This document shows positions 1-35,581 of a DNA stretch of 35,581 bases, one piece after another (the stretch's first letter is position 1; every line of letters starts with the position of its first letter). Location of the stretch: positions 1-35,581 of the IMG/VR virus record IMGVR_UViG_3300035180_003044. One strand, written 5' to 3'. The DNA is from a virus. The notes under the pieces were generated by a model. It saw only the letters and a list, made by a program, of their open reading frames with translations. It was not told where the DNA came from and made no database searches. A program made the translations under genes and the position numbers.

Positions 1-626
1 CACAAATAATGTGTGGGCATCTTCTCTTTTTCGATCTGATAATCCAGCGCATTATTCATTACCGAATTGCCAATTAACTGGTTTCCAATCGTTAAATCAA
101 GCATTTGATATGGTGGGCAATGGCAAACAAGGACATCAACTTTTTCTTTATTTAGAGAGATCGCCATTTTGTTGGTTTCTTCTTGCATTTCTGGAATACC
201 GCGTTCATAATTCCATGCACCATTGATAGTGGGTACGTAGGGAAACCCATAGAATTTTACTCCTTGATGATCGACAATTCGATCATGCAGACAGTGTATG
301 TTGGTTAAGCTCGCTTCCTGACCTAAAACCATTGCCACCATGTCAGCATGAAGAAAATCATGATTTCCCATAGTGAAAAGGAAAGGGTGCCCTCGGAGCC
401 ATTCTTTTATGGTTGACGCCTTTTGTTTTAACCAATCCAATTGAAAAGCCATCTCTAATTGGTTGTTAGATCCAACAAACCTACTATTCGGAAAGAAATC
501 ACCGGAATGAACTACTACATCAAAACGCCCATATAGCGTTGGGAAATTACCATGAGTATCTGATATATGTAGAACCCTTAGTTTGAATTTTCTTACCACC
601 GCATCCGATATTCGTTTTATTTTCAC
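1..626 (-). CDS. Calcineurin-like metallophosphoesterase, 3' end outside window
   Basis: Read on the minus strand from a GTG at 626, the frame stays open to base 1, so about 208 residues are present and the C-terminus is missing. Metallophosphoesterase motifs appear in order: HISDTHGN near the N-terminus, VVVHSGDFF, GNHDF and VCHCPPY. These are the metal-binding Asp/His/Asn residues of the family. The GTG overlaps the stop of the upstream small gene as GTGA and has GGAG about six bases upstream, which decides the start. Substrate cannot be told from sequence; phage members act on nucleic-acid ends, cyclic nucleotides or protein phosphate. It is one of two such enzymes here (the other starts at 12370), and they do not look like close copies. 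Confidence 0.85.
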   Translation of the reverse strand, partial: MKIKRISDAVVRKFKLRVLHISDTHGNFPTLYGRFDVVVHSGDFFPNSRFVGSNNQLEMAFQLDWLKQKASTIKEWLRGHPFLFTMGNHDFLHADMVAMVLGQEASLTNIHCLHDRIVDHQGVKFYGFPYVPTINGAWNYERGIPEMQEETNKMAISLNKEKVDVLVCHCPPYQMLDLTIGNQLIGNSVMNNALDYQIEKEKMPTHYL

Positions 627-826
627 TCTAACTCCAATTTAACACTAACGCCATTTGCCACCGGCGGAACAATCTTTTTAACTGAGTTATCAATTTTTGA
701 AGTAATTATAATTACTTCATACCCGTCATCACAGGTTACAACATTTGCCGCTCTAAACCAAGCATAATTAATCAACTTCATCTTAAGCGCTGACTTCAAC
801 TGATTTGCTTCACCAAAGGTTGCCAT
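623..826 (-). CDS. Small protein of unknown function (67 aa)
   Basis: Begins MATFGEANQLKSALK and ends in a stop that overlaps the GTG of the metallophosphoesterase. An ATG 12 bases further upstream at 838 would overlap the previous stop as TAATG, but the internal ATG at 826 has a good GAGG ribosome site five to six bases before it, so 826 is preferred. The C-terminal half alternates hydrophobic and charged residues as in a small beta-rich domain. No family recognised. It is the second-last visible member of a coupled minus-strand string running from 2560 to 1. Confidence 0.65.
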   Translation of the reverse strand: MATFGEANQLKSALKMKLINYAWFRAANVVTCDDGYEVIIITSKIDNSVKKIVPPVANGVSVKLELE

Positions 827-837
827 GATATACCTCA

Positions 838-1431
838 TTAACTGAACAATACGATTGTTTTGATGCGTTTAAGCGCTTTATCTATATTAGATAGATCTAA
901 ATCAAACATAGGAACTGAAAGTGGTCTTCTTGACTCTTGAGTTTTATCAAAAACAGATATCTCAACAAACTCTTCTAGATGAAGAAAATTCACAGAATAT
1001 AGTCTGTTATTAGCCTTTTTGTCATTCAGGACAATGAATTCATTTTCTAAATGAATTGGAAGATGAATGTCGTGTGTCATGAAGTTAACAATGAAATCTT
1101 CTGAATTGGTTACAGAGCCACAATCGTCACAGGTAGAGAATGTTGAAACAGTCATAAAAGTAACATGTTCTTTTGCCGGATTCCCCAGCGTATCATATAC
1201 GTATCGAGATGCGGCATTCGTAACGCAATCTATTTCAACTTTAGCTCTAATATTTTTTTCTTGCGGACGCTCCATAATGATGGTTAGTATTTGATTGATT
1301 TTTCTAAATTCAATCAATCTAAAACAATCATCCATTCCAATGGAAAGATCAATTCTTCGATCCATATTTTTGCAAACTGGGCAATATAAAGAATATGACC
1401 ACAGCTCTTGCAAAGAGTTAAAACTTTTCAT
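838..1431 (-). CDS. Unknown protein with two CxxC zinc-binding-like pairs
   Basis: 197 residues. A CPVC pair near residue 18 and a CDDC pair near residue 101 could together hold one zinc ion, as in treble-clef or ribbon folds. Between them is a mixed alpha/beta stretch, and the C-terminus ends hydrophobic. Its ATG overlaps the stop of the upstream gene as ATGA, and its own stop touches the next gene, so the string is probably translated as one unit. I do not recognise a named family. Zinc binding is inferred only from the cysteine spacing. Confidence 0.7.
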   Translation of the reverse strand: MKSFNSLQELWSYSLYCPVCKNMDRRIDLSIGMDDCFRLIEFRKINQILTIIMERPQEKNIRAKVEIDCVTNAASRYVYDTLGNPAKEHVTFMTVSTFSTCDDCGSVTNSEDFIVNFMTHDIHLPIHLENEFIVLNDKKANNRLYSVNFLHLEEFVEISVFDKTQESRRPLSVPMFDLDLSNIDKALKRIKTIVLFS

Positions 1432-2078
1432 TTATTAACATTATTATTAATGAAGTCTTCGAGAATTTTCACCTCGTAGTCTACGACTTGATTACCAAAA
1501 TCCGTTTGATCCTTTATCTCTTGTAGAACCTTGTCCTTTGAATGAGAGAAAAAGGTAGTATCCATATTACACTTATAATATGGTCGTTTTACAATTCTTG
1601 CGCAAACCAAAGCCCTAACCATATCATCAGATATGAATGACAAGTCTTGATAAGAATGCGGATCCTGTAGAAAATCTATAATTTTAAGTGGTCTGCCCTT
1701 TGATGACCAGCCCGCTGGCAGATCTGGGGCAAACGGATCGTCTGCTGGTAGAGTGACCGCCGCCTGTTGTAGCTGTACAACAGGCGTACCAACATTTTGG
1801 TTGGTGTTGTTGGTTGCTGGAGCAGGGTTCTCTGGCTTCGCAGCGAGTGAAATTATTTTCACGGAACGTTTATTGGTATCTAAATAAGTAAACTCAGATT
1901 GTCCAGCCGAGTTTTTAACTTCTGGCGGCAAATGAACAACCCACTCTGAAGCTTTAGGTCCAGAATACAGGTTTGCAAGTTCTTTCGCCTCGTCTCCTGC
2001 TTCTAAAAAGCTTTCAAATAACCGACAATAGTCAGTGGAGCCATTAACTATACCTAAAACTAAGAACAGCTCTTTCAT
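1428..2078 (-). CDS. Unknown protein with Pro/Asn/Gln-rich linker (216 aa)
   Basis: The frame is open from 2132, but the ATG at 2078 (MKELFLVLG) overlaps the upstream stop as ATGA and is the likely start. An N-terminal helical part of about 80 residues is followed by a low-complexity stretch rich in Pro, Ala, Asn and Gln (about residues 80-115), then a second folded part beginning with DDPFAPDLP. This two-domain-with-linker layout matches the neighbour upstream, which also has an Ala/Pro linker, so the two may work together. Function unknown. Confidence 0.65.
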   Translation of the reverse strand: MKELFLVLGIVNGSTDYCRLFESFLEAGDEAKELANLYSGPKASEWVVHLPPEVKNSAGQSEFTYLDTNKRSVKIISLAAKPENPAPATNNTNQNVGTPVVQLQQAAVTLPADDPFAPDLPAGWSSKGRPLKIIDFLQDPHSYQDLSFISDDMVRALVCARIVKRPYYKCNMDTTFFSHSKDKVLQEIKDQTDFGNQVVDYEVKILEDFINNNVNK

Positions 2079-2560
2079 ACATTGCTCTTTCGTACAAACA
2101 AAGATGGCTGTGTCTGAAACATCTGCGACCATAGATCATGGGGCGATTTAACTGGAGCGGGGGCGACTGGCGCCGTTTCTGGTGCCGTTGCTGGTGCCGT
2201 TGCTGGCGCCGTTGCTGCTGAAGTAACTGGAGCAATTGGAGCGACTGAACGAGCTGATGTTGCAGCACGTTTCTGTGCGTCATATTTCGCATCTAGGTCC
2301 CAAGAATCTGACAGGGGATGATAAAGAAGTGCCTCTACAACCTTTCCATCAGCCAAAGTTACGGGAATAGGAGTTCTAGCATAACTATTAACTTCAATCT
2401 CCGAAGAGAAAAGATGTCTAACCTGATCACGTACTTCCCTGTGACGTGCATGAGGCATTGACTCTTTCACCTTATTAGAAACGTCAAGGGCGGTAAACAT
2501 GACGCCCTGATTAACAAAATCACGGACAACTGACAAAACTGTATCATCTAAAGTAGGCAT
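2075..2560 (-). CDS. Unknown protein, winged-helix-like N-terminus and Ala/Pro repeat linker
   Basis: 161 residues with a good AAGGAG site seven to eight bases before ATG. Residues 1-50 predict as several short helices and resemble small winged-helix DNA-binding domains (inference, no family match made). Residues about 100-137 are an Ala-Pro-Thr repeat, encoded by a tandem repeat of a 12-base unit. The tail (LWSQMFQTQPS) looks like a short interaction motif. It is the first gene of the coupled string 2560 to 1. A weak promoter-like sequence (TTGCTT, 16 bases, TATGTT) lies in the 95 bases upstream. Confidence 0.65.
   Translation of the reverse strand: MPTLDDTVLSVVRDFVNQGVMFTALDVSNKVKESMPHARHREVRDQVRHLFSSEIEVNSYARTPIPVTLADGKVVEALLYHPLSDSWDLDAKYDAQKRAATSARSVAPIAPVTSAATAPATAPATAPETAPVAPAPVKSPHDLWSQMFQTQPSLFVRKSNV
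2160..2222 (-). repeat. Short tandem repeat coding an Ala/Pro linker
   Basis: The motif GGTGCCGTTGCT and close variants (GGCGCCGTTGCT, GGTGCCGTTTCT) recur several times in a row on the plus strand. They are read on the minus strand as repeating Ala-Pro-Ala-Thr. The repeat stays in frame, so it probably varies in length between relatives as a flexible linker. Confidence 0.7.
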
Positions 2561-2655
2561 TTGTTATTCTCCTTAATTGTTTGTGGGCTGCATGGCGCCG
2601 CTCCACATAACATAGATCCTACGAAATTAAAAGCAAGTGGTTTCAACGTAAAAAA

Positions 2656-2999
2656 TTACGGCGCGACCTCAATCAGCAACCTAATACCATATGTACTTCC
2701 CTTTTTGATAAAGTAGAAATCTCCGGCGACAATATTGTCTATAAATCTTTTGGCTTTCAACAGCTCGTCAAAATGATCCATAAACATGCTGTAATGTCTC
2801 CCAGTATTCAATGAAATGAAACGGATATGACTGTTTCCGCCCGTTCTGGCGGGAATATACCCCTCATATTCGAGAGTATCTGAAAAATTCTATTCTTTTC
2901 TTTGATGAGATTTGAGGTATAATGTGGGTTAGGTCTTTGTACCAACCTTCCATCAGAATCAAAATACACATCAAAATCTTTGATCTGAAACTTTTTCAT
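2656..2999 (-). CDS. Unknown small protein, interrupted by one frameshift
   Basis: A good AAGGA site precedes ATG at 2999, and the protein begins MKKFQIKDFDVYFDSDGR. In the start frame it would stop at 2808, but from about 2887 the next frame reads convincingly (YEGYIPARTGGNSH, then RFISLNTGRHYSMF and FYFIKKGSTYGIRLL) to a TAA at 2656. The switch falls on a T5 run (coding strand, 2883-2887); one extra T would give a single 114-residue protein. The total length fits exactly one missing base. Whether this is a sequencing error, a mutation or a programmed slip cannot be told. Family unknown. Confidence 0.6.
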
Positions 3000-3005
3000 A
3001 ATCCT

Positions 3006-3290
3006 TTATTTCTTTACAGAAGCACGAAGATCTTCTAGAGGATTGGTTGGCGGAATAACCACTTTACTCAAAAAGGTTTCGCTAACTTTAGATAGCGCGG
3101 TGTCAATGTCATTGGCATAAGCATTACAAACCACCTGTTTGCCCTTAGCAAACTTCGTACTATAACGCACTACCGACACATATACCTGACCATTTTTTAG
3201 ATGGGAAACAACAACGCCTGGGCTAGTAGCATCCTCTTTATATGCGAATGATACCGCCTTGCTCAACTTAACTATTAATGATTCTCCCAT
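3006..3290 (-). CDS. Small protein of unknown function (94 aa)
   Basis: The frame is open from further upstream, but the ATG at 3290 (MGESLIVKLSKAVSF) has AGGAG seven bases before it and lies 13 bases after the macro-domain stop, so it is the likely start. The sequence alternates beta-type segments (GVVVSHL, QVYVSVVRY) with basic residues and ends in SVKK. No cysteines or obvious catalytic motif. It follows the macro-domain gene closely and is probably co-transcribed with it. Confidence 0.65.
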   Translation of the reverse strand: MGESLIVKLSKAVSFAYKEDATSPGVVVSHLKNGQVYVSVVRYSTKFAKGKQVVCNAYANDIDTALSKVSETFLSKVVIPPTNPLEDLRASVKK

Positions 3291-3303
3291 GATATTCTCC
3301 TCT

Positions 3304-3783
3304 TTAATCTTCTGTTCGCCTATAAATGACGACCTTTGTTTCAAATTTTTCATTAACAAACCTCTCAAAATTCTTAAGAGTCCCAAAATAATACTCCCAA
3401 TCTCCGCCTCCAAGATTACATCCAATCTTCCAGGGAAAAGCGATACTTTCCAAGTCTGGAATTTTAGATATTTTGATTAGACATTTATGAAAGTATTCTT
3501 CTCTTGCTTTTGTTCCATCCAATTTTGATGTCGGAAATTTCGGTCTTCCAGGATAATGTTGAGCAAACATATTGATTACATATCGATTGTCAACTCCATT
3601 TCCAAAAATTTTTATTGTACCAACTGTATCCGGTTCCTCTCTATTCTCATAGGAGTTTGCAAAAGGGAAGGCATCAAAAATTGCTTTAGCGGTTCCGGTA
3701 GAATTCTTTGTCACACAATTACATTGATGTGCAATGTATTTTTCTTTTGAGTCAATTATGCTACCAGTTATGATTTCTATCAT
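3304..3783 (-). CDS. Macro-domain protein (ADP-ribose binding/processing)
   Basis: 159 residues, the size of a single macro domain. It reads MIEIITGSI, then AHQCNCV (residues 18-24), a Gly-Thr-Ala-Lys loop near 30-33, and AFPWKIGCNLGGGDW (115-129). The last matches the family's phosphate/ribose loop, usually IPxxIGCGLAGGDW. Macro domains of this type bind ADP-ribose and many hydrolyse ADP-ribose-1''-phosphate or ADP-ribosyl-protein esters. Asn22 and the GGGDW loop are present, so activity is plausible. The ATG is one base after the stop of the ATPase-like gene upstream, and a PARP lies just beyond it. The context therefore suggests removal or reading of ADP-ribose marks. Confidence 0.88.
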   Translation of the reverse strand: MIEIITGSIIDSKEKYIAHQCNCVTKNSTGTAKAIFDAFPFANSYENREEPDTVGTIKIFGNGVDNRYVINMFAQHYPGRPKFPTSKLDGTKAREEYFHKCLIKISKIPDLESIAFPWKIGCNLGGGDWEYYFGTLKNFERFVNEKFETKVVIYRRTED

Positions 3784-3784
3784 T

Positions 3785-5656
3785 TTAGTTAGATAGGTTT
3801 TGGTAAATTGATTTATTGCTAGTTATATGTGATTTTGATTTATAAGGAATCAATGCCACATATTCTCCTATTTTATATCCATTGTTTAGTAATTTATCAA
3901 AAGATAAACTATAGTTTGGATTTGGTGATTTATGATCTATATGATAGACTGGAATACCTCCACTATAGTTTGTGGATCTTGCCGCCACATTCATAATTGC
4001 CATTGCAAGGTCATCAGTGTTGCTTTGACCTATATTCCTATATTTTGGAATATAATATCCAGTAATAGATTGGATGCCCAATCTATCGCAAGCAATTTTA
4101 ATATCATTGCTATTTGGTTTTGTGCCAAATTTCACAAGTTTATAATCGAATCCCTTATTATTGTTTCCAACTCTTGTGCCAAGTTTTTTGCTATAAGCAC
4201 TGTATAATTCTTGCTTTTTGGACAAATCTTTACATTGTTCTAAATTTGCCGCCAGTTCTACGCTCTCATAGCAACCATAAAGTATGGGATTGATGTCATC
4301 ATCTTCTTTTGATTGTTTAAAATGTGCTAATCTTAGCATTGCTTGTATTTTTGTTGCAAATGAACAAGTACTTCCCCTATAATCATGCATAGCATATAGT
4401 GTGCGCAGAAAAGCTTTGCTAAACTCAACAGATCTGGATGCGGTTTGACATACTACCACAATAGTTTTATTGTTATCATGATCAAATCTTCTCCAATGAC
4501 CATCATCTCCCCAATCCCAAGAATTTTTCTGATCAACAGGTTCTATTCTGGTAATAGATCCATTATAACTTTCATTTATAAGTTTTAACAAAGTATCTGT
4601 ATTTTTAACATAATCTGGAAATCCAGACGCCAATCTTACTATAAGGAACTTTTTATTTGATTTTACAAAATCATCTATAATTGATTGTCCTTGCTCAGAT
4701 AAAAAATTAGCAGATGAGTCGTCAAAAAATGGCTCTGCCTCAAATACATTATTTTTTGATATCAAATATTTTGCGCCACAATAATTTGCTGGTGGACAAT
4801 ATGTTAAAATAGTTGGATTAACATCAGAAAATATCAGCTCCTCATTAGAGGCAGAAAATCCAATAAATTTTACATTTTTATTCGCTATGAAAGTTTTATA
4901 TAGATCGGCTATAATTTGCTTATAACCTGTCCCATAATCAGACTCATCATGCATGATGATAACTTCTTTACCATCATCTAATAATGACCTAATGTTTTTA
5001 ATATATTTATCTGATGATTTTTTCTGATCAACTAAGCAATATTCAATTCCATAAAACTTATATTCTTCTCTTTGAGACTTACAGTCTTTCCTATTAAGAG
5101 AAGAAAATACTTTATATTCTCTATTTCCAATAGACTGACCCCTAATAGCTATAGTTTGTTTTATAATTTTTTTACCAGATTTGATCGGAGCATGTACTGC
5201 TATAAATCTAGATTTTTCTAGAGCAGGCTCTAATTCATTTTTTACGAAATTATCAATGTCTTTATACTGATTTTCAATTTGGTAAAGATGTGTGAATTTG
5301 GGAGCAACTACTACTGCCGCTTTTATTTTGCTAAACGTTTTATTTCGCCTTGAATCTAGCCTAGATACTGCTGCACTCTGAAGCTCTAATAAAGAAGATT
5401 TGTCTTTTAACTCAAGAAGTTGAGTGCTTATTTTGTCAAAATAGTATTTAGCTTTTTTATGGTAAAGAGTTGAACTCATCGTATTTTCTGGGGTTTTAGC
5501 CGACTCAGCTATAAGTCCAGTAAGATATGAAGATACTATTATTCTATATTCCTCAGCACTGGCATTAAGTACCCCGCCATTATCACAAGCATGAGCAATT
5601 GCTGCTAACGCATATAATGAATTTTCTTTTTTAACTAATTTTAATAATTCATTCAT
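3785..5656 (-). CDS. SF2-helicase-like ATPase, divergent
   Basis: 623 residues. An alpha-helical N-terminal part of about 150 residues is followed by a P-loop-like APIKSGKK (156-163), a DExx-like IIMHDESDYG (about 233-242), GFSAS (266-270, like helicase motif III), and VVVCQTASRSVEF (about 400-412). KIQAMLRLAHF (436-446) sits where motif VI (QxxxRxxR) would be. The order fits a superfamily 2 helicase or translocase core, but the P-loop is unusual (SGKK rather than GKT/S), so ATPase activity is inferred. The macro-domain gene begins one base after its stop, implying coupled translation. A truncated relative of its P-loop region lies at 7774-7986. Confidence 0.65.
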   Translation of the reverse strand: MNELLKLVKKENSLYALAAIAHACDNGGVLNASAEEYRIIVSSYLTGLIAESAKTPENTMSSTLYHKKAKYYFDKISTQLLELKDKSSLLELQSAAVSRLDSRRNKTFSKIKAAVVVAPKFTHLYQIENQYKDIDNFVKNELEPALEKSRFIAVHAPIKSGKKIIKQTIAIRGQSIGNREYKVFSSLNRKDCKSQREEYKFYGIEYCLVDQKKSSDKYIKNIRSLLDDGKEVIIMHDESDYGTGYKQIIADLYKTFIANKNVKFIGFSASNEELIFSDVNPTILTYCPPANYCGAKYLISKNNVFEAEPFFDDSSANFLSEQGQSIIDDFVKSNKKFLIVRLASGFPDYVKNTDTLLKLINESYNGSITRIEPVDQKNSWDWGDDGHWRRFDHDNNKTIVVVCQTASRSVEFSKAFLRTLYAMHDYRGSTCSFATKIQAMLRLAHFKQSKEDDDINPILYGCYESVELAANLEQCKDLSKKQELYSAYSKKLGTRVGNNNKGFDYKLVKFGTKPNSNDIKIACDRLGIQSITGYYIPKYRNIGQSNTDDLAMAIMNVAARSTNYSGGIPVYHIDHKSPNPNYSLSFDKLLNNGYKIGEYVALIPYKSKSHITSNKSIYQNLSN

Positions 5657-5958
5657 TGATCATTTTTCTAGTATATAAATACCGACACCAAACATAATTA
5701 GGGGTTGACAACGAAGAAAAAACTCATTAAGTAGTTTGGAATTTTCATATTCATCAAACTGTTTGGAGTTTATACTAAACTTACAAAACCACTTAATAAA
5801 TGAACTTGGTTCAACAAAAACGCAAATCAAAAAGAATATTAAAAAACGTAAAAATGCTAACTACTCTTTAAGATATTGTGGTCGCAAGCAAAACAAATAT
5901 TAGATTACATCTATGGCAAAACTAATGATCACACTAGGCGTGATAGAAAATACAAAAT
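5657..5958. other. 302-base gap between PARP and ATPase genes
   Basis: No intact gene is seen. Most of the gap is filled by the plus-strand remnant of a homing endonuclease described separately. Near 5672-5681 the plus strand reads TATATAAATA, which resembles a T4-type late promoter, but there is no intact gene downstream of it. No clear terminator for the PARP transcript was found. Confidence 0.5.
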
Positions 5959-5961
5959 TTA
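5736..5961 (+). pseudogene. C-terminal remnant of a LAGLIDADG-type homing endonuclease
   Basis: On the plus strand one frame from about 5736 gives a coding-like segment with LNLQNHLINELGSTKTQIKK and NANYSLRYCGRKQ. After a one-base shift near 5890 the next frame gives QILDYIYGKTNDHTRRDRKY. The two pieces together match the typical C-terminal end of phage and intron LAGLIDADG endonucleases (basic beta hairpin, then xLDYLYxxxxxxLxRKY). There is no start codon, no N-terminal half and no LAGLIDADG motif, so it is a dead fragment. It runs up against the 3' end of the PARP gene on the opposite strand. Confidence 0.6.
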
Positions 5962-7452
5962 TTTGGCTTGTGTTTCAAACTCGATGATATAACGCAAAAT
6001 ATGCTGCTGCTCACTTCCAGTAGCGTTATAAACCATAATCTCATCATTCATAACCCCACTTAATCCTGCCCTGGCAAAAACGCTATGAGCCGGACTAATG
6101 TTTTTCTTAGTATAAAATTGAGCCCCAGTCGCCATTTTATAGTTGCCATAAGCAACATCTGCTAAAAATAGGTACGCAGTCTTATTAGTTCCCGCTGCCC
6201 AATACGAACCTCTGACATCACAATAGTTCATTGACTTAGTACTATTAGTCGCAAAGTAAATAGCGTCTCCATACATCGAACCAGCATGAACAACGCCTGA
6301 TGGGCGAATTAAAAGACCCTTTGTCGTAATACCAATCATATTGGCGCGGCGAGTCCCATGCCAACCCGGACAAACATTTGCCCTCTTATAAAGTTCCTGA
6401 AGCTCTTTAGGAACGTCTGGACGCTCTTTTACAAGTTTGGCATAGGTTTCCGAGGGTTGGTGCTTACCGCACTGTTTGGCGATCTTCTCAGCGTTCGCAA
6501 GGAAATTCTTATCCTCACCATTACGGCTGAGCTTATAGATCTTATGAGTCTTTAGTTTGCCCAAAGACTGATGATTACCTGCTCGGGTCTCATGGACCAT
6601 TTTATCAAGCCACTTCCAAGTTGGATCGGCTGGATCAAGGTACTTAATATTTGAATTGAGCGTAGAATACTGTGAATCTACGTTACTACGCTTTGAAATA
6701 ACTCCCTGAACAGCCTTAGCATCGCCGAATACATCAAGAATATCGAATGCCTTATCAATCTTCTGATCGTCATCAAGACGAAGAACATCTGCATTAATAC
6801 GACCATAACCAAAGTTATGTGGAATGTTTGAATAATACAAATTGGTAAGTTTGTTTAACTCAATCACGTCTGGCTTGTTATTGTGGACAATCTTACGGGC
6901 TTCCTCAAGGATGTCTTTGCCTTTAGTGATTTGATCAAGTGAAAGCTGACCAAGCGGGCACTTTTTGGTGTCAAGGTTTAATTCAATAAATTCCTGAGTT
7001 ACGCCGAACCAAGTTCTAACAAGATCTCGAACTTCAGGATGAAGTTTGGAGTTATCCTCTTCCTCAACTTTGACGCCAGCCTTTTTAGCTGCCTCAATTG
7101 TAAGGGTATTTGCCTCAATCTTAGATTTTCCAATCTCAGAGCCAACATCTGCTTTAACTAACTTGACTTCTGCATAGCCTTTTTTAGTCTTGGACTTAAT
7201 AATTTTGTCAGCTTCTAATTCCGCCTGTGATTGACCAGAGCAAACTCGGTATTCTTTTGCCGCAGTTCCTCCAACTCGACCATATGCAGTATAGATTCTA
7301 GCTTCGCCGCTCTTTGCAACTTGCACTTCAAGATTGTAATACTTATTGTTGTTATTAACAATATCTGTAAAGTTAAGAGTTACTCTCTTCGTAACATCAA
7401 AACTAGCTGGGAATGAAGGTTCTGAGCCCTCTTTATAAGTCGGGATTGCCAT
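5959..7452 (-). CDS. Poly(ADP-ribose) polymerase-like protein (WGR, PRD and ART domains)
   Basis: 497 residues. Residues about 35-105 form a WGR domain (TAYGRVGG in place of the usual WGR). Residues about 140-290 match the helical PARP regulatory domain, including CPLGQLSLDQITKG. The C-terminal part is the ADP-ribosyltransferase fold. WHGT gives His365, AIYFATN gives Tyr399 and NDEIMVY gives Glu471; these align with the His-Tyr-Glu triad of PARP1, and TKSMNYC keeps the nearby Lys. The triad is intact, so transfer of ADP-ribose from NAD+, probably as chains, is likely. WGR domains usually sense nucleic-acid ends. It has an AAGGA ribosome site and its own promoter candidate. PARP1-type architecture is uncommon in phages (general knowledge, not searched). 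Confidence 0.93.
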   Translation of the reverse strand: MAIPTYKEGSEPSFPASFDVTKRVTLNFTDIVNNNNKYYNLEVQVAKSGEARIYTAYGRVGGTAAKEYRVCSGQSQAELEADKIIKSKTKKGYAEVKLVKADVGSEIGKSKIEANTLTIEAAKKAGVKVEEEDNSKLHPEVRDLVRTWFGVTQEFIELNLDTKKCPLGQLSLDQITKGKDILEEARKIVHNNKPDVIELNKLTNLYYSNIPHNFGYGRINADVLRLDDDQKIDKAFDILDVFGDAKAVQGVISKRSNVDSQYSTLNSNIKYLDPADPTWKWLDKMVHETRAGNHQSLGKLKTHKIYKLSRNGEDKNFLANAEKIAKQCGKHQPSETYAKLVKERPDVPKELQELYKRANVCPGWHGTRRANMIGITTKGLLIRPSGVVHAGSMYGDAIYFATNSTKSMNYCDVRGSYWAAGTNKTAYLFLADVAYGNYKMATGAQFYTKKNISPAHSVFARAGLSGVMNDEIMVYNATGSEQQHILRYIIEFETQAK

Positions 7453-7496
7453 ATTTTGTCCTTGTTTTATCTATCTGACGACTGTGTAATTAGTCT

Positions 7497-7524
7497 ATTC
7501 TATCGATAATAGAAACGGCATCAA
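7497..7524 (-). promoter_or_regulatory. Candidate promoter for the PARP gene
   Basis: On the minus strand TTGATG (7524-7519) and TAGAAT (7502-7497) are 16 bases apart. The first matches four of six and the second five of six bases of the sigma70 consensus. Transcription would begin near 7490, about 38 bases before the PARP ATG. The -35 box lies inside a perfect palindrome. Confidence 0.5.
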
Positions 7525-7542
7525 CATTTTGATGTTGATGCC
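7517..7542. promoter_or_regulatory. Perfect 11-bp inverted repeat at the PARP promoter
   Basis: GGCATCAACAT and ATGTTGATGCC are separated by four bases (TTTG). The arms are perfectly complementary over 11 bp. There is no long T run after it on either strand, so it is a poor intrinsic terminator. It overlaps the -35 box of the PARP promoter candidate, which fits an operator for a dimeric repressor; a hairpin acting on RNA is the alternative. Confidence 0.55.
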
Positions 7543-7593
7543 TCTTGATGTTTAATGGAAATGTTTTTCTCGACAAAACATTATTCTGATTGT

Positions 7594-7682
7594 GGCTTCC
7601 TTTTACGAGGAATTTGCGCCTCGCGGTAGGTGCGCGGCGAGGGTTTCACTCAATATAAGGTGTCCCACGGAGCACGCAAGCC
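7594..7682. other. GC-rich, potentially structured island in an AT-rich gap
   Basis: The 320-base gap 7453-7773 has no supported gene. This 89-base part is far more GC-rich than its surroundings and can fold: GGCTT/AAGCC closes the ends, CCTCGC pairs with GCGAGG, and GTGTCC pairs imperfectly with GGAGCAC. It does not have a T-arm or anticodon arm, so it is not a tRNA. It could be a small RNA or regulatory structure. No known family is recognised. Confidence 0.3.
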
Positions 7683-7773
7683 CCCAGCAAAATAATAAAT
7701 TAGGCTGCCATATTTTTATTTTTGACTGTAAGTGCTGCCTCTTTTATTTGCAGAAGTCGCAATATTAAGAGAC

Positions 7774-7986
7774 TTAATAGATTCTGTCAAGTGCAGTAAT
7801 AAAAATATGTTCTCTTGTTGCCAATATTGTGCTTAAACATTGTACCATTATTCTTTTTCCAGATTTAACCTGGGCTTTTATAATTATAGATTTATTTTGA
7901 TCTATGATAGACCCAATATCATTAATACAAAATGAAAATAATAGTGGATAATCTTTATTAAATTTTACTACTTCAAGTTTTTCCAT
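7774..7986 (-). CDS. Truncated ATPase fragment related to the helicase-like gene
   Basis: 70 residues with a good AAGGA site. The central IIIKAQVKSGKRIMVQ resembles FIAVHAPIKSGKKIIKQ of the 623-residue ATPase at 3785-5656. The following segment (ATREHIFITALDR) lines up with its YKVFSSLNRK. The protein stops right after this, before the DExx region, so it holds only the P-loop strand and helix and cannot be an ATPase alone. It may be a decayed duplicate or a fragment left by recombination. A neighbouring reading frame continues for about 25 residues, so a frameshift is possible. Confidence 0.5.
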   Translation of the reverse strand: MEKLEVVKFNKDYPLLFSFCINDIGSIIDQNKSIIIKAQVKSGKRIMVQCLSTILATREHIFITALDRIY

Positions 7987-7994
7987 GTTAATCC

Positions 7995-8291
7995 TTAATT
8001 AGTTATTTTTGCATATAGTGCATCAATGAGTGCAACAATAAAAGATCCTGCTAAGCCCCATATGATTAATAGTTTAAAACTAAAATCAGTGCATTGCAAA
8101 GCATATATAATGTAACCGCAATGAAATCCGATACACCAAGGGCAAGTTAATAGATCGTAAAAAAATACCCCAATATATTTATTGGATAATAATTTATTTC
8201 TTGTCGCCCCCAAAATATTATATGGTCCAGATAAATTCCTAATAATATGTGATAGGCTATATATCGCTAATATGCATAAAGGTAATAACAT
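7995..8291 (-). CDS. DUF1360-like small membrane protein
   Basis: 98 residues from ATG at 8291 (a TTG four codons earlier is possible; GGAA precedes the ATG). Hydrophobic segments lie at about 1-18, 45-70 and 72-95. The motif LLTCPWCIGFHCGY matches the signature of DUF1360 proteins, which are phage and bacterial inner-membrane proteins of unknown role. The stop overlaps the ribosome site of the truncated ATPase fragment. Its ATG lies antisense to, and overlaps, the start of the plus-strand HNH gene. Confidence 0.65.
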   Translation of the reverse strand: MLLPLCILAIYSLSHIIRNLSGPYNILGATRNKLLSNKYIGVFFYDLLTCPWCIGFHCGYIIYALQCTDFSFKLLIIWGLAGSFIVALIDALYAKITN

Positions 8292-9133
8292 GAAAATTTC
8301 CAAAAAAATGTAAAAAGTGTAATCTTGTAAAAGAGATTAAGTCTTGTTTTTATTCTAGCATAAGACATACTAGAAATAATATCGTAGAATATTCATCAAA
8401 ATGTAAAGAATGTATTGAAAGTGAAAGGGTGTCTAAAAGAGATGTTAAGCGTATTTTTGATAGAAAAAGATATCAAGAGAACAAGGACACAATTAAACAA
8501 AAGAATTCTAATTATAGATCAAAAAATAGAGAGTCTGTCAATGCTAAGAAGCGAGAGCAATATAATTCGAATAAAGAAAAAATAAGCGAGCTGTTTAAAG
8601 AAAAATATGCAAATGATACAGTATTTGCAGAATCTAAAAAACAAAGAGAAAGAGTTAGGTATGAATCTAATAAGGATGAGATTAAAAAGAGAGTTATGCA
8701 ATATAGGAAAAATAACAAAAAGAAAGCAAATGATCATTTGACTAATCGTAGGCTTAATGATCCTAAATTTAAATTAAGACATGATATTAGTGTTAGAATT
8801 AGAAATGGATTACACTCTTTAGGAATTTCTAAAAATAAAAAGTCCATTACCACAAGCTTGCCTTATTCAATTTCTGAGCTTAAAATTCATTTGGAAAAAC
8901 AGTTTGAGCCATGGATGAGTTGGTTAAATCATGGTTCATATAGAGTTGAGTTATGGAATGATAATGATCAGTCAACTTGGACTTGGCAAATTGATCATAT
9001 AATTCCACACTCTACTTTTAAGTATTCGTCTATGGATGATGAAGAATTTAAAAAGTGTTGGTCTTTGGATAATTTAAGACCATTATCTGCAAAACAAAAT
9101 ATTTTAGATGGCACTTCAAGAAAAAGACACTAA
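8290..9133 (+). CDS. HNH homing endonuclease, 5' end frameshifted
   Basis: One of few plus-strand genes. The C-terminal half has the HNH core: TWQIDHIIPHSTF, then CWSLDNLRPLSAKQN. The middle (about residues 60-140) is Lys/Arg/Glu-rich and helical, typical of DNA-contact linkers. An ATG at 8290 with AAAGG upstream starts MKISKK; removing one A from the A7 run at 8302-8308 continues as CKKCNLVKEIKSC, and KCKECIESERV follows, giving a four-cysteine zinc finger usual at the N-terminus of this family. Without that correction translation would need the GTG at 8429 and lose the finger. It is codirectional with no neighbour, as expected for a free-standing mobile gene. Confidence 0.8.
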
Positions 9134-9352
9134 TTACCTTCTTTTTCCTCTTACGCCTCCACGATAATAAGAGTGTGGAGTTACGACAACTTGACCATGA
9201 TAATAGTGATGCGGATGAGTATAAACTGAACCAGAATAATAAACTGGAACTGGCTGAGCTACATAATAGCCGGCACGATAGTTATAGCCGCTTTCCATTG
9301 TACAGCCCGAAACAAACAAACATGATAATAAAGCTAAGAATAAATAACGCAT
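9134..9352 (-). CDS. Small lipoprotein, Tyr/His/Gly-rich
   Basis: 72 residues. MRYLFLALLSCLFVSGC is a lipoprotein signal peptide with lipobox VSGC, so mature protein would begin at Cys17 and be lipid-anchored. The mature part is rich in Tyr, His, Gly and Pro and ends basic (GVRGKRR). AGGAG lies five bases before ATG. Phage lipoproteins can act in superinfection exclusion or lysis, but nothing here decides that. It implies a host with lipoprotein processing, probably Gram-negative. Confidence 0.75.
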   Translation of the reverse strand: MRYLFLALLSCLFVSGCTMESGYNYRAGYYVAQPVPVYYSGSVYTHPHHYYHGQVVVTPHSYYRGGVRGKRR

Positions 9353-9421
9353 CTTGACTCCTTACTTGGATATCAAAAATTGCGCATAATCATTTGCTCC
9401 AAGACACAATGATGCTATATT

Positions 9422-9715
9422 TTAGCGCAAAAATCCTATGCTATATTTAGCATTTCCCACTTTAAAACCATATTCTTCTAATTTAGAAATTAGATCTGGT
9501 TTGATTTTATCACTTCTGAGAAATGAATAGGCACACCAATCATGTATATCTTCATCAATATCTATTTTGATTTGATATCTTCCTTTAGAAGCCGCTTTTT
9601 TGATTTTCGCTAAAATTGCGCTGATTTCCGTATCTTCTTCTTGAGAAGTCCAATCTGCTAAGTCTCTATAAATAGAAGCCAGATCTACATCTACTTTTTC
9701 TGTATTATCTGTCAT
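9422..9715 (-). CDS. Small acidic protein of unknown function
   Basis: 97 residues, acidic N-terminal half with a predicted helix (residues 10-45), then KGRYQIKIDIDEDIHDW and a C-terminal alpha/beta part. The ATG overlaps the stop of the adenine methyltransferase as ATGA, so it is co-translated with it. No family recognised; acidic partners of DNA enzymes are common in phages, but no specific role can be assigned. Confidence 0.65.
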   Translation of the reverse strand: MTDNTEKVDVDLASIYRDLADWTSQEEDTEISAILAKIKKAASKGRYQIKIDIDEDIHDWCAYSFLRSDKIKPDLISKLEEYGFKVGNAKYSIGFLR

Positions 9716-10515
9716 GGAATAATCACCAATTCGTTTTTATGTTCCCACTTATCTTTTTTACCATTAATAGAATAACGAACATTTAGATCAAGCACTTGAT
9801 TATTTGCATACAATAATCTAACTTCTGGACAATCATCATATGATAATACCCAATTTTTTCTATTGTTTAGAATGAAACTGAGTTTTTTGTGTTCAGAAGG
9901 TGTCATGCTATGAGTATATAATGCTTCACCCTTAACATAATAAGGCGGATCTAGATAAACTGGAACATCATTTGATGTTAGCATTGTCAAATCACTAAAA
10001 TCTACATTAACAACAGCAGTTCTAAACTGTAAAAGCTCTCTACACTTCAATATTTTTGTTTTCAACTTCTTTGCGTTGTAGCGACAATCAATTGTGTATT
10101 GAGATTTTTGCTCTTTACCGCCGATAGGTCCGCTATAAAAGATCCCAGAAAAAGTTGTTCGGTTGAAAAAGATTGCACGATATGCAGCCTCAACTTCATT
10201 CGTAGGAGATTCGGCGCGCAACTTATAAAATAGCTCCAGCGTCGGGCGAGTCTCTATCAGCTCTAGAAGCTCCTCGAATTTTGTAGAATCGGGTCCCGAC
10301 ACTATATTCCAAAAAGAATAAACAAGATAGTCTTTATCATTAGCAAAAAGAAGACAGCTTGGATATTTTTCCGCAACCTCTAGAAGAACGGATCCTCCTC
10401 CAACAAAAGCATCAAGAAACATGGGGCGCTTATCCAGTAAAGGAGAAAGATGTTCCATTAATATGGGAAGCATCTTATTCTTGGCACCAGGATATCTAAA
10501 AGGAGTAATTGTCAT
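9712..10515 (-). CDS. DNA adenine methyltransferase, Dam/D12 class
   Basis: 267 residues, normal for the family. FRYPGAKNK (6-14) and FLDAFVGGGS (33-42) form the S-adenosylmethionine site. FANDKD (about 57-62) binds the cofactor, and LDPPYY (188-193) is the N6-adenine catalytic motif. The order SAM site first then DPPY fits the alpha-group D12 class. It would methylate adenine in phage DNA, possibly for protection against host restriction. AAGGAG lies eight bases before ATG. The start overlaps the 52-residue zinc-ribbon gene upstream, and a candidate nuclease lies one gene further up. Target sequence unknown. Confidence 0.92.
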   Translation of the reverse strand: MTITPFRYPGAKNKMLPILMEHLSPLLDKRPMFLDAFVGGGSVLLEVAEKYPSCLLFANDKDYLVYSFWNIVSGPDSTKFEELLELIETRPTLELFYKLRAESPTNEVEAAYRAIFFNRTTFSGIFYSGPIGGKEQKSQYTIDCRYNAKKLKTKILKCRELLQFRTAVVNVDFSDLTMLTSNDVPVYLDPPYYVKGEALYTHSMTPSEHKKLSFILNNRKNWVLSYDDCPEVRLLYANNQVLDLNVRYSINGKKDKWEHKNELVIIP

Positions 10516-10670
10516 TGATTGGACTCCTTCTCAGAGTCGCGAGACTTTCGCCAAGCGAAATAAGCCGCTTTATGTGAACAAGTCTCACATAACTCTTGAT
10601 CTTCAACTTTAATTAAAGGTTTATCAACAGGAGTTCCACATTTATCACAACAATCAACCAGCTTCTTCAT
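10512..10670 (-). CDS. 52-residue zinc-ribbon protein
   Basis: Reads MKKLVDCCDKCGTPVDKP, then ELCETCSHKAAYFAW. CDKC and CETC make a four-cysteine zinc ribbon. Both ends overlap neighbours by four bases or fewer: ATGA with the upstream gene and AATGA with the methyltransferase. That strongly supports a real gene despite its size. It could be a DNA- or RNA-binding accessory factor; no family named. Confidence 0.75.
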   Translation of the reverse strand: MKKLVDCCDKCGTPVDKPLIKVEDQELCETCSHKAAYFAWRKSRDSEKESNQ

Positions 10671-11272
10671 TTATCACCCAATTGAAATAATTGGTCATTA
10701 TATTTTTCTAAATCTTCATAATAAACAGCAACTTTATTGCCGCGCAATGAAGCTTTTTGCATTTCTTTGAATAATTTTTTATCATGAAGCCATTGAATCT
10801 TTACAATGGCTTTTATTTCCCCGGTTCGTTTAGGTACATTTAACGAAACGAAAGCAACATAATGATTGGGATCTGATTCTTTGAAAACAGCAGAATCACA
10901 ATCGTATTTTCCGCCATTTCCAAATTGGAAAACCCAAGACTCTCCAAAAGCTAAAGAAGAGTCTATGTCTTGAGATTTGACTGCAAGCTTAAAATCAGCT
11001 TGATCATCTGATAAATCGGGAGACCAGGACTTATCCTTCTTCTGATAAATCTTATGATCGGGCTGAGAAAGATCTGGATATAATTTGGAAACTTTTTCCC
11101 AAACACCCTCTTCACCAATTTTTCCGTTACGGATATCTTTTACAATCTTTTCGACATCAAATTGATTTCGTCTGGCGTATTTGTCTAAGCTGGTGGATAC
11201 GGAATCCCTAGCAAATTTAGTGCATTTTTCAAAAATGTCTGGAGAAATAAAGAACTTAGACTCAATGGGCAT
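10667..11272 (-). CDS. Unknown protein, possible PD-(D/E)xK-type nuclease
   Basis: 201 residues from ATG at 11272 (MPIESKFFISPDIF), which has GAGG six bases upstream; a TTG 15 codons earlier is less likely. KIGEEGVWEKV (51-61), SPDLS (84-88) and DFKLAVKSQ (93-101) resemble the Glu, PD and (E)xK strands of restriction-endonuclease-fold nucleases, with the middle acidic residue replaced or shifted. The protein lies two genes upstream of an adenine methyltransferase, in one coupled string, which would suit a restriction-like or DNA-turnover partner. The assignment is tentative; no structure was computed. Confidence 0.5.
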   Translation of the reverse strand: MPIESKFFISPDIFEKCTKFARDSVSTSLDKYARRNQFDVEKIVKDIRNGKIGEEGVWEKVSKLYPDLSQPDHKIYQKKDKSWSPDLSDDQADFKLAVKSQDIDSSLAFGESWVFQFGNGGKYDCDSAVFKESDPNHYVAFVSLNVPKRTGEIKAIVKIQWLHDKKLFKEMQKASLRGNKVAVYYEDLEKYNDQLFQLGDK

Positions 11273-11329
11273 GTGACCTCGCCCAAAGAATATAGCAACT
11301 CCCAACCGATAAGTCAAATATAAAAATAT

Positions 11330-11545
11330 TCACCAAGGATGACGGCAAGAATAACAAATTAATGTGTCATTAGCTTGATTAGGTTCGGCATAGGGATAAA
11401 ATTCTTTACATTTATCACAAAAACAACCATCTTTATCTCTTTTCTTTTTAGAGGAAGCGTTCATTGCATCCGCCAAATCAGAGACCCAATCAAAAGATAT
11501 TTGTTCACCATAGAAAATTTCTTCGTTGTCATCATCGTAAATCAT
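11330..11545 (-). CDS. 71-residue zinc-ribbon protein
   Basis: Acidic N-terminus (MIYDDDNEE), a central basic patch KKKRDKD, and CFCDKCKEF with CYSCRHPW at the end, giving a four-cysteine zinc ribbon. No clear ribosome site; it lies 18 bases after the metallophosphoesterase stop, so translation may be coupled. Function unknown. Confidence 0.65.
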   Translation of the reverse strand: MIYDDDNEEIFYGEQISFDWVSDLADAMNASSKKKRDKDGCFCDKCKEFYPYAEPNQANDTLICYSCRHPW

Positions 11546-11563
11546 AAACGATATGACAAAAAA

Positions 11564-12370
11564 TTATATGAACATCAATTCTTCGTTTCTCATCCATCCA
11601 AAATGTTTATTTTGATTAACTTTACATTCAATGTTAGGGCTGACGTGGATAAATGAATCGCAGTGAGTGTGCCCGCTTAACACAAATGCTTTTTGCCTCG
11701 GGCGCGACCTCATAATCCTCTCTATAGACTCTCCTAACTTCATATTAGTATTATATGGTAGCCAGAATTGCTCTAGAATAGTTCCCCGATCTCGGGTAGC
11801 TTCCTTCCAAGGAGGGAAATGCGTAAGAATATACACAGTTTTATAGCCCTGATCTAATGCTTTGGTGAGCTTTTGCTCAATGCGCGCGTTGGATTGAGCA
11901 GACAACATTCTCCAATGCGCCAATCTTTCTTCAATTGTTTTTAATTCTCTAAACTCTTTAACGGCTATTTGATCTAAAGTAAATTTCAAATAGTTGTTAT
12001 CACCATTATATCCATCATACCAACCTTCATCGCCAATCAAAGCAACATCATTATTCAAATGAATAATATCTGATTTGGTTAACCAAATCAAATTGGGAAA
12101 AATTTCTTGCAATGATTTTATTTTATTTTCAATTGTTTTGAAATCAGAATACCAATAATCATGATTTCCTAAAACAAAATAGATTGGGCACCTAATGAAT
12201 GTGGCTAATAAATATAAATCATAGTATAAGGTTAAGCCGGAAGAAATGTCTCCTGTAAAAAATACAGCTTTAGGATCTTCCTTTATAATATGATGAATGA
12301 ACAATAACTTTTTAAGCGGATTTACCCTATTCAAATGAGTATCAGTAAACCAGAGGTATTTGTCCTTCAT
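11564..12370 (-). CDS. Calcineurin-like metallophosphoesterase
   Basis: 268 residues, complete. Metal-binding motifs in order: FTDTHLN (residues 8-14), FFTGDIS, VLGNHDYW, ILTHFPPW and LSGHTHCD. All five family motifs are intact, so it is probably an active phosphodiesterase or phosphatase. It is unlike the left-edge enzyme outside these motifs. No strong ribosome site is seen before the ATG. Target unknown. Confidence 0.88.
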   Translation of the reverse strand: MKDKYLWFTDTHLNRVNPLKKLLFIHHIIKEDPKAVFFTGDISSGLTLYYDLYLLATFIRCPIYFVLGNHDYWYSDFKTIENKIKSLQEIFPNLIWLTKSDIIHLNNDVALIGDEGWYDGYNGDNNYLKFTLDQIAVKEFRELKTIEERLAHWRMLSAQSNARIEQKLTKALDQGYKTVYILTHFPPWKEATRDRGTILEQFWLPYNTNMKLGESIERIMRSRPRQKAFVLSGHTHCDSFIHVSPNIECKVNQNKHFGWMRNEELMFI

Positions 12371-12433
12371 GAGAATATATTAAATAGTTGATATGGATTG
12401 CAGGATGTTCATTAACAAGTCACTCGTTTGTTA

Positions 12434-12844
12434 TTAAAAATCTAGATCCCAACACCAACCAATATCTTTTTCCCACTGTAGAATAACTTGGGATGTTGAA
12501 CGTTTCATATGTTTTGGAGAAATTTCCCAAACTTGCATATCTTGATTATTCATATCATATGAATGTAGAAATACTGGGTATGTTTTGCCCACATCCAAAT
12601 AGGTACCCATACGATCCCAATAGATATCTAGAATTTTAACATGAATATTAGTTTTATGAACATCTACCACTTCGCATTTAAGAATGCGATCTTCTAAAAT
12701 CTTACCAACAAAAAGATTGGTTGAGTCTTTGTCTTTTGGATCTTTAACTGGTTGAGGAGTTTCAGCCTTTTGAGGCGGAATATTTTCCTTATCAGAAATA
12801 ACTAATCCATAAAGAGCTTTTATAAAATCATTTATAATTGTCAT
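12434..12844 (-). CDS. Unknown protein with C-terminal beta-barrel-like part
   Basis: 136 residues. Residues 1-20 form a helix, 20-45 a Lys/Pro/Asp-rich linker, and 45-136 a beta-rich segment (KCEVVDVHKTNIHVKILDIYW) that could be an OB- or SH3-like barrel. Ends WCWDLDF. The ATG overlaps the upstream frameshifted small gene as ATGA. No family recognised. Confidence 0.65.
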   Translation of the reverse strand: MTIINDFIKALYGLVISDKENIPPQKAETPQPVKDPKDKDSTNLFVGKILEDRILKCEVVDVHKTNIHVKILDIYWDRMGTYLDVGKTYPVFLHSYDMNNQDMQVWEISPKHMKRSTSQVILQWEKDIGWCWDLDF

Positions 12845-13025
12845 TCAAGCTCCGATAAATCATATTTTTCTTTGTAATACGTCGTTGGCGATTCCTTATA
12901 GAGTTTATACATAACTTTGGCTAAAAAATTACAAGCTCTTTCTCTTTTTCGGATCCCCACAGCCCATTGTAGCCATTGCGGGTATCATTTCTAACTAGCC
13001 AATTTTTGGCTTTACGTCTAAACAT
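12841..13025 (-). CDS. Small basic protein, interrupted by one frameshift
   Basis: ATG at 13025 has AGAG just upstream and lies 10 bases after the ligase stop. The start frame reads MFRRKAKNWLVRND and then a shadow. The frame that ends at 12841 reads YPQWLQWAVGIRKRERACNF and SPTTYYKEKYDLSELE, and its stop overlaps the next ATG as ATGA, which is strong evidence that it is the true coding frame. One missing base near 12981-12990 would join them into about 61 residues. Function unknown. Confidence 0.55.
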
Positions 13026-13035
13026 TTAATATCTC

Positions 13036-14919
13036 TCATTTTACCAAATCCAAAAACTCTTCCTCTGAAATTAACTTCGTTCCAAGCTTCCTGGCAGCAA
13101 CCGCTTTAGAGCTTGTGCTATTAGGATCAGCAATAATAAGGTAGGTCAAACCTTTACCAACGGAGGATTTGACATCTGCGCCTACATCTGCCGCCATCTT
13201 CTCCAAAACTGACCGCTTATTCTTCATTGAACCAGTAAAGCAGACCGATTTGCCAGACAAAACGCCAACAACCTTCTCTTTAATCTCTACTCCGGCATTC
13301 AAAATATCAAGAATCAATTGCTGATTAGCCAACAAGCCGTCAGCAAGCGACTTTGCCTTAGTAGGACCGACACCAGGGACCTGCTCAAAATGAACGGCTT
13401 GGAGTTGACCAAATTTGGCTAATGTGTCGCAACCCGCACTCATGATGCTTTTGATGGTGCTCTGACCAATCATAGGAATACTAAGAGCCCCTAAGAAGAC
13501 TTCCAGAGGAATTGTCTTGCTCGCCCAAAGCGTATCATAACACTTTTGGGCGGATTTTTTGCCCATTCGATCAATGCTGGCGAGATCATCAACCGATAGT
13601 TTGTACAAATCGGCAACATTCTTAACCTTACCAGACTCAACAAGACGCTCAATCAAGGTATCTCCCCATTCAAGGATGTTCAATTCGCTAATCCAGTTCT
13701 TAATTCTACCAATTACCTGGGCGGGGCACTTTTCCGAATTGGTGCAAACCAGATTTTCTCCTTGCATTTCCGTTTTGCCCAAACAGGCAGGGCAGTGCAT
13801 CGGCGCTTCCGCAATGGTTCCAACTCCTTTGACCAGCTCCTCAATGCGGGGAATAACGTCATTGGCACGAGCAACCAGAACAGTTGCCCCGACATCCAAA
13901 CCAAGATCTTCAATATAAGCCAGATTGTACAAACTGGCTCGCGTAATAACAGCTCCTACCAAAATAACTGGATCTACAGTTGCTACAGGGGTCAAGCGAC
14001 CACTATTCCCAACCTGCCAAACAATATCGCGGATGATGGATTCACGGGTTTCGTTGTCAAATTTGAACGCAATGGCTCCTAAAGGTCGGAGATCCTTATC
14101 GCCCTTTGCCATTTGTTTGGGCAGATCATTCAAACGAATGACCAGACCATCGATATCATAGTCGAGTTTTTCTCGTTTGGTATCTTGATAATCGCGCCAG
14201 TGAGCATTAACCTCACTAGCATTCTTTTTAACCCAATAATTGGGTGTTCTGACCCCTTGTTTAGCAAGCCATTTGAATTGTTCAACTTCAGTTTTGAAAT
14301 CCACATCACCCAAAGCCTGGTAAAAAAGAATGTCTAGCTTTTCTACGCCCACACCATCCAATCTCTTACAGGTTCCAGAAGCCGCATTACGCGGATTCGC
14401 CTTCTCTGGAAAGAACTTCTTATGGTTGCTCTTGGTCATGATGATTTCGCCGCGTAACGATCCGGTGAATTTATCAACCAGCTTAGATTGAACACCGCCC
14501 ATCTTAACCACGTTGACAGTTACGTCTTCGCCAGTTTCGCCATCACCTCGAGTAATTGCTTGGACAAGATCGCCTTCTTCATAGATAACTTCAATAGAAA
14601 GACCATCAAGCTTCTCGGTAACAAAAAGCTCCTCATCTTTCGCTGTGTCGTTTGCCCACTTTTCAAATTCTACCGGAAGATTGACCTTATCCAAGGAACC
14701 CATGGGGATTTGGTGCTTTGCCTTTTTCCATTCTGAGTTAACTGGCGCGCCAATAGCGGTAATTGCCTTGTTCTTTGGATCAAGAACTCGCAATTCGTCC
14801 ACCCAAGCATCATAAACCTTATCAGTTACAACAAGTTTAACCTGGCAATTTGGATTGTAATAGGTGTCTCGTGCCTGAGAGATCTTGTCTGATAGCTCTT
14901 TGATTCTGTTTTCGCTCAT
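13036..14919 (-). CDS. ligA: NAD-dependent DNA ligase
   Basis: 627 residues, slightly shorter than bacterial LigA (about 670). The adenylation site EKLDG gives Lys103. GETGEDVT and NPRNAASG are family motifs. An OB fold follows, then a zinc finger with Cys376, Cys379, Cys392 and Cys398, helix-hairpin-helix repeats (about 420-545) and a C-terminal BRCT domain starting GKSVCFTGSM (about 550-627). All parts are present and the protein is probably active, sealing nicks with NAD+ and releasing NMN and AMP. Phages more often use ATP ligases, so an NAD+ enzyme fits the NAD theme here, and NMN could feed the phage NMN adenylyltransferase. A strong promoter lies about 95 bases upstream. Confidence 0.97.
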   Translation of the reverse strand: MSENRIKELSDKISQARDTYYNPNCQVKLVVTDKVYDAWVDELRVLDPKNKAITAIGAPVNSEWKKAKHQIPMGSLDKVNLPVEFEKWANDTAKDEELFVTEKLDGLSIEVIYEEGDLVQAITRGDGETGEDVTVNVVKMGGVQSKLVDKFTGSLRGEIIMTKSNHKKFFPEKANPRNAASGTCKRLDGVGVEKLDILFYQALGDVDFKTEVEQFKWLAKQGVRTPNYWVKKNASEVNAHWRDYQDTKREKLDYDIDGLVIRLNDLPKQMAKGDKDLRPLGAIAFKFDNETRESIIRDIVWQVGNSGRLTPVATVDPVILVGAVITRASLYNLAYIEDLGLDVGATVLVARANDVIPRIEELVKGVGTIAEAPMHCPACLGKTEMQGENLVCTNSEKCPAQVIGRIKNWISELNILEWGDTLIERLVESGKVKNVADLYKLSVDDLASIDRMGKKSAQKCYDTLWASKTIPLEVFLGALSIPMIGQSTIKSIMSAGCDTLAKFGQLQAVHFEQVPGVGPTKAKSLADGLLANQQLILDILNAGVEIKEKVVGVLSGKSVCFTGSMKNKRSVLEKMAADVGADVKSSVGKGLTYLIIADPNSTSSKAVAARKLGTKLISEEEFLDLVK

Positions 14920-14988
14920 TTATTCACCAAAATGGTAGTGGGTAAGTGCAAAGCAGGTAAATTGCTCGGCACATCAAATTCATAAAAT

Positions 14989-15003
14989 GGGCACGCGTTG
15001 CCC
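14989..15003. promoter_or_regulatory. Short hairpin near the predicted ligase transcript start
   Basis: GGGCA and TGCCC pair around a CGCGT loop. It would lie within the first bases of the ligase messenger, where a 5' hairpin may protect from decay. The stem is only five pairs, so its importance is uncertain. Confidence 0.3.
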
Positions 15004-15013
15004 TATCATAAGC

Positions 15014-15041
15014 AATATAGGCACGATCCGCGCCCTGTCAA
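15014..15041 (-). promoter_or_regulatory. Sigma70-type promoter for the ligase gene
   Basis: Minus strand TTGACA (15041-15036), 16-base spacer, TATATT (15019-15014). The -35 is a perfect consensus and the -10 matches five of six. It lies about 95 bases upstream of the ligase ATG, in a gap with no gene, so it is the best host-like promoter in the window. Confidence 0.7.
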
Positions 15042-15139
15042 GCTGGCATGGTTCGTGCATCCAAGAGTGAGAATCACTTATTTTTAGATTCTTGTATCTC
15101 AATTAGGATAGAACACCCTTCCACAATCCTTTTTTAAGG
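15042..15139. other. Non-coding gap between DUF444 fragment and ligase promoter
   Basis: Together with the leader 14920-15013 this makes a 220-base stretch without a gene. It holds the ligase promoter, its leader and weak inverted repeats (AAGGTTA/TAACCTT near 15136-15154, without a clear T tail on the minus strand). Nothing else supported. Confidence 0.4.
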
Positions 15140-15208
15140 TTATTTTTTAACCTTATTACGCATAATGTCTTTAAATCTATTTACATCAGACTGAATTTTA
15201 TATGACAT
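15140..15208 (-). pseudogene. 22-residue second copy of the DUF444 N-terminus
   Basis: A good AAAGGA site precedes ATG, and the protein reads MSYKIQSDVNRFKDIMRNKV then KK and stop. This is very close to MLYKINSDLNRFKNIIRNKV, the start of the DUF444 fragment at 15983. The rest of the gene is absent. It looks like the stub of a duplicated DUF444 gene whose ribosome site survived. Confidence 0.6.
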
Positions 15209-15381
15209 TATTTTCCTTTGGCTATTTCTACAACCCTTTTAATACATTTACGATAATCAAATACCTTGCCACCAGGTCTCCAAGGATCTGGAGCAAAATC
15301 ATCATCTTAAATGAAATCTTTTAAAATTTAAAGAAAATAAGACTCTTCTGTTTCCTCTAAACAATCTTGAATTATAGACAT
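15208..15381 (-). pseudogene. Small gene with two in-frame ochre codons
   Basis: One frame from ATG at 15381 reads MSIIQDCLEETEESYFL, TAA, ILKDFI, TAA, then DDDFAPDPWRPGGKVFDYRK and so on to a final TAA that overlaps the next ATG (TAATG). Both internal stops sit where Glu would suit the acidic sequence, so each could be a GAA-to-TAA change. The frame is otherwise intact over 57 codons. Two identical substitutions argue for true decay rather than indel error. Function unknown. Confidence 0.5.
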
Positions 15382-15390
15382 TTTAATTTA

Positions 15391-15540
15391 TTATTTTGGT
15401 GATATTGTTAATAACAGATGGAGCCTCCATAATTCAATGGAAGCTCTCCATGCATATTCTCCGAACTTTTTAGTTGGAACATTAAATATATTAATGTATA
15501 AGTGTCCAAATCTAAATGTTCTTTGCTTTATATTCTTCAT
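15391..15540 (-). CDS. Small protein of unknown function (49 aa)
   Basis: Starts MKNIKQRTFRFGHLYINIF inside the end of the DUF444 fragment and contains VPTKKFGEYAWRASIELW, then a hydrophobic tail LHLLLTISPK. The reading frame is clean and coding-like, and the frame of the overlapping gene stops 28 bases into it. AAGGA lies about 12 bases upstream. I believe related small proteins occur in other phages, but I cannot name a family. Confidence 0.55.
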   Translation of the reverse strand: MKNIKQRTFRFGHLYINIFNVPTKKFGEYAWRASIELWRLHLLLTISPK

Positions 15541-15983
15541 AAATAATGTTTAATCCTTCTGGACCCTGATTTTTAATCCCCGTATATCTATCTTTAACTG
15601 ATTGAACAGGTCCTTTACCCTTATTTTCTAGTTTGGGCAATTGTAATTCTTCTCCAAGAATTCGTGCTAGTTCCTCTGGAGTAAATTCAGCCATATAGCC
15701 ATGTTCCCCAGAATCTTTGCCAGCCTTTCCTTTACCTTCTCCCTGCTGAGGGTCTCCGCCAACCGGATCACCCTCATTGCCATCTCCCTGACCAACTCCG
15801 CCCTTACCCGTTCCAAAAAACAAATCGAGGCAAATATATCCTGTCTACAGGAACTGAGATAATCTTTTTTCCTTGCTGCCCCAAGATATTATCGGAACTA
15901 GCATATTTACAAAGATTATTCTTTACTTTGTTACGAATGATATTTTTGAATCGATTAAGGTCGGAGTTGATCTTATATAACAT
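15512..15983 (-). pseudogene. DUF444 (YeaH/UPF0229-like) N-terminal fragment, frameshifted
   Basis: ATG at 15983 overlaps the Thg1-like stop as TAATG. It reads MLYKINSDLNRFKNIIRNKV, then LGQQGKKIISVPVDRIYLPR, matching the DUF444 N-terminus. One extra T in the T6 run (15815-15820) throws the frame; with T5 it continues FGTGKGGVGQGDGN, a glycine-rich segment, and EFTPEELARILGEELQLP, all family features. It then stops after about 156 residues, whereas DUF444 proteins are about 400 residues and carry a von Willebrand A-like part, which is missing. In bacteria DUF444 works with PrkA kinase and SpoVR; neither is in this window. Probably a non-functional remnant. Confidence 0.7.
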
Positions 15984-16729
15984 TATAACAATTTATTAAT
16001 GTAGTTATGATCTTGTGAAAAGATCGGAATTTCATTATCCACAATCCACTCAGAGCGGCGAGCTTTAATTGCTTCGCCAGTTTTGGTATTGTATCCCAAT
16101 TTATCGACAGTAGCTTTAATTATACAGCGACCTCGTTTTTGAGAGGTGGGACAATCATTCCAGTTGATTCCTTTTTGAAAGATCATTTCCTGCAATTCTG
16201 AATTGTTTTTATCCGTGCATTGCGCATGTGAGTATAGGGACCTCGCCAACATCTGGACTGAGTTTCTGGTAGCGTCTTGCTGGCGCCATAATAAGTAGTT
16301 GTTGACATCTTCCTTTGGAATAACAAAAGCGCGGCTATCAAAAGTAGCCAATTTACCTGCCCCAAAAATACGATGGGAAAGTGATGTGAAAACAGCAGAT
16401 GCCATGCCGGCAGATACGCTTACCATCTTCTGAAGATTGTTCTCAAACCACGCTTGCGTATCTAAAGATTTGTAGTTGTTAATTAACACAGATATTTCAT
16501 CTGACTGAACGTAGGCTATTTGTGCGCCCTGAATATTACGACACAGGTAAATTGCAGTCTCATTCATAACATCAACAAGACTTTGATCAACTGGCTTCTG
16601 AAGCCCTTTTGTATAGGTGTGAAAATGACACCCGTCAACCCTGATAATGACGGGCAATCTTGTTGGTAATTTTTGACGAAATGAATTTTCATAATTTTTC
16701 ATTCTATCGCCTAATGAGTCATTTGACAT
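15983..16729 (-). CDS. Thg1-like 3'-5' polymerase (tRNA-His guanylyltransferase family)
   Basis: 248 residues. VIIRVDGCHFHTYTKG (27-42) and YVQSDEISVL (73-82) carry the metal-binding Asp32 and Asp77/Glu78 of the family. SRAFVIP, then NYLLWRQQDATRNSVQML are also typical. Thg1-like proteins add nucleotides to RNA 5' ends in the reverse direction, either G-1 of tRNA-His or repair of truncated tRNA 5' ends. In bacteria and phages they are usually the repair type (general knowledge). Here it may restore tRNAs damaged during infection. AAAGG lies about 10 bases before ATG. Confidence 0.92.
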   Translation of the reverse strand: MSNDSLGDRMKNYENSFRQKLPTRLPVIIRVDGCHFHTYTKGLQKPVDQSLVDVMNETAIYLCRNIQGAQIAYVQSDEISVLINNYKSLDTQAWFENNLQKMVSVSAGMASAVFTSLSHRIFGAGKLATFDSRAFVIPKEDVNNYLLWRQQDATRNSVQMLARSLYSHAQCTDKNNSELQEMIFQKGINWNDCPTSQKRGRCIIKATVDKLGYNTKTGEAIKARRSEWIVDNEIPIFSQDHNYINKLL

Positions 16730-16776
16730 GGCGTGAAAAACCTTTCCTATTAAACTAAATAATTTATTATATATTT

Positions 16777-17534
16777 ATGATAACAAAAGAAATTTTAACT
16801 GGATTAATGCTTGGTAATGGATGTTTAGAGCTGGCAAAAATGCATCTTTAAGAATTGCTAGAAAAAGAATGGATAGTAACTATATTGACTATCATGTAAA
16901 CATTTTTAAATATTTGGGAGCAAAAAGAAGTGATGGCAAAATTTATGATAAACGTACTGATAAGGTATGCGGAAGAACAATGCTTCACACTACAGTTAAT
17001 ATGTTTTTACAAAAATACATAATAAATGGTATCCAGATGGATATAAGATCGTTCCTAAAAATATACAGATAACTCCAACCACATTAGCGACATAGATTGC
17101 TGATGATGGGTCTATCATTAGAAGAAAAAGAAATTATTCTGTAAAAATAGCAACACACAGATTTTCTAAAACTGAAGTAGAATTTCTAGTAGATCTTCTT
17201 AAAATACATTTGATTTAGACTTCAAAATCTATCAAGATAACTCTGGCAAATCGCCACATTAGTTTATAATGCTTACTAATAAATCTAGCGTCAAAAAACT
17301 AATAGAAATTATATCTCCAGTTTTTCCTGCTGGAATGGAAAGAAAATCTTCTCTATGGAAAAGTAATTTACTTGATACAAAAAAATATATCCAAAGTGCA
17401 AATTTTGCAATTCTAATAATATCAGTAAAAATGGTAAAACAATAGTGGGAAACCAAAATTTCTATGTAAAGAATGCAGAAGGAAATTTATTATTTCTTAA
17501 TTTCTTTCAATTCAAATTTGTTTGGCGCAAATGA
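16777..17534 (+). pseudogene. LAGLIDADG homing endonuclease, multiply broken
   Basis: Starts MITKEILTGLMLGNGCLE, a LAGLIDADG motif whose catalytic Asp is Asn. Frameshifts near 16830 and 17030 follow. The pieces SLRIARKRMDSNYIDYHVN and GAKRSDGKIYDKRTDKVCGR are typical of the family. The second motif reads TTLAT-TAG-IADDGS, with an amber where Trp normally stands, and the tail VKKLIEIISPVFPAGMERKS ends near 17534. Opposite in strand to all neighbours. Clearly dead: frameshifts, nonsense codon and a lost catalytic Asp. Confidence 0.85.
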
Positions 17535-17572
17535 TTTTGCTAAGTATAATTTATACATCTTTCACCTCGCTA

Positions 17573-18052
17573 TTAAACCATGCCAGGGTTTTTCCAAGAA
17601 AATTTCCATTTAGCAATATCTGCTTTAGCTCCCATGTAATATGCGCGATATGCATTTACAGCATCTTGGCGTTTACACTCATCAGGCATACATTGAACAA
17701 ATGGAGTGTGAGCCGCCCAAAAAATCTGAATGATACTCAAATTTCGTGCGATTCGGCGTCCATAACATGGATCAAATCTGCACACGTATGGAATTTGTCA
17801 TATCTCAGCGTATACTCTTCGCACATATGAGTGGTATGACACATCAACCATGCCCAATTTGCCGGATCGGCAGCAACCCAGCGGGTACAGGGATGATTTG
17901 CGTAGGTGATCTTATATGGACCGGGAAAAACCGCGTTCAGTAGAACCTGTTGAAATAATTTGAGTGCTTTCTAAGATCATCTTCACTACATGTTTGTCAC
18001 ATAAATAACGAGCAGCGTCACCAGGATACTCGTCTAATACAAAGATATTCAT
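17573..18052 (-). CDS. Conserved phage-type protein, two compensating frameshifts
   Basis: ATG at 18052 overlaps the upstream stop as ATGA. It reads MNIFVLDEYPGDAARYLCDK and HVVKMILESTQII; then another frame gives FPGPYKITYANHPCTRWVA and TTHMCEEYTLRYDKFH; then the first frame returns with TPFVQCMPDECKRQDAVNAY and YMGAKADIAKWKF. First and last frames agree and total length is 160 codons, so one base is missing near 17950 and one is extra near 17735. The layout resembles a conserved phage protein of unknown function that I know by sequence pattern (CDKHVVKM, NHPC, CEEYxxRY, QCMPDE). Function not known. Confidence 0.65.
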
Positions 18053-18297
18053 TGCTTAACAATCTCATAAAGTTCTTCCCAATCAGAAGAATTTGTTCCC
18101 GGGGTATCAAATTGATGACCAGAACCTCCCCAACCATCATCAAAATTAAATCCATACCATTGTTTACTAAATTTTCCAGTAAAAAACTCTCCGCCTATTT
18201 TTGCTCGATAGCGTTTGCCTAAACGTATATCTGGATGGTCATGACCATTACCTTTTGATAGGTCAATTGGAACTAATTTAGGTTCTTTCTTTTTCAT
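18049..18297 (-). CDS. Small protein of unknown function (82 aa)
   Basis: Basic start MKKKEPKLVPIDLSKGNGHD, then RYRAKIGGEFFTGKFSKQWY and a Gly-rich acidic part, DDGWGGSGHQFD. Predicted as a small beta-rich fold. The ATG overlaps the peptidyl-tRNA hydrolase stop as ATGA. No family recognised. Confidence 0.65.
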   Translation of the reverse strand: MKKKEPKLVPIDLSKGNGHDHPDIRLGKRYRAKIGGEFFTGKFSKQWYGFNFDDGWGGSGHQFDTPGTNSSDWEELYEIVKQ

Positions 18298-18737
18298 TTT
18301 AATACTTGAAGCCTCTTTACTAGTTTAGAAACATTGCTTTTTTTCATTGGCCATAAACCAATGACAGTTTCAGAGTTGGGGGCGATTTCAGTTAAACCGG
18401 CGTCAACAACAATGACATCTAAATTGTTGTTGAGTTCTAGTTTGAGTTTAGCCCACTCTTTATCATCGGCTTTTAGCACTACTTTGCGAAATGAAGTATT
18501 AAGCCATTCAGTAAAAATCTGGCGATAATGAATGATTGATTCCGTAGACCAACCATAAATCTCTTTTTGATCTAAATCTTTATAATTCAGCAAAAGCATT
18601 TGCGCTGCATGGGCGCATTGAGCCGCTGTTTTACCAATACCCATTCCCAATGACTCTCTAACAATAAAATACATAACAATAGGGTCTTCTTGATTAGCCC
18701 TTTTCGCAATAGCCTCTGGTGTGTTGTGATCTTCCAT
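18294..18737 (-). CDS. Peptidyl-tRNA hydrolase, Pth2 type
   Basis: 147 residues. VMYFIVRESLGMGIGKTAAQ and CAHAA (about 21-45), SFRKVVLKAD (about 82-91) and VVDAGLTEIAPNSETVIGLW (about 110-129) match the archaeal/eukaryal Pth2 family, including the Lys of MGIGK and the acidic VDAG. It frees tRNA from peptidyl-tRNA that has dropped off the ribosome. Bacteria normally use the unrelated Pth1, so this is a phage-specific acquisition. The ATG has GAGG seven bases upstream and a TTGACA promoter candidate. It heads a string that continues to the Thg1-like gene's side of the window. Confidence 0.9.
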   Translation of the reverse strand: MEDHNTPEAIAKRANQEDPIVMYFIVRESLGMGIGKTAAQCAHAAQMLLLNYKDLDQKEIYGWSTESIIHYRQIFTEWLNTSFRKVVLKADDKEWAKLKLELNNNLDVIVVDAGLTEIAPNSETVIGLWPMKKSNVSKLVKRLQVLK

Positions 18738-18756
18738 AATAATACCTCTGCCCTAT

Positions 18757-18784
18757 AACTTAACCACGAAAATTGACGTGTCAA
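18757..18784 (-). promoter_or_regulatory. Candidate promoter for the Pth2 string
   Basis: Minus strand TTGACA (18784-18779) is a perfect -35 box. The -10 is less clear: TAAGTT at 16 bases, or TTATAG at 20. It stands between the kelch gene stop and the Pth2 ATG, the only gap nearby. Confidence 0.45.
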
Positions 18785-18805
18785 GCTCGACTAGAATTTA
18801 TAAAA

Positions 18806-20014
18806 TTACTTTATATAGTCAGTTTTCCAATATGGAAAGCCTAACGCCTTAAACAAATCATTTTTATCTAATGTAGATTCTACAATGGTTCTAGATCTGT
18901 GTGCGTATTCAATTGCCGCCGGGCTATTAAACAGATATTTATAATCTGGTGTACTTGCGAAGACAATGCTGCTTCCACTTCCTCCAAATAAAAATAATCT
19001 ATCATAAATAATTGCCAACTGAGAGTATGAAACTTCTCCTGGAATTTCAGAACCAGTATCATACCAAATATGAGGCGCCGCTGTGTGGCATTTAAAAATA
19101 GATGTAAATTTAGGAGTGCCACCAGCATCTGTTGTGGTAAACAAATATCCATCATTTCCAATGACAACAAATTGTCCGTTAGCTGAAGGTCTTGGTAATG
19201 CACCAACAATAGTCCAAGATGATAAATCGTAAATAGAGGCGGTGATTATATTATTTGTATAAGTTTTGTCTTCAAGTTGACCGCCAAACATATAAACATT
19301 AGTATTAAGAATTGCTGCGTGAGAGCCAAATATTGGAAGCAATATATTATTGCCATAATAATTCCAACTTAATGGATTTGAAATGCTAGCCGTTATGATC
19401 TTGGTGGTGGGCTCTCTTAATGAGGTTGGATTCTTCCAGGTCAAACCACCTAACAAATGCAAATAGCCATCTAACACTATTAGTTGAGAGTGTGTTAAAT
19501 CATATGGTAAATTACCAGCTGAAGTCCAGGTCAACGGGTCCGAGGCGGCGGCGGAATAAATTACATCAGAAATGTACCCATCAACCATACCACCAAATAA
19601 ATATAAATATCCATCAACCAATGCCAGTTGGGATCCATATAAATTGGAAGGCAAGGTGGCTCCAGTATCAAACCAATCTGCAGGGTTTTCTAATGCAGCT
19701 CTCCATATCTTATTAGAGTTTTTACTTCCAAAAAGATAAGCATAACCATCAATTATGGCTAGTTGAGAATCTGACACTGCTTCAGGCATTACTTTATAAG
19801 TAGTGTCCCAGGTTTTAGGATTAGGAAGATTGAAATCTACAATGGCGCCGGCATCGGCAACCAAATAGGCAGCAAAATCCACAAAAGGATTTTCTCCAGA
19901 TTTATATCCCATATATAAGGAACCATCTAAATCTGGAGCGTCATTAACCACCCAAGTTCTATATTGGGTGGGAGCAGAATTAACGTCCCTAGCAAGCATT
20001 TTGTAGCGAATCAT
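18806..20014 (-). CDS. Kelch-like beta-propeller protein, probable virion or receptor-binding part
   Basis: 402 residues with five or six repeats of about 50 residues, each with the pattern SQLAIIDGYAYLFGG followed by an Asp/Asn-Pro-x-x-W segment (for example DPLTWTSAG, NPLSWNYYG). These are kelch blades. Residues 1-90 are a non-repeat N-terminal part. Phage kelch proteins are often tail or capsid decoration proteins that bind surface sugars; this is inference from fold. No good ribosome site is seen; the start lies 14 bases after the helicase stop, so coupling is possible. Confidence 0.75.
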   Translation of the reverse strand: MIRYKMLARDVNSAPTQYRTWVVNDAPDLDGSLYMGYKSGENPFVDFAAYLVADAGAIVDFNLPNPKTWDTTYKVMPEAVSDSQLAIIDGYAYLFGSKNSNKIWRAALENPADWFDTGATLPSNLYGSQLALVDGYLYLFGGMVDGYISDVIYSAAASDPLTWTSAGNLPYDLTHSQLIVLDGYLHLLGGLTWKNPTSLREPTTKIITASISNPLSWNYYGNNILLPIFGSHAAILNTNVYMFGGQLEDKTYTNNIITASIYDLSSWTIVGALPRPSANGQFVVIGNDGYLFTTTDAGGTPKFTSIFKCHTAAPHIWYDTGSEIPGEVSYSQLAIIYDRLFLFGGSGSSIVFASTPDYKYLFNSPAAIEYAHRSRTIVESTLDKNDLFKALGFPYWKTDYIK

Positions 20015-20028
20015 ACATATATGATGTA

Positions 20029-22614
20029 TTATTCGCCAAACAATAATTTCTTTTTCTCTTCCTCTAAAGCTGGATCTGGAAGCTTATTCCACACCATAAA
20101 CAATTCTTTTTTTGCCCTCGTTATAGCAACATAATGAATGTTCAACTCTTCTTGCGAAGAAGATCTTAAAGTATCTGCCAATACGAAAACCCTATCAGAT
20201 TCTTTGCCTTTGATACGATGCACGCTACTAAATAAAACTATTTTTGACTCATCATTGTCTTGAAATAATTTATCAATATTGACTTTGACCTCCTCCAAAG
20301 AGGAAGCTCCTTCACATAAATTTTCCATGCATTCCACTTTATCAGAAATAGATTCGGTGCTGGCTTTTGGATATTTAGCTAGAAGTCTTTCTTTTTCTTC
20401 TTTTTCCCAGTTCTTGAGCCATTTCAATAAATCAGTAATATTTTTCTTTTTTGATTTCTTAATTAGAAACATTAGGTTCGCACCAATGTCTCTTCCTAGA
20501 ATGTTTGCAGGAATACCATTTTTTAGAAATCTCAGGCAATGTTTAATAAGCGGAGCGTTGAGACGGCTCACGACATACGAGCCCGGCTTTGCCATTTTTA
20601 TAAGATCATGTATGGCAATTTCTGTAATTGTACCATCAGGAGACTTTTCAAATGGCTCAATATCGGGCACGAATTTCTTTGCCTCTTCAACTACAAGTTT
20701 TGGGCATCTATAGCAAATTGGCAGTGGAAGTTCGGTGGGCTTCAGTCGATCCCTTAGATTATCCAAAACTTTAGAATCGGCGCCACGCCAAGAATATAAT
20801 GCCTGATAATTATCAAGCACCGCAATAACTCTTCCTGACGGCTGCTTGACCGCAGAGAGCGCTAGCTCAATCTGACATTTATTCAGATCCTGAGATTCAT
20901 CAATGAAAACATAATCATATTTTCCTGGATTGAGTCGGTAAACAAAAGGAAACCAAATCATATCATTAAAGTCAATGACATTTGTTTTTTCTTTGCAAGA
21001 TCGCAAAGCCCTAGAAACATATTTGATAAAATCTGGAAGTTCTACCTCACATAGATCTATTCCATATTCAAATATCATTTCTTCAATGCCTGTAGGAGTG
21101 TCGATTAAGTTTGCCTTACAAAAAGCAACTGTTTTGCAAATATTGTCAATTAAATCGAAGTTATCTTTCGGGTGTGTGAAAAAATTAGATACAATCTCCC
21201 AACACTTATTATCATCTAGCTCTATATTATTGCCGAATTTTAACTTAACGGCACGATATCCTAAAGAATGAAGTGTTAAGCATTCGACATAAGATCCGAG
21301 TTTAGATTTAAGCTCTTCCTGAATGGACTTATTGAAAGCACAAAATAAAGATTTTTTGCCCTTTGGAATATACTTAGATCCCTCAACAAGTGAAGACGTA
21401 TTATGTGTAATGGTATAATCACCCAATAAAAATCTACCATCTCCATCTAATGTAAATCCATAATATTCACCAATACCAATTGGTGATATATTAAATCCTG
21501 TGCAAAGATGATTTTTTATCTGCTTTCTTTTAATAGACTGTTTTCTTTTAATAGACTGCTTACGTTTTAATAGACATGGTATTTGAGATAAATCTCCAGA
21601 CAAATTAACTGCCCAAAAATCTGTTTCATAATTTATACTTTTTATTTTTCCACGATGTTTAGAGATATAGGCAGCTATTCCAAGACTTCGAGCTAAGAAG
21701 GCATATTGCTCAGCTAATTTTTTATATATTGTTGAGATTCTAATAGAATTATTAGAGCCTCCCCCATCAGAATCAATGATTCCAGCTAAAAGTCTTAATC
21801 TATTATGTTTTGAATTTACTAAATATTCATTTGGTATAATTTTTTCTTTACCACTAACACATTTAGTGTTTAAATAAGTTTTAAAATAATTTCTTGCGAC
21901 TCTTGGATTAAAAGAGCCTATCTTGCCAAGATTAAATGATATCCTATAGGCTTTGGATTTTTCTTTAGCTACTGTAGCAGTTAATCCATAATATGGGGCT
22001 TGTTTTACACAATAATCTATTATCTCTTGATCTGCGGATGTAATATTTGCTGTTGTCCTTGTTCCACCACCAATCCATAATCCAATTAAATATGGATCAT
22101 ATTCAATTTTTTGATCATAAAAATTGACCCCAGTTTTTAATAGCTTCCAGTTTTTACTTATATTTTTTAAATGTTTGTTTTTTGCCAAAAAATTATTAAC
22201 AGAAATATCTATTATTTCACCTTTGCCATGATTACTTTTAATCAAAGTAAGTATATGATCAGTATTACAAACCCAGCTTTCGCCTTTTGTCGGGATTATT
22301 CTAACCAAATCTCCAACACCAGAATTTACAGAAAGTACTTTTCTAGGTTTAGAGTCTGGTCCCATTAATAAATCATGCTCAGTAACCAGCTCTACTGGCT
22401 TAATGTCGCCATTATATAATAATACTGGTGTTCCTTTACCAAGACATTTAGCGCTGCCAGCTCTAGCAATAACAACCGTATGTCCTGTTCCTCGGGCAAT
22501 ATCCTTAAAAATGTCTTTCTGATATGGCGACCAATCTCTTTTGATGGCAGGCTTAATAATATGAGAATTATCTGGCTTTTTTGGCGGGAATTTATTTGAC
22601 TTCTTGAATACCAT
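20029..22614 (-). CDS. UvrD/Rep-like SF1 DNA helicase containing an intein
   Basis: 861 residues, of which 349 are an intein. The spliced protein is about 512 residues. Walker A is split by the intein: VVIARAGSAK, then TSSLVEG. YVFIDESQDLN (motif II), DNYQALYSWRGAD (motif III), VHRIKGKESDRVFVLAD (motif V) and HYVAITRAKKELFMV (motif VI) are all present, so an active 3'-5' helicase is expected after splicing. Role: phage DNA replication, recombination or repair. The ATG lies inside the end of the upstream small gene. The host exteins are otherwise normal. Confidence 0.93.
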   Translation of the reverse strand: MVFKKSNKFPPKKPDNSHIIKPAIKRDWSPYQKDIFKDIARGTGHTVVIARAGSAKCLGKGTPVLLYNGDIKPVELVTEHDLLMGPDSKPRKVLSVNSGVGDLVRIIPTKGESWVCNTDHILTLIKSNHGKGEIIDISVNNFLAKNKHLKNISKNWKLLKTGVNFYDQKIEYDPYLIGLWIGGGTRTTANITSADQEIIDYCVKQAPYYGLTATVAKEKSKAYRISFNLGKIGSFNPRVARNYFKTYLNTKCVSGKEKIIPNEYLVNSKHNRLRLLAGIIDSDGGGSNNSIRISTIYKKLAEQYAFLARSLGIAAYISKHRGKIKSINYETDFWAVNLSGDLSQIPCLLKRKQSIKRKQSIKRKQIKNHLCTGFNISPIGIGEYYGFTLDGDGRFLLGDYTITHNTSSLVEGSKYIPKGKKSLFCAFNKSIQEELKSKLGSYVECLTLHSLGYRAVKLKFGNNIELDDNKCWEIVSNFFTHPKDNFDLIDNICKTVAFCKANLIDTPTGIEEMIFEYGIDLCEVELPDFIKYVSRALRSCKEKTNVIDFNDMIWFPFVYRLNPGKYDYVFIDESQDLNKCQIELALSAVKQPSGRVIAVLDNYQALYSWRGADSKVLDNLRDRLKPTELPLPICYRCPKLVVEEAKKFVPDIEPFEKSPDGTITEIAIHDLIKMAKPGSYVVSRLNAPLIKHCLRFLKNGIPANILGRDIGANLMFLIKKSKKKNITDLLKWLKNWEKEEKERLLAKYPKASTESISDKVECMENLCEGASSLEEVKVNIDKLFQDNDESKIVLFSSVHRIKGKESDRVFVLADTLRSSSQEELNIHYVAITRAKKELFMVWNKLPDPALEEEKKKLLFGE
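21400..22446 (-). other. Intein (Cys57-Asn405) with LAGLIDADG domain, inserted in Walker A
   Basis: The intein begins CLGKGTPVLLYNGDIKPVEL directly after the Walker A Lys and ends DYTITHN before Thr, giving a Cys1/Asn-end/Thr+1 splice site. TDHILTL (block B) is also present, so splicing residues look complete. The homing domain has YLIGLWIGGGTR and LRLLAGIIDSDGGG. In the first motif the normal catalytic Asp (GDG) is Gly (codon GGT instead of GAT), while the second keeps Asp. The endonuclease is therefore probably crippled or only nicks. Walker A is a known hot spot for intein insertion. Confidence 0.93.
21521..21575 (-). repeat. 18-19-base tandem repeat inside the intein
   Basis: Three near copies of TGCTTTCTTTTAATAGAC (plus strand), read as KRKQSI-KRKQSI-KRKQI on the minus strand. 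The insertion adds a basic stretch between the endonuclease and the C-terminal splicing block. It looks like recent slippage. Confidence 0.7.
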
Positions 22615-23018
22615 GCTCTCTCACGATTTTCTCATTATGTTCTACTTGATATGGATAATATCCCTGTGCATTTGTAACTTCAGCTTCATCATCTATATCT
22701 TGTTGTTTGTTTTTAATAAGTTTTTTAACTGTATTGTTGATTATTTCTTGAATGTCAATATCTCTATCTTGACTTCCCTTTCCACAAGGAGGATGCCATA
22801 ATCTACGAGCATCTTCCATGGCAGAATAAAACATAAAACAATCTGGTGCATATGGCGCCCAAACACCATCTGAATAGCAAGTTCCGCCGCCCTCAGCATT
22901 GTAATCTCTATCAGTATTACGAGGCGGAATGTCCTTTTTGTTATGACGAAAACTCTGATCTTATCTCCACCATTAATGGGAAGCCCACTAACACCACAAG
23001 TGCCGCTCCATTCTCCAT
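22592..23018 (-). CDS. Unknown Cys/Gly-rich phage protein, two single-base deletions
   Basis: ATG at 23018 has AGGAG upstream. If one G is restored after ATGG it reads MGEWSGTCGVSGLPINGGD and KIRVFVITK; restoring one A in the A5 run near 22940 continues KKDIPPRNTDRDYNAEGGGT, YSDGVWAPYAPDCFMFYSA and on to a C-terminal EHGIQEVK at 22592. Length fits exactly two missing bases. The only uninterrupted part is the last 80 codons. A similar TCGVSGLPI start is familiar to me from other phage hypothetical proteins; function unknown. Its end overlaps the helicase start by 23 bases. Confidence 0.55.
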
Positions 23019-23023
23019 AGTGA

Positions 23024-23932
23024 TTATCTCCTAATAAAATCTTTATTCGATCTACTGTACAACTGGCTGTCCAAACTAACTAATTTGTCAAAATCTTCAA
23101 CAGAATATAATTCTTTATTGATGGCTTTCATGCCAGACTTTGCCCCAAACAAAGCCCCAACAATTGCTGCCGTAGTGTCTGTATCTCCACCGGCTTTGAT
23201 TGCAGCCACAACAGCCTCGTGATAGTTGTCAAACTTAAGAAAACAATAAATAGCAGATGGAACCGTTTCTGCCACATTGGCTTTTGTGCCAAGAACCCTT
23301 AAAACTTGTGGAGGAGTAATATTTGACTCTAACATGGAATCAAGACTTGATAATGTTCTTTTAATTTTACTATCTGGTAGTTTTTCTGTTATTCTGGGGA
23401 GGATACCTTCTAAATCATGATTAACTGCTAGAGCAGCAGCCATACCAATGGCAATAGCTCCCGCCTCAGCCTCTTCTGAAAGATGAGTAATAGCACTGTC
23501 AATTTTTAGAATATTGACTAAGGAATACAAATCGTTTCTAAAAAACACTCCAAATGGAGCCGCCCTCATGGCAGTACCATTGCCCTGAGATCCAACTACG
23601 CCAGACTCAGACCAGTGCTTACCAGCAAGTAAATTATTGACAGCCTGAAGTGTGGTTTTACCATAACCACGAGCAGCCCCAGAAGTAATCCAATTCACAT
23701 ATCGTTTTGCCAAATCATCTGGATTGAACCCTGAGCTTTCAATCAACGATTCGGAAACCATGAGACTCATCTGAGTATCATCAGAATATTGTCCAGGAAG
23801 CAATTTATGATGTTCGCTCCCAAGATAGGTGATGCCATCCCAATCAATTAGCGGCTGGTAATTTACTAATTTAGTTTCAAAGGGAACGCCTAGGGCGTCT
23901 CCAATTGCCGTTCCCAAAAGAACATTGCACAT
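23024..23932 (-). CDS. ADP-ribosylglycohydrolase (DraG/ARH family)
   Basis: 302 residues, standard for the family. GTAIGDALGVPFE (8-20), YSDDTQM (about 49-55), GNGTAMRAAPFG, THLSEEAEAGA and AGGDTDTTAAIVGAL supply the binuclear Mg site and the ADP-ribose loops. The SDDT and GGDTDTT motifs are intact, so hydrolysis of ADP-ribosyl-Arg/Ser bonds, or of poly(ADP-ribose), is plausible. With the PARP and macro genes this gives both writer and erasers in one window. ATG overlaps the stop of the small gene upstream as TAATG. Confidence 0.94.
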   Translation of the reverse strand: MCNVLLGTAIGDALGVPFETKLVNYQPLIDWDGITYLGSEHHKLLPGQYSDDTQMSLMVSESLIESSGFNPDDLAKRYVNWITSGAARGYGKTTLQAVNNLLAGKHWSESGVVGSQGNGTAMRAAPFGVFFRNDLYSLVNILKIDSAITHLSEEAEAGAIAIGMAAALAVNHDLEGILPRITEKLPDSKIKRTLSSLDSMLESNITPPQVLRVLGTKANVAETVPSAIYCFLKFDNYHEAVVAAIKAGGDTDTTAAIVGALFGAKSGMKAINKELYSVEDFDKLVSLDSQLYSRSNKDFIRR

Positions 23933-24208
23933 TATTTATTGCCTTTCATTTCCGCTTTTCTAAAGCGAGACCATATCCCATTTCTTTTCTCTTTTGAAAA
24001 AAGAACCACAGCATCGGATAAGTTTTCGAACTCTTCATGATGTTTCTGAGTAGAATCTTCCCAGGTGCAGTGAGGAAATTGCACTTCACCTATAGGTCGA
24101 ACACATAGAATACCGGCAAAATCTATATTGAACCTTACTGGCAAAGACAATACTTGTATTATCTTTTGCTTCTATTGCATCCTTTTGCGTGAAATTCAAA
24201 TTATTCAT
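23932..24208 (-). CDS. Small protein of unknown function, one frameshift
   Basis: ATG at 24208 overlaps the RlmN-like stop as ATGA and reads MNNLNFTQKDAIEAKDNTSI, VFASK. Removing one G at 24133-24134 continues FNIDFAGILCVRPIGEVQF and WEDSTQKHHEEFENLSD to the stop at 23932, which overlaps the next ATG. Corrected length is 91 residues and both ends fit the operon. Without correction only a TTG-started 72-residue C-terminal part would be made. Function unknown. Confidence 0.55.
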
Positions 24209-25053
24209 GTAGTATACCTATCCAAAATGAATTGTCCACAGCTTGAACCAATATCGCGCCCGGGTGGCGAATACACTTCCACTTTGTACCCAGCAGACTC
24301 TAAGGTCCGTTTGAAAACGCCTACGCGTTTAGATTCATTAATGTTAGGTTCTAGTTTATGCGGGGCAAATCTTAAAATCTTAATTGTCAATCGCTTGTCT
24401 AGTACAGACTCGATACTCTTAATATCTCGGAACTGATCATTTATACCCTCCATAAGCGTATAATGAACTTCAACTGGTCTTCCAATTGTTTCTAGATATT
24501 TGACAGCTAAAGCCGCACTCTCTCTAACTCCCAACGCACTTGGCATCAAAGACTTTCTAATAGATGATTGGGCAGAATGTAAAGACCAATGTAACTTACA
24601 ATTCAAATCATTATCTACGACTTGCTCAATAAGCTGATTGAATGGTTTAGCGCCGGGAATTAAAGTAGAGATACCAAACCTTACATTTTTATAGGTGCGA
24701 GTTTTTCTAAGCGCTTTGGCTGACTCGATTACTCCGGGAAGATTCAATAATGGTTCACCCACCCCCATATAAGAAATAAGTAGCGTTGGATTTTGTGGAG
24801 CTGAAAACTTTAAAGATTCGTTTACTAGCTCCACAATTTTATCCGCCGACAAATTTGAGGAAGGCGCATCTAAACCAGTTAGATGACAAAACTTACACCC
24901 CATCTTACAATTGGTTTGTGTAGGTACGCAAAGAATATCTTTACCATCCCCCTTTCGGATAATAGATACCTCCATTACTGGGCTGTCTTTTTCACGAAAA
25001 ACCAATTTATAAACATCTTCTGATGAAGATTTGATGGTGTCAATAAGTTCCAT
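24205..25053 (-). CDS. RlmN-like radical SAM protein (copy 1)
   Basis: 282 residues, shorter than bacterial RlmN (about 380). CKMGCKFC gives the CxxxCxxC iron-sulfur site (Cys49, 53, 56). YMGVGEPLLN, then WSLHSAQSSIRKSLMP, and a C-terminal GRDIGSSCGQF hold the residues used by RlmN (including the second catalytic Cys). The N-terminal RNA-recognition part is reduced. RlmN methylates A2503 of 23S rRNA and A37 of some tRNAs; this protein probably modifies RNA, target unknown. It overlaps the ATP-grasp stop by one base (TAATG). Confidence 0.88.
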   Translation of the reverse strand: MELIDTIKSSSEDVYKLVFREKDSPVMEVSIIRKGDGKDILCVPTQTNCKMGCKFCHLTGLDAPSSNLSADKIVELVNESLKFSAPQNPTLLISYMGVGEPLLNLPGVIESAKALRKTRTYKNVRFGISTLIPGAKPFNQLIEQVVDNDLNCKLHWSLHSAQSSIRKSLMPSALGVRESAALAVKYLETIGRPVEVHYTLMEGINDQFRDIKSIESVLDKRLTIKILRFAPHKLEPNINESKRVGVFKRTLESAGYKVEVYSPPGRDIGSSCGQFILDRYTT

Positions 25054-25871
25054 TATTTCCTCGAATTCGATGCCAGTTCATTCCATCTTGCAGAAAGCAT
25101 TCTAGCATATTGGACAGGGGGTAGTCCATAATGACCTATAGAAAACCCATCATTCATTTCAATGAGTAGCGTTTCTCCTTTATCTGTAACTCCAAAATCC
25201 AAGCAGTAGGCTCTAGGACGATTAGTCTTCATAAGACTCACTGCATCCTCAATGACCTTATGATCTGGCATAAACCGCCAATCTCCCTTATAATGACGGC
25301 AATCCAAAATCTCATCATTGAGAATGAATGTTCTGTACTCTGTAAGTATGTTGATCGGCTCAGAAATCCAAACAAAAACTTCGTCAGGGCAGGTTACTAT
25401 TTTTCTTCTAGAAACCTCTCCAGCATCCCAGACAAATCCAGTAAATAATTTATGATCAATCTCTGGCTTGATAAAAACCGGATAACTAATCTTCCGCACA
25501 TCCCCAATAGTACCTCTAACAACACTTCTTTTCAAGAGATGCTTGAGCTGATCGGGGTAGTCTATATTTTGAGGAATAGTCACTTTAAGTTTATTCAACG
25601 CACGATGAATATCTCCGATATATCCGGCAACTCCAACAGACGGAGAAAGATCCTCAAAGGAGTCAATATCATCAACCCACTCATATGGAACTGTCTCAAT
25701 TCCTAGAGTCCAGAAACCTCTTCTAGCATAATCCTGTAACTCTGTCTCGGGATAATTTTCGCGATGCCGAATATAGAATTTCGTAGCTTCTATGTTTTCA
25801 GAGAAGATTTTATCGTGAAATGTAGATGATCTAAAAGTAAAGTAATCACGTTGTGTATTTTTTGGCTTCAT
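25053..25871 (-). CDS. ATP-grasp domain protein
   Basis: 272 residues from ATG at 25871 (a GTG just before is possible). KISYPVFIKPEIDHK and FTGFVW match the ATP-binding strand-loop, EYRTFILNDEIL the hinge region, and YCLDFGVTDKGETLLIEMND with FSIGHYGL the metal-binding Glu/Asn region. It resembles the ATP-grasp group sometimes called DUF4343 (by pattern, not searched). These enzymes ligate carboxylates to amines or thiols. A substrate such as a peptide, amino acid or modified nucleotide cannot be told. It overlaps the nucleotidyltransferase-like gene by about 26 bases. Confidence 0.8.
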   Translation of the reverse strand: MKPKNTQRDYFTFRSSTFHDKIFSENIEATKFYIRHRENYPETELQDYARRGFWTLGIETVPYEWVDDIDSFEDLSPSVGVAGYIGDIHRALNKLKVTIPQNIDYPDQLKHLLKRSVVRGTIGDVRKISYPVFIKPEIDHKLFTGFVWDAGEVSRRKIVTCPDEVFVWISEPINILTEYRTFILNDEILDCRHYKGDWRFMPDHKVIEDAVSLMKTNRPRAYCLDFGVTDKGETLLIEMNDGFSIGHYGLPPVQYARMLSARWNELASNSRK

Positions 25872-26519
25872 CACTGATCTCTTTTAATAACGTTTTAAAC
25901 ATCTCGTCATAATATTTTGCGGTATATTCTTTCCACAGATATGAATCTCGCTTACAATTCGTAAGATCTTCCCAAACTTCATTAGAAGATGAATAATCAA
26001 TTATCTTATCATTAAGCATTATCTGCTTGGCGAAATCTAAAGTTCTAATTGCGTGAAATATTGCTTTAATATATAAATCTTCTTCTTTTAGAGAAGAAAT
26101 CCTAAGTGCCCTAGAAAAATCTTCCGTAGATTTCTCAATGGCATATTCGCTTAGTGCTTTTAGATTTAGCTTGAATGGATATTGTTTAGTCTCTTTCAAA
26201 ACCAATTCTTTTGGAAGAAAGATACACTCTAAAGCTGACATCCGATGTCTTAGAAGTTGTGCTTCAAAGCTTGAATCTTTATAGATATTTACATTGATTT
26301 GGTTCTAAGAAGTCTTTCTAAGATCCCTGTCTATAGATTCATTTCTGACTACTACAATAAAATCCCAGTCGGACTTATGGTTATCTGTTTTATATATTTT
26401 GCTTCCGAAAGGATAAACGTTTAGAACATCTTCATCCTGTAAACGAAAATCATTAAGTATCATATTGTAATAATTTTTTTTGCCATGATGAACTCAGTAA
26501 GGATAATTACCGCAATCAT
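25846..26519 (-). CDS. Minimal nucleotidyltransferase-like protein, frameshift and in-frame amber
   Basis: ATG at 26519 overlaps the HNH stop as ATGA with GAGGT upstream. An A8 run near 26480 needs one more A to join MAKK to MILNDFRLQDEDVLNVYPFG. VYPFGSKIYKTDNHKSDWDF has the GS...SDxD signature of nucleotidyltransferases. A TAG interrupts between KTS and NQINVNIYKDSSFEAQLLRH in the same frame. The rest (MSALECIFLPKEL onward, 131 residues) is open. The GS-SDWD part suggests nucleotide transfer to a tRNA or protein. Only the part after the amber would be made if the stop is real. ATGs at 26241 and 26477 are alternative starts. Confidence 0.55.
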
Positions 26520-27301
26520 AATACCTCTAATTGTTTTAGTTTAATAAAAATCTTATTACTACAAGATACAATTCTGTGTAGCCAATTTACAAATTCTTCA
26601 ATCGTCATGTCATTCTTGGCACGATTACAGAGTTTACAACACGTTACGCAATTGTCAACCGTATAGCCAATTTTATTATTTAATCTGTCAACGCCGTTAA
26701 AATAATGTTTTTCAATACCAGTAATTTTTGTTTTAGTCATACAGTTTGATGGTTTAGAATTACAGTAAAAACAATTATCATATAATAATGAAACAAATTG
26801 TGTTTGCGTTAAATCAAACGCATATCCGCGCCTTGTTGCGCCCAGCCTATACTCTCTATATAGTTGTTTTTCAACTCTATCTTTAATTGGAAGTTTACTT
26901 GATACTTTTTTAGATATCCATAATGGTTTAGCGCACCCGCAACTTTTTGTTCTACCAGATTTAAGTTGATTAGATGGAACTATTAGTTTTACGCCACAAT
27001 CACATAAGCATTCCCATTGCGTGCAACGACCAGTAATCTTCTTCTTTGAATCATCATTAACTTCAGATACTATCGTTAGTAGTCCAAATTTACTGCCAAT
27101 TAAGTCAATGGTTCTTGCTACGCATTTCTTTGAATTACAAGATTTGATTTTACCACTGAATACATCATATTTTCTAACTATTTTTTCCGTACCACAATCG
27201 CATTTGATTAGTGCTTTGCCTTTGGGCAATTTACCATCAAGCACAATAACCTTATTGAATCGTTTCCCAGTAATATCTGGGAATGTTTGTTTTCCTGTCA
27301 T
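26516..27301 (-). CDS. HNH homing endonuclease with zinc-ribbon repeats
   Basis: 261 residues from ATG at 27301 (GAGG six bases upstream; a TTG 18 bases earlier is weaker). Two Cys-rich modules (IKCDCG...CNSKKC and WECLCDCG...KSCGC) precede the nuclease core CFYCNSKP, FNGVDRLNNKIGY, NCVTCCKLCNRAKNDM and FVNWL. The Cys pairs around the core bind structural zinc as in related phage HNH enzymes. It resembles the HNH gene at 30577-31152, so both belong to one family. It stands right after a truncated gene (27345-27510). Confidence 0.85.
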   Translation of the reverse strand: MTGKQTFPDITGKRFNKVIVLDGKLPKGKALIKCDCGTEKIVRKYDVFSGKIKSCNSKKCVARTIDLIGSKFGLLTIVSEVNDDSKKKITGRCTQWECLCDCGVKLIVPSNQLKSGRTKSCGCAKPLWISKKVSSKLPIKDRVEKQLYREYRLGATRRGYAFDLTQTQFVSLLYDNCFYCNSKPSNCMTKTKITGIEKHYFNGVDRLNNKIGYTVDNCVTCCKLCNRAKNDMTIEEFVNWLHRIVSCSNKIFIKLKQLEVL

Positions 27302-27344
27302 GTTGACCTCGCTTGTCAATATAACAGATTACGCATAAAAATAT

Positions 27345-27510
27345 TCACCAGGCATTTTCTACGTTTTTTAGAAACGTGTCCATCATATAAAGGAATTGGT
27401 CCTAAGAAGAAAGGACTAAGACCTCTCGTCCAATTTGTAGAACGAGAGGTCGTGTCAATTGCATAAACGCCTTGCGGGATGGGATCGTGATATCTTACGA
27501 CTTTAATCAT
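27345..27510 (-). CDS. Truncated conserved phage protein, frameshift at the end
   Basis: Reads MIKVVRYHDPIPQGVYAIDT, TTSRSTNWTRGLSPFFLGPI and PLYDGHVSKK. Removing one A from the A6 run (27364-27369) gives KNVENAW and then TGA at 27345. The pattern LSPFFLGPxxLY...ENAW belongs to a conserved phage protein that normally continues (QxxKVY...) for about 60 more residues. The HNH gene begins right after the break, so this is probably the N-terminal stub of a disrupted gene. Without the correction the frame runs to 27316. Confidence 0.55.
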
Positions 27511-27785
27511 CTATCAAACAGTCCTCCCCTATCAACCGGAAAGGGCTTTAATCGCTTCTTAACTTCAATCTTAAGAAGAGCTGGCAATGTAAGCGCCTCT
27601 AAAGAGGAATGTCCTTGACATACTGGGCATTCAAGATAAAATGCTTCACTAGAAGGTTCATTATAATACCCTTCATAAGAAGAATATTTAATATCATCTT
27701 TGGTGGCTAAAAGCTCACAATTACAGCCCGCACAAGTAAATCGATACTCCCATTTTGAAATGTCTGGTTGTTTTAATATTTTCAT
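27507..27785 (-). CDS. Zinc-ribbon protein (92 aa)
   Basis: Reads MKILKQPDISKWEYRFTCAG with CAGCNCELLATKDD and YLECPVCQGH, giving a four-cysteine zinc ribbon (CxxC near residue 18 and CPVC near 54). The rest is basic (KKRLKPFPVDRG). Both ends overlap neighbours as ATGA. No family named. Confidence 0.7.
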   Translation of the reverse strand: MKILKQPDISKWEYRFTCAGCNCELLATKDDIKYSSYEGYYNEPSSEAFYLECPVCQGHSSLEALTLPALLKIEVKKRLKPFPVDRGGLFDR

Positions 27786-28055
27786 TTTACATTATCCCAG
27801 TTTATAGAAGAACGTATTTCAGCTATACACGATTGTATATTGTGACCTTTTACTTCCAAAAAAGCTTTTCAGATTTGAAGGCTTGATTTTCTTCAAAAAT
27901 AGATATCTTTACATAATCCATACCATCATAATTCAATGGATTGGGCTCCAATGAGAGCGCCACCCTATATAGAAAATGTTAGCCGCCATGCTTAGGAATT
28001 AAGAAATTAATTCCCTTGACCACTCAAACAGGACATCTCCCAACTGGTGTGTCAT
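27782..28055 (-). pseudogene. Small gene broken by several indels
   Basis: ATG at 28055 overlaps the upstream stop as ATGA and reads MTHQLGDVLFEWSR; after a shift, GINFLIPKHGG, then a TAA; then FLYRVALSLEPNPLNYDGMD and YVKISIFEENQAFKSEKL; and after another shift EVKGHNIQSCIAEIRSSINW, ending at 27782 in an ATGA overlap. Coding-like sequence lies throughout but in three pieces. Total length is not a multiple of three. Function unknown. Confidence 0.5.
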
Positions 28056-28201
28056 TTTATCTTTTTGTTTTCAATAATAATACTTAGCTGACCGCAAGCT
28101 GCGCCCGCCTCAATCTCTGCGCAGGTTGCCACAGCAATCGCGTAATCATAACCCGCCTTATCCAACTGTTTTTTGATCTTATCTGTACTTAATTTGTTCA
28201 T
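28052..28201 (-). CDS. 49-residue protein of unknown function
   Basis: Reads MNKLSTDKIKKQLDKAGYDY, then AIAVATCAEIEAGAACGQL and a short basic end. GAGGTG lies just before ATG, and the stop overlaps the next ATG as ATGA. Two helices are predicted. No family recognised. Confidence 0.65.
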   Translation of the reverse strand: MNKLSTDKIKKQLDKAGYDYAIAVATCAEIEAGAACGQLSIIIENKKIK

Positions 28202-28209
28202 ATTACACC

Positions 28210-28995
28210 TCACACAATGTTAATGCCTTCAATAACTCCCTCACCCATATGATTCTTATCAGAAACTGGGTTGGGATTAATTGGCGACAACTTAATAAAA
28301 AAGTTATTAGTATTGAAACTCTCTGAGAGTTTTTCAATATCAAAATCATTATCATCAACCAAAGTCATATTAACTGTGGTTTTTAGATTAGATCTAGTGC
28401 GAATCTGACCCAATTCCTTAATTGTCATCTTCTTAGTGATGGGGATCAAATCATTACGTCGTTCCTCATCTAATGAATGCAATGAGACCTGTAATGTCAC
28501 ATTGTCTTTAATCCAAGAGAAATCAGCATTCTTCATCCCAATGGTAGAGATATAGTGGTGAGTCCCCGGATACTTCTCATCAATGATTCTGATCGCTTCT
28601 CTCACAGCCTCAATGTTCAAGAACGGCTCGCCCATTCTAGTGTAATTGATCTTATGCTCTTTAGCCTCTGTAAACTTGAAATCTGGGTTCCGGGCAAGAA
28701 TGAATTCAACCTGATCTACAATTTCCTGAGCTGTAAGAGAACGCCATTTCTTAAGCTGACCAGTTGCACAAAATTTACAGCGAACAGGGCATCCACTCAT
28801 ACATGAGACGCCAATCATCCATCGTTCGGTTCGATCGCCAAAATTAACATCTTTTAATGTATTTTGCTTGCGACCAACAGCATCTTTGGTATAGAATGGA
28901 AGGAAGGTATCAGTAACCTCCACAGGAAATTCATCGTCTGTTTCTAGTGCATAAACAGATCCGTTAGCAAAATTTCTTGAATCTAATAGTTTCAT
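28210..28995 (-). CDS. RlmN-like radical SAM protein (copy 2)
   Basis: 261 residues. SCMSGCPVRCKFCATGQLKK holds the CxxxCxxC site (Cys69, 73, 76; an extra Cys65), followed by WRSLTAQEIVDQV, INYTRMGEPFLN and VSLHSLDEERRNDLIP. The ATG (with strong GGAGGA) is clear. It differs clearly from copy 1 and lacks its GRDIGSSCGQF end; the second catalytic Cys is not evident. It may be a radical SAM enzyme with another RNA target, or a partial RlmN. The N-terminal extension is short. Confidence 0.82.
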   Translation of the reverse strand: MKLLDSRNFANGSVYALETDDEFPVEVTDTFLPFYTKDAVGRKQNTLKDVNFGDRTERWMIGVSCMSGCPVRCKFCATGQLKKWRSLTAQEIVDQVEFILARNPDFKFTEAKEHKINYTRMGEPFLNIEAVREAIRIIDEKYPGTHHYISTIGMKNADFSWIKDNVTLQVSLHSLDEERRNDLIPITKKMTIKELGQIRTRSNLKTTVNMTLVDDNDFDIEKLSESFNTNNFFIKLSPINPNPVSDKNHMGEGVIEGINIV

Positions 28996-29176
28996 ATTAT
29001 CCTCCAGCGATCAGCACCTTTGATTAGAGCTGGCGCTTCCTCGACTACAACCATCATATGATGGCGTGGTATTTGACGCAACAATCTTTGCCCTGTTCAC
29101 CGCATTAACTGACAGACTATCTCCTTCAAGCGAAATAATCTCAGACTTAATTAGTCGAACAGAGAGTTCGGTCTTA

Positions 29177-30580
29177 TTAGCCGTTCTGTGCCCTCTTACG
29201 AATCTCTTCAAACGAATCATCTACAAGAACTTCGCCATTTTCAAACACAGTTCTCATTACAGAAAATTCATTAGCAACGACCCCATTCGGAAGTTTGACT
29301 GTATCAAACTTGCCATTACCCCACTTTACCAGATCAAGACGACCAGCCTTGCTGACCTTGCCATGATCCGTAACTGGATCCTTAAAGACATCCCTGCCCT
29401 CACTATTTACTATAATATGGCTGGCTTTAAATGCAAATTTTTGAGTATCACGATTAATTGTATTAATTGATGTTCCAGATAAACTAGCTCCACCCATACC
29501 AAATGCAATATTAGATGTACTAAATCCATTCGAATTTACTATTTCAAGAATTTGTTTAATCGATGTTGGATTAACACCATCACCTTGAATTAACTTGACA
29601 TTATTAATTACTTTATATCCTTTAGAATTATAAACTGATCCAAATTTATCTTCCATTAATGATAAGCACTTTGGCACAACTTCTAACGGATTGCCGCTGT
29701 CTGGTCGAATTACTAATGTTGCTCCAGATTTAATAATATCATTTTTTAGCTTGGTGCCCCATAATTCACTAATTGCGTTATAAATATCATATGAATCAGA
29801 AACACACGCAAAAATCGAACCTGGTTTTGCAAATTGATTAATCATATTGCGATATGCATCAATTTCGTGCTCTTTACCATAACTCGTAATTGTTGAGTGT
29901 TCACTTGCATTAATACTAAAACCAGCAATACCAGCATTATAATAATGTTTTGCCATCATTAATCCTGCAATGGTATCTGTTCCTTTAAATGATAAGAGTT
30001 CAGCTGCACCACCAATGGCGGCACTTTCCTCTGAAGAGACGCCTCGATATCCAAAAGAATGAAGCTTAAAATCTATTTCAGAATCAGCATCATCCGACGT
30101 TTCAATAAGACTATTATATATTAGTTTTCGCAAATTATACGATTGCGTAGCGACGGTTATTGGATACCAAATTTTAAGCAATAAAGTCTCCAACCAGTTA
30201 ACAATCCAAAAAACTTTTGGATCTGTACTCTCGATAGACATCAAAATATTACTAAAAGGAACAATCGACCCTTCTGGAACAGATCTAATTCTAACCGGCA
30301 GTTTACCTTTCAAGTCTTTGGCGATATACATCCAACCATCATAATTGAAATCTACACCGTGTGCTCGAATAATTTCGGCAGCCTCCTCTACATCTTCTAC
30401 AGTAATTGGCGTAGATAAATATTCTTTTAAATAATATTGAAGACCAAAAAATACGGTAGATGGATAAACACCGCCTCTACTTTCTAAGTAGGAAAATAAA
30501 TTAGACGATCCACTGGGATACTGTTTCCATTGTGAATATTTATATGAATCACTTTTTAAAATTAAATTTGTTTTCATCAT
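29177..30580 (-). CDS. Nicotinamide phosphoribosyltransferase
   Basis: 467 residues, normal for the family. HSFGYRGVSSEESAAIGGAA (174-193), ASEHSTIT (225-232, with the catalytic His228) and LVIRPDSGNPLEV (289-301) match human NAMPT active-site loops. It makes NMN from nicotinamide and PRPP and is the first half of an NAD+ salvage route whose second enzyme (NMN adenylyltransferase) lies one gene upstream. The start has two ATGs; the first overlaps the HNH stop as ATGA. This pair corresponds to the two-enzyme type of phage NAD+ reconstitution (NARP2). Confidence 0.96.
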   Translation of the reverse strand: MMKTNLILKSDSYKYSQWKQYPSGSSNLFSYLESRGGVYPSTVFFGLQYYLKEYLSTPITVEDVEEAAEIIRAHGVDFNYDGWMYIAKDLKGKLPVRIRSVPEGSIVPFSNILMSIESTDPKVFWIVNWLETLLLKIWYPITVATQSYNLRKLIYNSLIETSDDADSEIDFKLHSFGYRGVSSEESAAIGGAAELLSFKGTDTIAGLMMAKHYYNAGIAGFSINASEHSTITSYGKEHEIDAYRNMINQFAKPGSIFACVSDSYDIYNAISELWGTKLKNDIIKSGATLVIRPDSGNPLEVVPKCLSLMEDKFGSVYNSKGYKVINNVKLIQGDGVNPTSIKQILEIVNSNGFSTSNIAFGMGGASLSGTSINTINRDTQKFAFKASHIIVNSEGRDVFKDPVTDHGKVSKAGRLDLVKWGNGKFDTVKLPNGVVANEFSVMRTVFENGEVLVDDSFEEIRKRAQNG

Positions 30581-31152
30581 ACTCTCCGTATATATTTACC
30601 TTCTTCACTAGAAGGATTTGTGTGAAATTTAATCAAACGCCCAATCCACGCAACAAACTCATCATATGACATTTCTCTTTTAGCATAATTACATGTTTTG
30701 CATGCTGTAACGCAATTAGTATCATAATAACCAATACTAGAGTCTATGCGATCAATTCCATTATAATAAACAATGGGTTTAGATTTTACTGTAGTAATTT
30801 TGTATTCGGTACAAGGTACCGACCCACAATAATGACATTTATCATAAATGAATTTATGAACTTGTAATAATGATAAATTAAACTCTATATTTCTTTTAAA
30901 GGAAGAATGTTTATAGATATGAAATATGTTGTTTCCGCCTAAAATTTTTGCGTCTAAAGTGTTGTAGATTCCCAATCTGCATCCACATGTTTTTACATGC
31001 CCTCTTTTTAGTTCGGCGCCACAAACAATTGTTTCATTATTACAATCACATAAACATTTCCAAAATGTTTTGCCATTTTGTATGTGTGAAAATGAAATTA
31101 CCAATAATTTATCAAATTTCTTATTTGTTAAATCTAATTTTTTACCAGCCAT
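30577..31152 (-). CDS. HNH homing endonuclease within the NAD+ operon
   Basis: 191 residues from ATG at 31152 (AAGGA five bases upstream; the open frame extends further but has no ribosome site). MAGKKLDLTNKKFDKL is followed by a zinc module (FWKCLCDCNN...KTCGCRLG), CHYCGS, then VYYNGIDRIDSSIGYYDTNC and CKTCNYAKREMSYDEFVAW, the nuclease core. It resembles the HNH gene at 26516-27301. It sits exactly between nadM-Nudix and the nicotinamide phosphoribosyltransferase, with its start 8 bases after one and its stop overlapping the other as ATGA, so it is well fitted into the operon. Confidence 0.88.
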   Translation of the reverse strand: MAGKKLDLTNKKFDKLLVISFSHIQNGKTFWKCLCDCNNETIVCGAELKRGHVKTCGCRLGIYNTLDAKILGGNNIFHIYKHSSFKRNIEFNLSLLQVHKFIYDKCHYCGSVPCTEYKITTVKSKPIVYYNGIDRIDSSIGYYDTNCVTACKTCNYAKREMSYDEFVAWIGRLIKFHTNPSSEEGKYIRRV

Positions 31153-31159
31153 TATATCC

Positions 31160-32194
31160 TTAAAATCTTGAAACAAAGTATTGAATAATATGCCAGTGAT
31201 CTTCAAAAAAGTCAGACTCTCTTGAGAAGAATTCACTTAGTGGCATCCACCAAGCCTTATCGGCATCATCAGCACCTTTAACTTGAGGGAGGGGACCTGC
31301 CTTTAAATTGATCAGGAAGGCGTGTGTAATCGTCCTTCCACGCAAGGAGCGATCGGGATGATCGAATACACGCTGATCAACAATGGCTGCCTCCAAATCT
31401 TCCTTGGATACTTTGATCCCGGTTTCTTCCTTTAACTCACGAAGGGCTCCAACCTGAATTCTTTCTTCTTGATTCAAGAAGCCGCCGGGAAGTGCAATCA
31501 AACCCTTACCGGGGTTCCCTTTTCTGCGGACAACCAGAACATGTCCGCTTTTGATTACAATTGCATCAACCGTGTTGAAGGTTGGCTTGAATGGCGCCCC
31601 CTCCCACTTTCCTTTATATTCTTTGATATAATCATAATCACTTTTAAGATTTTTGAATACCTCGGTCTTCTTAAAGTCTTCCATATACTGAAAGATTTTA
31701 GAATGAACATATTGCTTATATTCAACATCATGCGTGAAGTACAGGTCGCGAATTTTGGTCGCGTGAGGATACTTATCGATATTGTTTTTGGTAACGAACT
31801 TCCATTGAGGGAAAAGCTTAAGATAATAAGAGCTGCGGTCATGCTCATGACCGATCAAAGCCATCTGATTCTCTCGATCTGCGACCACAACACTGCTAGT
31901 AATCTCTGTAACCCTTTGTTGGAGGTCAGTGATCCAAAGATTATCATTATACAAATAATCTCGCATATGCACGAAATGCACGCGAGATCCATCCGCTTCC
32001 TGTAAAGAAACTCTAATCATTGCTTCGCGCTCAGCGGCAGTCCACGGATTCTTAATGTCTCGGGCTCGATAGGAACTGCCTATAACCACAATAACATGCT
32101 CCGCAATATTTAACGCCTCGTTAAGTAACTCTGAATGTGCAAGATGAAATGGCGAAAAACGACCAATAAAAACACAAAATCCAAATTCTTTCAT
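31160..32194 (-). CDS. NMN adenylyltransferase fused to a Nudix hydrolase (NadM-Nudix)
   Basis: 344 residues. [14 protein letters not shown] (11-24) is the nucleotidyltransferase (HxxH-like) site, and [16 protein letters not shown] follows. Residues about 1-180 make NAD+ from NMN and ATP. Residues about 205-344 are a Nudix domain: [15 protein letters not shown] then RELKEETGI (237-260) holds all Nudix-box residues (Gly238, Glu244, Arg252, Glu253, Glu256, Glu257). The Nudix part likely hydrolyses ADP-ribose or NAD-type molecules. With the downstream phosphoribosyltransferase it completes nicotinamide to NAD+. GGAGAG precedes ATG, and a structured leader lies upstream. Confidence 0.95.
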
Positions 32195-32216
32195 GACACT
32201 CTCCGTGTGTTGACGA

Positions 32217-32268
32217 AGATTCTCTCTCTGAGAATCTCAGACCTTTATATATCAGGTCCTACTGATAT
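32217..32268 (-). promoter_or_regulatory. Leader with competing hairpins before the NAD+ operon
   Basis: Two perfect stems: AGATTCTC/GAGAATCT (32217-32237) and ATATCAG/CTGATAT (32249-32268). Alternative pairs GACCT/AGGTC and CTGAG/CTCAG use overlapping bases, so only one set can form at a time. The position just before the ribosome site would suit a switch that responds to a ligand or to translation. No known riboswitch class is recognised. Confidence 0.4.
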
Positions 32269-32305
32269 GTAACGTTAGTGATAGGCACCTCCGCCGACAA
32301 AGATA

Positions 32306-32333
32306 ATGTGTATCTTAAAAAAATTGCTGTCAA
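32306..32333 (-). promoter_or_regulatory. Candidate promoter for the NAD+ operon
   Basis: Minus strand TTGACA (32333-32328) is a perfect -35 box, directly downstream of a terminator and upstream of the leader. The -10 region (about 32305-32311) is weak, with no good TATAAT match at 15-18 bases, so it may need an activator. Confidence 0.4.
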
Positions 32334-32342
32334 GGGGCGTGG

Positions 32343-32398
32343 ACAAAAAATTGCGGAGATTGTCCTTACACCATTGTAAAAAAACAATCTCCGCAATT
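32343..32398 (-). terminator. Intrinsic terminator after the structural-protein gene
   Basis: AATTGCGGAGATTGT and ACAATCTCCGCAATT pair perfectly over 15 bp around a 20-base loop that itself can pair (TTACA/TGTAA). On the minus strand a T-run follows (AATTTTTTG). It lies about 40 bases after the stop at 32439 and upstream of the NAD+ operon promoter, so it separates the two units. Confidence 0.85.
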
Positions 32399-32438
32399 AG
32401 AAGGAGGTCCATGAGCATCGCACAGAACATTATATCAA

Positions 32439-33401
32439 TTAAAATCTAGTATAGATTGGGTTTTCTGATCTATGAACATATCCAGCAGCCGCACTCTTAA
32501 CTCTTGGGGTGGCTCCCAAATTAATATTCTTTTTATCTGCCGGGAAACCAGTTGGTTGATCATTAGCTATCTTAGAGCTACCTTTCAATTTAGTTTCTAA
32601 TTCATCCCACCAAAGATAACGAACTCTAATAGTCTCAGAAAAAGTTGGTTTAACTAGACCCTGAACATATGAAATATTTTGACTGACATATTCGCCAGCT
32701 CCAACAGAAGCTACGCTAGTTAATGATCCGACAGTTGAAGAATCTGAATCGTTCAAATTAATTGAATTTGAGGCAACAGGAGCAGTATTACAAGTTACGT
32801 TAAATGAATTATAACTTCTAGAATCGCTTATAAAAGCGGTAGACTTAGTATCTAAAGTGTTGCTAGAATTAGTTTGTAATCTTTTTCTGCGAGAATGATG
32901 GTCATTAGACCAAGTAAAATAATTATTCAATCTTAATGTACCGCATCCACAATTCCCATAACAATTACAAATTGGAGTATAATATAGGGTTGGAGTTACG
33001 TGTCCTTCTATATAAACTGCGGCTGCAATAATGCCGCGACTGGATACATTTCCATGTGTGTTGGCGGCGACGCCATTCTCTCCGCTGGTAAAAACGAAAC
33101 GGGCGCCCCCATTATTAGATTCTGGCCAAGCCTTTAATGATAGAGTTGAATATCCTTTTACTAGCCACATCTTTTCAGATGGCTCAGTGGAGGCTAGCTC
33201 TCCTGTCATAATATCTGTTCCATCGATGGAAATCTTAACCTGAACTGTTTGCCAGGTATTGTTTTTAAATCTAATCTCGAATGGCTCGTCTCCCCAAGCT
33301 CCTACGGTTTCAATGCCGTCAACGCTATATTTTTTTAAGGATTTGCCAGAAAATTTTGGGTGGCTGCTAATAATATCTAGAGTGTAATTTGAGTATGACA
33401 T
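32439..33401 (-). CDS. Probable phage structural protein
   Basis: 320 residues, beta-rich. Residues 20-110 read as one or more immunoglobulin-like strands (for example PFEIRFKNNTWQTVQVKISI). A Cys cluster CNCYGNCGCG lies at about 144-153, and the C-terminal 150 residues are Ser/Asn-rich. There is no enzyme motif. The style (Ser/Asn/Thr-rich, beta) fits a virion decoration or neck/tail component, but this is inference. GGAAG precedes ATG, and a strong terminator follows the gene. Confidence 0.6.
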   Translation of the reverse strand: MSYSNYTLDIISSHPKFSGKSLKKYSVDGIETVGAWGDEPFEIRFKNNTWQTVQVKISIDGTDIMTGELASTEPSEKMWLVKGYSTLSLKAWPESNNGGARFVFTSGENGVAANTHGNVSSRGIIAAAVYIEGHVTPTLYYTPICNCYGNCGCGTLRLNNYFTWSNDHHSRRKRLQTNSSNTLDTKSTAFISDSRSYNSFNVTCNTAPVASNSINLNDSDSSTVGSLTSVASVGAGEYVSQNISYVQGLVKPTFSETIRVRYLWWDELETKLKGSSKIANDQPTGFPADKKNINLGATPRVKSAAAGYVHRSENPIYTRF

Positions 33402-33475
33402 ATTTTCTTCCGTGTGAAATTCTTCTCATACATATATCATATCTTTCATAGAAATTATCATTTTTATCAAGAATT

Positions 33476-34771
33476 TCAAGAAGCACAAGGATTTTCGAAT
33501 AAAATTAGATAACGTTCGGCAATTTTCTCCCAAGTATGATCATTGATGTAATCAATTTGTTTTTCAATTTGATTTTGTTTTAAGGTGTCGCTTTGGAATA
33601 ATTTATCAAGTTCTTCTGCAATTTGCTCTGGAGAATCCGCTTTTATGGTTGGTAGGTCAGAAAAATGATTAGCGGAAGAAGTAACAACAGGAATTCCTTT
33701 ACCCATTGCCATTCGTGCAGCACCAGAAGCTCCGAACACTTCATGTTCTTTATTAGAAACATAGAAGAAAACTGAAACCTGATTGGTTCTTAAATATGAA
33801 TCAATAGTAGAGTCTGATTGATAACTACGAATGATTGCCACATTTTCTTCAACGTCTAATTTTTTAATTAGATCCGTTAACTCATTATAGTACAATTGAT
33901 GTTCTGCCTTATTAAACGGAGATTCTGAAAATAAGCCGGTAAAAAATACATCGTCATATTTTTTCTTCAAAATAGCCGCCGCTTTAATAGGAATTTCCCA
34001 TCCTTTGTATCTAAAACCAAAACCAAATTGAACAAAAGTGTGGTTTGATTTATAGAAATTCCATAATTTATTTGTATTAGAGGCAGGAGAACATCCATGC
34101 GGAATAACGTGAACTATTCCGGGGATCATCTTTTCATTTTTAAGAATGTCGGCTGCACCGTCTAAATGAACCACAATCTCTGGTATTGCCGCCTCAACAA
34201 TTGTTTTATCTTGGTGATGGAAAACAGAATGCATTGTCACGATGACTCGATAATCAGAAATGCGTGACATAAAAGACAACCAGTGGCGTGCATTAGACCA
34301 TAAACCAAACTCATGTTGTATCCACACAACATCAGGACTGAATTTATTAATTTCTTTCACTAAATCATTGAGTGACTCGCCTCTGGACCAACACGGGATA
34401 ATTTTATTATTGTCCAGTACGAGATCACCCGCAATATTAAGAGGTCCAGTTGGCTTATCATTTTTCTCAATAAAAAGGCGATAATCTCCCACCTGTGTGA
34501 TAACGGGTCCCCATAAATTTTCTGAATATGTAGATATTCCACATTTCATTTTCCAATTTCCAATAAAAGCAACCTTTAAATCTTTTCTATTCTTTTTGGA
34601 ATATTTAGAAAAGAAAGATCCATCACGATATCTATAATCAGTGATTAGTTGCGTAGCAGGAATGCTATTTAATTGTGATGGGACCTCAACTATTTCAAGA
34701 CTAGATTGAGTTATCTTTGTGTCTGATACTAAACAAATTCCGTTATTCTTTATTCCAACAAAACGAGGCAT
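33476..34771 (-). CDS. GT4-family glycosyltransferase
   Basis: 431 residues from ATG at 34771 (a TTG one codon earlier touches the upstream stop). VAFIGNWKMKCGISTYSENL opens the N-terminal Rossmann domain, and DVVWIQHEFGLW and VTMHSVFHHQD follow. The C-terminal domain has FGFGFRYKGWEI, VFFTGLF, HEVFGASGAARMAMGKGIPV (with the Glu of the nucleotide-sugar site) and SPEQIAEELDKLF. These are GT4 features: transfer of a sugar from a nucleotide donor. The first 70 residues are not typical. It may glycosylate virion proteins or alter host surface sugar. Confidence 0.85.
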   Translation of the reverse strand: MPRFVGIKNNGICLVSDTKITQSSLEIVEVPSQLNSIPATQLITDYRYRDGSFFSKYSKKNRKDLKVAFIGNWKMKCGISTYSENLWGPVITQVGDYRLFIEKNDKPTGPLNIAGDLVLDNNKIIPCWSRGESLNDLVKEINKFSPDVVWIQHEFGLWSNARHWLSFMSRISDYRVIVTMHSVFHHQDKTIVEAAIPEIVVHLDGAADILKNEKMIPGIVHVIPHGCSPASNTNKLWNFYKSNHTFVQFGFGFRYKGWEIPIKAAAILKKKYDDVFFTGLFSESPFNKAEHQLYYNELTDLIKKLDVEENVAIIRSYQSDSTIDSYLRTNQVSVFFYVSNKEHEVFGASGAARMAMGKGIPVVTSSANHFSDLPTIKADSPEQIAEELDKLFQSDTLKQNQIEKQIDYINDHTWEKIAERYLILFENPCAS

Positions 34772-34774
34772 CAA

Positions 34775-35581
34775 TTATCCATTTTGTAATAAAGCTCTAA
34801 CTTTCTCCTGCATGACAACAAATGCATTATTGTCGATGGATAAATTGCTGGAAAGATTCACTTGACTAAGTTGATAAAACTTGTTCAACAATTCATCTTT
34901 ATTAATTCCATAATATGGAATAGATTGAACCTCTTTTATTGAACTAATTTTCAATTTGTCATGATGATAAATCGACACACATGGTTTTCGCAAAAGTTGC
35001 GACAAAATTATGCCATGATATCTTTGAGTAATAACAATTTTATGTTTTGAAACTTCTGCCGCTATTTCTGCAAAATTATTTCCGGTGGGAACAACAATTG
35101 CTCTATCTCTATTGTCGAGATGGCTAATAATCTCATGTGCTGTCCACGCATCATTCATTTTTGAATTATTGCACATTGATAAAAACTTGATATCCCACCC
35201 AGCATTGATAATATTTTCTAATGCTTGCACAAATTCAGATTTGAAATACAACCAAGACGTATGCTTCCAATACGTGTCTTTATAAGATGGCACGACTGAA
35301 ATGTTGGGAAATATTAATACAGTTTTGTTTTCTGATTCTTTTACCAAAGAAGAATCTTGTAAAAAATACACAAGATCAGAAATCAGCATTACATTGCTGT
35401 TCAATTTAGAAATTTTTTCTAAATCATTAGATCTGATACATACTAACTTGGCAATCTTAATAAGATCTTGATGTACTGGGTGAATGTCTGTCTCTGCACC
35501 TACTCCAATGTAGAAAATCTTTTTCTTTTTTAATTTGGACAAAAGATTTTCGGCAATAAGCGGAGCAGAAAATAAAAAAGA
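34775..35581 (-). CDS. Polysaccharide pyruvyl transferase family protein, 5' end outside window
   Basis: The frame is open from the right edge, with FLFSAPLIAENLLSKLKKKK ahead of the TTG at 35542, so the real start is beyond the window. IFYIGVGAE, then LIFPNISVVPSY and VITQRYHGIILSQLLRKPCV are family motifs (including the RYHG loop). These enzymes add pyruvate to sugars of surface polysaccharides, or act as glycosyltransferases of similar fold. It is two bases or less from the GT4 gene, and the pair probably acts on the same glycan. Confidence 0.8.
   Translation of the reverse strand, partial: SFLFSAPLIAENLLSKLKKKKIFYIGVGAETDIHPVHQDLIKIAKLVCIRSNDLEKISKLNSNVMLISDLVYFLQDSSLVKESENKTVLIFPNISVVPSYKDTYWKHTSWLYFKSEFVQALENIINAGWDIKFLSMCNNSKMNDAWTAHEIISHLDNRDRAIVVPTGNNFAEIAAEVSKHKIVITQRYHGIILSQLLRKPCVSIYHHDKLKISSIKEVQSIPYYGINKDELLNKFYQLSQVNLSSNLSIDNNAFVVMQEKVRALLQNG

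Follow-up and report, generated by a model that had tools for sequence, protein, structure and literature searches.

As usually taught, the PARP response to DNA breaks is a eukaryotic one. In the crystal structure of PARP2 with DNA, the phosphorylated end is held by Trp151, Lys130, Lys183 and Tyr201, Arg153 and Asn127 touch the DNA and bridge to Gly314 of the helical regulatory domain (HD), and Asn129 is required for signal transfer to the HD (PMC8190142). Bacterial PARPs with a WGR-HD-ART architecture, from Herpetosiphon and Clostridioides difficile CD160, are DNA-dependent in vitro, and bacterial PARPs have been described with a PARG-type eraser (PMC5966428). PARPs have also been reported in phages, in 2014 (PMC4245714), 2021 (PMC7824862) and 2022 (PMC9503650). 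Within the open-access literature, which leaves most subscription journals and preprints outside it, we found no function for any phage PARP or for the gene set described below.

Here, we analyze a PARP gene and its surroundings in a linear 35.6-kb IMG/VR record (hereafter the window, the whole stretch of 35,581 nucleotides). An earlier sequence-only reading implied that a PARP1/2-like architecture was new to phages. We abandoned this claim given the earlier papers and the 15 phage records that match the window PARP, five of them across at least 93% of the query, including one (MW394390) whose annotation already lists WGR, regulatory and catalytic domains. Sequence data had already revealed PARPs in bacteria and phages, and the window lineage offers concrete partners to test, a macrodomain protein and a small protein that we call u2075. 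The lineage could reveal the purpose of PARPs in organisms without chromatin, and through it the phage NAD+ genes, currently under study for counter-defence, gain a predicted writer of macromolecular ADP-ribosylation.

Domain architecture and catalytic residues

The PARP open reading frame opens with ATG, preceded by a Shine-Dalgarno-like AAGGA, and encodes WGR, HD and ART domains that each match a Pfam family above cut-off (Table 1), as the sequence-only reading had proposed. H365, Y399 and E471 occupy exactly the positions given there for the H-Y-E triad, and the CPLGQLS segment said to be kept in the HD lies at residues 165–171; the HD also contains IPHNFG, in which G215 corresponds to PARP2 Gly314. 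Across 46 sequences the triad His and Glu are invariant and the Tyr is present in 45, the sole exception (L009) probably reflecting an alignment shift beside an IY pair. The proposed distinction from the T4 Alt/Mod enzymes was likewise borne out: their R-S-E triad is absent, the H-Y-E residues stand instead, and Pfam returns PARP families only.

Table 1. Features of the window, with positions on the 35,581-nucleotide stretch and residue numbers of the encoded proteins
Feature	Position	Strand	Description
PARP gene	5959–7452	-	497 aa, WGR - helical regulatory domain (HD) - ART
WGR domain	7165–7386	-	aa 23–96; Pfam PF05406, E 6.9e-16, above cut-off
Helical regulatory domain (PARP_reg)	6673–7050	-	aa 135–260; Pfam PF02877, E 1.7e-20, above cut-off
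ART catalytic domain	5962–6606	-	aa 283–497; Pfam PF00644 (PARP) over 283–458, E 2.1e-17, above cut-off
H365 codon	6358–6360	-	ART triad
Y399 codon	6256–6258	-	ART triad
E471 codon	6040–6042	-	ART triad
ART-domain insertion	6382–6501	-	aa 318–357, helical by prediction (model); missing in most other phage PARPs (alignment A1)
Macrodomain protein	3304–3783	-	159 aa; phrog_335, E 4.5e-19; BT1257 structure, E 3e-4
u2075	2075–2560	-	161 aa; conserved N-terminal domain, linker, C-terminal QPSLF
u3006	3006–3425	-	occupies slot where most relatives carry NADAR
623-aa ORF	3785–5656	-	between PARP and macrodomain; slot variable in relatives
u7995	7995–8303	-	small, membrane-like, upstream of PARP; DUF1360-like (weak); also in PARP-less relatives
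NAD+-dependent DNA ligase LigA	13036–14919	-	phrog_3869, E 3.7e-158; conserved flanking block
ADP-ribosylglycohydrolase (ARH/DraG superfamily)	23024–23932	-	Pfam PF03747, E 1.8e-68; MJ1187, E 3e-25; ARH3, E 1e-19; conserved in relatives
Nicotinamide phosphoribosyltransferase NAMPT/NadV	29177–30580	-	NF006629, 615 bits, above cut-off
NadM-Nudix bifunctional NMN adenylyltransferase	31160–32194	-	NF003791, 441 bits, above cut-off

Searches of the PDB with phmmer returned PARP1 and PARP2 at E ~1e-26, aligned in two segments, one covering WGR and HD and the other the ART core. Three features of the PARP1/2/3 type are present, namely an ART fold with the H-Y-E triad, an HD fused to the ART, and a WGR domain with DNA-end contact residues, and on sequence and model we assign the window protein to the PARP-superfamily (H-Y-E) ADP-ribosyltransferases of the DNA-dependent PARP1/2/3 type. 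The H-Y-E triad fits either poly- or mono-ADP-ribosylation.

With PARP1, PARP2 and PARP3 (clade 1) the window protein shares the WGR-HD-ART order, the triad, the DNA-end and WGR-HD signalling residues and a full-length fold match. In contrast to them it is only ~21% identical (structural alignment), carries Tyr for the WGR Trp, lacks zinc fingers, has a shorter acceptor loop and a helical insert, and does not keep Tyr201. The short acceptor loop is evident in an alignment of all phage PARPs (A1), which was too diverse for use in collection scans. The WGR triplet, Y57-G58-R59 (YGRVG), and the architecture are those of the bacterial PARPs of Herpetosiphon and C. difficile CD160, whereas the eraser side differs, the window coupling a small macrodomain protein to its PARP and encoding an ARH-type hydrolase upstream. 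The sequence-only reading was right that the WGR Trp is Tyr. We rejected a reading of this residue as an anomaly, as Tyr is the commonest residue at this position in bacterial PARPs (PMC5966428) and is found in 42 of the 46 sequences compared here.

DNA-end residues and predicted structure

We mapped the PARP2 residues onto the window PARP through the phmmer alignment. The DNA-contacting and signalling residues Asn127, Asn129, Lys130, Arg153 and Lys183 correspond to N34, N36, K37, R59 and K88, which are invariant across the 46 sequences, and Trp151 corresponds to Y57, a position that is aromatic in all 46. Gly314 corresponds to G215, with Gly at this position in 21 of 25 lineage members. The 5'-phosphate binder Tyr201 is not retained (S105 in the window), which counts against a DNA-end reading. 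Because the DNA-contact residues are invariant and bacterial PARPs of the same architecture are DNA-dependent (PMC5966428), activation of the window PARP by DNA ends appears well founded by homology, and at this level the earlier suggestion of a WGR-based sensor stands: the PARP2 DNA-end and HD-signalling residues are invariant and two bacterial homologues respond to DNA. Nothing observed points specifically to phage genome ends, the other target of sensing that it raised.

An AlphaFold2 model built with 46 diverse viral and bacterial homologues (m4c35e032b709) reached a pLDDT of 85 and a pTM of 0.79; it replaces a model from 11 close homologues with a pLDDT of 60 and a catalytic core that could not be relied on. 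The 50 best Foldseek matches of the model in the PDB are PARP1 and PARP2 only, led by WGR-HD-ART complexes with DNA breaks that match over the full length (8g0h, E 2.5e-28), and 4opx aligns with a TM-score of 0.69 by query and 0.75 by target. The overlay on PARP1 and PARP2 called for by the sequence-only reading thus gives a predicted ART fold and a full-length match to DNA-bound PARPs.

The same comparison yields some evidence for an enzyme of another kind, a DNA-activated NAD+ glycohydrolase whose ART domain mainly consumes NAD+, or a regulator whose WGR domain binds something other than DNA ends. The equivalent of Tyr201 is lost, the ART domain carries the lineage insert (residues 318–357) and a short acceptor loop, and WGR domains also occur in non-PARP proteins (PMC7824862). 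However, the DNA-contact residues are invariant, E471 occupies the position of the Glu needed for transfer in PARPs, and phage NAD+ salvage enzymes would be odd partners for an enzyme that depletes NAD+. We regard this alternative as the least probable of those considered.

A jumbo phage lineage and genes inherited with the PARP

Although no packaging or capsid gene was seen in the 35.6-kb window, the placement in a phage is supported through its relatives, the large ones of which carry the terminase large subunit. Two IMG/VR scans gave a lineage set of about 25 distinct viral contigs, several of them 250–481 kb long, whose PARPs are 66–76% identical to that of the window (52% for L009). The terminase large subunit was detected in 7 of 8 large lineage contigs tested, with a weak Pfam match for some and a clear PHROGs match on the two tested, and belongs to phrog_675 (E 5e-61). 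On this sequence evidence we take the lineage, through its large relatives, to be one of uncultured jumbo phages. The nearest isolate terminase is only 27% identical, and the lineage is therefore without a close isolate in the collection.

PARP is under strong purifying selection in the lineage, with a dN/dS of ~0.05–0.10 for the closest pairs, a value that is approximate since dS exceeds 1. Homologues in ~25 contigs, the low dN/dS and the invariant triad His and Glu together indicate that the reading frame is not a chance one. Two members differ from the rest. In L009 (8118–9602) the PARP is 52% identical to that of the window, yet LigA is 80% and the macrodomain 67% identical, and the catalytic-Tyr loop is altered. 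In L010 (9962–10513) the PARP frame stops after ~160 residues and the remainder was not found nearby, consistent with a disrupted gene, an insertion or an assembly fault.

Wherever lineage contigs reach far enough, the locus order is LigA, then a phosphoesterase (MPE), u10667, Dam and variable genes, followed by u7995, PARP, further variable genes, the macrodomain gene and u2075; LigA had no match at one lineage locus (L045). This setting, with the order of PARP, macrodomain and u2075 held in about 25 distinct contigs, is apparently undescribed. The sequence-only reading described the PARP architecture correctly and missed the coupled macrodomain and u2075 genes as well as the NAD+ and ADP-ribose genes around them.

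The macrodomain protein appears divergent, its match to Pfam PF01661 (E 6e-4, 20.2 bits against a gathering threshold of 22) falling below cut-off. The C terminus of u2075 is QPSLF, or one substitution of it (QPSIF or QTSLF), in 22 of the 24 relatives that are complete. This tail resembles QxxLF, the motif through which bacterial proteins bind the sliding clamp, and we treat it as a candidate clamp motif and a lead. Of 27 loci, 23 have a NADAR gene between macrodomain and u2075 (L051 only a fragment of one); the window and three relatives lack it there. The window has u3006 in this slot, and because the called frame overlaps the macrodomain gene, its true start is probably downstream. Upstream of PARP, a 70-aa frame (7774–7986) looks by eye like what is left of a second copy related to the 623-aa ORF by paralogy, with a similar K-S-G-K Walker-A-like segment.

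The ADP-ribosylglycohydrolase and NAMPT genes usually lie upstream of PARP. A homologue of the ADP-ribosylglycohydrolase occurs in 12 of 14 contigs of at least 120 kb, in two of these only as a ~40% identical paralogue elsewhere, and NAMPT occurs in all six contigs of at least 130 kb in the first set and in 6 of 9 PARP-positive contigs in the terminase-selected set described below. The presence of both NAMPT/NadV and NadM, above NCBIfam cut-offs, recalls NARP2-type phage NAD+ salvage; unlike that type, the window genes share a contig with a PARP and ADP-ribose hydrolases, and NAMPT is not strictly tied to PARP. Elsewhere in the window, Thg1 and PTH2 (15983–18737) form an RNA-repair and translation-rescue pair that also lies beside LigA in relatives, and a UvrD-like helicase frame (20029–22614) probably carries an intein, with Hint and LAGLIDADG homing-endonuclease domains.

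Coupling among these genes was assessed in 18 contigs of at least 112 kb that were picked by terminase and not by PARP, many of the PARP-less ones possibly being fragments. PARP is present in 9 of the 18 and u2075 in the same nine; the macrodomain gene is present in those nine and also in G024, a contig that ends 2.5 kb away from it, so that a PARP could lie beyond that end. Three contigs, G021 (361 kb), G022 (349 kb) and G025 (452 kb), keep the colinear block of LigA, phosphoesterase, u10667, Dam and u7995 together with a HaeII-like gene, and despite this intact flanking block PARP, macrodomain and u2075 are all absent from them. G022 and G025 are apparently the same phage over this region, giving two distinct phages. 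The macrodomain and u2075 genes are thus tied to PARP while LigA, u7995 and NADAR are not, a pattern drawn from about two independent gain or loss events, not from a large-sample statistic. As PARP-less relatives exist, the module is dispensable.

On these grounds one candidate partner was weakened and another given up. The position of LigA near PARP is weakened as evidence of coupling, as the LigA block persists without PARP. NADAR is not an obligate partner, being missing at its usual position in the loci noted above and present without PARP in G022 and G025, as NAMPT is too. In these two contigs the NADAR gene (L197 in G022; L198, 7726–8163, in G025) sits in the stretch that elsewhere holds PARP and macrodomain.

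Co-inheritance of an ADP-ribosyl writer with a macrodomain gene parallels DarTG and the phage sirtuin-macro pairs (PMC9503650), and by this analogy the locus could serve toxin-antitoxin-like superinfection exclusion, in which the PARP would be a toxin that responds to an incoming phage's DNA ends and the macrodomain would be its antitoxin. In contrast to those pairs the writer here is a PARP, and the genes are not adjacent in one operon: variable genes spanning 0.1–3 kb usually separate PARP from macrodomain, unlike a tight toxin-antitoxin operon. A third gene, u2075, is coupled equally, and the phage makes DNA ends itself. We consider this explanation improbable, if slightly less so than the NAD+ glycohydrolase or non-DNA regulator above.

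Possible function and comparison with other phage PARPs

The reading we favor, at a probability of about 0.5, is that the window PARP is a DNA-end-activated, reversible ADP-ribosyltransferase that serves DNA-break handling by the phage. The WGR domain would bind 5'-phosphorylated DNA ends or nicks, and this binding would unfold the HD and open the ART site to NAD+. The PARP might then modify itself, proteins at the break or the DNA end with ADP-ribose, as mono or poly. The macrodomain protein encoded downstream would be the likeliest dedicated partner to read or remove the mark, the ADP-ribosylglycohydrolase and, in most relatives, NADAR may help with it, and NAMPT and NadM could recycle nicotinamide to NAD+. 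The likeliest use would be on breaks and ends of phage DNA handled during replication. Of this explanation, DNA activation, the direction of the macrodomain reaction, the substrates and the benefit are the parts that we infer. Phage macrodomains are generally proposed to act on soluble ADP-ribose derivatives (PMC9503650), and the window macrodomain could by analogy do so instead, a point against its role as dedicated partner. LigA, which is retained when PARP is absent, is not specific support for break handling.

A wider proposal is distinctly more tentative: that jumbo phages carry a reversible ADP-ribosylation module triggered by DNA breaks, comprising the PARP writer, a dedicated macrodomain and u2075 (possibly tethered to the clamp by QPSLF), which is gained and lost as a unit, acts where phage DNA is broken or at its replication ends, perhaps with those DNA ends as the substrate, and would be a viral counterpart of eukaryotic PARP signalling.

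The phage PARPs of Cellulophaga phi4:1, Xanthomonas XacN1, Stenotrophomonas RAS14 and Klebsiella 05F01/FBKp34 resemble the window protein in combining WGR-HD-ART with [YF]GRVG, but they are only 25–30% identical to it and fall on separate tree branches, and they have no LigA/macrodomain/u2075 block. In the tree, phage PARPs are polyphyletic and form at least three groups. The window lineage (100/99) lies near Myxococcota, Aneurinibacillus and human PARP2, with support (82/88) too weak to name a donor; the Klebsiella, Xanthomonas and Stenotrophomonas phage PARPs group together (97/95); and Cellulophaga phi4:1 and LR756500 fall with Bacteroidota and Clostridia (100/100). One lineage contig (G014) carries, ~10 kb away from its first PARP, a second complete one with WGR-HD-ART (L193, 1480–2880), which the tree places as sister to Myxococcota PARPs (100/100), a possible host hint.

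This patchy, polyphyletic distribution is what would be expected of accessory conflict genes, and it bears on a further explanation, in which the phage uses the PARP for host takeover or anti-defence: DNA ends that host nucleases (restriction, CRISPR, RecBCD) create would recruit the PARP, which would ADP-ribosylate those nucleases or other host proteins, while the macrodomain and ADP-ribosylglycohydrolase protect phage proteins. Host proteins are common targets of phage ARTs (PMC9503650), one ART, AcrIF11, works as an anti-CRISPR (PMC12421852), and the nearby NAMPT, NadM, macrodomain and NADAR genes fit a conflict region. Yet across about 25 contigs the PARP keeps its synteny and evolves under strong purifying selection, which would be unusual for a fast-turnover anti-defence gene. 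Host takeover seems to us the strongest of the competing explanations, though an unlikely one.

Ligase and macrodomain genes recur near PARPs of other phage groups, convergences that were seen after looking and without controls, and that are suggestive. In phi4:1 a single small gene separates the PARP from an ATP-dependent DNA ligase, after which comes a DNA methyltransferase. In LR756511, a 595-kb phage (L017, 7860–14664), the gene directly after the PARP encodes a different ATP-dependent ligase, and a u2075-like gene and then one for an ADP-ribosylglycohydrolase follow within 6 kb. Both ligases are non-homologous to LigA and lie next or next but one to the PARP. In the Klebsiella phages a macrodomain gene lies 2.5–5.5 kb upstream of PARP. 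Neither ligase nor macrodomain was seen near the PARPs of XacN1, RAS14 and L067–L070 in the annotation, the ORF lists and the few ORFs scanned (those of L067–L070 without a Pfam scan), which weighs against the favored reading. In Stenotrophomonas phage RAS14, a reading frame ~4 kb from the PARP (L020, 10092–10859) appears by eye to encode a further ART.
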